Positions 1 through 64,000 of a DNA stretch of 64,000 bases are shown piece by piece (position 1 is the stretch's first letter; each line of letters starts with the position of its first letter). The stretch comes from Tricholomella constricta (Eukaryota > Basidiomycota > Agaricomycetes > Agaricales > Lyophyllaceae), in assembly GCA_013368375.1 (NCBI GenBank), contig JAACJP010000006.1, forward strand, positions 806,001 through 870,000, in the 5' to 3' direction. The translations under genes and the position numbers were made by a program. Under the pieces are notes generated by a model that worked only from the letters and a program-made list of their open reading frames with translations, was not told where the DNA came from and did not search any database.

Positions 1-1085
1 AACGATAGATGGGCCAATGATCTGGAAGTAATCGGGGCAAAGAATAGCAGTGTATATGCTATGACGGGAATTGCAGCGAGGGATATGAGAGGCAGTGCGG
101 GTTCTATTGGAAATCCGAGCTGTAGAGACAATTAGTTCTATTAAGGCGGGCGACAAAGCATGACATACTAGCACCGATCGAAAGAGGTATAATGGAAGGG
201 CAAAGATGGACGCGCCGAGAGTTGTCAAAGCGATGGTGAATGTAGACCCCAGGGAAGGCGACAGGAGCCTCATGGTGCTGTCCAAGGCGCTCGACGTAAG
301 TGCATATACTCCCAGTGCGCCATACCCAGTGACGACGCGCCAAGAATTGGCAGAGAAGAAATTGGTGTCGCTTGAAACGGAGATGAACAAGGCAATGCCA
401 ATCAACAGGATTTTGCGGGCCTGGCAAAGGTTAGGACGTATATATATATAAAATGAAGATTGGTGGTGGGTAGACATACAGAGGTCATGCTCAGCAACGT
501 GCTCATCCACAATGTCGAGAAATGCGTGAACAGCACCACTCTGCACATAAAAATTAGACATAAAGTTAACGAACAAACGTCCAACGTCGGAACGTACCGC
601 GTCGAAGAAAGCCGAAACAGCGCCGTAAAAAGTGCTCCCTGTTGCACAAATAGCAGGATGGACGACATGCCCAGCACTGACCACTGCAGCCCGCCGTCAG
701 TGGTCCCGATCATTCGATGCAAGCCAGCAGCACCCACCTCAATAGTCTTCCGCTTCGCCATCTGCCCTGTCATTCCTTCCCAGACAAGAACACCCAAGCC
801 TCCACACGCCAACACCCGCATGACGACCCAAAACACACCGACATCAAAATCCAGAAGCCATTCCTTCGCCGCATGTAGCGCTAGTACGACGAGTACATTT
901 GACAACAAGATATTCGGGATATGCCTGCTCGGAATCCTGCGAATGCGCATCAGATTGGGGGGAGGCGCAGTGAGTAGACGTTCTAATAATGCATTTCGGG
1001 AACGAGCCAACACGTACGACGTGGACAAGACTTTGGTGGGGTTCAGGCTGATCTTGTTCCGAGTACGAGCATCTGGCACAGGCAT
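1..1085 (-). CDS. multi-pass membrane protein, N-terminal part (cut by window edge)
   Basis: Three exons read on the minus strand: 480-1085, 169-420 and 119 to the window edge. The introns are 421-479 (donor GTATGT) and 120-168 (donor GTATGT, acceptor ACAG); both keep frame and give 325 visible residues. After a basic N-terminus the protein is a chain of hydrophobic helices, and exons 2 and 3 stay hydrophobic in the spliced frame, which supports the model. No catalytic motif is visible because the C-terminal part lies outside the window. A long hydrophobic N-terminal half would fit the Msc2/ZnT5 zinc-transporter group, in which the cation-efflux domain follows, or a drug/metabolite-type transporter. 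I could not settle this; the gene model is firmer than the family. Confidence 0.6.
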
Positions 1086-1364
1086 GCTACCGTACTCACT
1101 GGCGAGAAGGAAGAGGAAACAAAAGAGTACTGACTCCTACAGAATATAGCAGCAGAGGTCAAGTACCAGAATGATGTTGAAGCAATCATGAATTCCGGTA
1201 CAAAGTGCTAGCCTAACGAGAACAAATAAAGATACGATACCGTCGAGGTTAAGATAAGGATATATCGCTACAAGTACATGTACACAGCTGAATATTCTGA
1301 CGATGTAGATAAAGTATACAGATGCAGTGGGGGTTATCAAGACAGACCAACGTCCAAGCGCTGC

Positions 1365-4300
1365 TTACTTGTACTGATTAACGAAATTGCTCCATGCCAC
1401 ATTGGGCAAATATTGCTGATGCGGAGAGGACTCCTCAGATGGCGGCGGCAGGAGCTGCATGTTGTGGTAGGGCTCGTGCGTAGAGTACGCATAGTAGTCA
1501 GGCATGGGTTCCATCTGGACCTGTCCATACATCAGCGACACGTCGACCTGTTGCGTGTCCTGCTGCATCTGATAGGACGGCGACGGTTCCATGTATGCCT
1601 GTTGCTGTTGCATGGAATTGTAATTCTGCCAGGAAGCAGTGTTCGCAGCGTCCGCAAAGCGGGAACCATCCTGTGCGGAGGGCGGCGGCGGTGGCGAGGC
1701 AGGCTGTGAAGCAGGACTGGATCCGCTGTATGATGGAGAAGACGACGATCTTCGAGCGACCAGCCTTGTCATACCGCCCAGAGTAGACAGCTCATCTGCT
1801 TCGCTCTTGATACTGGACCCAAAGAATGAGAGCTTAGCTACAGTCTCTCCCTGTGGATGGGTATTCGTCAGCACAGCAAGAGCACGATCTCTCAATTTCT
1901 GAAGTATCGGCTAGAGCCACAGATCAGGAGACTGTTCACATATACACGCAAATTGAGAACGAACCAGTATTTTGCTCGTGCGAGTCTTATCTGTAGCCCG
2001 CGCAAACAAATTACATGCCGATTCCAAATGAGATAAGGCTGATGGCGCAAGTGCCATTTGCGATTTAACCGCAATCGACCCTAGAACAATCTATCACAAG
2101 GGTGAGCATGTTTATACAAAGATGACTGCGCTGCCAAACCGTACCGCGCACGAGAAGACGTGTGTAAAGAGGAACCACATCCGCTCAGTCAACACGGGGT
2201 GTTGCTTGAACAGGCTTTCAATCAACCCGACGAAAGTGCAAGCACTCTGGTAGGCCGCCAGTACTGACTGCGAATACTTGCTGCCCATGGGGTCCGCAGG
2301 GTTATCTTCCATGGCCTGCGCAAAGTATCCTCTGTGCATGTAAAACAAGGCTGAACCACGATACTTTGGTGGGCACAAGCGAAACGAATAGCGGTGGGGA
2401 TGACGCTTACAAATTTCCTTGATGGCAAAAGCAATGTACCGCTGCATCGTTAGCTCAACTGTCGGTTGTTCGGGCTCAGCGCCGATTTTCGCTCCGCCGA
2501 AACCTGGGACCTGGAGGCTCGGCGGCACATAGTAGTGGCGGACCCTCTTGTCGAGATCTTGGATGGCTTTGTAATTGGGCGTCCGGGCGCCGAAGGCTTG
2601 GTCATGCACAACACTCAGGCATTGAGATGAAAACCTATGCTTCCAAGCAGCAACTAGCGCCTATGAGTCTCCACTGGGAAAGATGAATGATTTCAATTCG
2701 GGCTTACAGCTCATTTCGACTTCACCCGCTGCATTGGTGACTGCCTCATGCGGCTGCTTGCTATCGACGTGGAGCATCGACAGCGACGGCGGGCGCCCAA
2801 ACGTTAAACTCTGGAAAGAAAAAGTCAAATTCGATAGTCAGCAACTGTCAATCATGTCAACCATCGGCGTATGGAGCGCCTTACCTGCCATGAGTCGTAT
2901 GTCAGCAACTCGTAAAAAAGCTCACGTCGTTTTTTCGTCTCCCCGGGATCGAGATTCCATTTGCCACTATCCCGATCTAAATCCATGATATATTAGCGCC
3001 CACAGCAGATTGGGCAACCTATATCACGTAAATGAGCGCTCACGGAGTCCAATCTAATGGTGACCAGTATGCCATGGTCAGAGAAAGACGCAATAGGAAT
3101 GAGGGCGAAAATACTGACACTTTGTGCCAATTTCACCACCATTCCCATTATGACCCACCGCGGGCCCCCCATGTCAGATAAGAACATGAAGTGGCACATC
3201 AAAAGCTGGAAGAAGATCAGACGAGTGCTCGAAATGGAACCATCAGCACGGAGATTTACCAAGGCCTGGATACCAGGTATCGTCTGTTCTTCTATCACCG
3301 AATCGAGCGCAAGCGCGGCGCGGCCCAACTGGTAATAGTGCATCGACTCGGGCGAGTGGGCAGGCCGATCAAGATCCAATAAACTTCCGATGGCAAGGAC
3401 CAAGAGCAGGACAGCGAGGTTGTGTGAGGTGACCGACGACTGGCCTATCCCATCCTGCTCATACATGGGCCGAAAGATTGTTTCCAGGAAGTCATTCTCC
3501 GTTATTGGAGCATACCTGAGATTTGAGGAGTCAGCGGACCGTGGCGTATAAATAGGCTAGTGAGCAGATGACGCACATCCAGGCGGCGTGTCGGAAGTAC
3601 ATGTCACAGATTTTTTTCGCCGCAGCCGGTGTCTGAGGCAAGCAACTGATGATTGATCCCCGGACGTTGTGGGCCGTTTTGTTCACCGGAGGTGCAAACG
3701 GGAAGGCGAAGTTGAGCCAAGGAATGTCGACGGGCTGGGGTGAATCATGAGTGGAACTACCCTCGTCCTCTTCAAAACCTTCTTCGTTCTGATGATGACA
3801 TCTATCACTTTCTGTGGCACAAATATTTGGGGAATTTTTGGGACGTACTTGAAGGAGATACTGACGGTGGATGATAAATCTCGACTGTCATTGCGGGGTA
3901 CACAGTGATTGATTGACGCACCCAAGAGTTAGCTGTCTGACCGAAAAAAGTGGAGCGACCGCCATGGGAGATTGATCTGCATAGAAGAGAACTTCAGTAC
4001 GTAAGGTAATGACAACGCCGATGGGGGACCCACAAGGAGCCCATCGAGTCGATGTTATCGTTCAGGTCGCCTTTCTCGTCCTTGCCATTGGGCTGATCGA
4101 GTCGCTCTCGTTCTAACGGGCGCTTTATTTGCAGGAGATCATCTGTTAGTAGCGGATGGGTAAAACTGGAATGTAACGCGTGCGATTGCGCGAGGGCATC
4201 TTCAAGTTGTCGGACGCGATTCGAGAGCTGATTAATCTTTTCATGGAGTGACTCGGTGTTGGCCAGAACGAATCTGAGCCATCGCTGTGACAAATAGGGT

Positions 4301-4751
4301 CTCTCAGTCAGTCGATTTGCTTACCGATTGCCCCTGCCAGTAGTGAGAGAGCCTGGGATATATGTGTGTATTAGAGCGGCGGCGGAATGTGAAGGATTCC
4401 CTTGATGCGCTCACCTTCAGGGCAGATGGCTGAACAGCCTTTCTTGACACAATTACTGCGATCCGAACACGTGAATCGCAGGACTCTTGTATGCAGAATA
4501 ACTGCGACCTACCTGCATGGGAAGACGCGGCTGCACCTTTGGAAATGACCCTCGATGAGTGCTTGTTAATTCGACACAAGTAGTTAAGAATGAACACACT
4601 TGAGCTTCAATCTGGACTCGCGTAAGTAAGTGCTGCATCTATAATTTTTGAGAAGGCACCTTCGACATTCTGCACAAGATAAAGCAACTCCGCGACGCTT
4701 ATGTCTGGTGACCAGGGTAGGGGAATCTGTGTGATAGGGCGCCGAGGCCAT
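1365..4751 (-). CDS. Zn2Cys6 fungal-specific transcription factor, 18 exons
   Basis: Exons (high to low): 4660-4751, 4600-4611, 4513-4536, 4415-4455, 4325-4352, 4034-4273, 3922-3976, 3849-3860, 3577-3788, 3260-3515, 3119-3205, 3044-3053, 2885-2976, 2708-2810, 2411-2653, 2145-2350, 1965-2090, 1365-1910. They sum to 2385 nt, 794 aa, with no stop. The binuclear zinc cluster is assembled from exons 1-4: CAECRRLKLKC, then SRVFPC, then SNCVKKGC and AIC (spacing C-x2-C-x6-C-x5-C-x2-C-x9-C by my reading). A coiled segment (about LANTESLHEKINQLSNRVRQ) follows, then the fungal_trans middle domain with FMFLSDMGGPRWVIMGMVVK and IGLHRD, and a Gln/Pro/Ser-rich C-terminus that is a likely activation region. 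It should be a nuclear DNA-binding regulator; targets cannot be read from the sequence. Three exons are only 12, 12 and 10 nt. The start gives MASAPYHTDSPT. It is divergent from TSR4. Confidence 0.9.
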
Positions 4752-5258
4752 AGACGGAGAATAATGGACAGTAGAAGGGGGGAGATGAGGTGAAGATGAT
4801 GGTAAGAGGCAAGGAAAGCGGTGGTAGCGTTGTCCCTCGGCCTAGCCGATCCCCCGTTGGGACAACTCGCTTAACCTAAGGGGACATGCTTCTCAAGGAG
4901 TTTTGACCACCACTTTCCTAAATGGGATCGCCACGCGGGCCTGTGTGGTTCTATTTGGTACAGCCCTTTAAAAATTCGCAACACCCCCACTCGGGTTTCT
5001 TCCAAACAACACGGTCAACGGTGAGTTGCTCCGCCTTACTCCCTTTTTTTCCGTGATGAGCCCTTTAGATGACGAGTCTGAACCTGTCGAGGCCGAGTTT
5101 CTCTGTTTCACCAGAACGTGACGAGTCTATCAAATTATACCATTCATGCTTTTCTGATCTTTTCCCTTGCCTTTCGCTTCTGTCCCGTTTCAAATCCGAA
5201 CCTGATCTTCTTTCTTTCTTTCATAGGAAACAATCACGCACATTAAACTCGGCGTACT
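4752..5258. promoter_or_regulatory. divergent intergenic region between the Zn2Cys6 gene and TSR4
   Basis: A 507-bp stretch separates the two start codons. It must hold both promoters. Near the TSR4 side there are T-rich and CT-rich tracts (around 5035-5050 and 5207-5222). I see no clear TATA box or known operator, and no ORF that looks real. Confidence 0.5.
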
Positions 5259-6875
5259 ATGGCACCTCCGCGGGACGATGACTGGTCCGATTCAGACGAT
5301 GAAGTGTTGTCAGAGGTAGATACCTCTGTCCTGTTAGGTGTCCCAGATGGCGTCGTGCAGTCCATCACAGATATCACCGACGCTGCCGTCTCTCGTATCG
5401 GAGGGCATCCTGTACGATATCTCGCCCATGTACCTCCATACCGAACTTTCCTACTTATACTCTTTCGAACAAGGCCTTTCTTCCTTCGCACGAACCCTCT
5501 TTATCTTCATCCCAATGCAAAATTTGTTCCAACCCCTCCGAGCTTCTTGTGCAAATGTGGTGTCCGTTTGAGGATAGCCCCATGGATCGCGCCCTTTATA
5601 TTTGGGGCTGTGCCAGGCCGTCATGTCAAGGCAAGGAAGGCAGGTAAGGCTCGCAAGCACCCATGTTGTCCGTTCCTGTCTGTAACGCGATCGGTTCATC
5701 AGCGTCCGAGCCTGGAGAGGTTTGCGGCGGAACGACAAGTACGCCGCAAAGCTTGAGAAAAGGCTTGCAAAAAAGCGCGTCGTGGAGGAAGCAAAAGCGC
5801 AAAGCCTGGCTCAAAGCGAACAAAAAAAGAATGCTCCCAAGATAAACCCATTCTCAGTATGTAGCCCAGTCCGTCGTAGCTGAGAATCGCTTATGATCTT
5901 GAAACAGCCTAATCCATCAGTCCCAAACATGTTTGGCATCGGCGCCCAAATATTCGGGGATACTCCACCCCCTACTATATCTGATGAACCTCAAGCTGCG
6001 AAGGAAGAACAAGGGGGCAACAAAGAAAGCAGCCCATACGACGACGGCGATGACGCGTCCTCCTCCGAGGACGAACTCCTTACAGCAATGGCGTCGGTGA
6101 CCGTGGAAGAATCCCCATGGAAAGCTGCCCCATTCTACCCTCCGATCTATCTCTCTACCGTTTCCGAATATCTCCCGCCCAATTCAAAACCAAAATCCTC
6201 CCCCGGGACTCAGGTAACAGACTCGCTAGGCGATGACGACAAAGGTGGCAAGGACACCTTTTGGGCGACGGAGGCCTATGAAGACTCCCTTGAGGTAGAT
6301 CAAGTTTTCGAACGATTCACAAAACGTGTCGGCTACGAAGGCGAACAATGCGTCCGGTTCGTCTTCTTCCCTTCCTCTTTTTCTTGCCTCCTTCCTTCTC
6401 CACACTAACAGCGCTCCCTAACAACACCACCTCCAGCTACGAACTAAACGGCACGCCCCTCCCCTTCTCCTCCGACAAGATCTTCACCTCGCTCTTCCCC
6501 TCGCCACCAATGCCAACGCTTCCAGTCACAAAGGCGGCTTTCACAGTGGTGCGCATACCCAAGCGCACATACTTCCCCACCGGCATCCCGCCGTGCCCCT
6601 CCTGCCGCGGCAAGCGTGTCTTCGAGTGCCAACTCATGCCGAACCTCATCAACGTGCTGCGGCGGCCCGAGGGCGCAAAACCCATGTCCGAGGAGGAGCG
6701 CCGCAAGGCGGTGGACCAGGCACTCAAGGGCGTGGGGGCCGTGGACGAGGGCAGGATGGAGTGGGGCACGTGTATGGTGTTTTCGTGCGAAAAGGATTGT
6801 TGTACTGATGCAAATGGCAAGCCGGCGAGGGAGGCCTGGCGCGAGGAAGTCGTGCTGGTGCAAGCCGCTATCTGA
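5259..6875 (+). CDS. TSR4: PDCD2/Tsr4-family protein (ribosomal protein chaperone, 40S maturation)
   Basis: Five exons, 5259-5411, 5474-5643, 5703-5856, 5908-6356 and 6437-6875, total 1365 nt, 454 aa, frame kept throughout. The N-terminal half has the LLGVPDG opening of PDCD2-like proteins and a first cysteine set (CKICSNP, then CARPSC after ALYIWG). An acidic Ser/Asp-rich linker follows. The PDCD2_C domain is clear: PPCPSCRGKRVFECQLMPNL, then WGTCMVFSC and REEVVLVQ at the end. In yeast, Tsr4 is needed for 20S pre-rRNA processing and acts with the small-subunit protein uS5/Rps2 in the cytoplasm; that is family knowledge. Nothing is broken. The start ATG is the first in frame and gives an acidic MAPPRDDDWSDSDDE, as is usual for the family. 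Confidence 0.9.
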
Positions 6876-8267
6876 TCCGTGTCATATCTGTCAGCGCAGA
6901 TGCTTGACTGGATGCGCACAATCCCGCCCGACATGTCCTATGTGTTGGTACCGTACCAGTATATGCCGAATCAGACCCGGGTCCTGTCACGGGCTTGGGT
7001 GAAGGATGACGAACCGACAACATGCGACGGATTTCTCATATTTCAAGACCTCATAACGATGGCTCTACAACATAGAATCGGACTGTGTTTGCGAGGGACA
7101 GACTTTATATTTCTTCACTGTGTGGCGTTGTGAAAGAAAACGGATCAAACCATTTGGCGGAGCGTAACGGCTTGTTCGCCTGCAGACCTATGATGAGGAA
7201 GAAATGTGCGTTGTACGTGCTGTCAAAAACCTTCCCCGCAAATTCAGTGGGCGTCCCGGTTTGTAACTGCGTGCAGCTGAAGCTTAGATGTTGAGATCAG
7301 GAACATCATTTTGACGGCAGTAGCGACCAGCAGCGTGTAAATCGGAATCCCGAGTTCCCCTGGAGTGGTGAGAGCGACAACTCACATCTTTGGTTGCGTT
7401 GAAGTCCGAGGCCGCCATCTTCGACACCTTCAAAGCAAGCTCGAATGGCAGACACTGCTCCGGAATGGGCGGCGCCGATAAACCTGCGATAAGTTAGTCA
7501 ACATATGAATATTGAGTGCCGCTCTCGGACAGATGGGCGATATCCAGTCCTCAGTTGCATTCAAACTCGAGATGTAGTCAGGCCCTGTCATAACTCATAA
7601 GATGTAAGCGTTATTGTCATTATTTCCGACTCTGTAAGGTCTAGAGCGATGGCCTTGGCATCTGACCAGATTCTCCCGAGCTCAATGCGTCGGCGCAAGA
7701 CTAGCTGGATGACGTCGTTCTGCTGCTTGAGCACGATCTGCAGCGTGTCACTATTAGCGGTCTTCGGTAACACTATAAGGTCGGTTCACGGCTTTCAGTT
7801 TCGAGCTTGCACGGGCCGCCTGTTTGACCTGGATGTGTGCCTCCGGGTCGCTTATTATCAGGCATCTGCGGAGAGTCATTTGGGTGATTGAATTGATGTG
7901 ATTGGGTTATGTGCGTACCTCCTGCTTCAACTCACAAAGGATATAGACATACACAGATCGATCTGGCGACCGGAGCAGGGGGTGGCAGCTTTACAGTGGA
8001 GAAGCGAGGCAGCTGGCCGCAGCAAAAATGAATCTTGAAGCCCTGTTGACGCGAACGCGATGACTCGCCCTCAAGGTTGAAAGACCATTTGCAACGAGAC
8101 TGTGGCGTATGGACCGACTCTGGTCGACGCGAGGGAATGCGGGCCCATTTTTGAATCAGGTGGTACAGTTGAAACGATGTCCTATAATTCGAAGTAAAGA
8201 TGTGCATCGAGTTATATTTATTCAAGATGCCCAAGACGAAAACTGCTGATTTGTTGCGCCTCTCGAC
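6876..8267. other. unresolved stretch, possible spliced gene on the minus strand (about 7270-8240)
   Basis: Between the TSR4 stop and the GNAT stop there are 1.39 kb. The minus strand has several short open stretches that read like exons: about 8234-7932, then a piece reading DPEAHIQVKQAARASSKL (about 7780-7850), then 7773-7588, then a piece with LNATEDWISPIC and PFELALKVSKMAASDFNATK (about 7585-7385). Possible splice signals exist (GTGAGT at about 7932), but I could not join the pieces into one frame with introns of normal size. I recognise no family. It may be a small minus-strand gene or a decayed one. Confidence 0.2.
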
Positions 8268-9282
8268 TCACGGGATCTTCATCAGCTGATACATGGGAGA
8301 TTGGCCCAGAGGGCTCGTGATCGTTACCTGGCCCTTTACCTCGAAGCCCATGTGTTTGTATATGAGAAGCTGCAAAGAATCAAGATCATAAGCCCCAGGA
8401 TTTAGTCATCTGCCGCGTTTGGGATCACGAACATCAAGTGCTGTCGTTGTCTCCAGAACGATTGAAACATTATCTGCCTTGGCCTGCGACATCAATGCGA
8501 GTGAGTGCGACATACACATACATTGCCATCTTCACACCGAACCCACCCGTTTTTCGACCGTTTTCACCATAGCTTTCGCGATCCCCTTACGATGGTGTTC
8601 AGGGACAACACCAAGTAACTGTAAAGCCCACTGGGTTTCTTTGAAACCAGGACCCAAGGATTCGTTCGCCAGCCGCATCATAGACGGAAGGAACTGCGGC
8701 ATCGTTGTTTCAGAAGGACCTGGAACGGGTAACACAGGCGTAAACTACGTACGTGTTCGTGCCACCAACTCTTGAGCTCCTCAGGGCACTTGGAATAAAA
8801 CACCTTTGATGCCATCTCGCGCTGCTCCTCTCTGAACGTAGAATCATAAGAATAGCATCTGATGTGCAAGGTCAAGATATACACATCGAGAAAATAAATT
8901 ACGTTGACATCGAAATCTGTCCCGGACCATACCATACGGCCGTGCCGACGATGTCATTAATCGTTGGCCCGAGCGACGCGACATGTATTTCGCCGCCCAT
9001 GGACGCAGCACGTACACTGGACTCAAATTTTGCAGGAACGAGGGTTCGGTCTCCTCCAACGAGAAAGTCAGTAAAAGGATCACCTGAGATTGAAGCTGGA
9101 GCTCAAGCTGAAACGAGCGCACAATAAGAATCGCACGAACCCTCGCCAAAGGCGGCTTGTAGAACTTCAACAACTCGTTTGACCTCGGCATCTACAGAAG
9201 GAGATTAAAATCAAAAACATCAACTCTGGCAGGTCTGCACACCTGAGGGGTTCTCCAGGCGTCGGACAGCGATAGAGGACAT
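8268..9282 (-). CDS. GNAT-family N-acetyltransferase
   Basis: Seven exons: 9243-9282, 9141-9191, 8903-9083, 8753-8831, 8547-8693, 8433-8483, 8268-8369; total 651 nt, 216 aa, frame intact. The start MSSIAVRRLENPS is typical of the small fungal GNAT proteins. The acetyl-CoA pyrophosphate-binding loop is visible in exon 5: VVPEHHRKGIAKAMV matches the Q/R-x-x-G-x-G/A signature (here R-K-G-I-A). A glycine-rich segment FLVGGDRTLVP and the WYGPGQ motif sit in exon 3, and a WWHEHFLP region precedes the fold core. It should transfer an acetyl group from acetyl-CoA to an amine; the substrate cannot be told. Placing the exon 4/5 junction at 8753/8693 rather than at an earlier CAG restores WWHEHFLPSM and gives a 59-nt intron. 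It is divergent from the esterase at 9670. Confidence 0.85.
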
Positions 9283-9669
9283 GGTAGTTCTCCTCCGGAT
9301 ACGGGAGCGTCAGCCTTAGTGCGCAACTTTCGGCCCGAAATAGTATCCTAGATCTGGAGGGAATGACAAGAGCACTCGTGATTGAGGTAGTCTTGGACTC
9401 CAAGCTCATCCGGGTGTGTCACTGGTCGCTACAGTCTGATCCGTAGCCGTACGTGAATCCTGCAACTGCAAGATTTCAATCGGAGACCACGGATAGGAGA
9501 TGGACGGGAGTTTTATTCCAGTGCGGTGTGAAGACACGGCACGTGACGGGTCGATGTGCATCATTACGAATATCTACGGCGGCAGCACCGGGCACATTTT
9601 ATACTCCATTTATAATGCTCAACTGGGCTACTCCTTCCTTCCCACCGAATGCCCCTTTCCTCATCGTCA
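9283..9669. promoter_or_regulatory. divergent intergenic region GNAT / serine esterase
   Basis: A 387-bp gap between two start codons. Near 9597-9612 there is an A/T-rich stretch with tttatact and tttataat about 60-70 bp upstream of the esterase ATG, which could be a TATA element. Nothing else is recognised. Confidence 0.4.
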
Positions 9670-11393
9670 ATGGCCTCGGTTCATCTCCTTGTCCTTATCC
9701 ACGGCATGTGGGGGCACCCTGGCCATCTTTCCGAGCTGAAGCGCATCATCAGCGAAGCTTACTCGTCAAGTTCAGATGGTCCCCAACTTGAAGTCTTAAT
9801 GGCTGAAACGAATCGTGAAAACTCGACTTATGATGGAATAGATTGGGGAGGTGAACGTGTTGCCCAAGAGGTGCGAGTGACAGTGTCTCTGTGACTGCTA
9901 CCATGCTAACCAGTGACGACATTTAAGGTGATAGAAAAAGTAGACGAGATCGAAAAAGATGGGAAGACAGTCTTGAAGTTTTCTGTTACAGGCTACAGCC
10001 TCGGCGGTCTAATCGCCCGCTATGTGATAGGAATTCTACGTCAGAAGGGGTTCTTCAATAAAATCGCCCCAGTGAACTTCAATACTATCGCTACCCCACA
10101 CATTGGCCTTCCGCGTTATCCTTCTTTCATCTCTACCTTCACCTCGTCTTTGGGTGCCAAGCTGTTATCGAGGACCGGGGAGCAATTCTACCTCGTAGAC
10201 AAGTGGTCTGCGACTGGGAGACCGCTGATAGAGGTCATGGCTGACCCTGGTAGGCTGTACGGTCCTTCTGCTCGATGCTATCATTTGGCTTATGCCCAGA
10301 TGAAGATCGAATTTTCCAGCAGGCTCTGAGACAGTTTGAACAGATACGAATATATGCCAACGCGTACGACATTTTCAATTAGCCGCCTGACTTTTCAACA
10401 ATTAATGGGGCACAATCTACAGAATTCACGATATGACTGTTCCTTATGTGACATCCGCCATCGAAATTGAAGATCCTTTCGCTCTTTGTGAGATTAACGG
10501 GATAGAAATGCAAGTAGTTCAGCATATTCATTGCTTCCACCGATTTACACTCCGTGTCACAGCGAACTAAACGATGATTATTCGCATTTAATTAAGAGTT
10601 TCAAGGTTCCTGGCATTCCTCCAGCTCGCATGCCGAAGCCAATCATGTTATCGCCGGAATGGTTTCGCACCCGCAAACCCACGCGGCCACTTCTACCACC
10701 TGCCCTTCAGTTGCGCTTTCCGCTGAATATTGTACGCCTTTCATTCCCCCCAATGCTCGTCGTCAACTTATTTCTCATTGGGAGGTACTCTATTCTCTAC
10801 TCCCCGTCATAATACCAGTCACGGTCTCACTAGCTGTCGTTCATTTCTCCCTTGCCGCTCGCTCTTCTCGTGCCCGCATCCGTCTTTTAGAAGAGGATGA
10901 GTCAAGGGGTCAAAAACTCATCAATATCCTCGCCGACCTCGAGGATGAGGTTGAGCACGCCGTTGTTGATCTCATAATCGATAATCCAGCCGACTCCCAG
11001 CCAACGTCATCCTCATCCTTTCAAATCACGGAAGGCAAGAGCAGCCCACAACCCGTTCAGAACGAAGCCATCATCCTGAATGAGGTCGATATGGTCGAGG
11101 AGGGAGCCACCACCCCTGATACATCCTCCACAGTGCGAACACCGTCAGCTTCTAGCGCCCTCATCACAGACAAGAAACGAAAGCAGCATCCGCGTGAACA
11201 GCCCATCCTTTCACCGCTCCAGCACAAGATCGCCGGATGGTTAAACCAGCTTCCCCTTCGCAAGGAGCTGGCGTATTTTCCTGACGTGCGCAATGCTCAC
11301 GCGTTGATTGTGTGTCGCGACGTCAAGCGTTTCGAGGCACACCGACGGGGCGAAGGCATCATCCGCCACTGGGCCGCATCTTTCATTCTATAG
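9670..11393 (+). CDS. DUF676 (Rog1-like) serine esterase/lipase
   Basis: Six exons: 9670-9870, 9928-10249, 10300-10363, 10423-10509, 10563-10731, 10785-11393; total 1452 nt, 483 aa. The alpha/beta-hydrolase start is plain: HLLVLIHGMWG (oxyanion-hole side), then the nucleophile elbow GYSLGG (G-x-S-x-G, serine nucleophile), then NTIATPHIGLP. The acid and His of the triad are likely in IYANAIHDMTVPY (exons 3-4). A hydrophobic segment around VIIPVTVSLAVVHFSLAAR near residue 290 suggests a membrane anchor. Family members are lipid-droplet or membrane serine esterases; the substrate is unknown. The intron 10510-10562 appears to use a GC donor (GCAAGT): only that site gives the expected NGIEIELNDDY junction. 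I chose ATG 9670 over 9649 because family members begin at MASVHLLVL. Confidence 0.88.
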
Positions 11394-12078
11394 AGTTGTG
11401 TCGTTTCAGGAATCCGTGTTAGAGGTAATATGTATTCAGTATTATGGGTCCGTGTGTTGTCGGATTTCGAAGCAACGACTGATATATCCTACTGGGCAGT
11501 TGCATAGAGCTTCTCCCGTAATGTCACATTCTTTTGTGTGCACTGTGTGGCATGCCGACTTCTCGTATCTCAGGAGCGAATCCGACAGGTGAAGAGATGT
11601 AATGAGTTGGAGGAGCACAGGGGCGGGTGCGACCAAGATGTGGTGGGTGCAATGGTCGGATCGTTGGAAAGAAAGCTTGAGGCTCAAGTGCGGGTGGGTC
11701 AGATCAAACGAGAGCGAGCATATCCAGTGAGTCTTGAATGCAAATTCACACAAGTGTAGAGAGAGAGAATATATTGTTATGATTCTGAGCCCTCTAGTGT
11801 AAGAGAGATGAAACTTTGAGTAGATAGAGTAGAGAGCGTGATAAAGGCATACAGAGCCTGGCGAAGCCTGGTATGGACAGCATATGGGGGTCATTGAGAT
11901 AAGGTTAAAGGTAAAGGGTGAGAGACTAACGTCCCTACTATGTATCGATATGTCAAGCAAAACACCAATATGTAAGAAAACAGAAAGCGTAGATCATATA
12001 GGTAGTACATGGAAGTTGAGAAGATCGTAGGCAGCTTGGCATGGCCGCCTGCTAGGTGTATGAAAAGCCCACCAACCG
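11394..12078. other. convergent intergenic region, no gene seen
   Basis: 685 bp between the esterase stop (+) and the NNF1 stop (-). It should contain both 3' UTRs. Short ORFs exist on both strands but none resembles a protein family, and I see no repeat or RNA gene. Confidence 0.5.
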
Positions 12079-12902
12079 TCACGGTGGAAGTTCAGGCTTT
12101 AGAGACTCGATAGTTTGTACAGTCCAGGCTTCGATTTCGTCTGTTGGTAGCTTCTGCCATTCCTCGTACACCTAAAGAGATGTTTCAGGAAGGGTACAAC
12201 GCCATGGTGAGGATAATTACGCACAACGTCCAATATATCCAGTAATTCCTTGGCGCGTTGCTTTCCATCGTTTGTTGCTATAACGTTCTCCTCCAACAGA
12301 GCTTGTAGATGCATGTTCTCCGCCTCCATCTGTTGAATTGATTCAAACGTACCCTATGTGCGCAACAAGAAAAAGAAGACACGTACCGCTGCCAGGGTTT
12401 CGCGAACTCTTTTGACCTCGGATTCGAAAATTGGAACGGTCCTTGCGCAGACAGCAACGCGAGGTTCCAGATCTTCTTTCCACACATCTTTGCCTATCCC
12501 GCCCTTCGCTTTCCGCTCCTTCGCTTCGTTAACGACTCGATGAAGAATATCTATGTTATCTTGCACCGAGTAGTCCTTGAATAGTTTTTCCAGGTCATTC
12601 TACGCGTCTACATCAGCGACGCAAGCACGCAGACGGAGAGGACAACGCACGTACAACAGTCTGAGACTCTATATATTCCGCTATACTTTCGAATGTAGCC
12701 GACGCGCCATTCTTGTCCTCCTCAACATAGAGCGGAAAGCATTCCGTGAAATCCTCGAACCTGGCAAGGAATGTCCGTCAAAAAGCGCGTTTTCTATTTT
12801 TGTCGGACAAACGCACGTCCACTTATGTGCAGAGCGCTGGATTGCGAGCTGCAACGCAGAACGGAAATGAGTCCAGCGTCGGCTGCCTGACTGGTTGTAC
12901 AT
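12079..12902 (-). CDS. NNF1: kinetochore protein Nnf1 (Mis12/MIND complex, PMF1 domain)
   Basis: Five exons: 12817-12902, 12655-12760, 12387-12599, 12225-12329, 12079-12171; total 603 nt, 200 aa. The order of segments matches fungal Nnf1/PMF1: a helical N-terminus with HKWTFEDFTECFP, then IAEYIESQTV, LFKDYSVQDNID, the coiled region ARTVPIFESEVKRVRETLAA, then LQALLEENV and AKELLDILDV, ending YEEWQKLP..W. Nnf1 pairs with Mis12 in the four-subunit MIND complex that links inner kinetochore CENP-C to Ndc80; that is known for the family. The protein is almost wholly helical, as expected. Two possible acceptors at the third intron were compared; only CAACAG before ATGGAGGCG gives a normal intron length. 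The start is 102 bp from the TUL1 start on the other strand. Confidence 0.85.
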
Positions 12903-13004
12903 GGGAGTTGAATAATTGAATAGCCGAATGCAAGCCTGCCGCTGTTGCCGGAAGTCGCTCGCGTATGTGGCTGTGCAGCGTTCGGCGTTGTTTCAACAGC
13001 CACC
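12903..13004. promoter_or_regulatory. 102-bp bidirectional promoter NNF1 / TUL1
   Basis: Only 102 bp separate the two start codons, so the 5' UTRs and core promoters of the two genes must overlap or be very short. No TATA box is seen. An alternative open frame runs through it on the minus strand from 13117, but it is not in frame with NNF1. Confidence 0.5.
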
Positions 13005-16000
13005 ATGGACCCACGCGATGAGGAGGCCGGGCTGCCTGGTGATAGAGCCAGGCAACGCAGCTCAATTCCCTCCTTTTTGTTTATCAGCTTCATGCTGTTT
13101 ATGCTTACGAGCCACAATGGCGACGAGTTCCTCGCACGACACCAGTACCAGGATGCGCTCCGGTCACTGACGTATCAGCTCTCGAACTATACGGCATGGA
13201 TGAATGGGACAAGCACCAACTTCACTGTAGTGAGTAATTCGGTCTCGTTATCGCTTGGGTGTCTAAGCTTATATATGTGTGCATTTAGCTGGACCAAGAC
13301 CTTACACTGACGCCAATATTGGACACCTTCAATATACAAGGGAGGGTCCTTGATCCACACGAAGCATCTTACTATTCTAATGTAACCGGATTCATTCACG
13401 GATCATCGAATTTCCACAATATTACGCCTTCGGCCCTCGCGGACAACACCTCTTCGGCATGGAACTCTGCTGCACAGATCTACATGACCGGTATCAACGA
13501 GACAGAGATCGTAGACCGGCTCGGGACCTGGAACTGGACAGCATCGGATAGACTGGCACTCAGCGTTGTTGAGAAGCTGCCAACCCACGTCAACGGAACG
13601 ACTATCTCGGACGCGATCGCCCTAGTTCACGTATGTTCTTAGTTTGCGATTGAGAGAATTATGCCTAAGTTACGGACAGGGAAGAATCGAGCTTACGGAT
13701 GCCAATACTAGAGAAGACTTTCGTCTAGAATTCGAAGGGGTTCATTTCATTTTGAATGGATCGATATACGGAATTGCTGAACCAACTGGGTGAGAACACT
13801 CGCCTCTGGCTTACTTACCCGATGACATCGTCTCCTATATAAAGGCATCATATAGATATCAGGCTACTCCCGTCGCTTGTTCCAGCATCTGCAAAGAACG
13901 AGACAGCACAAATAATTGAGCCCGAGCTCACTTCACGTATCAACAAGCTGAAGAAACTCATCGACGCAGGCATCATCGACCAAGATTCTTCCAGCGGTAT
14001 GTCCACCACGTCGAGCCTTACGTACTTCATCTAAACTATCACTAGACGAGCCACCCAAATCTTCGTGTCCGTTCACGTTCTATGCGCAGATCCATCCTGT
14101 GACTGTTCCGGAGTATCTCATGCAGGAACTGGAGGATGAAATTCAAAAGCCGACTGGAGTCTGGACGATCGACCCTCCAAAGCTGTCCGTCACTGGACTG
14201 CTGGTGAGCAAGGAGTGTGGGATCATGTTCGAGGTCAATGAGACGGAGGGATTACGGTATGCGACTTCATGATACTGCACGTTGAAGCTTGTTGACATTT
14301 GGAATTTCCTAGGTCCCGGACCTTCTTTCGCAAAGTTACAACCTGTGAGTTGGTTTATGCGGAGAAAGTGTCAAAACCTGTTAATCCTTGCCTTGATTTC
14401 TGCTAGATGCGGGGTTCGCTGGTCTAGTTTACCTCGCCCTATTGATAACCTTTTCTCGCCAAACAGAAAGAAGTCGTACACCATCGGGCCTATCACGAGT
14501 ATCGCGCTGGTTATTCCTTTCACAGGCCACGATAGACTCTGTTTCTTTCGCAGGGCACATTACATTCGCCATCCTTGCGGAGGGACGGCCTTCACTCTCC
14601 CTCGTCGCGCCTGCGTTTTTAGCGTGTGTCCTGTTTGTGTATGAGGCAGTCAGTTTTTTTCTCTTGCATGTAAACTTACCCATGGATTGACTTAATTATC
14701 CCCAGCAATTCTCGGTCCTTGTTCATCAAATCCAAGTTCCAGAGGATGCAGTCCCTATAACGCTACCACCTATTGCTGCTCGTGCCCTTGCGCCGACTCC
14801 ACCTTTACCCTCTGTTCCCCCTCCTAATTCAGACAATACCTATCCCCCCACACCTGCGCCTACCTCCGCACCCCCGGCCCAAGCACCACCTGCTCTACCA
14901 CCCACCCCCGCCCCCACCCCCGCTCCTGCACCTTCACCAGAACAACTCTCCTTCATGGCCTTCTTTTTCCACCACATCCGCACTGATCCTCAAGCACGTC
15001 TATGTATGTACTGATGTCTTCTGTGGATGCAGTGTTTAATGCTCTTCCTCTGTTTTTAAAGGGGTGACGCTGTTTATCTTCCTCACCTTCATCGTCCGCG
15101 TTATATTATCGCCGACGTTGTCGATGGTGTTCGTCAGTATCACATACTCCCTCATATGGCTCCCGCAAATCATCCGCTCTGCGCGCAGAGGTAGGAGTAG
15201 TGGGCTGTCTAAGGAGTACATCATTGGCACGACTGCGTGTCGTCTTTATCTCGCACTGTGTAGGTCTTGCAACGTTCCGGGTTTCCGAATAATATTGACG
15301 GCGTCGTAGACTTTCTGGCATGTCCCAAAAATGTGCTTGATGTCGAACCGAGGTGTACGTTTTATTTCATTTGTTGCATTCGGCTTTTGCTGATGAGATC
15401 TTGTCTCCACAGCCTGGTCGTATCTGCTCGCAGCCCTTGTGTGCTTCCAGGCTATCATTGTTTTGCTCCAGGAAATCCTGGGTCCTGCCTTCTTCCTTCC
15501 CCAGCGGGTACGCACAATTCACACTTCCCTAACAATCTCGTACCTGACGCCCTCCATAGTTCGTCAAGGTTAAGACGTACGAGTATCACCCCCCTATGCC
15601 GCTTCCAGATTCCGAAGCCCCAGAACAGTCTCTGGGCGACTGCGCCATCTGCATGGACGCCATCATTGTCGAGTCGCGCGCGTGGGGTCCGTCGGATAAA
15701 GAGAAGCAAAACGCGTGGGATACAGACGGAGGGGGTGAGATGGGGACGAGGCAGAAGAGCCTGGGGAGCGCGAGGCTGTTTACTGCTATGCAGATGGGCA
15801 TCGAGGGTGCCGGTGCAAGGAAGGTGTATAGTTTGGCACCCTGTCATCATTTATTTGTAAGCATCTTTCCCTTGCTCACTAGAAAGCAGGTTGTGCTGAT
15901 GAACATTTTGTGTTGACCTGTAGCATACGGAATGCTTGGAAAAAGTCTGTAATTTCTTTCCACCTGTCTCTGAATGTGCTGACCGTACCAATTCTTAACA

Positions 16001-16111
16001 GTGGCTCGCAATCAAGGTATGTATTTTGTAACGCCACCACGTACAATTTTGACAGCAGGGTCGTTTCAGAATATTTGTCCACAATGCCGTCGACCGTTAC
16101 CACCACTGTAG
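13005..16111 (+). CDS. TUL1: transmembrane RING-H2 E3 ubiquitin ligase, Tul1/Dsc1-like
   Basis: First exons 13005-13229, 13289-13630, 13680-13789; last exons begin about 15580 and end with 15924-15944 (21 nt), 16002-16016 (15 nt) and 16070-16111. An N-terminal signal-anchor (FLFISFMLFMLTS) leads into a large luminal domain with many N-x-S/T sites and EFEGVHFILNGSIYGIAEP, typical of Tul1. Several membrane segments follow (about 14,450-15,500), interrupted by a Pro-rich loop at about 14,780-14,950. The C-terminal RING-H2 reads DCAICMDAI ... LAPCHHLFHTECLEKW and NICPQCRRPL, stop TAG 16109-16111. The family works in the Golgi/endosome Dsc complex, ubiquitinating membrane proteins; in some fungi it cleaves SREBP. 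I did not resolve every middle exon, so the length is uncertain. The RING is split over two microexons. Confidence 0.88.
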
Positions 16112-17227
16112 CCCGAACACGTCGAACTCTTTATTACATTTGCATCATTTTCTGGATTCCTGTACTTACGCTCGCTGTCTTTCTGGATGTATTAATGTAA
16201 GAATACGCGTACAAGCACCTAATTTTAAAAGTCGGGGCCAGCTCGGAATAGAATCACGCCCAGCTTAGTCCCCTTTCGGCAGCCGGGCAACGATGATGAT
16301 GGTCAAGCTACTGTAGTCTGTAGAGCTAAGGGGCAGGGCGGAGCAATAAGGGGATTTGTTAGGCTTGTGCTATCGAGAACACAGGCTGAAGAGTACGGTC
16401 TATTGGACCGCTCCGCAAAAGTAACTAAAAACAGAGCTCGGAAATCTCCTGGATAGCTCTCGTATTTCTACGTGGTTTTATACGAAGCAGGCTGGGTGTG
16501 ATTACCAGCCAGAAGCGCAAACATTACACCGAGTACTCGAAGAAAGAATGGCTTATGCTAGCCTAACCGACCAGGAAAGGAAAGCCGGTCCACGGCTCGT
16601 CGATGACGCATCTATCTCGGTCATTATACGGCCGGGAAAATAGATAAAGAGAATTTACATGGTGCATGGGCTGTTATCTGATTACCATCGCCCGCATGTC
16701 CTTATTTCCGTGGACAACCATAGCGAGTGGAAAGGTGTGTGAAGATTTGAAATTGGGGTGAGTATACCTCGATGCAGTCTCCGTAATAGTTTTTATCCGA
16801 TAAATGTGAGAATGCACACACACCAGCTGATGGGTGGCGACGTGGCCATCCCAGCCAAAGCTGAGTAATGATGAGTCTCCAGCTGACTATAGCTAGGATG
16901 TCTGTTGAGAATGTCAAGGGCTAGTTGTGAAGTGCGTGCCGTGAAGATACTGAGGAATTACGAGAGGATGGCCACCAGTGGCCACCAAGTCCTTCCGTTT
17001 TGCTTCGGCGAACAACGGGGGACGGGCGAGGAACGACAGGTGGACAGCCACCATGCTTCGTTTAAATTCGGCAACTGCCGGGTTACATATATAACGATGA
17101 TGTTGGTAATCTCCCCAAAACTGTTGGCACTGGTGTGCAGCCTCGCAGTCCTGTATTCCAACCGTCACCTCGTTGTGCTGGATAACCCAATTTTTTGCTG
17201 CAGTCTTGCTGGCTTGAAACCACCATA
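16112..17227. other. intergenic region, nothing recognised
   Basis: 1.1 kb between the TUL1 stop and the next + start. No ORF on either strand looks like a known family, and I found no tRNA with both A and B boxes. It probably holds the 3' UTR of TUL1 and the promoter of the next gene. Confidence 0.5.
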
Positions 17228-18056
17228 ATGCCCTCCAAGGACTCGCCTACTCGGCCAGCACATAGGCGCGCCGTTTCGTCAATATCGGCCAAGGCTTACT
17301 TGAAAGCGCAAGCGGGGGATGCTTATATACCATCACCGGCGGAACAGGCACAGTTTGCTTATATCGACTTGTCGTCCACGAACCCCACGATCAAAGCCTC
17401 CTCACGAATCATGACTTCAGTGCGTCGGACGATAGGGTCATTGCCGAAGAAAAGGACAGAGTCATCAGTGAGTTCTTGCGCCGTGTTTGATCAAGGAATA
17501 ATCTTCGACGCGAGATCATTCAATCTAGAGTTCAACTGACTATGGCATGATTTCAACGCCAGCTGAGCGAACATTGCCCGCCTTTTCCCGGTACCGCGAC
17601 TACAGCCCTTCTTCATCACGACCCACCGTCGAACAAATTGCAATGGGTCTACACACCTCACGCACACCACACCTGCGACCCCTAAGCTCGAGTGCCGGCC
17701 CATACTCACATTCGCGCCGCTCCGCCTCTCCCCTTGTCCTCCCACCCCCACCAGCCCGCTCTTCATTAAAGCAGCCGACTACGGCTTCCACAAAAATCGT
17801 AGAAAACAATCCGGCATCATCTTCGTCAACGACAGTGACATCCAACAACGTAACGACCCCAAAATCGCCCACGAGCTCCATTTCCGCCATCAGGGTGCGT
17901 ATGGCGCGGTTTCTGCCGCGTTCACGCACCGCATCTGCCCCGCCGTCCATAACCTCATCTGTGACTTCGTCGCCACGCACAAGCGTGGAATATCAAACGC
18001 CTAAAAAAGCCGTTCGGTTTTCGACGCATGTGGAGCCTGTGTATACAGATGTGTAG
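17228..18056 (+). CDS. Ser/Pro-rich protein of unknown function
   Basis: Two exons, 17228-17467 and 17529-18056, total 768 nt, 255 aa. The intron uses GTGAGT and acceptor CAATCTAG; this acceptor, not the later CGCCAG, keeps the frame. I recognise no domain. After a basic start (MPSKDSPTRPAHRRAVSS) there is a short ordered-looking stretch (AKAYLKAQAGDAYIPS.AEQAQFAYIDL), then a long low-complexity region rich in Ser, Pro, Thr and Arg with RVRMARFLPRSRTAS, and an end KKAVRFSTHVEPVYTDV. A KxVRF.. motif of this kind resembles PP1-docking RVxF sites, so a phosphatase-binding role is possible but is only inference. The open frame across 528 nt of exon 2 on GC-rich DNA supports it being real. Confidence 0.6.
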
Positions 18057-18466
18057 CCTTTCTAGATTCTCCACTCGAGGCATACTGTGTGTTCTGTCTG
18101 GTATCTCGCCGGGGCTCATCGCGATACCTCTTTATTCTTATTACATTTGATATATTTTCTCTCCGGATTTCACGATGGTTTTTTCGCGGTAAACAATGGT
18201 ACTATATGCCTCACTCACCCTATCTTGTTGTAACACCTCGCACGTACATAGTCCATACCATATACACTTTATTCTGTTGCCGTAATAACCTTATTACCCA
18301 ACTGCATTCCCCTTCGAGAGCCCACATATGGTCGGCCCACCAAGCGATAATGCTTATGTCAGCCTCTCTTTCTCGACTCGAACTGCGGCGTTCACAACTT
18401 GCCTACTACTACACCACGTCCATTTACGATTTCCTATAATAATTTTTCTTCCACTACTAGCCCTCA
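18057..18466. other. intergenic region, nothing recognised
   Basis: 410 bp between two + genes. It is AT-rich and pyrimidine-rich, as expected for a 3' UTR plus promoter. The short ORF here has no likeness to a known protein. Confidence 0.5.
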
Positions 18467-20806
18467 ATGGCCCCTGTCGAGACTGAATACTATGAACTGG
18501 TAAGCTGATTTCAGAAGTCGCATTGAACTTAGGCTCTGAACACTACACTTTGGGACAGCTCGCTGTGGCAGTAGATGCCGATGATACTACGTTGAAGAAG
18601 GCGTATAGGAAGCAGGCAATGAAGGTGTCTAAACTCACCAGGTTATTACGCGGAATATCCAACTCACACGTCCATGTAGTATCATCCTGATAAGAACCCT
18701 TCGCCCGACGCGGAAGAAAAATTCAAGGAAATCAGGTGGGTGGTGTCATAGGCTTCTGCGGTATCGCACCTTGGAAGAGAAGGACTGACTCGATAACCTT
18801 CAGCAAAGCCTATCAGGTCTTGTCCGACCCCGTACGTCCTCCTTAACCTCGCTTCAAACTGGAAATCATTCTTACAACATCCTTCGTGGCAGAATTTACG
18901 GACTGTTTATGACAAAAATGGAAAATCCATGGTATGTGTGTGATTGTCCTTTTCCAAAACATAGAGAATGACGCGCGCGACTACAGGTGGACAAGGAGGG
19001 AGGAATTAATATGGAGGATGCGGCCGGATTCTTTGCCAACGTCTTTGGAGGCGAGCGATTCATGGATTACGTGCGTGAATTCATTTTGACATTATGAATT
19101 TTTCACTGAGCCTGTGCAGATTGGCGAAATATCCATAATGAAAGATATGACGTCCGTTGCAACGACGATGATGACCGACGAAGAAAAGGCCGAGATAGAG
19201 AAACAACTCAATGGTGAAGGTCCTTCCGGGTCGAATCCTACAACCCCGCCCGTCGCTAGCACCCCACACCAAGCGGATGAGAAGATACCGGAGGCCACAT
19301 TCGCACAGGCAACTGAAGTTCCCACCACTGTTCCCCCACCAGCTTCTGCCACCCCTCATGCTCCTCACGCCGCGCGTCCGGACCCGCCCACGACTTCTTC
19401 GCTCGTCGCGCACGGTGAGGTCGCTTCCTCGGTCTCTCCATCGCTCAGCCAGGCCGACAAGGAGAAGGAGAAGGAGAAGGAGCGGCAGAAAGAGGCCGCG
19501 CGGAAGCGGGCCAAGATTAGCCAGGAGCAAAAGGAGAAGCTCAGAGAGCAGGAGCGCGAGCGGCGCAAGGTGATGGAAACACGTGTAACAGCGCTGACGC
19601 AGAAGATGATCGAGCGGTTACGGCCATTCGTCGAGGCGAAGCACCCTGGTGACAAGGACGACCCTGAGACTATCGCATTCGAGAAGAAGATGAAGAGGGA
19701 GGCAGAGGATCTGAAGCTTGAGAGCTTCGGTGTAGAGGTTGGTTTTTGTCTTCATTCTACAAGCAATGAGGCTTGCATATTGATCTTTGTTATCTCTACA
19801 GCTCCTGCATACCATTGGTAACGTGTATATGATGAAGTCATCTTCATTCATGAAGTCTCGCAAGTTTCTTGGCATGTACGTGTTGTTGACGTAACTTTAT
19901 GTCGTCGTCAACGATATTCAACGACGCTTGACAGTCCTGGATTCTTTTCGCGGCTAAAGGAAAAGGGCGCGCTTGCTAAGGACGTATGGGGTGTTATCGG
20001 TAGCGCGTACGTTGACTTCAGTGGTTTCTCGGATTTGTATCTAACTGGCTTTCTTCTTTAGTTTAAGCGTGCGAGACGTCATGATGGTCAGTATCTTCCA
20101 TCGTTACACAAGTACTGTTACTGATTTTCAAACAGGAAATGGAAAAAGCACAGGCAAAGGGAGAGCTGGGCGAGGAGGAGCTCAGGGCACTGGAGATGGA
20201 CATCACTGGAAAGGTACAAATGCACCAGCTTGCTAAGCTCCCTGCTTCGCTGACTTTCTTCTTATAAGATTATGCTCGCGTCGTGGCGCGGGGCGCGCTT
20301 GGAAGTTGTTCAGGTACTTCGTGAGGTCAATATCTCTTTCCTTTTCTGTGCACTCCCAAAGACTCATTTTTTGTCCACGTAGGTCGTTGATAACGTCTTA
20401 AAAGAACCCGGACAGCCTGATGTCGTTCTTTACAACCGAGCCAAGGTCAGTTGTGACTCAAAGAATTTCATGCTTTGCGTTGCTCATAATTGCATGACAA
20501 AAGGGTCTACTCCTGACAGGCGCGATCTTCAAATCCACCATCCCAGACGAGTCCGACGAAGAGCGTCGGGAGCTTGAACGGTCAGTCCGCTTTTTTTCGC
20601 CCCTCCAAGTTATGACTGATTGATTCCTGTTCACCGTTACCAGGATGGTGGCAGAGGCGGCCCACCCAAAGTCCAAGAAGCACTCCACGAACGCCGCCAA
20701 GGCAAAGCGTGAGGATATGATTCGCCAGGCGAAGGAGCAACAGGAGAAAGAGAAAGCTCAAGGGTCGCCGACAGGCACCCAGACGTTCAAGCCGACGTCG
20801 GATTAA
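18467..20806 (+). CDS. DnaJ (J-domain) protein with DnaJ-X domain, CAJ1/DJP1-like
   Basis: Fifteen exons: 18467-18499, 18559-18624, 18680-18735, 18804-18831, 18893-18931, 18987-19070, 19120-19737, 19802-19875, 19935-20006, 20062-20086, 20136-20213, 20269-20325, 20383-20445, 20504-20580, 20644-20806; total 1533 nt, 510 aa. The J domain opens with ETEYYELLAV and carries the essential HPD in YHPDKNPSPD; KAYQVLSDPNLR closes it. A Pro/Ala/Thr-rich linker and a strongly charged Lys/Glu helix (around 19440-19580) precede the X domain, with TIGNVYMMKSSSF, KFLGIPGFFS and LYNRAKGLLLTGAIFKS. Type C J proteins of this group stimulate Hsp70 ATPase; yeast Djp1 serves peroxisomal and mitochondrial import. 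The C-terminus is Lys/Glu/Gln-rich. Exons of 25-39 nt are present. Confidence 0.93.
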
Positions 20807-21460
20807 TCTCATCCAAATGATCTGCACTCTTACCGAGCCAGTTACCCGCACTTATCTCTAATGCTGTCCCCATGTTATATCACATCTTTTACCTACTTTA
20901 GAAGCATTTGTTTCGAGGTGTTGCCTCCTGTTCTAATCCATGATGTAATAATGTTCAAAGTATGTGTTTGATTTACTTATGACTACGGAGGGTAGGTTGA
21001 TGGTAAATAAACTGACGTGGCTTCCACAACCTACACCGGCCTCCGTCACAGGTGGCAGGTCCCAGATCATCGGGGGTTTTCAACACCTGAGTTTGAGCTG
21101 AATACATACTGGCTGCTAGGGTTGAATCTGTCTAATAGCACTCTGGGGCCAGGTGGACATAGACCCAGCTGCATCTTTGGCCGCATCTTCCAGCTGGCAC
21201 CGGTGCTTAGATTTGCGATGGAACATTACGACACATTACGGACCGTTGAATATGAATTTTTGTCACAGGACCAGATCTCTGTTTCTTGTGTGCTCGCTCA
21301 TTATCACCACAAAAACAATTTGGTTGGATGGTAAACATAATGATCTATTCAGCAGATGTAATGACACAAATTTCACACAGAAAGAAATGGCCTTTATTTA
21401 TAATAATCAAGAAAATTGGCCAGTATGTTGCCAAAGATGACAACCCAAGCTGTTAGGTGT
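20807..21460. other. boundary between gene space and repeat-rich DNA
   Basis: 654 bp from the DnaJ stop to the LTR relic. I see no gene. This is where composition shifts from compact exons to the AT-richer, decayed sequence that holds the transposon relics. Confidence 0.4.
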
Positions 21461-21952
21461 TGATAGAGCTAGAAGGCCTGTAGGTAAGTGCACAACAACA
21501 AAACAACTAACGACTAAAAGGGGGCGAGAAGTGTGAAAGTTCCCAAACACGTGAGTGTGCAGGGGTTGAAGAGGGTTGGTTTAAGAAACTAAAGTATGAT
21601 TTGACCTGCAGGTGGTGGAACCGACTGGGTTATAATGAACATGACAACACATGATTGGTTGTGACTAGGGTCGGTTGGCGATGCAACTGGTGTGTTGGTT
21701 GTGTTACAACGAGATGGACGAGACTGACGAGGAGAACTCACAGGTTCTGATAACAAATATTGGCTGAGCAATGGTGACTAATACGAGTTTTACGATGGAT
21801 TACGACGTTTGCAATGAGTTTTACGATCAGAATGACTCCGAGGCGACAAGGAACGAAGGTTTGTGAGCTGTTAACTCTGAGTTGAGGGATAATACAGGCC
21901 GTAATTCGCTGGGGGTCGTATGTATTACATAGGGTGCCTTTTATACTTTACA
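21461..21952. repeat. decayed LTR fragment of the 13-kb Gypsy element's family
   Basis: Starts TGATAGAGCTAGAAGGCCTG exactly as the two full LTRs at 24336 and 36247 do, and can be followed for about 490 bp (for example the stretch before TTCCCAAACACG and the GAGCTGTTAACTCTGAG block). It has many substitutions and small indels, largely transitions, and then stops matching. It is an old, truncated LTR of the same family. Confidence 0.85.
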
Positions 21953-22056
21953 ATAGGTGAACCCGAGAATGAGCTCCTATTTCCTGATACCTGTGACTGC
22001 GAACAGCACTCATTCGGAGTGACCTTTAAAGTGTAAGACTGTGTTCACAACATATT

Positions 22057-22734
22057 TTATGGTGCCCACTTCGTAGGGGTTCCATCAATGTTGTAAGCTA
22101 GCACTGGGCGGTTTAGCTGCTTGGTCTTCAGCTTGTGTTTCTCAATGAAGGCAGCGTTGATGAAGCACCCTGAGGCTCCACTGTTGACAAGGGCAGTGAG
22201 TGCATGCACCTCCTGGATGTTGGTAGTCTCTAACTCTACCTTGAGTGACAGGGAGAGGGAGTCAGGCAAGGCAGCAATCACAAAGCAGCGGGGGAGTTGC
22301 TTCTCCCAGCATGACAGACCACAACATGACAGGGCGGTCAGTTCAGTCGGAGTGATCAAAGGTGAGCATTGGTCGAAGGGGGATTGCACGTCTTTGAAGA
22401 TTGGTTCACCCATAGAAGTAGCAGCAATCTTAAATGTATTGGGGTACTCTATGGATAGGGGGGCGAACCGATTACAACTAGACAATGGGGGCATACTTTT
22501 CACCTGCTGTGCAGCTAAAAATCCTCTTCCATGTCCAGGGCGGTCAGGGCAATCAGGTCAGCCAACTCTGGGGTCGGGTCAGCCAGGGCGGTGTCCTTGC
22601 GTGCTAGCAGCTGCATGATCACCTTGTCCACCTCCTCTGGCATGATGTGGCGCATATCGAAGCACTTTGGGCACTCACGCCAGAAGTGCCTCAGTTGTTT
22701 GCACCAATGGCAGCTGTGGTCCTGCACAGGGTGA
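22057..22734 (-). pseudogene. Ty3/Gypsy gag-protease fragment
   Basis: Two neighbouring open stretches on the minus strand. The first (22515-22727) has a CCHC zinc knuckle, CHWCKQLRHFWREC (C-x2-C-x4-H-x4-C), the mark of a nucleocapsid. The second (22057-22503), in another frame, has a retropepsin-like LVNSGASGCFINAAFI, where the usual aspartate of DSG/DTG is Asn (N-S-G), followed by LNRPVLAYNIDGTPT. No reverse transcriptase follows. With the catalytic residue changed and the element cut at both sides it should be inactive. It is not from the same family as the 13-kb element, whose protease reads VDSGCQI. Confidence 0.75.
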
Positions 22735-23888
22735 CTGCAGGATTACAAAGGCCCAGGCAATACCCTTGACGCAGTGTTGGCAATGCGACTGGCTTGCCTG
22801 TGATAAGCCACAATGCCATAAATCATGGCTTGCCTGTGGCTTGCAAGGCACTGGCCGTTCACATGGATGTGCCTGAGGGCTGGTTCAGGGATATGCCAGA
22901 TTAGATCAGATAACAAGACAAGTATCATTTCGAATGGTTGTGGTGCATCAAGGCGTTCAGGAGAAGTCAAGCCCTACATGAGCCCTATCAAGGAATAATA
23001 TACCTTATATATGTGATGATAACTCGTTCATCTCTTTAAGTGGGGAGATGTGGGCAAATCCGCTGATATTTGTACATGTTTGACCCTCCTGCATCCTGAA
23101 AGTGAAGAAGGTAAATCCAAGTTGTGGCTTAAGCTTCTCCGATGTCACCCTCAAACAATCAGAAAACCCATTTTGAAGCAAATGCTGAGGTTCTGTTCAA
23201 ATAAAAACATGATAAAATTGAAGTTTTCCCTAAAATACCACATGTTCATGTGTACTTCTGTCATTCTGAAACAACGTACTGGCGAAGTCAACTGAACAAA
23301 ACCTGGCCATGATGTTAAAAATGAAATTCCCGCATGAATTGAGGCTGTGGCTGATATACCTGAGTCTGAATTTGGCCCGAGTTTTCGACTCATCAAGACA
23401 CTCATTAGCTGACATAATACACATCGAGACACATGGAATTCCCTTTTTAGGCTGCAAAAGCAATTGTAAATAACACATCTAGTCACCGAAATTGCTACAC
23501 AGAGTGCGATACTACGACTCTGCACAGAAATCACTATCACTACTCTATTCATGCTTTAAACATCTGCTTTCATACAATTATCATCTCTCATAACTGCGAC
23601 TTCACGCATCAATCACGATCAATTATGCATCAATCACACATCAAACACATGCCCGTACACGACTTGGGCTTTCAGACAAAAGGGGCGAGCGGTGTACTTT
23701 ACTACTCTGGTACCATTCTCTTCAAATCCAGTCTTCTGTGTTTTAGTTACTGGCTTATCCCGAATATATCTGTGTTTGCTCATTTGATTGCTGGCCTATT
23801 ACTTCTGTTACATCCAGTATTACTGGTCACTCGCGTGGTCCGAAGTTCTTTGTTCCCTCCTCTACTCGCAGCATCGGCAGTCCCCACA
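22735..23888. other. AT-rich flank of the older transposase-like gene
   Basis: 1.15 kb with no convincing coding region. It may contain the 5' end and terminal repeat of the older element that encodes the gene starting at 23889, but I could not find a matching inverted repeat on the far side. Confidence 0.3.
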
Positions 23889-24335
23889 ATGGCATGCAAG
23901 TACACCAAAAAACGGAAACAGCAGTCACATGCACAACATAATAGCCTTGTGGTTGCCCGGGAATGCCGTTCTTTATGCCTAGAACATGACAAAACCCTAG
24001 GTCTGCATCTCACAGCTCGCAAGAAAATCCTGCATGAGAAATACAAGGAAACTCAGCTCGCTATGCTCACATGGAAGGCTAAACATGCTATGAAGAGGTT
24101 CTGGAATGAGAGACGGCAAAGGAAGAGGTTGGAAGACATGGTGGTAAGGAAACATAACTTACGGCAGCTGAAGGATAACAATTGGAAGCTGATGATAGAA
24201 AATGAAAGGCAGAAGGTGGAGAGCACAGGCATGGAGGAGGAAATTCAGCGAGTTCTAGCTATCTTCTCGTCAAAAATTAAATTACTCACCAAGGAGAAAC
24301 AAGTTTTCATTCAAAATAGGAACCGGTTGCAACGG
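23889..24335 (+). pseudogene. transposase-like repeat-family gene, 5' part, interrupted by the 13-kb element
   Basis: ATG at 23889 opens MACKYTKKRKQQSHAQH, then a long basic coiled coil (KRFWNERRQRKRLEDMVV, and so on) to NRNRLQR at 24335, where the Gypsy LTR begins. Removing the LTR element and one copy of ACGG joins this frame directly to QCKGLKKMVKVL at 37304, in phase. The protein belongs to a large family repeated in Agaricomycete genomes that I know only as uncharacterised, probably transposon-encoded. See the entry for the 3' part. Confidence 0.7.
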
Positions 24336-25388
24336 TGATAGAGCTAGAAGGCCTGTAGGTGCTGTGCACAACAACAAAACAACTAACAACTATGGGGGGC
24401 GAGAAATGTTAAAAGTTCCCAAACACGCGAGTGTGCAGGGTTTGAAAGTGGTGGTGGGATGAGAGTAAAGACGACCCGACTCGTAATTAGTCGAGCCGAC
24501 GGCGACGCGATAGAATACGATCGTTCCCAGGCGGAACGGGTCGGTAACACGACTTTTGTGTCGGTTGTGCGACAACGAGACGAACGAGACGAATACGAAG
24601 AACTCACGGGTTCGGGCGACGGTTTACGAGACGACAGAGACGACGGTTACGAGGTTTACGACGGTGGCGACGGGTTATACGATGAGAACGATGCGGAGAC
24701 GACAGAGACGACGGTTTTGAGCTATTAACTCTGAGAGTGAGGGAAAATACGGGCTGTAATTCACTGGGGGAGGTAGGTAGTACATGGGTATGTTTTTATA
24801 CTATGTGACCGACTCGCCTCTCGCAGGCCGGCGAGGCAGGTGTTTTACTGGTTTATTGAGACAAGCGTCGCCAAGCTTGGTACCACGCGGCGCTTTTTAG
24901 AGAGTGTGGCGCTCCTTGGCTCGGCAAAGGGGCTTTTGATCGGTTCGAGGCGTCGGGTCGGATGTGTGATTGGTGGCGGCCTTTCGATCGGTAGTGGCTC
25001 TTGGAGGCGGAACTCCGTGGTGCGGCCGGATCCTCTCTGCGAATGGCTGGGCAAGGTGTTTCCTAGGGTAATTTCAAATCGGGTTTGGTTGTCGCCGGGT
25101 TGAGACCTTGGCATACAAACGTGCGCGGTCGCTGACAGGTTATACGGCGTTCCGTGCTCCGTGTACCCAGGGAGAAGAACTGGCGTTTCAAGTTACTCTG
25201 TCTCTTGGTCGGTACGTCGGTCGTTTGGTCGTATTGTCGGTCGGTCTGTTGTATTGTCGGTCGGTCTGTCGTATTGTCGGTCGGTCGGTTTAGCGCTTCG
25301 GTCGTATTCGGGAGTGTTCGTTGTGGCGCAGCGGTTGAGGTCCGTATTATGGGCTGGCTCTGTGTATAGCGCGGGACGGTGCTCATCA
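24336..25388 (-). repeat. 3' LTR of the 13-kb Gypsy element
   Basis: 1,053 bp, TG...CA. Differs from the other LTR at about four sites that I could find (near 24699, 24931, 25152 and 25230). Near 25229-25290 it has three tandem copies of a 20-bp unit built on GTATTGTCGGTCGGTCTGT. On the left it abuts ACGG of the target duplication; on the right the polypurine tract. Confidence 0.95.
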
Positions 25389-25404
25389 TCTCCTCCTTAC
25401 TTGA
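25389..25404 (-). other. polypurine tract at the 3' LTR
   Basis: On the minus strand TCAAGTAAGGAGGAGA lies directly against the TG of the 3' LTR. This is the expected place and composition for the primer of plus-strand DNA synthesis. The same 16-mer occurs at 27074-27089 and 31280-31295. Confidence 0.8.
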
Positions 25405-25408
25405 AATA

Positions 25409-25426
25409 CCGACTGTCCTCAGTCGG
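25409..25426. repeat. hairpin next to the polypurine tract, copy 1
   Basis: CCGACTG-TCCT-CAGTCGG, a 7-bp perfect stem with a 4-nt loop, five bases from the tract. The second copy at 27094-27111 keeps the stem with a G-T pair. Confidence 0.6.
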
Positions 25427-25552
25427 CCCCGTGCCTCGGTCAGGGGGCGTATGTCTTGGAAAGGGGGGACTGGGATAGGAGGACGTGGCGGTGCCGACGC
25501 GCTGGTGACATATATATATCTATCCAGGTTCTCGTTTGGTCCACTCATCGTT

Positions 25553-26855
25553 ATGTCGAGACCTCCTGTCGATCTTCAGCGCACTCTCCGCTTCTTGGAA
25601 CGAGACTGGGACGAATGGCAATCGCTGTCGGCCGACTCGCCTCGCTACGCGCGCACTCGTGTGCTGCAATACTTGTCAAACGGCTTCGAAGTGCTTAGGT
25701 CGCCGGCAGCTAGTCCCTGGCGTTGGATGTGGCGCGACGAGGAAGAGGCATTGTTCAACATCTGGTCTACGATCAAGTCCGACCCCGAATGGTCCGGGCG
25801 GTTCGCGGACCTAGAACCGAGTGTGCGTTCGTTCTCCGGTTATTTGGTCGTTCCTGCAGGGTATTAACGCGCTAGTTGGTAGTCCGACCACCCCGACCGA
25901 GAGTCGGACGCTCGGGAGCGTATCCGCGCCGCCTCTGCTGGAGAAGAGGCAGCGTCTGTTGTGCGGGAGCGTTCGTGCGCTTCCTCTGTTGGAGACGGGG
26001 ACCAAGAAGAGTCTGTCGTCGAGATCTCTGGGGAGTCGGTATTGGCAGCACAGGGGAGGCGACACGGTTTGTGGCTGGAGCGGCTTGAGGAATTTAAGAA
26101 GGAATATCCTGAGCATTACACTCGTAGCGAAGCAGTAAGTCGTCGGTTCTCGTGTAGCCTTGTTTTCCTGCTCATTTGTTGTTTAGTGCGATCGTTGTGT
26201 GAGCTACGCTTTGGACTGCGTTCAGCGTAGCGACATTGATACTTGCGCGGTTTGCGAGATTCAATCCCGACCATGCGAGACGAACGAAGTGGGGTCGTTT
26301 CGGCCAGCTCCGCACCAGTTTGTGTCGTGCTCAGGAGTGGGACACTTTTGTGACGCGTGTATGCCCCCTCCGCTGTTCGACGATGTCCAATCGCCCGATC
26401 TGGCGAGGGCCGCCCAGCGCCTTGTCGTGACTCGTTCTGCGGATTCGGTAGACCGGGGTGCGGGTCTCCTTTATCAGGGTCCGGTGTTTCGCCCTGAGGA
26501 CTTCCTTCGTAACGAAGATTTGCGTGGTCTGGGCTTCACCCAGCCGTTGTCGGTTATTTCGCGGTTCGGTCTTGCCGATGTAGATCGGGCGCTATCAGCG
26601 CGCACCGTTTTCTTGCGTACTTTGGTCCAGGAAATTCAAGTCCTTGAATCGCGCCAAGAGGTCATGCGTTCGTCATCCCGTCAGCTTTACGAGCAGGTCG
26701 TGTCTACGTCGTCGGCCCTTGACTTGCTTCAGGCCCGGCGCGCAGAGTTAGTTGGTGCGTCTGCGATGGGTAATTCGAGGAGTGGGGGCAGCGGCAGTGG
26801 ACGCGGTGTCGGCGGTGGCGTACGCGACGATAGTGGCGAGGGTTCGTCGCCTTGA
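25553..26855 (+). CDS. antisense accessory gene 1 of the Gypsy element, Zn2Cys6-like protein
   Basis: Three exons 25553-25822, 25883-26134, 26187-26855; 1191 nt, 396 aa. Both introns (60 and 52 bp) fall at the same places as in the paralogue at 27251. Domain order: a conserved N-terminal ~90 aa (LERDWDEWQSL, then WRWMWRDEEEALFNIW), a variable linker, WLERLEEFKKEYPEH, then CDRCVSYALDC-x8-CAVCEIQSRPC, which is C-x2-C-x6-C-x8-C-x2-C-x6-C, the spacing of a fungal Zn2Cys6 cluster. A C-terminal helical region (DLRGLGF, DVDRALSARTVFLRTLVQEIQ, QARRAEL) is shared with the paralogue. It lies on the strand opposite gag-pol. Function unknown: DNA binding, and so regulation of the element or of host genes, is inference. 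Confidence 0.8.
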
Positions 26856-27073
26856 CTTCGGGTTTGTCGTGTTTTGCGGTCGGGTTGTGTTCGTTACCGG
26901 TCGCGTATTCCGTATATACCTATTTTGTTGTTCGGGCCCTAAAATTGGGTCGTTCTTTTATAATTCGAACTTTTCGTGTTTTAAGTGGCGCAGGTCGGTT
27001 CGTTGTGTCGGTCGGTTTTGTGGTTGGCGGTGTCGGTTGCTAGTATCGGCTGTCGTTTCATCTGTAGTTCCTG

Positions 27074-27111
27074 TCTCCTCCTTACTTGAAATGCCGGCTG
27101 TCCTCAGTCGG
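27074..27111 (-). repeat. internal copy of polypurine tract plus hairpin
   Basis: The same 16-nt tract (27074-27089 on the minus strand) followed by the hairpin CCGGCTG-TCCT-CAGTCGG (27094-27111) as at 25389-25426. It sits between the two accessory genes, so each gene is preceded by the same block, which suggests a tandem duplication of block plus gene. Confidence 0.75.
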
Positions 27112-27250
27112 CCCGGGGACCGGCCGAAAAAATTCTAGAACTGACGCGTGTGTGGCGTGAGATGGCGGTGGCGGTGCAACAGAATTTGACCTCGCGTCAA
27201 GTTCTCAAGGACCCTCTGTCTTTCTCGGCTCCCTCTTTCTCGCTCCCACC

Positions 27251-29340
27251 ATGTCCGTCGGTATGGCTAGCCTCCCGCCAAACTACGCGCTCGTCCTCGA
27301 GGACCTGCAGGGCGACTGGGACGACTGGCGAGCACTGCCTCCCGATGCGTCGCGTAAGACACGCCTCGCCATCCTCGAAGGTCTGTTAGAGGGAGTTACG
27401 GCGTTACGTGCCCAGGGGGGCGATGAACCGCGTTGGGTGTGGAAAGAGGAGGAGTCTGCGTTGCGGGCCATCTGGGCCGTCATAGGAGAGGATGCTGAAT
27501 GGAAGGTGCCCTTTGGTGGCCTAGAGCCTGAGGTATGTCGTTGTTCAGTTGTTTTGACTGGCCCGTGGGTGGGCTGCTCATCCAGCCTCCCCAGAGTGAG
27601 AACGCGCGCCGTCGTCGCGCACGTCGTGCTCGCCTAGGTGCGGCGGCCAATATACGCGCTTCACAGTCGGTGGCGCCCGAGGACCTGCCAGCGTCGTCGA
27701 CTGTGGCGGCTCTACCAGTCGACCTGCGTCTGCCTACGACCGATGCCAAGGCTACGGTCCCTGTGGGAGCTGGAAGTGCCCTCCCAGCGTCCGCGACGGT
27801 TGACGACGCGCCCCTTCGTCCGGAGTCGGGTGCGCGATCAAGTGGTATCGCTGGCGCGGCTGCGGCTGGTGGAGATACCCATACCGTAGCGGGTGTCGTG
27901 CAGGAAGCTGAAGCGGTGACAGTTATGGCGATGGCGGAGCGGATGGGGCGGGAAGCCCTGGGGCCGATGCGAGCCCCCCTCCTGTCGCGCTCACCTCCGG
28001 CGTCCGACGTCGTTATGCTTGATCTGGCACCCCCCGCGTCGCCCGTCGCTGCTGCTCCTCCAAAGGGGAAGGCTAAAGCTAGGGCCAAGGTGACGAGCGT
28101 GCGCGACCCCGAATATCGCCCAGTGACGCTACCCCATATGTCGGCCGGAGGGGGACGTCCGAAAGCGGGTGCCGCGGGTGAGTTCGCGTTTGTTTCACCC
28201 GTCATTTTTAGTCCGATCGACGGGCTCCCACTGACACCTTCAGTAGGTGGACCACCCGTCGTCCTCATCGACACGGTGCCGGCGCCAGCTAGCCGCAAGC
28301 GGAAGCGCGCTGTCGACGACGAAGGCGAGGGGTCCGCGCCTGAGGTAGTGGCGATGGTCAGCAAGGCAGAGAAGGTGCCTGGGGCGGTCAAGGCGGGGAA
28401 GGCGACTGGTAAGAAGGGGGCCACGGCGGCCAAGAAGCGGGAGCAGACTACGGCAGCGAGGAAGGCCGCCGCCGAGTTTAAGTGGCTGGAGCGACTAGAG
28501 GAGTTCAAAGTCGCCCACCCGAACCACTTCATCCGCGACGAGCCGGTAAGTTGTCGTGTGCTTCGTCGGGTCGGTCGCATTCTGACGAACTTCTAGTGCG
28601 ATCGCTGCGCAGACGCCGCCGTGGATTGTTTCCAGAAGCCTGAGGGCGGGATCTGTGCGCGGTGCAAGATCTTCTCCAAGCGCTGCGAAACGGTGAAATA
28701 CAAGACCGACGTGGAGGTTGGCAAAAAGTCGCGCCCCCGGAGTCGTCGTCGCGTCGCCTCCAAGTCCGTTGTGGAGGACTCAGAGGAGGACGTGGAGGTC
28801 GTGTCGCCCACTGTCGCGTGTCGCCGAGCGCGTGACTTAACGGCGCTCAGTGACGAGGACTTCGGGCCGACTGCAGGTGCTTTTCAGTCCGCCCAGTACG
28901 CCGTCGAGGGTTCGGACATGGGCGCCAGTTTCGTTCACGGTGGACGCGTACCCCGCGGTACCAGCCTTCCTCGTAATCGCGATTTGGATGGCCTGGGATA
29001 CGCGACCGATTTGTCGCGTGTCGCCTCTCTTTCCCTGGGGGACGTCGACCGGGCCTTGTCGTCGCGTAACGCACTACTGCGGTCGCTAATCCAAGAGGCG
29101 CAGCTATGGGAATCGCGTCAGGAGATCGCCCGCTGGGGCCTCATACGGGTGCGTGAGCAATTCGCAGGGACGGCGAACGCGATCTCTGCACTCCGTAGGC
29201 GACGCGCTGAGTTGATGCGAGCGGCTGGCGTCGAGTTCTCGGAGAGCGACAGCGGCGCGGATTCGGAGGAAGAAGCAGTGGAGACGGATGAAGAGGACGA
29301 CGAAGAGGAGGCGGGAGGGGACTTGGAGGTTGGGGAGTAG
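27251..29340 (+). CDS. antisense accessory gene 2 of the Gypsy element, Zn2Cys6-like protein
   Basis: Three exons 27251-27532, 27586-28545, 28597-29340; 1986 nt, 661 aa, open throughout. Paralogue of the gene at 25553: N-terminus GDWDDWRALP and PRWVWKEEESALRAIW, then a much longer Ala/Pro/Lys-rich disordered linker with a likely nuclear signal (SRKRKRAVDD), then KWLERLEEFKVAHPNHF, then CDRCADAAVDC-x8-CARCKIFSKRC, again exact Zn2Cys6 spacing. After a basic tail (KKSRPRSRRR) come DLDGLGY, DVDRALSSRNALLRSLIQEAQ and RRRRAEL, and an acidic Glu/Asp end. It is convergent with pol (stop-to-stop gap 374 bp). Introns on this strand would not be removed from the gag-pol genomic RNA, so they can survive retrotransposition. 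Confidence 0.82.
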
Positions 29341-29714
29341 TTGTAGGTGGGGGTCGGCGTCGTGTCTGGACTCTTCTTGGTGTCGTGTTTGCGTCGTTCC
29401 TCCGCTAGAGGCGTCGCACGTATATATCTCGTGCTGTGGACTTGTCGGTGCCCGTAAATGGGCTTTTCTTTAAAAAAAATGTAATATATGTCGTGTGGTT
29501 CTCCTGCGGAGTCTGGCATTAAGTGTGTGATCTTGGAACTTGAGTGGGGGTTTAAAAGAACGAAAGGAAAGACTGTCGTTCAGGGTGTTTGAACTTCGCG
29601 AACGGTCGGGTCGTGGGACGTTGGGTAGATTTAGGGCGTGAAGAAACCAGAGAGGGATAGATATCGAAATGTTTATTAAAAAAGGGGGTATACGAGTAGC
29701 CGGGAGTCGAGCGG
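29341..29714. other. convergent gap between accessory gene 2 and pol
   Basis: 374 bp. It must hold the 3' UTR of the plus-strand gene; pol transcripts run through it. An A-run (29473-29480) and TAATATATG (around 29483) could be part of a polyadenylation region. No gene seen. Confidence 0.4.
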
Positions 29715-32700
29715 CTAGTTTTGCTCGCCTTCCGATTCGGAGTCGTCGCCTACGACTTCGGGTCGGTCTTCGTCGTCGGTGATTGTTGTTGCTTCCAGTT
29801 CTCTGAGTCGCTTGGTGTCTATGTCCAGAGCGCTGTCGGGTAGGAGGATGTTGTTTCGCGCGAAGTAGGGCGCGAGTCTGAACGCTGCTACAGGCCGGTG
29901 TAAGACGGTGCCGTCCAGTTCGCAGAGGATGTAGGCGCCCCCGCGGTTGCGCGAGATCACGACGAGCGGTCCTAGGTATCTAGATCGCATTTTGCGGTTG
30001 AGCGACTTCTCGATTTTCGTGTTGCGCATCAGGATGAGGTTTCCGCGTTTAAAGTTATAGTCGCGCAAGGTTCTGGCGTGTTTAAGTTCGAAGCGAATCG
30101 CCGCTTGTCGTCGCGCTGCGTATACGTCTGAATGCAGTCGTTCTAGGTCGGTCGCTCGTTTCTGTAGGGCGATCGCGCGACGTGTCAAGAGGTCGGTGGA
30201 GGACAGGATAGAGTCGGGCGGTGGTTGTAGGTACGTGGCTTCGACGATATCGAGTGGTAGAAGGGGTTGGGTTCCTGTCGCGGCATAATAGGGGGAGCAC
30301 CCCATTCGCTTGCGGATCGTGACGCGTTCAGCCCAGAAGACTGAATACGCGGATTGTGACCATTTACTTTCGTTTCCGTCGGCGGCTTTGAAAAGGGATT
30401 GTCGTACGTCGAAATGGGATCGCTCGACGAGCCCGTTGGCTCTAGAGTTATAGCCCGAGATTCGAATATTGTGTATGTGGTATTTCTTTGTGAGGTGTTC
30501 CGCGGCTTTGATGAAGGCTGGACCGTTGTCGGTTACGATTTCGCGCAGTCCGCCCCACCGGCAGATGATGTCTTCATACATCCAATCGCCGAGGGTGCGA
30601 CTGTTTTCCTTTCGGAGCGCGCGCCATTCAGGAAAGTGAATCAAGGAGCAACGACCTTGGACAATGTATTTGAAACCATTCGACGGCGGTAGGTGCATAG
30701 TGTCGATGTACATTTTTGCAAACAGTGGCGCGGGTGTCGCAACGACCGGGGGGATCAGGACCTTGGTCGTTTGCTGGATCTGGCATATGTGACATGTCTG
30801 TACGAACCACACGACGTCGGCCCGAACATTAGGCCACCAGAAGCGTTCGAGCAAGGTTGCGCGTGTCGCGTAGAAGCGCTTATGTCCGAGGTTGTCGTGG
30901 ACGGATCGCAGAATCTCTAATCGTGCATTGGGGCGGGCGACTAGTTTATGTGCGCCTTGGCTATCTCTTCTCCAGAGTCGTGTTCCGTCTAGGAAGAACC
31001 CGGTGGCGTATCGGATGAAGGTGGCGTACTGATCGTCGGACATGCCTTCTGGCCGTTCGAGGTTGGTCAACCATTGTCTAACCGCCTCTATGCGTTGGTC
31101 TTGGGCTTTAGCGGCGTCGGTCCTGGGTACGTCGTCGTATGACATGTCGGTCGAATTCGCATTTGGGTCGGTTATTCCTGTATCGTCGTCGGTACGGATT
31201 CTGGGTTGTCGTGGGGGGTCGGTTGCGAGTTCGTGAGTCGTTGAGTCTGGTGGTACCGTGTCAGTGTATACTGCCACCATCTCCTCCTTACTTGAGATCT
31301 GAGCCATAGCGAAGATCTGACACACATGCAACGGCGACGGCGGTCGTGGCAGCGGTTGAATAATGTGCATGAGTCCTTGCATTCGGTCGACCCAATCTTC
31401 GAAGTCGGCTTCTTCTGTGTCGTAGTTGTCGGCTGGATCGTCGGGTTGTCGTGGGCGCCGGGACAAACCGTCGGGTCCACGGAACGTGCCTTTAACATGG
31501 ACAAGTTCGAAGTGGAACATGAGGACAGATACGATCCACCTGTTTATGGAAGCTGACGGCTGGATGTCGGGGTTGGAGAGCATTCCTTTAATGTAGCGCG
31601 TGTCGACTTCGACGACCAAGTTGCGGACGCCTATAACGTACAGTCGTAAAGCGCCAAGCGCCCGAAATAGGCCGTAAAATTCGAGTTTTGGTTGAGAGAA
31701 CCGTGATTCGCGGTCGTTCAGTGTAATGGAACCGAACCGATTGTATCTGCGTCGTTTCCGATCGACGGGGTCGGCTTGACAGAGGTAGAATCCGACTGCT
31801 ATGTGGGAAGTGTCGACGGCCAGGATGACGGGGTCGTCCGAGGCGTAGTCGATGGGTACGAGGGGTTTCGCTTCTGCGATCGCCTCGACGATGTCACGCT
31901 GTGCTGCGATCTGGTCGGGGCCGAACTCGAAGACTGCGTCCTTGCGGGTTAGTTTTACGAGGTGGTGTGCGCGATGAGCAAAGTTTTTGACGAATATCCT
32001 TAGTACTCCGACCGTTCCTAAAAACGCGCGTAACTCTGATAGGGTGGCGCACGACTTCCAATTACGCAGTAAAGCGAGTCGGTCCACGTCGGGTATGCGG
32101 CCGTCGGGCATGCAGACGTGTCCGAGGACTTTAAATTGTGGTGCGCATAAAATCAGCTTCTTGCCGGAGAAGGTGCCGCCGCAGTACTTCATGCGCTGGA
32201 GGATTCGGTTGACGTTGTTGAAGAACTCCCAGATCGCGAATCGCACATCGGCATTGTCGGGGTGTGTTTTCGGTAATCCTGTGTCCGGGTCGGGGTACCA
32301 AGTTGCTGGTCCCTTTATAGCAGCGTCGTCGATATAAGGCAGTGTATAGTCCGGGATCTCCGGTTGCAGGATGTGAGTGACGTCGTCGTGGAAGATTGGG
32401 ACGGAGTTGGTCCAGCCCATAGGTAAGGTGACTAGGCGTAACGCGCCGAAAGGTGTTTGGAAAGTGGTAAGGTCGCGCGACGATGGTGCGATTAGCCGTT
32501 CGTCGTAGCCGACAAACAGGTCTAACATTGCGCCACAAATGCGGCCGGCGAATTGTTCAGCGACGTGGTCTGGTATCGGAGTGACCCCCGAGTGTCGGAT
32601 AGTTACTCGGTTGAGCGGTTCGAGGCTGTGGACGAGGCGGAACTTGCCATTTTTCTTTAGGGTGCAAAACCAACGGGATCGGTAGCTGGAGTTGGACGGT

Positions 32701-33485
32701 TCGTAAACGCCAGCGGCGAGTTTAGTTTTGATAATGTCGCAAACTTCATCGTAGATGCCAGGCGGTATGGGGATATTTCGTTCGATCCAGGGTGTGTGTG
32801 CGACGACCGGGATATCGATAGGGGGAAAGAAATCCGATCGAAAACTACCGCGTTCGGAATCGTCCCATGCGAAAGCGAGATTCTGCTTACACATGAGGTC
32901 GTGCATAATTGCTCGTTCGGAGGGCGTTAAGAAGTCTGGGTGTTCACGGTCTAAGTCGTCTTTTCGCTCTAGAGTGTAGCGGCCGGTGGGTTGGAAAGGT
33001 GGCGGGTTGGGCAGCAGAGTCGGCATGTCGGCGAGAGGGTCGCCCAATATTTTGCGCTCGATGCGGAAGTGGTCGGGACAACTTGCTATAATCGATCGCA
33101 CTTTTTGCGCTACTGGTTTGTACTTCTTTTTGGTTTGTACGCCTTTGATTTTCACCACGAAGGCGTTGGTGGCGGCGTTGGTCAGGGATTGGGTGTGGCG
33201 TCCACTATGGCGCTCGTTGTTCGGTAAAATAGTGCAGAGGGTCGTTCGTTTTTGAGGGTTAGAGTTGGTATTAACGGATTGGTCGGCGATTGCTGGTGCG
33301 GTTAGTTCGGATGCCGCGACGTAGAGTGAGGCTAGTTGCGCGTCGTAGGTGGCGTCGCTATTAAATTCGGTCGGTAGTTCACAGAAAGAAAGGACAGTCG
33401 GGGTATAGCTTAGTGGGTCGTACTCGAGGAGGAGTGCAAGATCGCCGTGATCTCGACTTATTTCCTCGAGAGTATACGAAAATTT
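29715..33485 (-). CDS. pol: pol of the 13-kb Gypsy element (RT, RNase H, integrase)
   Basis: A long open frame ends at 29715. It is open upstream past the gag stop to at least 33485, in the -1 frame relative to gag, so it is best read as a gag-pol fusion product; the separate start at 33158 is a GTG. Reverse transcriptase: KNGKFRLVHSLEPLNR, LPMGWTNS, then the catalytic YIDD. RNase H: ILAVDTSHIAVGFYL and EVDTRYIKGML. Integrase: zinc-binding HDNLGHKRFYATR ... CHICQI, then catalytic D (MYIDTMH), D (VTDNGPAF) and E (NGLVERSH). A GPY/F-like SRYLGPLVVI follows and the tail is acidic; there is no chromodomain. All catalytic residues are present. Confidence 0.95.
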   Translation of the reverse strand, partial: KFSYTLEEISRDHGDLALLLEYDPLSYTPTVLSFCELPTEFNSDATYDAQLASLYVAASELTAPAIADQSVNTNSNPQKRTTLCTILPNNERHSGRHTQSLTNAATNAFVVKIKGVQTKKKYKPVAQKVRSIIASCPDHFRIERKILGDPLADMPTLLPNPPPFQPTGRYTLERKDDLDREHPDFLTPSERAIMHDLMCKQNLAFAWDDSERGSFRSDFFPPIDIPVVAHTPWIERNIPIPPGIYDEVCDIIKTKLAAGVYEPSNSSYRSRWFCTLKKNGKFRLVHSLEPLNRVTIRHSGVTPIPDHVAEQFAGRICGAMLDLFVGYDERLIAPSSRDLTTFQTPFGALRLVTLPMGWTNSVPIFHDDVTHILQPEIPDYTLPYIDDAAIKGPATWYPDPDTGLPKTHPDNADVRFAIWEFFNNVNRILQRMKYCGGTFSGKKLILCAPQFKVLGHVCMPDGRIPDVDRLALLRNWKSCATLSELRAFLGTVGVLRIFVKNFAHRAHHLVKLTRKDAVFEFGPDQIAAQRDIVEAIAEAKPLVPIDYASDDPVILAVDTSHIAVGFYLCQADPVDRKRRRYNRFGSITLNDRESRFSQPKLEFYGLFRALGALRLYVIGVRNLVVEVDTRYIKGMLSNPDIQPSASINRWIVSVLMFHFELVHVKGTFRGPDGLSRRPRQPDDPADNYDTEEADFEDWVDRMQGLMHIIQPLPRPPSPLHVCQIFAMAQISSKEEMVAVYTDTVPPDSTTHELATDPPRQPRIRTDDDTGITDPNANSTDMSYDDVPRTDAAKAQDQRIEAVRQWLTNLERPEGMSDDQYATFIRYATGFFLDGTRLWRRDSQGAHKLVARPNARLEILRSVHDNLGHKRFYATRATLLERFWWPNVRADVVWFVQTCHICQIQQTTKVLIPPVVATPAPLFAKMYIDTMHLPPSNGFKYIVQGRCSLIHFPEWRALRKENSRTLGDWMYEDIICRWGGLREIVTDNGPAFIKAAEHLTKKYHIHNIRISGYNSRANGLVERSHFDVRQSLFKAADGNESKWSQSAYSVFWAERVTIRKRMGCSPYYAATGTQPLLPLDIVEATYLQPPPDSILSSTDLLTRRAIALQKRATDLERLHSDVYAARRQAAIRFELKHARTLRDYNFKRGNLILMRNTKIEKSLNRKMRSRYLGPLVVISRNRGGAYILCELDGTVLHRPVAAFRLAPYFARNNILLPDSALDIDTKRLRELEATTITDDEDRPEVVGDDSESEGEQN
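31280..31295 (-). other. candidate central polypurine tract inside pol
   Basis: The minus strand reads TCAAGTAAGGAGGAGA, identical over 16 nt to the tract at the 3' LTR (17 nt if the flanking base is counted). It encodes ISSKEEM between the RNase H and integrase zinc-binding parts. Confidence 0.6.
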
Positions 33486-35761
33486 ACGTCGGTCTTGGGG
33501 CGGCGACGTTGTCCGCGCGCGAAGGTCGGTATCGCGATGACCTCTCGAGTGTTCGGGTCGGTGATGGTTATGATCGTATCGTCGGCGGATCTCGTTTTCA
33601 CGTTAGAGCAAGTAAGTACGTCGAACGGGCGGCCGAGGAGTATATCATATGCGGGATTGCGAATGACGTGCATTTGGAGGTAGAGCGTGACCTCTCCTAT
33701 CGTACAAGGTACGTTTCGTGCTAGACCGAGCGACGGGTCGGTTGTTCCATTCGCTGATTGCATCTGCAGCACTATAGTTGGGTCGTATTTGACCCCTAGT
33801 CCATGGCAAACTTCTTCCGACATGGCTATGATCTGGCACCCGCTGTCGACGATGCTTTCTATCTGTTCTCTCGCATCGACCATTATCATGATCGACCTGA
33901 GTGCGTGCGATTCCATTGCGACAATCAGTCGGTCCGGATGCTCGCCAGGTAGTAGTGTCTGGTAATACGTGTCGTAGATGTCGCCGGTGACTAGCGCTCC
34001 GGGCGGTGGCGTCGCGTTGTCGCTGTTGGATTCGCAAGGTAGTGCATCGAGTTCCTCAATGAACGCCGACGTGGGGACTTCTTGGTATACCGTTGTGAGG
34101 TTGCCGGCGACGATACGCTTCGGTGTATTAGCTTCCCTAAACTTTCCGCGAACCTCTGGCGCTACCCCACAGAGTTCTCGAACTGTGACCGGTATGGTGG
34201 CGTCGAGTGCGCGTTCGAATAGAGTCGTTGATTTGGTTGGATCTGTAATGGGCGCTTGTGTGCGATACGCACTGTCGGCTTTCGCCTTCTCCGTGGCGGC
34301 TAAGTTTCGCGTGGTAGGGGGGATGTATCGGTTCTCAGGAATATTAGAGAAAGGGTGTACTGGAGTTTGGTCGTGGGCATTGCCTGTGGCGTCGGTCTTG
34401 GTACTGGGGATCAGAGGTATGTTGGCCGGTGGCGGGGGAGCCTTGGCTTGGCTTTTCGTCGCGTCCGAGACGGGCTGCGACGCGGGCGCTGATTTGTTGA
34501 CTGGTGCGATCCTTGGTTGGTCGGCGTCTTGAACGGTTTCGACCGTGACGGGTCGCTTTTGCGGTGCGCGGCTAATAAGTTCTACGCCGTCGAACACCTC
34601 TTTCCTTGCGCGCAGGGTGTTGAGTTCTCGTTCTAACACGATCATGCGATCCTCGATTTTCAGGTCATGGTTGGTGACGTCGTTAAACTGTAGTATTTCC
34701 AACATCATGCTTTCGGTCGGGTTCGCGTTCGCTGATAGCTGTCCTGTCGTCATTTGGCCGGGGTTGCGTCTGTGCCACTCGTCTAACTTGTCTTTTATGT
34801 ATCGGCCTGGAGTTCCCGCCGGTATGCGCGCGCCGCTTGGTAGGCCTATTTTGTTGTCGTCGGTTCGTCGGCAGCGTCCTTCGGTCGCGTATGTTTGATG
34901 TATGGGACAGTTAGGAATGTAATGTCCTTCACCACCGCAGAAGTGGCAGTTGTCATTAGGTGACTGATTCGGTCGGCCGCCGTCGCCTCCTTGGTCTTGT
35001 CCTAAGCGTTGGATATGTTGTTCCAACAGGTTGATTCTTTCGTAGAGCTCTTCCAACTTGAGGGGCTGTCCCGTGTTAGGCGACTTGGTCGCGCCCGTTA
35101 ACGACCCGCTTGGCGCGATCGTAATTTGTGGGGGCGCGCCCGATGGCGCTTCCTGTCGTTGGCCGGCGTTTGTTCCATGGAGGATATGTTCAGCCGCAGC
35201 GCAAACGGTTTCCGTGGCGTAGGGGTCGTCGGGATGGTGGTTCGGGTTTAGGATCTCGAGCCTGCGATGGATCTTTGACCATAGATCGGACTGGAACGCG
35301 CGACGGAATTGGCGGTCGCGTTCGTTTATCGAAAGTCGGTTTTTGCTGACAAGGAACTGGGTAACAGAAAGGAACTGTCGGTAATATTCCCCGAGGTCAC
35401 TATTCGACTGGATCCCGAGTCGGTGTCGTTCTCTGATCAGGTAGTCGAGGTCGGCCATTGAATACTTTCTTTCTTCGCTTGCGCCTGGGTAAAGCGCCAT
35501 TATCGCTTTTCGCCAGTCGTCGTATGTGGTACCGACTGCGAATTCGTCAAGTTGCTCCCACAGATCCGCGGTATCGATGTCGGTGTATCGCGTAGTGTGC
35601 GTTTTCTTTTCTTGCTCATCTACGACGTTACACTCGATGAAGAGATGATTTAAGTCCGAAAAATATCGGCGCAGTTCACGCGCACGTTCGGGTACGAACG
35701 TCGGCGCCGAGCTTTGTCCGCGTGCGGGCATCGGCTTTATAATGATTGGTGGTTGTGCCAT
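33458..35761 (-). CDS. gag: gag-protease of the 13-kb Gypsy element
   Basis: From the first clear ATG (35761, MAQPPIIIKPMPARG) to TAA at 33458-33460 the protein has 767 aa. The frame is open further upstream to 36280, inside the LTR, so a longer N-terminus (940 aa) is possible. The capsid-like part includes RRYFSDLNHLFIEC and WRKAIMALYPGA. The nucleocapsid knuckle is CHFCGGEGHYIPNC (C-x2-C-x4-H-x4-C). The retropepsin is IESIVDSGCQIIAMS with ILLGRPF further on. Translation of pol probably occurs by -1 slippage just before the stop. Intact. Confidence 0.9.
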   Translation of the reverse strand: MAQPPIIIKPMPARGQSSAPTFVPERARELRRYFSDLNHLFIECNVVDEQEKKTHTTRYTDIDTADLWEQLDEFAVGTTYDDWRKAIMALYPGASEERKYSMADLDYLIRERHRLGIQSNSDLGEYYRQFLSVTQFLVSKNRLSINERDRQFRRAFQSDLWSKIHRRLEILNPNHHPDDPYATETVCAAAEHILHGTNAGQRQEAPSGAPPQITIAPSGSLTGATKSPNTGQPLKLEELYERINLLEQHIQRLGQDQGGDGGRPNQSPNDNCHFCGGEGHYIPNCPIHQTYATEGRCRRTDDNKIGLPSGARIPAGTPGRYIKDKLDEWHRRNPGQMTTGQLSANANPTESMMLEILQFNDVTNHDLKIEDRMIVLERELNTLRARKEVFDGVELISRAPQKRPVTVETVQDADQPRIAPVNKSAPASQPVSDATKSQAKAPPPPANIPLIPSTKTDATGNAHDQTPVHPFSNIPENRYIPPTTRNLAATEKAKADSAYRTQAPITDPTKSTTLFERALDATIPVTVRELCGVAPEVRGKFREANTPKRIVAGNLTTVYQEVPTSAFIEELDALPCESNSDNATPPPGALVTGDIYDTYYQTLLPGEHPDRLIVAMESHALRSIMIMVDAREQIESIVDSGCQIIAMSEEVCHGLGVKYDPTIVLQMQSANGTTDPSLGLARNVPCTIGEVTLYLQMHVIRNPAYDILLGRPFDVLTCSNVKTRSADDTIITITDPNTREVIAIPTFARGQRRRPKTDVNFRILSRK
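33479..33485 (-). promoter_or_regulatory. candidate -1 frameshift heptamer A AAT TTT
   Basis: In the gag frame the minus strand reads GTA AAT TTT CGT, so A-AAT-TTT fits X-XXY-YYZ. It is six codons before the gag stop, and the -1 frame runs open from here into pol. Confidence 0.65.
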
Positions 35762-36225
35762 GATAGATGGTATTGGTTTCGGGATCGGGGACGGGGAGGG
35801 GGAATACGACGGTGAAGAAGAATCTGAGATTTCTGGGGTCGCGGGCGATAGATAGGGGAGTCTAAATTCAACTCCTTGATCGGTGGTAGGAGGTTCCAAC
35901 GCAAAGGGGTCGAAAGCTAGGTCGGGTTGCGCGGTTGGTTCGGGGAGCGGTGTTTGATCGGTCGGGGTAGGCGACGGTAGTGTCGACGAAGGGCTATAGA
36001 AGAGCGGGCTGAGGTTGTTATGGATCGCGCGGTGTGGGGTTACTGAGCGGAAGAACGGGGAGAGCGATTCTGAGTCGGTGTCGACTTGTCCGAGAGCAGC
36101 GCGAATTTCGGCACGGAGGGTTCGGGCTTTAGCTTCTTGTCGGGTTGCGGGCGGAATGGTCGACGAGTCGTAGGTTTTTATGAACAAGAGGAATGAGGTT
36201 GCGTGTTCGGCGGTGGCTTTTAAAC

Positions 36226-36243
36226 CCCTCGCGGTGGGCTCCA
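36226..36243 (-). other. possible primer-binding site
   Basis: Three bases after the 5' LTR on the minus strand comes TGGAGCCCACCGCGAGGG. A site starting TGG matches the CCA end of a tRNA. Which tRNA cannot be told from this window. Confidence 0.5.
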
Positions 36244-36246
36244 GAA

Positions 36247-37299
36247 TGATAGAGCTAGAAGGCCTGTAGGTGCTGTGCACAACAACAAAACAACTAACAA
36301 CTATGGGGGGCGAGAAATGTTAAAAGTTCCCAAACACGCGAGTGTGCAGGGTTTGAAAGTGGTGGTGGGATGAGAGTAAAGACGACCCGACTCGTAATTA
36401 GTCGAGCCGACGGCGACGCGATAGAATACGATCGTTCCCAGGCGGAACGGGTCGGTAACACGACTTTTGTGTCGGTTGTGCGACAACGAGACGAACGAGA
36501 CGAATACGAAGAACTCACGGGTTCGGGCGACGGTTTACGAGACGACAGAGACGACGGTTACGAGGTTTACGACGGTGGCGACGGGTTATACGATGAGAAC
36601 GATGCGGAGATGACAGAGACGACGGTTTTGAGCTATTAACTCTGAGAGTGAGGGAAAATACGGGCTGTAATTCACTGGGGGAGGTAGGTAGTACATGGGT
36701 ATGTTTTTATACTATGTGACCGACTCGCCTCTCGCAGGCCGGCGAGGCAGGTGTTTTACTGGTTTATTGAGACAAGCGTCGCCAAGCTTGGTACCACGCG
36801 GCGCTTTTTAGAGAGTGTGGCGCTCCTTGGCTCGGCAAAGGAGCTTTTGATCGGTTCGAGGCGTCGGGTCGGATGTGTGATTGGTGGCGGCCTTTCGATC
36901 GGTAGTGGCTCTTGGAGGCGGAACTCCGTGGTGCGGCCGGATCCTCTCTGCGAATGGCTGGGCAAGGTGTTTCCTAGGGTAATTTCAAATCGGGTTTGGT
37001 TGTCGCCGGGTTGAGACCTTGGCATACAAACGTGCGCGGTCGCTGACAGGTTATACGGCGTTCTGTGCTCCGTGTACCCAGGGAGAAGAACTGGCGTTTC
37101 AAGTTACTCTGTCTCTTGGTCGGTACGTCGGTCGTTTGGTCTTATTGTCGGTCGGTCTGTTGTATTGTCGGTCGGTCTGTCGTATTGTCGGTCGGTCGGT
37201 TTAGCGCTTCGGTCGTATTCGGGAGTGTTCGTTGTGGCGCAGCGGTTGAGGTCCGTATTATGGGCTGGCTCTGTGTATAGCGCGGGACGGTGCTCATCA
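36247..37299 (-). repeat. 5' LTR of the 13-kb Gypsy element
   Basis: 1,053 bp, TG...CA, about 99.6% identical to the copy at 24336. Its right edge meets ACGG (37300-37303), the second copy of the target duplication. Confidence 0.95.
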
Positions 37300-39978
37300 A
37301 CGGCAATGCAAAGGGTTGAAGAAGATGGTGAAGGTTCTGAAGGATAATGCTCGAAAGGCGGCGGTAAGCCGTAAGGGTTTCTGGATGACCGAGAAGGGTA
37401 TTTATACGGTGCAGGTCTGTGCCATGGCATGCTACCTTGCATCAATCGGGGCCGTGGAGAAGAATATTGGCACTGCAATAACCAGAATTGGCCAGGTGAT
37501 CGGGGTCGAGGTTGACCGCACTATGAGCCAGAGAACGGTCCAGCATGCAGTCCTTGAGTCAGGTGTTGCTGCAGAAATACAATTAGCATACAAAATGGCT
37601 AACACAGACAGTAAGAATATATTTACATGATCTGTAAACTCATTTTTGACGTCTTTGAATTCAGAAATCTCATACAGTTCAGACTCGACGTCTCACCGGC
37701 ACATCGAGTATGAGTCCTGGTCTATAGCCATTAAGGTTGTCAATTATACTCAGCCTGACGCTGAACCATAATGGAAAACACGCTCACTCGGAGTTGGTAC
37801 CTCTGTAAACCACACAAGTAAAACCCAGATTGATGGCCTCCGTAAACGGCTCGAGAAGATAGGAAGGGTCTTCAATGCGAGCCCTCCTGCAAAACATGAG
37901 AATCAGGTGTTCTGTGCTGATGACTTTGTTTACCGCTTGATCGGTACCAGTGGAGACCATGCTGTCGATCAAAAGAAGGGCCATGAGATCCTGTACAAAT
38001 GGAAGGTCGACATCATTCTGCGGCGCCTCAGGAAAGAGGCTATTTTTGCCTTACCTGCTACACAGGTGGTGGCATACCTTCTGCCCTTCGAGATGCGACT
38101 TGTTGAGGAGCTCGGGGGATATTCTGAATGGGAGAAGCTGAGCAACAATGAGAAAGTTGCACTTAATACCAAAGTTGTGTGCAAAATTGGCCTGGAGGTC
38201 TTCAAGTCCCTCTCGAAGACCGATTGCAATAAACTCACCAGATTTATTCGGACCAGCTGCTGCATGCACAAGGACTTGAATACTGTCAAATGGGGTGACA
38301 AGGCAATGCAGGAATTCTGGATCTTATTTCGAAAAATCCCTCCCATTCTCCTCGCCAACAAGGACAACACAGCCATTCTGCAAGGCTGCACTGACCTCGC
38401 AAATCCAACTGTGATCGAGAAGCATGACGTCCAGGCCTCAAAACGTGGTGCAAGCCATGCAACAATGCTGAGAGGAATGATTTGCTGTAATAAGGACAAG
38501 AAGAAGGGGCAGCAGGACACGTACAACTTTTTTATGGAGGTCCATGTCGGTGAATCTGTCCCCTACCCAGACATCAGCAACACATTTTTTTTTTGTTTTT
38601 TTTTTTTAAAATCCCTGTTTATCGACCTCTGGGCGTGGCCCATGTCGGTCCTCACTATCCTAAGTACAAAATAATAAATCGGGGCCCCTTCACCTCCTTT
38701 ATTCCTGCACCTGCTGAGCTTGTGAATGCACACTTTGACGGGCCATGCTCGTCGCCCCCCAAAGGCCCGAAACCCACATATGGTCCCGATCAGCAACACA
38801 TGATATGGCTCCCACAGGGAAGCGTTGGCTGTCATCTTCATTTATCGAAAGGAATTCGTCATGTTTTGGAGTTTGTCCGTGACGGAAAGGATAGACCTAG
38901 GTTGACAAATTTTGAGAAGAATTTCTTGGCTGCACTTGAGGATAAACTGACCTTCGTGGAATTCTGTGTCCTCGCAATGTACTGTGTCTGCGTATCTCAT
39001 CCCTTCATGAAGCACGTTCGCGTTCATGATAATCTCCTTGATCTTGGACCATTTTTTGAGAAGAAGGCCGCGTTCCTCTTGACAGTTGCCACGAAACTGT
39101 CGCTGTGGACTGCTGCTGATGCCTCCCACCAGGACAGCACCCTGGATGGACAAGGCTGGGATACTTGGAGAAAGCAAGTGATAGGAACAGTTTGGTCACA
39201 CACGAAGGAACACCCTGACCTTGATGGCACCATTTCTGCATTCCTCCAGGGAGCGCATGGCGCTTTCACGGAGCGCTTCTCTGACGAGTTCACCAAAGGA
39301 GGGGCAATCAATAATTTGACCGACAAGGAGAGGGCAGAGCTGTTCTTTGCGAGTACAAATGATGTCAATGAGGGAACACTCGGTAGCTGGTGACTAGGAC
39401 AGAGACACTGATTGGTGGAGGCAATCCACAAGTTAAATGCCAGTTTCACCTCCAAGCAGAATGACACGGCTTTTCATCGTGGGAAGTTAGCTAGAGAAGA
39501 TGATGAGCAATATCTACGCACCATGGCGCACAAGAAGGATACATCGAAGTTGCAGAAGCAACTGATAGAGGCCCAGATGCGCACAGATGCTGAGAAAGTC
39601 ACCGAGAACCATCGAGTAGAAGCTAAGCGAGCAGAGAAACACGATAAGCAAGCAGCCGAAATCACAGAGACCGCGAGAAAGGGCCTCATCCTCGACAAAT
39701 TGCCAGTAGATGACCTCTGGAAGGATGAGTTGAACCGCCAGCTGGACTGGCACCAAGATCATGAGGCAAAACTCTTTCCAGGTGTCATCTCGAAGGTGCC
39801 ACTCAAGAGTCACATGAAAACGAACCTAGCTCATGCAGGAGAGCTCAAAAAGGCGGTTGAGCAGTATCATGAGCTTGAAATTGCAACTTCGATGGCGGTG
39901 GAGAGTAGACACAGGCCCGCAAAAAGTTTGAACAAAGATTTGATGTATACTTCTGACTACGAGGATAACATGCTTTAA
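37300..39978 (+). pseudogene. transposase-like repeat-family gene, 3' part, decayed
   Basis: Continues the frame of 23889-24335 after the target duplication: KGFWMTEKGIYTVQVC, an intron about 37612-37663 (GTAAGA..TTCAG), SDSTSHRHIEYES, then an in-frame TAA at about 37769, LGVGTSVNHTSKTQIDGL, IGTSGDHAVDQKKGHE, a T-rich tract at about 38585-38608 that disturbs the frame, LSLWTAADASHQDSTL, TNDVNEGTLGSW, then TGA codons near 39391-39414, and a basic coiled end to TAA at 39976-39978. The family is common as hypothetical proteins in Agaricomycetes and I take it to be transposon-encoded; I know no proven function. At least one stop is a CAA/CAG-like to TAA change and another could be CGA to TGA. Confidence 0.7.
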
Positions 39979-41049
39979 ACAGAAATATAATATCCATAAT
40001 ACTCAGCATTTGTTTCTTAATGTGTTCCAAGTATGCACAGCTAAAATATATACCTATATGTCGCAGTTTCGCACGCAGATGTAGATTCGAGTTAATGGGA
40101 GGTGAATCACAGGTTTATGGTGGCTGTGCACTGAGTAATCAGTCACGGAGTCTCAGCGGTATTGCGTCTTCCCACTTGAAGGACACCATCAAGCTCTTCG
40201 TTGTCCTCCTCAGCATCATCTAAATCCAGAAACTCGAAAAACTCCTGCTCCTCATCTCAGTGCATATTCCTTTGCAATCTTTGTCCATGTTTCATTTGTG
40301 AAGTCAAATATTGATGATGCGAAGGGAATTTCACTGCGGGGGGAAGCCAAAAACAACAGGAATTTCATGTTGAATATATTTTAGTAATGAGTATGAAATA
40401 AAATAAATTCAACATAAATCTGACATTTCAAAATATATCTGACGATTAAATCTTGATCAAATCGGCTCATGCCTGCAGTGTTTGCAAGTTCTATGGCAGT
40501 GGTTTCGTCATCTGTGCAGGCCCCATGCGTCTGCAATAACAAATTCCAAAATGTCCACTGTGTAGGTGCCGATGCACCGTCTCGCCCCAATTGATCGTTG
40601 TCAACCTCGTCATCTTCGCCATTGGGTTTCGGATCGCCGGGCTCCTCCTGTGGTATCGCTTCACTGTAAGTGGCTGTGACTCCAGTGTCCAATGTGGAAT
40701 GATGAGTGGTCATCTTCTGTTTCAGTTCCTGGACATGTTTGTTTTGTATTTGAAGGCAAAGCTCTGCTAGGTTGACCATGGTTTGAGTTCGAAGCCTCAA
40801 GCGTAAATGGGTTAAAGTTGTTCCAAAGATGCTAAAAAGTCATTTATAGGATGCCGAATTCACGGTGATAGAATGAAGACAATGTGCGAGGCGCTGGAGA
40901 GACATTGGGGGCTGACCAAGATGGCGGACACCATTCTAGATCTTGGAGGGATCAAGGGATTCATTCTGCTCATGTGCTTGCATAATGAAGCCTGTATATT
41001 GTCCAAGGTCTCAGTACTTGCCTACATCGTCAACATAATCCTTGATTTT
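39979..41049. other. repeat-derived DNA between two relics
   Basis: No intact gene. A minus-strand open stretch at 40381-40800 (starting MRLRTQTMVNLAEL, acidic middle) lies downstream of the hAT relic in its orientation and could be its C-terminal tail, but I cannot show this. Confidence 0.3.
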
Positions 41050-42380
41050 GGAAAATAGCTGACTAGACTCTGCAGTAGATAGAGTGCCGAAAAAGTGACA
41101 ATAGAGCTTTGCGAGGAGTGTGGTGAGTGAAGCCAGTGTGGTAATATCGATGGTGGTAAATGGTGAGAGTTTGTAGACAGGATTGAGAATAACAGCAGTA
41201 ACCTCCTAATCAGCCTTGGCCCAGCGCTTCTCAATGCTGGCATGAACAGCGCTGATAAGAACATCTGTTTTAAGATCGTTATCTTTCTACTCTGATGCCT
41301 TCGAACTCCATGTAGAGCAACCTAAAGATGGTCAGTACTTGATCAATGTACGTGAGTCAGCTGAATGATGTTCACCGCCAATGCAAGCGGCTCCAGGTGC
41401 CGTTTCAACCTGCATCAATGAATTTGAATGATGAACAGAAAAGGTTGGTTTGATGACATACCTCAAGAGATGGTGCCAGAAGCTAGGTTTTTTGATAATT
41501 TTGAACATAGCCTCCACTTTTTCTCTTGCTGCTCCCTTCCCTGTACAGATGTCACTGGTGAATAAAGCATGATCTTGCTTGACTCTTACCTGGAGAGGTA
41601 ATTGGAGGTCGAGAAGTCGCTTGAAAGCAAGGTAATGAGCTGTCCAGTGGGAAATCACTGCATGAATTACAGAAAAAACTTTGCTGTGGTTCGCTTCCTG
41701 GATGGTGCAGACCTTTGCTAAGACAAATGTCTTTCCTCAAAGCCAGGTAATGAGTTCTGTGGTCTTGTCGCCTGTACAGAGCAAGAGAAGTGTGCACAGA
41801 ACCTCAAAATAATCCTTGACGACAAGGTTGATTTACAGAATATTTTCAAAATGCATGCAATGATGAAATTATCACAAAAACATACCTGGTGGCCATAGCA
41901 GTTGGGTGTTAGGAGTTCTGAATACAACACAAGAATATCTCGATGAGCTCTAGCAGATTCACCAGATGCATTCGAAGTCACTGCAATTACAGTCACTTCC
42001 CAAACCTATTCAACGTGTTCCTTAATTTTCTTCATTTTTGCAATTAATTCTTCCGTTTCATGATCAGCAGAGGTTTTGTAAACCCGGATGACATGGACCT
42101 TGAAATAAATTAAATTTAGTATTTGTAGGACTGTGACTAATTTGATAAACTTACACCTTGCTTGGATATGGTCATCATAAAGGTAAGAAAATGATGGTGG
42201 TTACCACCAGTCCAGCCATCACATTGAATTGTTGCGAGAAGGCCGTTGGCGTCATTTCGTGCAGACACGCAAAAATTTTCGTCTGCGCAAAATTTTTCTA
42301 CTTCACCAGGGGTGATGTGACCACTTAATACATGGCATGAGGGTACATTTGCATGGGGAATGAAGGTCGACAAGAAATCA
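41050..42380 (-). pseudogene. hAT-type transposase relic
   Basis: Broken pieces in order on the minus strand: LLATIQCDGWTGGNHHHFLTF (about 42200), VTSNASGESARAHRD and TPNCYGHQ (about 41900-41990), a WTAHYLAFKRLL piece (about 41630), and KLSPFTTIDITTLASL to KDYVDDVGKY (about 41050-41200), the last with a TAG just before it. These match the order in basidiomycete hAT transposases (QCDGWT, VTTDASGES, C-x2-H-Q-x-N). The pieces are in different frames or separated by stops, so it is dead. More of the N-terminal part may lie up to 43290. Confidence 0.7.
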
Positions 42381-43737
42381 AGTACTTCAAAATTCTCGAC
42401 CTATCAAAATGGGAAACCACACAATGTTGTGATTCAGGCAATCTGTGTATCAAATCGAGCCTGCATTGCATCAGACCACGGAACAGGGGACCACTGAGCA
42501 GGAGGCACAAATGTGGCTGAACTTTGTCACAAGATCCTGCAGCATCCAGATAAAGATGCACCCAATGAGTATGGGCTCGAGCTCTTCATTGGAGAAGGTA
42601 AGGTGTGCTGAGTGAAGAGACAGAAATATGCAGGTTGAGTTGGGGAAGGGGTGGCAGGAAGTAAACCAGATTGAAGGTGAGTTGAGAAGGCAAGTGGTGA
42701 TGGAGTATCTGGTGGCTGCGGTATAGAAAATACTGATGCAGGACTAGCACTACTTATATATGGGAGTGCTGACATGCCCAAAATGGTATAAAGGTGAGCT
42801 GATGGGCTGGCAGTGGCAAATGAATGTGAGGAGGGACCGGCAATAGCATTTTTGACTGGAAAGGCCCATGGTTGCGGCAGGAGGAGCAGCCATGAAAAGA
42901 GCGGAAGCATTGAAATGTGGCGTGGGAATAGAGTGACTGTAATACAGTTGGGTAGTTTGACTCTGAGATTGCGATGGTGATTTCAGGAGTCCTTGGCCAA
43001 TTAAATCACCTCTAGCATGATCACGATCTAGAAGAGTGACATTGGTACATGATGCTAAGTGGCGAAGGATTGTTTCTGTGCACCCTTGTATCCATCAAGG
43101 ATTCTCGGAAGCAGACGGCACCCATACTAGAATCAAATGGGGTCATCACAGAGCATAATGATCTCAAGAGATTGAATGTACATAAGTCTTCAATGACTTC
43201 CCTTGACCGTGGTATAGTGTGATTCTCAACATTATCCCTTACCTCTTCCACTGCTATAGCTATCGGCCAACAGGCTTTGCAAAACACCTTCGGTTTCTAG
43301 CCAGTTCCTGCAGTGCTGGGATTGGTGACTGAGTGTGGAGGTGCTCCTTGTGACCATTCAGGGTGATCCCAGCAAGCAGCGCACCACCAGTCCAAGCTCA
43401 GCTTTGGTTCAACAACGGGCATTGAGAGGATAAGATGAGGAAAACAAGAAAATAGTTTGGATTAGATTTATAGCTACATGAGGCTCAAAGTACAACTGGA
43501 GGTCGAGACATGGGACTACCAGTACTTCTCTCATCTACAGATCCATCATCCATCGCTAAGCCATGTGTTTTATGTCAGCAAATGATAGCCACAAGTATAA
43601 TCTCCATCCTCCTACTATACTTTACTCTACTTTACTATACATTACTACCTTACATTACTATCCTTCTGCTCCCAACGAGGTACTACATACCTGAGTTGCT
43701 GATGTAACGTAGTCGAGAATTCAATCTCATCTCTGTC
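42381..43737. other. degraded sequence upstream of the hAT relic
   Basis: Minus-strand open pieces at 42527-42910 and 43021-43287 could be more of the hAT gene or its flank; no motif settles it. 43610-43680 is a low-complexity run of TACT-type repeats. Confidence 0.3.
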
Positions 43738-43832
43738 AAACTAGGACATGTGAAGCGAAGCTCAGTGTCATGCACTTGATAGTAGACAACTTGTTGTTAT
43801 TATTTAGGACGTGTGAAGCGAACTAGGGAAGA
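43738..43832. repeat. direct repeat, left copy (~95 bp)
   Basis: Begins AAACTAGGACATGTGAAGCG and contains CACTTGATAGTAGACAAC and a second GTGAAGCGAAC. The right copy is at 44651-44745, 913 bp away, about 87% alike by eye. The left copy contains the stop of the ORF at 43804-44573. A partial third copy is at about 44789-44820. Confidence 0.75.
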
Positions 43833-44573
43833 GTCCTCAGGGCCGGCTGGAGATGGAGGAGCGGGAGGGCTGGAAGGGCCGAGAGCAGTAGGAGGGGCAG
43901 GAACTGGTTTGATCACAGCAGCAGTAGTAGGCAGAATCGGGACAGTATGATATGCAGTGGAGGCATGGGAAAGTGCAGCCAGAATAAAAGCAGGAGGAAC
44001 AGATTGTGCGGCCTGATTATATGCAGCGGCGGCAGAAGGAGCACCATAATAAAAGTAGGGTTGAGCAGGGTAAAAGTAGGGTTGAACCATGCCAGGTAGT
44101 GGAGGCACACCCCCAGGGTGAGAATAAAAGACATGAGGAGCACCCCCATGTGACTGAGGGTAAACACGAGGAGGAATACGGTAATAAGTCGGGTTCGAGT
44201 GGAATGTATGTGCGTTGTTGGAAGGATAGAAACCCGGATCAGGGTGGGAAGCAGAAGGAACAAAAGATGGGTTTGATGGGAAAGCAGACGGGTCGAAAAA
44301 GGGCTGTTGTTGATTCAAGAAATTGATGGGAGGTTGCAGAGTGATGATTGGCGCATTTGTCGGTGTATTCTTGTCGGTAGGGTACATGGAATTGACATCC
44401 ATCCGGATCATGGCTGGGAAAGGTTGGGATCTCCCTGAGCCCATAGCTTGCATGGTATTCCGTTGGGATGGATGGTGTGAACTGAAAGACATGTGCGAGC
44501 TGGTTTGTTGGAATGAATCTGATTGACGAGAAGATGTTCGAGGAGGAAATGGAAGGGGACAGTCTGAGGACAT
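43804..44573 (-). CDS. Pro/Tyr/Ser-rich ORF of unknown function between direct repeats
   Basis: An intron-free ORF of 257 aa rich in Pro, Tyr, Phe, Ser and Ala (for example YPAQPYFYYGAPSAAAA), with no domain I recognise. Its last codons, LVRFTRPK and stop, lie in the left direct repeat, and the right repeat, upstream of its start, encodes a matching tail. It could be part of a small or truncated mobile element, or a gag-like low-complexity protein; it could also be non-coding. The length without stop in AT-balanced DNA is moderate support. Confidence 0.35.
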
Positions 44574-44650
44574 TTATATGGCTTGACTGATCTATCAAGG
44601 CTTTATTGAAACTTTGCGCAGTCAGAGATGCGTGGGGCCCATAACCTGTT

Positions 44651-44745
44651 AAACTAGGACACGTGAAGCGAAGCTCAGTGTCATACACTTAATAGTAGAC
44701 AACTCATTGTTATTACCTAGGACATGTGAAGCAAACTAGAGAAGA
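44651..44745. repeat. direct repeat, right copy (~95 bp)
   Basis: Partner of 43738-43832. Begins AAACTAGGACACGTGAAGCG. Confidence 0.75.
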
Positions 44746-44915
44746 TTAAGTTACAGTAATGTATAAGTAAGAATGGAGAGAACATACACTCAGTGTCGAG
44801 CACTTGATAGTAGACAACTGAGGTATGTGGAAAGGCGAGGACGCGTTGACGCGTCCGAGTCACGTGACATGAACATGACAGGGATGAAAATAGATAGTCC
44901 AACAATCTCATCTCA

Positions 44916-45644
44916 GCAAGAGGTGGTCGATCGTAGAATCGAACACAGAGATCTGCTCGCGTGGAACTTGCGTGGTTCGCTGATACCCGCACGGCAAGAC
45001 GGGTGCCGAACTCAAGCCGAGCCACAGCGTGACAGGCGAAGAGGAGGAGCAAAGGCCAAGGCAAAGACAGGCAAAGAGAATGGACAACACATTTCGTTGC
45101 ACGTAAAGTATTCCTAGATATTGGAGATATGAATATGTATATTGTATATCACACTATAACAGATGGATTGATGTTCTCATCCTGTGTTGACCAGGGCATC
45201 CAAGCTGCGCTGTATCATGGAAAGGTGGAGTATTTTCAAGGGTTGGCGGCTGATGCGGATTTTGATAGGTCAAACGAGACGATGCCGAGTGATTTCTGTA
45301 GCTGCGAAAGGTCGGGATGGTGTAGGAGAGATGTTCAGGCTGATATGATCTTCGGAGATGGGGGTATAGTGCATCTTCAAGCTGTACATTTCCAAGATGG
45401 GGGGCAGAATATGAACAAGATTGTTTATCATTTACAAGAGGTGCATTGTGTAAAGAGGAATCCAAGAGATTGGATTCAAGAACAAGGAGAGTGCCTGTCG
45501 ACGCGCTTAGCTCCTCGGATAGGGAAAGACTGTGACATGATGTGACTGGGAGCCAGGCCGAAGGTCTTGCCGTGTATCAGCGAACCACGCGAATTCCACG
45601 CGAGCAGATCTCTGTGTTCGATTCTTCGATCGACCACCTCTTGC
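44916..45644. repeat. inverted repeat pair, arms of about 85 and 81 bp
   Basis: The left arm 44916-45000 and right arm 45564-45644 are reverse complements with roughly 90% identity (shared core GAATCGAACACAGAGATCTG). 563 bp lie between. A short ORF (45129-45545) is inside but resembles nothing. It may be a fold-back or MITE-like element; I found no clear target duplication. Confidence 0.65.
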
Positions 45645-46661
45645 ATCTCAGCATATTCGTGGTGATATGGCAAGCCATGTGGCGAGCCATGTTTTGTGGT
45701 GCATGGCTAGGGCCTCCACACATGGCATTGCCAACACCTCGACGACCTCGGAAAGAGCTCGGAGGTAATGTTCAACCGTTCGACCACAACGCCTGTACTT
45801 TTTTCAAAAGTAATCGTTTTTCATCTTGGACCCAAGTGCTTAGCGCTTATACTTGGATCGTCACAGACCCATCCAAGAACTAAGCAAAGAAAACGATCAT
45901 GATCGGCTTGTCCAGTCTCGGTCGATAAGGCTGATCAAATTCGACAGGTACCGTTAAACTCGACATCAAGACCATGATCATCAGTGCTTTGAAATAAAGT
46001 TACGTGGTGGTATCGGAAATTTTCTGCACCCGAGCAAGATACTTTTGCCTGTAGTTGCCTCCAAGTTTCAACCTTACCAAGTAGGCAACAAGCCAGCTCC
46101 ATATTAAAGTGATATGGCCAAGGCGACAAATTTCATTTCTCAAGGCGTTGACAGGGCGTTGGCGTTTCAGTTTTCACTGTGTCATCAGCCTGGATACTGC
46201 TTGTTGGCCGCGGATAAAGCATTTTGCCTCAACTCCTTGCCAGGGCCCGGAATATCCCTCCAGGATTGATGATCAAATGTTCAATTCCTGCTACGGCGCT
46301 TTTTTCCTTCGTGCACAACTTTGCCACAGATGATTTGTATATAGCCGCACGTTCTCATCCTTCAACTGTCCAGGCTGCAGTTCGGCGACAATATTTACTC
46401 TAGCCAAAGATCCTGATGTGCAGGGCATCTGTGATGCGCTTCGAGCTTACACCGGAGAGAGGAAGTGATTCAAGAAGTTGGTATCGAGGGACAGGAACTT
46501 TAAGGAAGCTATGCGGCTGTTCGCAAACGCTCAACAATGACGTGGAGTAGAATAGGGGTTGTCTGTAGAATTGTGTTGATTATAACAGTCGACATAGCGG
46601 ATGGAGAGTAGGGCGTAGGGTCTAGCTGAGGCGCCTAAAAGAAAATTAGGCCGGAGAGCCG
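45645..46661. other. intergenic region, nothing recognised
   Basis: About 1 kb between repeat DNA and the heme lyase stop. No ORF is credible and no RNA gene was found. Confidence 0.4.
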
Positions 46662-47566
46662 CTATTTGGGCTCCCGGACTGTATGGTCTGGCTTTTGGTC
46701 GTGTCGAAAGCTCGCCCACGCTTCCTCGGTAGCGACGGCTATGCGCTCCTTCACGCTGCCGAGGCTGTCCAGGGCTGGCCGCACGTCAAGGGAGAAGACA
46801 GGCGAACCATCTGCTTCTGGCGGGGCGGAATAGTAATCGATGACGTAGCGGACCTCTTCGCCAGTTTTGGGGCGTCGGACTATCCAGTCGTGACGATCAA
46901 ATGGTGCCTCTGAGCTGCAAAAAGACATCCCAATGATGGGTTAGCTGCGCGGAAGGGTGAATCTCGTGTTACGTACTTAAATCGCGAGGGAAGCAGCCAT
47001 CCTGCAAACATCCAGAGTCGCGCCTTCGGTGACATCTCACCCGGCCGACCCTTGAACCGTGCAAGCTGAAGGTCGTCATGCCTCAATGACGATATATTTA
47101 GCGTAATCCATGGATGGTATAGCCAAACTCACTCATACTGCCTCTTCTCCCATTTGATAACTTCTAGCCACGCGCGCTCATTTAAAAAGTTATGAATCTC
47201 AACCATCGTCTCCACATGCTCCTCGGGTGTCTCCCACCCCTTCCGCACCAGCGCGTTGTAAAACTGCTGTGGTGATGGATAGTCCCAATTCGCCGACTGA
47301 TCCCGTGGAATAGAGGACTCTGTCCGCTCCGTTGGTAGGTGTATCTTCTGGTCGGGCGCAGGCGCCTGGGCGAGATTTGGCATTTGGTTGAGTGGATTCA
47401 GGCCTTCGTGGTCGATCGGACATTGTGTTGGCTTTGCGGGTGCATTATGCGCGACTGGACATGCAGCCGGCGAAATATCCGCCTTTTTATGGGGAACTGG
47501 GCATCCAGATGCGTCCTCAGAAGTTCTTGTGGACGCAGGAGTGGGAAGAGAAGCTGTCTGTCCCAT
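46662..47566 (-). CDS. CYC3: holocytochrome c synthase (cytochrome c heme lyase)
   Basis: Three exons 47133-47566, 46977-47081, 46662-46914; 792 nt, 263 aa. The protein attaches heme covalently to apocytochrome c in the mitochondrial intermembrane space (family knowledge). Visible marks: three N-terminal Cys-Pro motifs (GCPVPH, ACPVAH, QCPIDH) of the kind called heme regulatory motifs; WDYPSPQQFYNALVRKGWET; VEIHNFLNERAWLEVIKWE, which holds the heme-binding His of the family; and FDRHDWIVRR with GEEVRYVIDYY near the C-terminus. Length is normal. It cannot be told from sequence alone whether it serves cytochrome c or c1 (CYT2). Divergent from the hexose transporter with a long gap. Confidence 0.92.
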
Positions 47567-50303
47567 CGCAAACGAGAATGTATGGAGAGAGGTTGTTTGA
47601 TCCAGTTTATTCGAGATTTTGAAGGCAGCTTAGCCGAGGGCCGAGCACGTGGCTCTGTAATCCTTTACCTGCGACTGGCCACAACTCATGCTCGTTGACC
47701 TCTAGAGTAGTTCCACTAACTTCAACCTGCAGAACCTGACTACATCTGAAAGTGCCTAGCTCAAATCTAATGGTCAATCGGCACATCTGTGCAAAAAGCT
47801 GCTGGAATGAAAATGACTTCTGGGCGTGTTTCCGGACCGTCTCAACTCAGTTTCCGACATCGGTGACGGCCGGGTTGCTCGTTTTGCTTTTAGGCTAGAG
47901 AACATCCTATCTCGATCTATTCTATATGGGTCGCCCACTGGTTCACAAATCTTATCGACTGGGTGAGTGGAACAACTGTGTTGCGAGAAACACAACGATA
48001 TTGGACCTGGCACCGCAAAGGTCCATCCTAAATGGTTCAAATTAACACTGTTATGTAGATAAGTGGCAATCTTCGAAGCCGTAATGTCTCGGAGACGCCA
48101 ATGAGGTCCACTCTTGATCAGACCATGACATCGTAGGCAATCAACTAACACCACGCCATACCTCAATTGAGCTATACCGATGTCTCTTCTCTGAATTTAT
48201 TATGGGCTCCAGAATATCAGGGACCAGGGTGCACACATTCCGTTATATCCCAGGTATTCTCCGATCACTTTTGGACAAGTCCTCAGTACGCGTACATTCC
48301 GGCCGCGTGATGCGGACGACATCGGGCAGGAAGTGCTTCTGTCCAGCTCCGAGCTTCAGCCTGCGCTTCCTCTCTTATTTCCCTCTCTGATCACGGCTTG
48401 GCTTTCGCATCCCGACATCGTCCACCCTTACTGTCACCGGTCCAAGGACTATTATGATCCGTCTCAATGATGCTTAGGGTCATAATGCCCCAAGAATTGC
48501 ACGTCAACGGGGAAGATCTATTCCAAAATTGACGAATAGCCGTTCGAACGGATGACGGAAAGGAACAAAACAAGCCGCCGGCCCGTTATATGTCCAGTCA
48601 TTGCTCTGTGCATCTTTACCTGTTGTTTCCCGGTATGTTTCACGTCTATTTAAATTCCCCTTGGGGTTTTCATTTTCCCGGTGTGGGGGTTGTTATTTCG
48701 TCATTGTTGACATTCAATGGCATTGGGTCTTGCTCCCAACCACCTCTTGGGGCTTTACCATCGTGCACTTTCAGCCGTAGGACTCTTACACAACCTCGCC
48801 GCGCACAGGCTGGAGGTATTCGTTCGTTCATTCCTCCATCTCGTATCTAAACCCTGTCTACTAAAGCTAGATGTTGGGAACCTCAACGTTTCGCGCTGCG
48901 CGGTCAAATTTCCGAGTGCTCATGTCTTCACTCTAGATTCGTCGGTAAAGCTTCTTCATTGTAACACATAAGGGTCACCATATACGCGTTCGTCCGACTT
49001 GTGTGCGGGCCGTTCGGATTGTCAAGGCCGATGACAATGGAAATATTTAAGAGAGAAGCTTCCTCGTGAGTTTCACCCTGCCTTGCATGACCTGAACTCC
49101 TGATTTAGAAGAGCCTTTGCACAAGGTCCATTTCTTCGAAGCACACTTTATTCCCAGAGATGATGGGGAAAATACACCCATTGATGCAACCTTATGGATG
49201 TAATGTGCCCCGGCCTCGGCTGCTCTACCAGCTACTTAAACAGACATCGATCAATCGCTCTTGGCAACCTTATCGGAAAGCGACATGCATGCAGTTGACC
49301 CTACCATGATGAGTGTTACATCAGAGACGTGTTGAACAAAATCACTGAAAATACTCAACTGATTGTGCCGAGACACCTGCCAGTGGGTGGCTGAGCAAGC
49401 GGAACTGAAATGGAAATTATCGTAACTGGAGTACCTGGTCTTGTGCGCGTCTTCGTGTTACCATTACGATATAGTGGCCACCGCCAGGAAGATTTATTCT
49501 GCGAGTCCATCCACACGATTGACGAGTCTCATGTGGGGCCCGCCAGGCACGAATGCCTCCCACACTGATGTCCGCCTTTGCTACTTAGGTGAACACCCAG
49601 CCGAAGAGTATATTGAACACGATCACTACTATCTCCGGATTGGAGAACCATGCGATGTTCAGGCCCCATACCTCCAAACTGGGGCAGGGTGCCATCGATG
49701 AAGGGAGTTATCCGTTCAAGGCGATGGTTTATATCTCAATTCACGAAACCACGCGCTAAATGGTGTAGCCGACGAGTCTGTTTCCACCCAAGGAGAAGCA
49801 TCACATTCACCCGAGGACGTCACCTCGAGAGCGCCCCAATGGGGCCCCAACTGTCCCCACCTTGCTCTTTATGTTCATCAAAAAGACATTGATGCCTGAG
49901 CTCTGGCGTGCTTCCTTTCACGACGTTCCCATTCACACAGTCAGTTATTATCGTTCCGACATCCGTTCGAGTGACGCGCCATGTCCTCTCGCATTTACAC
50001 CCGTACCTCCTGGACTGGTCAACCTCACCCAAACTTTGGTTTCCACTCCGAACTTTCAAATCAGGAGATGTCCGAGGTTCGGGGCTTATGCTTGGAGGCG
50101 GCAACAGGTCGTCGGTTCGCGTGGACATGGTGTGATTGACGAATTTGGTTTGTGGATCAGATCGAATCGGCGATCGATCTGTCCTTGGACTGTTGCTCCT
50201 CCACATGGGTTCTCAACTATAAAATGCGCTCTAGCACCTCAGCTTTGGCTCGACAGCTTCGTACTTTCCCTCTACCCTCAAGTACTTGCATTCTCCCACA
50301 AAA
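47567..50303. other. 2.7-kb intergenic region, no gene recognised
   Basis: It lies between the divergent heme lyase and hexose transporter starts. Short ORFs exist (for example 49441-49701 +, 49862-50452 +) but none has family likeness or consistent splice signals. It probably contains the transporter promoter. Near the transporter, CT-rich tracts (50265-50300) and CAAAA before the ATG are typical of basidiomycete starts. Confidence 0.4.
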
Positions 50304-52600
50304 ATGCCTGGAGGCGCAGTTGCAGGAGGCGAAGGTGTCGGCACCAATGCGCCCAAGGTACTGTCTGCTCCCCTTGTAATGTGTTGCCTCTCTCTCTAAC
50401 GCCGCCACCTCGTCTTTTAGAACAAGATCGCTGGCATTGCCATGACAGGTGAGCTGCGCTTGACTAGTGGACTGTTTTCCACTTTCTCACCGCCGTTTAC
50501 CTCTAGCGTTCAGCGCGTTCGGAGGTATCCTCTTCGGATACGATACTGGAGTAATTAGCGGAGTCAAGGAGATGAAGGATTGGTTAAGGACCTTCGGTCA
50601 CCCAGATGCAAGCAAGTCAACTGGTTATGCCATTTCTTCCTCCAACGAATCCTTGGTCGTCTCTATCCTGTCCGCCGGTACTTTCTTCGGTGCTCTTTTG
50701 GCTGCACCCACCGCTGGTAAGTTCCCTCTGCGTATCCACCGTTAGAGATATTGACGACTACTCAGACTACATGGGCCGAAAATGGGTATGCAAAGACGAA
50801 CATTTTTTAATTGATTTTTAATCTGTCCACAGGGCATCGTCTTCGCCTGTCTTATATTCTCTGCTGGTGTCGCTATGCAAACCGCGGCAACGGAAATTCC
50901 TCTCTTTGTATGTCTTTCCTCATTTTCTTCGTTCCATCCATGTTGATTGATTTCAAGGTCGTCGGTCGTGTCTTCGCTGGTCTCGGCGTCGGTCTCGTTT
51001 CCTGCTTAATTCCAATGTACCAATCCGAATGGTGCGTTCTTTCCACCCACAAGATCAACGTCAAATTCAATTGACGCGTGGTGGTTCGTAGTTCCCCGAA
51101 GTGGATTCGTGGCGCTGTAGTTTCTACATACCAATGGGCTATCACAATTGGTCTGCTCCTCGCCTCCGTTGTCAACAATGCCACTCAAGATCGGGATGAT
51201 CACTCCTCGTATCGTATTCCTGTCGCCATTCAATTCGTATGGGCTGCCATCCTCGCTGGTGGAATGTCTCTCCTCCCCGAGGTATGTTCTACTGCCGGTG
51301 TAAACCTTATAATTTCTAATCGTTTCTTCAGTCTCCCCGTTGGCTCATCAAACGTGGCCGTGACAGCGACGCTGCTGCTTCCCTCAGCAGGCTCACAGGA
51401 TATCGCCCCACTGATCCTGAGGTCGAAATCGAGCTCGATGAGATCCGTGCCAACCTCGAGGTCGAAAGATCTCTTGGCGAAAGCACATACCTCGACTGCT
51501 TCAAGTTCACCAAGAACAAGATCGCCCTGCGAACCCTCACCGGAATCTTCATCCAGGCATGGCAGCAAGTATGTCCGATCTCCTTGATTTGTTCCTGTTC
51601 ACGTTTGATCATCTTTGAATTCTACCTTAGTTGACTGGAAGTAAGTATCATGAGTTGATGAACCCGAAGTCGTGCACTAACACAGTCCAGTTAACTTCAT
51701 TTTTTACTACGGCACAACTTTCTTCAAGAACTCTGGCATCAGCGATCCTTTCCTCATCTCCATTGCTACCAACATCGTCAATGTGTTCATGACCTTACCC
51801 GGAATGTGGGGTGTCGAACGTTTCGGTCGCCGTCGTCTCCTCCTTATCGGTGCCCTGGGAATGTGTATTTGCGAGTTCATCGTTGCCATCGTCGGTGTCA
51901 CGATCTCCGTCCAGAACATTGCCGGACAGAAAGTCCTCATTGCCTTCGTCTGCATTTACATTGTGAGTGGCATCCGTGGCGTTTCTTGACAGGATGACTG
52001 AACAATGATGACAGGCCTTCTTTGCCTCGACGTGGGGACCTATCGCCTGGGTCATTACTGGTGAAATCTTTCCCCTTCAAGTCCGCGCCAAGGCTATGTC
52101 ACTCTCCGTTGCGAGCAATTGGTGAGCTACATCTGACATGATCACTATCAAACGCAATGTATTGATTGCCATGCAAGGCTATGGAACTTTGGCATTGGCT
52201 ATGCGAGTAAGTTCCCTTTCATGTGAACCCGTACATGTCGCATGTAACTGACATGTCTTCCAGCGCCCTACCTCGTTAACAAGGAAGTCGGCTCCGCTGG
52301 CCTTGAGGCCAAAGTGTTTTTCATCTGGGGTTCCACATGCTTCTGCTGCATCATTTTTACATACTTCTGCATCCCCGAGGTACTTCCGTGCTGCGTTGTG
52401 GCACCATTTTACCATTGCTGATGCTTTCGCTCCCGCAGACCAAGGGGCTGTCGCTCGAGCAGATCGATCTAATGTACCAGAACACCATCCCCGTCAAATC
52501 CTTGGAGTACCGCCGACGCCTCATGGCAGAAGGCGACGCGGCTATCCACTCAGAAAAGGGCGACGTGAAACAGGACAATCAATCAGACGAGAAGGTTTAA
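50304..52600 (+). CDS. MFS hexose transporter (sugar porter family)
   Basis: Fourteen exons: 50304-50357, 50421-50448, 50507-50716, 50766-50785, 50833-50907, 50958-51031, 51092-51281, 51332-51568, 51631-51640, 51691-51962, 52015-52121, 52178-52206, 52264-52379, 52439-52600; 1584 nt, 527 aa. Sugar porter signatures in order: AFGGILFGYDTGVISG in TM1, DYMGRKW (loop 2-3), VGRVFAGLGVGLVSCLIPMYQSE, SPRWLIKRGR, QAWQQLTGINFIFYYG (TM7), VERFGRRRLL, WGPIAWVITGEIFPLQVRAKA and PETKGLSLEQID. Twelve helices are expected, plasma membrane. It should carry hexoses by proton symport or facilitation; specificity is unknown. Exons of 10 nt (LTG) and 20 nt (DYMGRKW) are present. Confidence 0.95.
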
Positions 52601-54243
52601 ATTTGACCTGCCGTTCCTTGGGTTTTTGTGATCTCGTTGAAGTCTACTGCATATTTATTGACGCAACAATGGCTAATAGTGTAACACGCAGTCGATGCAA
52701 ATCCTGGCTTCGTTTACCATTCCCCGCATTTACTACATACCTGCACCCACGATTTTTGCACGATGTAGTCTTTTATCTCATAATGAATTCGACGCTTCTT
52801 CTCCCATCTCTAGTGTCTTGGTCAAGGATATGAGCATCTGAAATACTCTATAGATTCGACGAGATCCGTTTTACTCGGCGAACTTTTGCATATTTTAACA
52901 TGTCGAGTTTCCCCCTAGTGACCTGGGATCTTCTCATGACCATGCGGCGCAGTGGTGCAGCTGATGTCTTCTAAGTTCCTTGATCTGTGGAATGGACATG
53001 CGATCTCATCTCTGTTTCCGAGCCTCCGGACTGTGTTCAAACCTTGAATGTGCAACTCCTCAAATGGAAACCGACTGGTTAGCAGCCTCATTTGATGCAT
53101 CCTTGAGAAGTGACCCTATCAAGTTACTGGCTTGTGAATGGACTTGTACACATTTGGTCGTTACCCATGAAAAAAGAAGTGACGGAGGCAAACCCCCTCA
53201 CGCAACGGCTCACAAAATGATCGGATTAAACCGTGCTTCGGACTTGTGTTCGCTGATACGGATGTTGGGCGGAGGATATCATCATAGCCGCCCAACATCA
53301 ACACGGGTCAGTTGAAAGAGCCCTGAAATTGGAGTTACCTTGGTGCTGTTTGTTCGTCATATCACCTTCGCGCCATCCACTCACGTATCTGCATGCCATT
53401 TCTATAGCCATGTTATGTTGCTAAAATAGTGCTCGTCTGTAAATTATAACATGCTTTTTGATTGTTGTGGATATTGCGGATTAGCGTAGCGAGGGCCACA
53501 GACAGGGTCTGAAACGGCTGCAAAGGTGAACAGTTTCGCCCTTGCGAAGGGGCTCGTCAGAGGGCTTAACCGCTACCCTAACTGGTTGGGTCTCTGGACA
53601 CCCTCAGACATTGGGCAGACGGCTGATCCGTGCGTGCCGACCCAGGGCCGAGACTGCCGATCACTCAGCATAACCTGTTAGGGCAACCCTTACAGTGGAG
53701 CGCTATCACACTGGCAAGGGGGAATCCGAAGTTATATTGAAGTACAGTAAACGAAGGTAAGTAGGGCTTACCTGGCAAGGGGGAATCCGAAGAGAATAGT
53801 GTAAAGGATTCCCAAATGCCAGGGGGCCGACTATATACGAGTGTAGGACGTGAGGGCCGGTCCTCCAGAGTGTACTGTACATGTAATAATAACGAATGGT
53901 TTGCGGCGCGTGTATGGACACGTTCCTGACGCTGTCCGATCCTCGTGGCTCAGGGTACGGGCACGAGGCGGGACAGCCGACATCGGGATGTCGGGTGGTC
54001 GGGATCGGCGTCGGGCGCGCGCAGGGAGTGAGGGGAAACGACAGGAAGTGAGTAAGTATGTACACCGACGCTTGGGTCGGAGTGTCGGGTCAGGATCGCA
54101 ATCGGTCGGTCGGGGGCGAGCGCGTGAGTCGGGGAACGATCTGTGAGCGTCGGAGAGCGTGAACAAGAGTTCCCCTGACAGAACCGGACTTGTGTGACCC
54201 CTTCCTGTGTGTACTCTCACCGGAGGTACCGCACGAGATCAGC
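52601..54243. other. intergenic region with repeat-like DNA after about 53.46 kb
   Basis: Downstream of the transporter there is no gene. From about 53460 the composition turns GC-rich. A 21-nt word starting CTGGCAAGGGGGAATCC occurs twice (53711-53731 and 53772-53792), and TGTTAGGGCAACCCTTACA at about 53679 is a 19-nt near-palindrome. These look like pieces of a repeat, but I cannot define its ends. Confidence 0.35.
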
Positions 54244-54248
54244 AATTC

Positions 54249-55990
54249 TGTAAGATTGTTGAGTCTTGAGGTCCTAGCTTCAGTCACAAGTGTGTTTGAT
54301 CCAATTCTATAGTGAGAAGAGTGAGCAACACAGGCGTAGTGAAAGTAAAGCAATGGTAAAAACTAGAGCCCGTGGGAATAAGTATCCGGCATGATATACT
54401 CCAGTGTCACCCAGTCACAACACTTACATTCTCCCCCTCTAGAATCAGCCCCAAGGATGACTCTATCTGGAGAAAAGATGGTGGAAGGGAAAGGGAGACG
54501 AAAAAAGGAAAAAAAAAATGGTTGTACCTGGTAAAACACTACCTAAAGAGTCCATCAGGTAACCAAATGAAAAAGGGGGTCGTCCATCGTCCAGTCGAGT
54601 GAAAACATGTCGGAGTAATTACTCCAAAGGCCCCACCCCCAAGCATGACCTGGGGCTGACGAGGGAATCAGAGGAGGCACGGAGGGAACCGATGTTAGAT
54701 GCTCCCAAGGCCTCTCAACGAAAGAACCAAAGATAGGGCTCGCATGGAACGAATGATAGTCGCGTCGACAGGGTGATGGACAACCGGTAGAAAGGAGGTG
54801 GTCCAGTACCCGGGGTGAGCGAGAGCGTGTCGGAGGAATTACCACAAAGACCCCACCCCCAAGCGTGGCCTGGGGCTGACGAGGGAATCAGAGGAGGCGC
54901 GGAGGGAACCAATGGTAGATGCTCCCAAGGCCTCTCAACGAAAGAACCAGAGATAGGGCGCATATGTAACGACCGCTGCTCGGTGTCAACGAGAGTGATG
55001 GATGATGGTGGATTGGGGACGGAAACACCGTGGAATACCTAGAGGATATACCTCAGAGTACATCTCCAGCCTATGCATGGAGGAAAATGCGGATACTTCA
55101 AGGTCCCATGCAATAAAGCACCAAGGGGTGAGTAGCAAAGGCACTGCAGAGGATGATGACCAGATTTTGGAGCAACCAATATGAATGATGGTAGGAGGGT
55201 ATGGGGAGGTGAAAGAGGCCCAAAATGCGAAGAGAATGAGCCCAGAACCAACCCAAGGTGGTGAGAGATGCTTGGGGTAGGAGGGATGGGGATAAAAGCA
55301 CCAGAACGGGTGCAGGATGCGAACCGTGGTGCGGATAGCTGTAGACCCAGGTATCGACGGAAAGCGGCAGCCAAGGGCTACGCAGCGAACTTGGAATCGA
55401 AGGAATCGGCGCAGTAGGTCGCGAGATATCAGCCAGACAATGTCAAAACATGAAAAGCGATGGTGAGGGGGAAGGAGTTGGCAGAAATGGATGATCCAGG
55501 GGTCGAAATGTGCGCAACAGCGAGGGCCACATCCACGCAGCATTGGCCTAAGAGATACGCGCCTTCGTTCCAAGATATGACCCAAACTTCCTGCCACATC
55601 ATCACCACCCCACCAGGCCCAGTCCCAAACCTCTACCACTCTCCACCCAATCCTTCCAGCAACCAGTAGGACTGGAAAGCGAACTGAATCACTGCCCAGA
55701 GAAGCCTAGAAAGGTGGATAGTCGTCCAGAGAACAGCTCAGAAAGCTGTGGGTGCTGTGCCAGCAGGTCTCTCCACTATAGCCCCAGAGAGGCTGGGAAA
55801 CACAAAAAAGTGTAAGATTGTTGAGTCTTGAGGTCCTAGCTTCAGTCACAAGTGTGTTTGATCCAATTCTATAGTGAGAAGAGCGAGCAACACAGGTGTA
55901 GTGAAAGTAAAGCAATGGTAAAAACTAGAGCCCGTGGGAATAAGTATCCGGCATGATATACTCCAGTGTCACCCAGTCACAACCCTTACA
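54249..55990 (-). mobile_element. 1,742-bp non-autonomous LTR element
   Basis: 180-bp terminal direct repeats (54249-54428, 55811-55990) start TGTAAG and end CTTACA and differ at three sites. AATTC flanks both sides (54244-54248 and 55991-55995), a 5-bp target duplication. A purine tract on the minus strand (rc of 54429-54441, ending GAGGGGGAGAA) next to the left LTR suggests minus orientation. The 1,382-bp interior has no gag or pol. It contains a tandem duplication with a 220-bp period (copies from 54611 and 54831). It must move with proteins of another element, in the manner of TRIM/SMART elements. Confidence 0.85.
54611..54965. repeat. tandem duplication inside the small LTR element
   Basis: Blocks 54611-54745 and 54831-54965 align over about 135 bp (shared CCCACCCCCAAGC and GATGCTCCCAAGGCCTCTC), offset 220 bp. 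Confidence 0.7.
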
Positions 55991-56040
55991 AATTCAGTGC
56001 TCCAGTCCCCGAGGGTCATGGGACAAAGTATCGCCTTACT

Positions 56041-56088
56041 CGAGGATCGAACCCTCGCGCAGTAAATATGGTGTGAACCACTTAGTCA
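56041..56088 (-). other. tRNA-like relic or SINE head (A and B boxes)
   Basis: On the minus strand TGACTAAGTGG (56078-56088) is one mismatch from the A box, and GGTTCGATCC (56044-56053) fits a B box. The T-arm CGAGG-GTTCGAT-CCTCG is a perfect 5-bp stem. Acceptor-stem pairing is poor beyond four pairs, so this is not a functional tRNA by my reading. Confidence 0.35.
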
Positions 56089-56127
56089 GCACCAAAATAG
56101 GCAGTGGCCAATTTGGAGGTCGCGGAA

Positions 56128-56140
56128 TTTTTTTTTTTTT
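56128..56140 (-). other. poly(A) end of a minus-strand LINE or processed copy
   Basis: A run of 13 T on the plus strand, i.e. 13 A on the minus strand. It is in the right orientation to be the 3' tail of the LINE whose endonuclease starts at 57537, but the DNA between is not clearly LINE. Confidence 0.45.
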
Positions 56141-56274
56141 ACAAGGCGAATTTTCTACGTAAGGATGTGTAGCAAGTAAGTAAAATGACAATGAGATTGC
56201 GTAAATACACGTAGTGGCAACGAGGTAGATTTGTACATAGTCTGTGGCCTGAAATCAGCCCTAATTAAATCTTG

Positions 56275-56808
56275 ATGCCCCCGAAAACGAAGCCCCATCT
56301 GAAGGCGGCAGCTGCGAGGGCCAGTGCGGCTGCAGCTGCGGCTCGAAAAGCGACGCACGAGGAGTCGAAATCCATCATCATTGATGTTGATGCTATCGAG
56401 GCCAAAATCGAGGATGAGGTGATGGAAATGATTGACCTTGATGATGACTCGAGTGATTGTGGGTATGAAGGTGGGGTGGAATATCGAAGGGAATCTGAGG
56501 ACGAGGGAGATCCGGAAGATGGGGGCCGTGACCAGGAGGCATACGAGATACTGGATGAGATGCTCCAGGAGATTGATGCTGTCGGACTCCTGGAGCACGA
56601 GAATCGATTGGCGGCTATGCCGTTCAGGACACGTCCGGCAGATTTGGGTGCGTTGGCACTGTTGATGAGACCGAAGGAGAAATCAAAATGGAAGGAGGCT
56701 GAGACGAGCTTGAAGGGATACACAAGGCATTCTGAGAGGACGAAGCGCCGTAAGGACAAGGAAAGACAGGATCTGGCAGAGTTCAAAGCATCCGTACCAA
56801 TGTTGTGA
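56275..56808 (+). CDS. N-terminal part of a transposon-associated protein family (truncated)
   Basis: Opens MPPKTKPHLKAAAARA, then an Ala-rich helix, an acidic Asp/Glu region (IDLDDDSSD), and a basic coiled end with YTRHSERTKRRKDKERQDL, then a stop at 56806. I recall the same start and the same basic motif in large repeated Agaricomycete proteins that continue into a DDE-type region; that continuation is absent here, so this is likely a truncated copy. It lies on the strand opposite the LINE fragment. Confidence 0.4.
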   Translation: MPPKTKPHLKAAAARASAAAAAARKATHEESKSIIIDVDAIEAKIEDEVMEMIDLDDDSSDCGYEGGVEYRRESEDEGDPEDGGRDQEAYEILDEMLQEIDAVGLLEHENRLAAMPFRTRPADLGALALLMRPKEKSKWKEAETSLKGYTRHSERTKRRKDKERQDLAEFKASVPML

Positions 56809-56895
56809 GTTCTGAGCACCTCAAATACCAGTAGAGGCCCCGCTGGTGCCGTCAAGTACGCTACAATGTATGGGCCCGCTGGACTGTGGGACACG

Positions 56896-57537
56896 CTACA
56901 TTGTAGTGCCTGTATGTGGATCGCCGGCCATCTGGAAGGTGTGGCGAGCAGGAGGGAGGGCTAGCTCCATGTCGTAATCCTGGAGGAGATCGAGGAGGGG
57001 CTGGATGGCGTCCTCAGGAGAGTTGAGGTGGCGATTGTCGAGGCTCTCCCATAGCGGGTGGTGCCTGTTGAAGTCACCGAGCCATAGCATGTGGTCATGG
57101 GTAGACGGCCAGGTGATGTGTGCGGAGTTGGAAAGGAAGGTGGCGAGCGCTGTAAGACTGTCGTTATGTGTACAATCATTATACACATTAAAGATAGAGA
57201 GGTGTCCAAATTTGCTGTTGAAGCAAACTGCTGTTATGTCAGTACTGGGTATATCAAGGAAGGTGCGGGCATCCGAGGCAATATTGGAGTTGATGAGGAG
57301 AATTGAGCAGGAGCGGGTGCTCCTGTTGCAGCGGTGGTGGAATGGATAGCGAACAGTCCAGAAGGGGGAGGCCTTCGTGTTGCCAATACGGTCCAGGAAG
57401 GGCTCCTGGAGGGCGATGATGTCCCAGTTCTCTGGTCTAGCGGAGTTCAGCACAGCGGCCTGGGCAATGTCTGACTTGCAGACATTCTGCTGCCAGATGC
57501 GTAACTTACGCGGAGCTTTTGGGGCTCTTCGATTCAT
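56896..57537 (-). pseudogene. LINE apurinic endonuclease domain, truncated
   Basis: ATG at 57537 opens MNRRAPKAPRKLRIWQQNV, then WDIIALQEPFLDR (catalytic Glu of APE-type endonucleases), LSIFNVYNDCTHND, and MLWLGDFNRHHPLWES (the GDFN-x-H-x-x-W signature). It ends with TAG shortly after AGDPHTGT, where a full protein would continue into SDH and the reverse transcriptase. The EN core is otherwise clean, so the truncation may be fairly recent. Of the known groups it is closest in style to Tad/L1-type fungal LINEs. Confidence 0.75.
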
Positions 57538-57594
57538 AGGCTAGGTTCGGGGGTGGTGTTTGCACATTGGCAGCGACTCTTCTGTGAGCCCGCT

Positions 57595-58177
57595 TGTGAT
57601 ACCGAGTCTGAATACTTCTCATGAGGAGAAGTCCTGCGAGCAGCCCGGGTCACAGCGCTCTCGTGGGGCGTTCCCCGGGCTAGAGAGCGGGATGGGAGCT
57701 CTGGTCACAGCTCTCCGTTGGAGGCGTTCCCATGAGCTCCAGGGGCGATCGGGTCACAGCGCTCCAGCGGTGGCGTTCCCCGATCGTCGTGATGAGAGAG
57801 AAAGAGAGAGGGAGAGAGGGAAGAGTCGGGTCACATCACTAGTGCGGAGCGTGACCCGGATGTTCCCGAGCTGTGTCACCCTTAGCTAGGGGAGGTTTGA
57901 CCCACCTCTGGGCTCTGTAAGCCTGAGAAGGCGAGCGTTGACCCGGCTCTGGGTCCTAAGCCTAGGAGGTGGCGGAGAGCCTCGTTCGTTGCATAGACTT
58001 TACTAGGGTAGTCGGACGAACAAGACAAGATGATGATGGTATATTAGATGGCGAGTCCATAAGGGACTCGCGTGATATATGCAATATTTGTATGTATGTA
58101 CAGATGGTATGTAGAGTTGATATATACGGGTGCCGGGCCGGTCGCGCACGCTCCATGGTGGCGCATCCGTCGTCACA
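57595..58177 (-). repeat. candidate 3' LTR of the chromodomain Gypsy element
   Basis: 583 bp from TGTGATACC to GTCGTCACA, i.e. TGTGA...TCACA ends. On the minus strand it follows a G-run (GCTGGGGGGCTC, a possible polypurine tract) just after the stop of the extra ORF, and has TATATAT at about 58120 in the U3 position. The second LTR is outside the window, so the limits are inferred. It contains the hairpin series at 57614-57858. Confidence 0.6.
57614..57858. repeat. series of homologous hairpins in the candidate LTR
   Basis: Three hairpins of 40-46 nt share an inner part (GGTCACAGC..CTC ... GGCGTTCC) but have different outer stems: AGCCCGGG/CCCGGGCT (57642-57681), GGAGCTC/GAGCTCC (57695-57740) and CGATCGGG/CCCGATCG (57746-57786). 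A related fourth has CGGGTCAC/GTGACCCG (57827-57858), and a simple one ACTTCTC/GAGAAGT is at 57614-57632. A GA-rich tract lies at 57791-57825. Confidence 0.75.
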
Positions 58178-58217
58178 GAGCCCCCCAGCGGTGCAGACCG
58201 GTACTGCCCCCCAATCT

Positions 58218-61200
58218 TCAATGTCCACGTCCCCGTCCCCGTTTAAGTCGGTTCCGCTCGTTCCGTCCAATTCTCACGCGGCGTGCCGGCGGCACGTAGG
58301 GAGGGAGCGGAGGCGGCGCGTTTTGTGGGAGCTCTCCGTCCTCCAAGTCGTCGTCATCGTCGTCGTGGTCGTCGATAAGGCGATCGATCAGGGGCACCGG
58401 GTTTGAGAGTCTGTTCTCCAGTGGGCGCGGCGGATCCGTGAACCTCTGACTCAATGGCAGCGAGGATGGACCGGCGACTGGATGATCTGGAGGAGGCGCT
58501 GAGGTTAACCGAGCGCTCAGAGATCGAGCCGGAGGCCTGACTGAAGGGGGCGGGAGTGGAAGCGGGGATGCCGGGATGGATGTCAAGGTTGACGCCGTGG
58601 ACTGTGGCGCAGCCGTGGAGTAGCCCATACGCATGAGTACTTCCATGACGGCGTGGCTCGTGAGTTGAGCCAATTGGGCCGGATCCAGGGCGGGCAGAGA
58701 CATTGGCGCCATGATCACGGAGGGGACGGGAGGAGGTGATTGTCGACGCTGCTTCCCCTTGTCTGCGGTGGTAGGCGGAGGAGACGGGGCCCGAGTCGGA
58801 ATGGGAGTAACTTGACGCTGTTTCCCTTTGGCTTCCCGACTGTAACGGGGCGGACTCCTCGCGTCTCGTACCCGGGCGACTTTCCGCGGAGGCGATGGGG
58901 AGCGACGCGTCGATAAGGACCGTCCTCGTACATGCATCCTTCTCAGCGGCGACAGACGAGTCGGGGACCGTTCTCGCCTCTTTACTTCCCGGCTGAACGT
59001 CCCTCGCGCATAAGGGGTGGGCGACCGCTGCCTGAGCTTCTCGGTGCTTGAGGAGTCAGGGTAACGACGCTGAGACCCTGAGGACGAAGCTTGCTCCTGG
59101 TTTGCTCCCGTCGCCAAAGAGGCCGGCGTTACCGTGCAGGCTTGCACGAAGTCCTCTTCCGAAGCGCGTAGAAGCTCCATCCGAGCTAGCGCGGGCGTGC
59201 TAGCTAGCGGGTAGGCTTCTTTTAAGACAGCCGCGCCTTCTGGAGTCGCTACCGCTATCCACAACGTCCTTCGGAAAGTGGTCGTCGTCCCCAGTAAGCG
59301 CACTATCTCGACTTCTGGCATGTCTCGAGCCGCTGATCTCACGGCTTCCTCCACCAGGGTCAAGGGCGTTGACAAAGCGAAGGGCGCGGAGCGGAGGTAC
59401 GGGGGTTCGAGGAGCTTGAACGGAGGACGGACTACAGTTACCTCGTCCGGGGGTCCGTCGACCGCCATAGCGAAGGCAGGATCCTTTTCGGTATTGTCCT
59501 CGTCGACCTGCATTGGGAGAGGGGAGGCGTTCTCGGACGGTCGAGTGGGCGTTTCGGGGGAAGGGGCACGGGACGTCTCAGATCCGAGAGAGATTAAGGA
59601 TTCCTCGTCCTCATCCCGACGACGAGCGCTTACGCTTGAGACGAGGTCCTCGATCGCAGCCGCCAGCCGCGGTGATACGCCGCCTGCGCTGAGGGTAGCA
59701 GTCGGAGGCACAGGGGGAGGTATAGGAGCGGGGTCGGCCGTTAGGATCTCCTCGCGAGCTGGAGCCGGACTAGCGACCCGCATCGTCAGGGCTTTCGCGA
59801 GCGAAGAGTTCGGCGTCGGAGGGTCCACACGAGCGGCAGCAGGATTTGCAACGCGTTTCGGCAAAGCTTCTGCGTGCGGGGGTTCCGTGATTTTTCCGAC
59901 GTTGGCAGGCTCTGGGTCTCGTTTCAGATAGACCCAGTTAGAGGCAGAGAGCTTTCTCTTTCCGCCAACAGCAGCGTAGGAACCGGGGGGAGCGGGCAAT
60001 CCGTACACTCGAACGTCCGTTGTTAGACCGACGGGCGTTTGAAGCTCATAATCGGTGAATATCTCCCGTCGGTACTCGCGATCGTAGTAGCTGTACTCCG
60101 TACCAGGCTGCTTCTTGCTCCCTATCTGGACGAAGACCCCCTCGCTCACTTCCTCCAACTTAATCCATTTCCCGGGGCCCTGCACGCCTCGCACCGGTGG
60201 AGGTTTTATCCAAGCGACGCGATCTTCGAAAAGATCGTGGAGGTCCAGAGGGGGCATAGCGAGGGCCGTCGGAGCTTCCGTCTCACTCATCGCCTCGTCG
60301 CTGGCGAGCTCTGCCCTGGGGGACTCCGGTCGCGGGGTGCTCGGTCGGAACTTCCAGATTCCCGTGCTATCTCCCGTCCATCCTTGATTGATAGCGGAGG
60401 ACCACTCGCGATGCTCCGCTATCACTTTGGGCTCGGAGTAGGAGACTTCAGGAGCTCGATAAAGACTCCGTCGGCTTCCGTTGCGGATGGCGACGACGTC
60501 GAAGGGGTTGATCCTTTCCCGAAGATATTGGACACCAGTGCCGACCGTCCAATTCTCTTTGCAGTCCTTAGAAATCCGGGTGGACCATTGTTCCGAGTAG
60601 TCGAGCTTGTGTACGACGAAACACGGTACGTTCTGGCTGAGGAGCCAGAGAGATTCGTGTTCTCGGCCCCCGTTGATCCATACCCCTATGAAGTCGTCGT
60701 TCGCGACGGGGATCCCCTCTCTTCGGACTCTTGCTATGGATTCCGTCCATCCATCTCTCATAAGGCGCGAGGCGAAGGCTACCCACGCCGCCTTGTCCTT
60801 CATGCCTCGTTGAATTTCGACCGCCAAGTCAACGACTTCATCCCAGGTAGCTAAATGGGAGAGAGCGTTGACTTCGGATAGCAGGGGGAGACTGGGTCGC
60901 GAAGCCCAGAAGTTCGGGTACGTGTTCTCCATTTTGGCGTAGGTAGCGACGTCTTTGTCCAAGGACTCGAGTCGCTTTTTTAGTCTAGCAATGTACTCCC
61001 GTTTCACCCTCCCCTTCGCGGGTTCTGTACTGTCCCATTGCCAACACAGTATCTCGTGTTCGGGGAGGTCTCTTCTGAAGTTGAATCCCACTTGGGGCAA
61101 GAGGATGAACCCTCGCCAGACTTGTCTGCAGACCATTTGAGGGGAGACGGTATAATCAAATCTTCCGAGGTGACCGTCGAACCTTCGTTGAGAACGATCT

Positions 61201-61424
61201 CTGGGGATCGTCAGGAGAAGATTCTCTGGTACCATGCCGGGCAAGAACGGTGTCTGCGCCGAGTTAGGGGACCAGGTTTCGTGCTCGGGCATGACTGTTT
61301 TCCCGCGTAATTGGTTGATGCGGGGCAGGCGGAAGGAGAGGGAGTCATCGATAACGGGAGGGTCGTCATAACCAGCGTCGCTGGCGAGTCGTGGTATAGC
61401 GAACGAGCGCGAATCAAAAGACAT
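58218..61424 (-). CDS. extra ORF of the chromovirus, downstream of integrase (1068 aa, unknown)
   Basis: A single uninterrupted frame from MSFDSRSFAIPRLAS to RLKRGRGRGH. The first ~330 aa look folded: FDGHLGRFDYTVSPQMVCRQ, ILCWQWDS, WDEVVDLAVEIQRG, NDDFIGVWINGGREHESLWL, VPCFVVHKL, ERINPFDVVAIRNG. A middle part has WIKLEEVSEGVFVQI. The rest is Pro/Ser/Arg-rich and disordered, with SR/RS runs, an acidic patch (IDDHDDDDDDLEDGE) and a basic end. Similar proteins are frequent in Agaricomycetes as hypothetical proteins; I recall them near retroelements. There is no signal peptide or transmembrane helix, so it is not an envelope protein. Being on the sense strand after pol, it needs a subgenomic RNA, reinitiation or an internal entry site. 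Confidence 0.75.
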   Translation of the reverse strand: MSFDSRSFAIPRLASDAGYDDPPVIDDSLSFRLPRINQLRGKTVMPEHETWSPNSAQTPFLPGMVPENLLLTIPRDRSQRRFDGHLGRFDYTVSPQMVCRQVWRGFILLPQVGFNFRRDLPEHEILCWQWDSTEPAKGRVKREYIARLKKRLESLDKDVATYAKMENTYPNFWASRPSLPLLSEVNALSHLATWDEVVDLAVEIQRGMKDKAAWVAFASRLMRDGWTESIARVRREGIPVANDDFIGVWINGGREHESLWLLSQNVPCFVVHKLDYSEQWSTRISKDCKENWTVGTGVQYLRERINPFDVVAIRNGSRRSLYRAPEVSYSEPKVIAEHREWSSAINQGWTGDSTGIWKFRPSTPRPESPRAELASDEAMSETEAPTALAMPPLDLHDLFEDRVAWIKPPPVRGVQGPGKWIKLEEVSEGVFVQIGSKKQPGTEYSYYDREYRREIFTDYELQTPVGLTTDVRVYGLPAPPGSYAAVGGKRKLSASNWVYLKRDPEPANVGKITEPPHAEALPKRVANPAAARVDPPTPNSSLAKALTMRVASPAPAREEILTADPAPIPPPVPPTATLSAGGVSPRLAAAIEDLVSSVSARRRDEDEESLISLGSETSRAPSPETPTRPSENASPLPMQVDEDNTEKDPAFAMAVDGPPDEVTVVRPPFKLLEPPYLRSAPFALSTPLTLVEEAVRSAARDMPEVEIVRLLGTTTTFRRTLWIAVATPEGAAVLKEAYPLASTPALARMELLRASEEDFVQACTVTPASLATGANQEQASSSGSQRRYPDSSSTEKLRQRSPTPYARGTFSREVKRRERSPTRLSPLRRMHVRGRSLSTRRSPSPPRKVARVRDARSPPRYSREAKGKQRQVTPIPTRAPSPPPTTADKGKQRRQSPPPVPSVIMAPMSLPALDPAQLAQLTSHAVMEVLMRMGYSTAAPQSTASTLTSIPASPLPLPPPSVRPPARSLSARLTSAPPPDHPVAGPSSLPLSQRFTDPPRPLENRLSNPVPLIDRLIDDHDDDDDDLEDGELPQNAPPPLPPYVPPARRVRIGRNERNRLKRGRGRGH

Positions 61425-61550
61425 GTTCGAGGCGGTTAGGGGCGGGTTTTGAGTGTTTTTAAGAGATCCGAGCGTTCAACTTCGAGTGTCGCGTCGCGTT
61501 TGCTCTAGTTTTTCGAGCTTCAACGTCTCGTTGTCAAATGATCGCGAACT

Positions 61551-61750
61551 ATCCGTCACACAAGACGCTACGCGTTGGTTCCGGAGTCGTTCCTTTACGC
61601 AAGGTCGTTTGACGAAGGGATCGAGGGTATCCGTCACACAAGACACTAGGTGTCGGTTCCGGAGCCTTTCTTTCGTCGTATATTGGACGCGCGAGGTATA
61701 GGCCTTGAAGGGGTATTCGTCACGCAAGACACTAGGTGTCGGTTCCGAAG
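61551..61750. repeat. three hairpin repeats between integrase and the extra ORF
   Basis: Units 61551-61586, 61629-61664 and 61715-61750 share ATCCGTCACACAAGAC...GGTTCCGGAG. Each contains a small hairpin: GACGC-TAC-GCGTT in the first, GACAC-TAG-GTGTC in the other two. The stem bases change in pairs (A-T to G-C). Confidence 0.75.
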
Positions 61751-61960
61751 CCCGTTTTTTACGCGAGAAGTTGGTGGGAAGTATTAAAGGGGGAGGAAGG
61801 GTAGGAAGGCGATTTGAATGATTGAATCTCGACGATCCGAGTTTATTAGTCTATTAGGCTTAGGGTGACGTTTTGTAGGTAATGGACGAAGGTAAAGGGT
61901 CGTTGTCGAGAGATGAAAAATATTTGATGGCGTGTTGAAGTTTCTTCGGCATCCAGCGGA

Positions 61961-64000
61961 TTAGTTAAGCTTTCGCAGCACGTGATATTCCCGTTTCAAG
62001 GCGGGCGCGTTGCGCAGAGCGTACTCAGACACCCAACTGTCGTCCGCCGGATCGTACCCCTTCCAGCGAATCAGGTACATTCGCCGGTTGCCTTCTTTGC
62101 GACTTGTTAGTTTGTGTCCCAGTATAGCTTCGACTTCGTATTCTTCAGAAGCTATGAAATCGCGCGTAGGAGGCAAAGTGGTCCGTTCCCCAAATCGTTC
62201 GTCCGACGGAGTGTACTTGCGTAGGTGTTCAATATTGAAAATAGGATGCATGGGGTAGGAGTCTGGGAGTCTGAGCCGGTAGACCATGGGGTTTACTTTC
62301 TCCATTACTTCAAACGGCCCGACGTGTCGTTGAATGAGTTTTCTCCCGGTTCCTTCGACGTCGACTAGTTCTAAAGAATGGGGATTCACTAAGGCCCAAT
62401 CCCCTTCTTTGAATTCCACTAGAGGTCGTCGTCCTTTATTGTACGCTTTAGCTTGTCTCTCTTGAGCCAATACTACAGCATCGCGTGCATTCTTTCGGTG
62501 TAGCTCTAATTCCTCCATAAAGTCCTCGCTCCTTTGACTAGCGACAAAGGGCCTGGAAACGGGGTCTACTGCATGGGCTACGACACTGGTAGTGGTCTGT
62601 GGTTTGTAGCCCATCAGCAGGAAATTCGGTGCGTACGTAGTCGAAGAATGTACAGCTGAATTGTACGCATGGGCCAAGGCCGTCAGCCATTGAGCCCAGG
62701 AGGATCGGTCGGTAGCCACGTAAGCTCGCAGCATTTGTTCGATAGTCGCGTTCAGGTTTTCGGTCTGACCATCGGTTTGGGGGTGATGCGCAGAAGACAA
62801 GGCCATAACGCTACCGTAGCTTTCCACTACCGATCTCCAGAATGCTGTGGACCATCGTCGATCACGGTCAGCGATTATTCGTTCGGGTAATCCGTAAACA
62901 TTCGCTACTCGGTCTACGAATATTCGCGCGAAACCTTCTTGTGATAACGTTTCGTGCGTGGGGATGAATAACCCGTACTTCGTCAACTTGTCAACGATGA
63001 CTAGGACGGCCGTATACTTCAGTTCCCCAGAAGGGGGCAGACCCGTAATTAAGTCCAGGGAAACTGTAGCGAAGGGTCTGGAAGGGACGTGTGCTGGCCT
63101 GAGTCCCCCCATTTTTCCTAAGCGGCTGGTCTTGGTTTTCTGGCAGACGTCGCAGGTTGCCACAAAGTCATGAGCGTCTTTGGACATCGTAGGCCAGAAG
63201 AACAGTTCTTTAAGGCGAAGTAGCAACCTCCGAGATCCTTCATGAGCTCCTTCAAACGGAGACTCATGTATCCATTTCAGAATGAAGTTTATTTGTTCTT
63301 TTGGAACACAGAGTCGAGTATTCCAATCCGCGTCCACGAAATAGAGCAATCCGTTACCGCCTCGTTGGAAACGAGATGGAGTGAGGAGTTTTTGGGCGTT
63401 GGGTACTTCTTCGGGATATTTTTTTGCGAAGTAGTTATCTTCGGGATACGCTTTGCGAAATCGTTCAACTAAGTCGGGGTGTATGGATACGAGTAGATGA
63501 GATTTTTTATCCCAGTCGTCATCTACCGCTCCCAAAGGTTTTCGGATTCCAATGGGATAGGTCCAATGGTCCCCCTCCGGGAAAGGGAGGTCAGCGATTG
63601 GATCTGCATTCCCTTCTCGATTGTCTTCCGAGGGCTTTCCCCGTGGTTCAGCTGAAGTTTCACCATCGCGAAAGTTTGTATCTCGCTGGTTAACCGGAGC
63701 TTCACCATCACTGGAGCCTTCTCGTCGGTTTGCTTTCGCGACACCGTTCCGAGTTTGGACAGCCGATGTTTCTTTGTCTACGACTTCCTCCCACCACCAT
63801 ACAGAGAAGGCGGCTTTCTTAGCGGGAGCGAAAGTGCCGGCGTCTTCTGCGGTTTGAGCGGCGGTTTGGGCAGCTTCATCTGGAATGATGGGGGAAATGT
63901 CGTCGCGGACCGGGGAGTTATGGGGCGGAGTCCTAGGCAGCCTCGAAAGGGGGTCCACATTAGAATGGACTCTGCCGGGTCGGTGCACTATCTTGAGACC
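61961..64000 (-). CDS. pol: pol C-terminal part of the chromovirus: RNase H end, integrase, chromodomain
   Basis: Enters from the right edge in the RNase H tail (VHRPGRVHSNVDPLSRLPR). An acidic linker follows, then the integrase zinc-binding part HESPFEGAHEGSRRLL ... CDVCQKTK, and catalytic D (VSLDLITGLPP), D (IIADRDRRW) and E (TDGQTENLN). A GPF motif (QRHVGPFEVMEKV) follows, then the C-terminal chromodomain EYEVEAILGHK ... YLIRWKGYDPADDSWV, stop at 61961. Chromodomains of this class steer integration to marked chromatin (family knowledge). All three catalytic acids are present and the frame is open. Confidence 0.95.
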   Translation of the reverse strand, partial: GLKIVHRPGRVHSNVDPLSRLPRTPPHNSPVRDDISPIIPDEAAQTAAQTAEDAGTFAPAKKAAFSVWWWEEVVDKETSAVQTRNGVAKANRREGSSDGEAPVNQRDTNFRDGETSAEPRGKPSEDNREGNADPIADLPFPEGDHWTYPIGIRKPLGAVDDDWDKKSHLLVSIHPDLVERFRKAYPEDNYFAKKYPEEVPNAQKLLTPSRFQRGGNGLLYFVDADWNTRLCVPKEQINFILKWIHESPFEGAHEGSRRLLLRLKELFFWPTMSKDAHDFVATCDVCQKTKTSRLGKMGGLRPAHVPSRPFATVSLDLITGLPPSGELKYTAVLVIVDKLTKYGLFIPTHETLSQEGFARIFVDRVANVYGLPERIIADRDRRWSTAFWRSVVESYGSVMALSSAHHPQTDGQTENLNATIEQMLRAYVATDRSSWAQWLTALAHAYNSAVHSSTTYAPNFLLMGYKPQTTTSVVAHAVDPVSRPFVASQRSEDFMEELELHRKNARDAVVLAQERQAKAYNKGRRPLVEFKEGDWALVNPHSLELVDVEGTGRKLIQRHVGPFEVMEKVNPMVYRLRLPDSYPMHPIFNIEHLRKYTPSDERFGERTTLPPTRDFIASEEYEVEAILGHKLTSRKEGNRRMYLIRWKGYDPADDSWVSEYALRNAPALKREYHVLRKLN

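What the first reader, a model, noticed from the sequence alone, without database searches (positions are those of the whole stretch)
25389..29340. Gypsy element carries two antisense, intron-containing Zn2Cys6 genes
Seen: inside the LTR element and opposite to gag-pol there are two paralogous three-exon genes with introns at equivalent places and an exact C-x2-C-x6-C-x8-C-x2-C-x6-C cluster in each. Known: Zn2Cys6 clusters are DNA-binding modules of fungal regulators, and antisense ORFs have been reported in some plant LTR elements. Inference: the element may encode its own regulators. Introns on the antisense strand are not spliced from the genomic RNA, so they can persist through retrotransposition. 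I know no described fungal Gypsy clade with this architecture.
Basis: partly seen in the sequence, partly recalled or inferred. Interest (0 to 1): 0.9.

Follow-up and report, generated by a model that had tools for sequence, protein, structure and literature searches.

The report
Retrotransposon with two antisense spliced genes
A mushroom retrotransposon family carries, on the strand opposite to its replication genes, a pair of related intron-containing genes that selection keeps intact and that are each preceded by the same conserved DNA block, which suggests that the parasite encodes its own nuclear helpers or regulators.

Summary
The window lies, very probably, in the agaric Tricholomella constricta. 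A 12.96-kb Ty3/Gypsy-type element (24336-37299; LTRs 1053 bp, 4 differences; ACGG target duplication; tRNA-Lys primer site) has gag-pol on the minus strand and, between pol and the LTR, two plus-strand three-exon genes (396 and 658 aa). The genome holds 81 close integrase matches, and 133 of 150 scored exon-3 hits have an opposite-strand integrase within 7 kb. No ordinary host homologue was seen. Splice sites, mostly frame-preserving indels and dN/dS of 0.1-0.66 point to selected, spliced coding genes. The Cys spacing fits Zn2Cys6, but the window proteins have no Lys/Arg in the DNA-contact loop and no Pfam match, so self-regulation is plausible, not shown. Antisense accessory genes are known in plant Retand/Grande elements and fungal Boty (brtn); this is an unusually elaborate new variant.

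The parts
24336..25388 (.). LTR next to the antisense genes (the 3' LTR in gag-pol sense), TG...CA
   Evidence: 1053 bp, 4 differences from 36247-37299; LTR query gave 47 matching stretches in the genome, 40 candidates scored
36247..37299 (.). second LTR (the 5' LTR in gag-pol sense)
24332..24335 (.). target-site duplication ACGG, left
   Evidence: sequence
37300..37303 (.). target-site duplication ACGG, right
   Evidence: sequence
36227..36243 (-). primer binding site; its complement equals the 3' end of tRNA-Lys plus CCA
33458..36319 (-). gag and aspartic protease ORF (stop to stop)
   Evidence: zinc knuckle weak, E 0.019-0.06; Asp protease E 4e-6
29715..33602 (-). pol ORF: RNase H and integrase
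   Evidence: RT_RNaseH E 3e-10, Integrase_H2C2 E 1e-15
31280..31295 (+). third exact copy of the polypurine block, inside pol between RNase H and integrase (central-PPT-like)
   Evidence: exact at the same place in 28 of 35 integrase hits checked on C1-C20
25389..25404 (+). polypurine-tract block abutting the LTR, upstream of gene 1
25409..25426 (+). palindrome CCGACTGTCCTCAGTCGG upstream of gene 1
27074..27089 (+). second polypurine block, upstream of gene 2
27094..27111 (+). palindrome upstream of gene 2 (CCGGCTGTCCTCAGTCGG)
25205..25286 (.). 20-bp TCGG-rich tandem repeats in U3
25553..25822 (+). gene 1 exon 1 (four-helix N-terminal domain)
25823..25882 (+). gene 1 intron 1, GTGCGT...TAG; TACTAAC-type branch point in many relatives (TATTAAC here)
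25883..26134 (+). gene 1 exon 2
26135..26186 (+). gene 1 intron 2, GTAAGT...TAG
26187..26855 (+). gene 1 exon 3: Cys6 cluster, linker, segment that aligns with the long helix of gene 2, stop
27251..27532 (+). gene 2 exon 1
27533..27594 (+). gene 2 intron 1 (acceptor 27594; 27585 is also in frame)
27595..28545 (+). gene 2 exon 2, long linker with KRKR
28546..28596 (+). gene 2 intron 2
28597..29340 (+). gene 2 exon 3: Cys6 cluster, RSRRR patch, long helix (coiled coil inferred), acidic tail, stop

Best explanation
A recently mobile Ty3/Gypsy-type LTR retrotransposon lineage of Tricholomella constricta carries a tandemly duplicated antisense accessory cassette between pol and its 3' LTR. SHOWN by sequence: each unit is [polypurine block + palindrome] - three-exon gene; both genes evolve under purifying selection as spliced coding genes of the element; gene 2 is a mosaic, best explained by recombination between elements. 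INFERRED: the two units are transcribed from the 3'-LTR side and from the internal copy of the block, spliced, and yield two dimerising nuclear proteins (N-terminal helical domain, cysteine cluster, coiled coil). Gene 2, whose cluster is the more basic one and most canonical in divergent relatives, would act on element DNA or chromatin (the shared palindrome, perhaps the TCGG-rich U3 repeats) to set the level of sense and antisense transcription. Gene 1, which lacks the cluster in two divergent copies, would act as partner or antagonist. Retrotransposition keeps the introns because they lie antisense to the genomic RNA.
For: Conserved anatomy over many copies. Spliced coding under selection: dN/dS against the window 0.10-0.65 for gene-1 and 0.11-0.66 for gene-2 exons in 13 representative copies, codon positions and frames, introns. 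The block is conserved at gene 2, where a plain PPT role is not needed: 39 of 41 identical between the two units of the window against 52 of 120 in the rest of the upstream DNA; polypurine 16-mer and palindrome both with at most 2 mismatches before 63 of 64 exon-1 rows read, 60 of 61 without repeats; 94 of 100 listed palindromes lie 94-296 bp upstream of an exon-1 hit on the same strand; 109 exact palindromes in the genome against 0 for the reversed control. Cluster spacing, sub-threshold Zn_clus matches of divergent members, 15.4-16.6 bits against a cut-off of 21, and a long helix at residues 147-209 of gene-2 exon 3 resemble the Zn cluster - linker - coiled coil layout of fungal regulators (layout recalled). 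Gene 1 without cluster in L030 and L031.
Against: The window clusters have no Lys/Arg in the Cys2-Cys3 loop, and gene 1's cluster is acidic or neutral. Window proteins have no Zn_clus match. The cluster region was modelled only with low confidence, and from two sequences. No coiled-coil program was run. TCGG enrichment is not confined to the LTR: gag-pol also exceeds its shuffles, 124 against 90.7. The palindrome could act as an RNA hairpin rather than as a protein site. No expression, binding or localisation data exist here.
Confidence: 0.45

Rival explanations
1. The proteins are anti-silencing factors: they bind repeats of their own element and counter host silencing, as VANC proteins of plant VANDAL transposons do (recalled, not looked up). 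Fast divergence and swapping of gene 2 would follow from an arms race.
For: Gene 2 diverges far more than integrase and is a mosaic; U3 carries tandem repeats; several near-identical, recent copies.
Against: The best candidate site, the palindrome, is nearly invariant while gene 2 diverges; genes are under purifying, not positive, selection on average; no silencing data.
Confidence: 0.2
2. The proteins act in the replication or integration complex (nuclear import, chromatin tethering, or binding of the hairpin next to the polypurine tract), not in transcription.
For: One block is the polypurine tract at the LTR, a third exact copy lies in pol, and the palindrome folds as a 7-bp hairpin beside it.
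Against: Proteins made from a separate antisense mRNA would need to join the particle in trans; the palindrome is absent at the pol copy.
Confidence: 0.15
3. The antisense RNAs themselves, not the proteins, matter (double-stranded RNA, interference with gag-pol).
For: Regulatory antisense RNAs of retroelements are discussed in the review PMC7264820 (passages).
Against: Protein-level conservation, mostly frame-preserving indels and introns with free length.
Confidence: 0.07
4. Host genes captured or host genes interrupted by the element.
For: Deposited annotation calls some copies ordinary hypothetical proteins.
Against: The two profile or region searches of a 5.8-billion-protein database that gave hits returned only four T. 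constricta proteins (only the 7990 and 7995 candidates sharing most words were scored; a third search, with gene-1 exon 3, gave none). 133 of 150 exon-3 hits and 124 of 150 exon-1 hits have an opposite-strand integrase downstream within 7 kb; 1 and 0 of the rest a same-strand one.
Confidence: 0.03

Closest known systems
Plant Retand-lineage Gypsy elements with antisense ORFs (Grande gene23, RIRE2, Retand; TRP28 domain)
   Same: [quoted passage not shown] PMC7264820 passages)
   Different: No TRP28 match here; here two paralogous genes per element, introns (the word intron was not found in the held text of those two papers), a Cys6 cluster and a duplicated promoter-like block; fungal host
Boty-like Gypsy elements of Botrytis with antisense gene brtn (Zhao et al. 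2011)
   Same: Fungal Gypsy element with an antisense gene, placed between pol and 3' LTR by the review (PMC7264820 passage; title and mentions in PMC8365987 and PMC4227169)
   Different: Boty gag-pol has a CHROMO domain (PMC4227169 passage), none found here at E up to 1; brtn's sequence and introns could not be compared (paper not held)
HTLV-1 HBZ / APH-2
   Same: Antisense gene of a retroelement whose product is nuclear (PMC11963269 passage; splicing and start in the 3' LTR recalled)
   Different: bZIP (recalled) instead of Cys6 cluster; one gene; no homology seen
Fungal Zn2Cys6 regulators (Gal4/Ppr1 type)
   Same: Cys spacing; cluster - linker - helix order; Ppr1 1pyi is a weak, non-significant profile hit on the cluster (E 1.5)
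   Different: No basic loop between Cys2 and Cys3 in the window proteins; below Pfam cut-off; extra N-terminal four-helix domain

Membership tests
Ty3/Gypsy LTR retrotransposon | LTR pair, target duplication, tRNA primer site, polypurine tract | tested here: met
Ty3/Gypsy LTR retrotransposon | integrase downstream of RT/RNase H, protease upstream | tested here: met
   protease in the upstream ORF, RNase H then integrase H2C2; rve only E 0.17 and no separate RT model listed at E up to 1
Chromovirus | chromodomain at integrase C-terminus | tested here: not met
   none at E up to 1
Fungal Zn2Cys6 (PF00172) | C-x2-C-x6-C-x5..12-C-x2-C-x6..8-C spacing (range recalled) | tested here: met
Fungal Zn2Cys6 (PF00172) | curated Pfam score | tested here: not met
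   window genes no match; divergent members 15.4-16.6 bits, cut-off 21
Fungal Zn2Cys6 (PF00172) | basic residues between Cys2 and Cys3 | tested here: not met
   0 Lys/Arg in 27 of 29 distinct complete clusters of the copies read, 2 and 1 in L030 and L031; P0004 has RKQKVA
Fungal Zn2Cys6 (PF00172) | two zinc ions bound; DNA binding | not testable with these tools
   needs purified protein
Plant Retand-type antisense accessory gene | antisense, between pol and 3' LTR, conserved in most copies | tested here: met
Plant Retand-type antisense accessory gene | TRP28 domain (PF04195) | tested here: not met
Boty brtn | homology to BRTN | not tested
   sequence not available here; protein database searches returned no Botrytis protein

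The most novel reading that the evidence does not exclude
A retrotransposon encodes a two-protein control circuit on its antisense strand: a DNA-binding protein (gene 2) and a cluster-poor partner or antagonist (gene 1), both driven from a duplicated polypurine-tract/operator block, with gene-2 versions shuffled between elements by recombination, so that coexisting elements regulate, exclude or help one another much as phages do with repressor and anti-repressor.
Probability: 0.2. Interest if true: 0.88.

Novelty: new variant of a known kind. Interest (0 to 1): 0.62.

Why it matters
According to the review and the Retand paper seen here, antisense accessory genes of Gypsy elements have no known function. 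This lineage offers a tractable case: recent near-identical copies, two paralogues per element, introns that report antisense splicing directly, and a conserved cis block at both genes. It also gives a natural recombination experiment (mosaic gene 2 on similar integrase) and a possible central polypurine tract in a fungal element.

Tried and rejected
Host-gene origin: rejected as the present state. Minus-strand (env-like) ORF over gene-2 exon 2: rejected, broken in 6 of 8 other copies tested. Positive selection as the cause of gene-2 divergence: not supported, because synonymous divergence is raised too and in some copies changes abruptly between exons. Co-evolution of the palindrome with gene-2 type: not seen, the palindrome is near-invariant. 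TCGG clustering as proof of binding sites: inconclusive. Structure of the cluster: low confidence. Fold searches with the four-helix domain: no match at E <= 0.001 in PDB or BFVD. Two pol relatives at 48-49% identity (L032, L033): no homologue of the antisense genes in the 5 kb read beside each; other retroelements lie there, so inconclusive; two more stretches near the second (L034, L035) were fetched but not analysed. NCBIfam gave nothing meaningful. Relatives in other fungi could not be searched as genomes: the window genome is held without relatives, and the viral, prokaryote, phage and plasmid collections were not tried.
Full report
WHERE. The window is contig C6:806001-870000 of a 44.1-Mb assembly. 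A profile of the antisense proteins finds only four database proteins, all from Tricholomella constricta (Lyophyllaceae, Agaricales), on contigs whose lengths equal those of C7, C9 and C61 of this genome, so the genome is very probably that species. Only the 7990 candidates sharing most words were scored in that search, so distant relatives elsewhere are not excluded.

THE ELEMENT. Two 1053-bp LTRs (24336-25388 and 36247-37299, 4 differences) begin TG, end CA and are flanked by ACGG. On the minus strand follow a tRNA-Lys primer site (36227-36243), a gag-protease ORF and a pol ORF with RNase H and integrase. No chromodomain was found at E up to 1. A search with 521 residues of pol finds 83 places in the genome: 81 at 85-100% identity and two at 48-49% (some are fragments, and two pieces may belong to one copy). 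The LTR query gives 47 matching stretches (40 candidates scored), several as pairs about 12 kb apart around antisense genes (C9, C42, C34, C3, C21).

THE ANTISENSE GENES. Between pol and the 3' LTR, on the plus strand, lie gene 1 (396 aa) and gene 2 (658 aa), each with three exons and two phase-0 GT-AG introns. The deposited annotation of a divergent relative (P0001) uses the same two introns in L030. In 27 other copies plus the window the introns persist (27 of 28 and 28 of 28 for gene 1; 20 of 20 and 20 of 20 for gene 2 in the close set); intron lengths drift by a few bases, while exon lengths mostly change by multiples of three. Several rows are near-identical copies and not independent. 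Against the window, dN/dS is 0.10-0.65 for gene-1 exons and 0.11-0.66 for gene-2 exons in 13 representative copies, the highest values resting on few changes (L005, L012), and 0.03-0.08 for integrase in six. Summed over copies all exons show third-position excess. These are selected, spliced coding genes by sequence criteria. Copies with frame shifts or stops exist (the observation check), and such exons were dropped.

THEY BELONG TO THE ELEMENT. Of 150 scored exon-3 hits, 133 have an integrase hit on the opposite strand within 7 kb downstream, and one of the other 17 a same-strand one; for exon 1 the figures are 124 of 150 and 0 (both lists are capped, and each mixes gene-1 and gene-2 places). 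Some of the rest have the palindrome upstream (C30:550758, C15:7355, C9:1065840) or lie at contig ends (C12, C57); the others were not looked at one by one.

A CIS BLOCK AT BOTH GENES. A 41-nt block, the polypurine-tract sequence followed by CCGACTGTCCTCAGTCGG, stands before each gene. Between the two units of the window it is 39 of 41 identical, the remaining upstream DNA 52 of 120. Of 64 exon-1 rows read, 63 have both the polypurine 16-mer and the palindrome with at most two mismatches within 330 bp upstream (47 have the 16-mer exactly); three rows repeat the same copies, so 60 of 61 distinct. The exception is gene 1 of L010b. The most divergent copies, L030 and L031, keep it. The genome has 186 exact 16-mers and 109 exact palindromes, with 0 for the reversed controls; of the 100 listed palindromes 94 lie 94-296 bp before an exon-1 hit. 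At gene 1 the block is the polypurine tract next to the LTR; at gene 2 that role is not needed, so a promoter or operator role is the simplest reading. A third exact 16-mer without palindrome lies in pol (31280-31295). It is exact at the same place in 28 of 35 integrase hits on C1-C20 that begin near the query start (two further eligible hits, C3:235763 and C20:263587, were left out of that count, and the first also has the block 3 bases away): a central polypurine tract candidate.

PROTEINS. Exon 1 folds as four helices (mean pLDDT 81.7 from a two-sequence alignment) without a structural relative at E <= 0.001. Exon 3 has the Cys6 cluster, a linker and, in gene 2, a long helix at residues 147-209 (block means of residues 151-210: 74-92), taken here as a coiled coil; the cluster region is low-confidence. 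Spacing is that of Zn2Cys6, but of 29 distinct complete clusters 27 have no Lys/Arg between Cys2 and Cys3; only divergent relatives approach Pfam's cut-off (15.4-16.6 of 21 bits). In L030 and L031 gene 1 shows no cluster in the three-frame translation. So gene 2 is the better candidate for nucleic-acid binding and gene 1 for a partner or antagonist; this is inference.

MOSAIC EVOLUTION. Several copies with 94-98% integrase identity have gene-2 exon 3 at only 40-46% (for example C1:1138214, C20:325006, C41:349033, C28:139027). Four-fold-site differences from the window change abruptly in some copies: L006 integrase 33/150, gene-2 exon 1 20/44, exon 2 23/187, exon 3 48/113 (exon 3 against exon 2, p 8e-9); L013 exon 1 2/48, exon 2 24/193, exon 3 46/111 (p 1.6e-8); L018 gene-1 exon 3 6/121 against gene-2 exon 3 47/111 (p 4e-12); L012 the reverse pattern, exon 2 56/153 against exon 3 25/131 (p 0.0015). 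Of seven copies in which gene-2 exon 3 was tested against gene-1 exon 3, five differ (p below 1e-5) and two do not (L005 p 0.36, L012 p 0.22). In L014 and L017 gene-2 exons 2 and 3 do not differ from each other (p 0.52, 0.90). The p values treat sites as independent and are uncorrected. Recombination between elements, not faster amino-acid change alone, explains this best.

PRECEDENTS. Plant Retand elements carry antisense ORFs between pol and 3' LTR, 97% of clusters with the TRP28 domain, proposed regulators (PMC11963269, abstract and passages). A review lists Grande, RIRE2, Retand, PvRetro13 and also fungal Boty (PMC7264820, passages). The Boty gene brtn is cited in PMC8365987 and PMC4227169 (passages); the original was not held. 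Term searches in PMC3248453 and PMC3411680 found no 'antisense'. My ten paper searches showed no report of intron-containing paired antisense genes or of a Cys6 cluster in such an element; they list only some of the matching papers and cover only open-licence ones.

VERDICT. The architecture is real, selected and element-borne. The regulator idea is plausible and testable, with the cluster's missing basic loop as the main weakness. New variant of a known kind.

Noticed in passing
31280-31295: Exact third copy of the polypurine-tract 16-mer inside pol between RNase H and integrase, a central-PPT-like position; exact at the same place in 28 of 35 integrase hits checked.
   Followed up: partly
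36227-36243: Primer binding site complementary to tRNA-Lys; the host tRNA-Lys genes found (two each in L036 and L037) carry introns and sit as convergent pairs.
   Followed up: partly
21461-21594: Sequence related to the start of the LTR (25 identical bases, then 107 at 76%), about 2.9 kb left of the element: remnant of an older related insertion.
   Followed up: no
L033:2747-4549 and L032:364-3287: Next to the two 48-49% pol relatives lie other retroelements: an ORF that looks by eye like a DIRS-type reverse transcriptase, and a second gag-pol on the other strand.
   Followed up: no
25205-25286 and 37127-37197: 20-bp TCGG-rich tandem repeats in U3, visible in most of the U3 stretches read.
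   Followed up: partly
58218-61475 (-): A 1085-residue open frame without any Pfam match at E up to 1.
   Followed up: no
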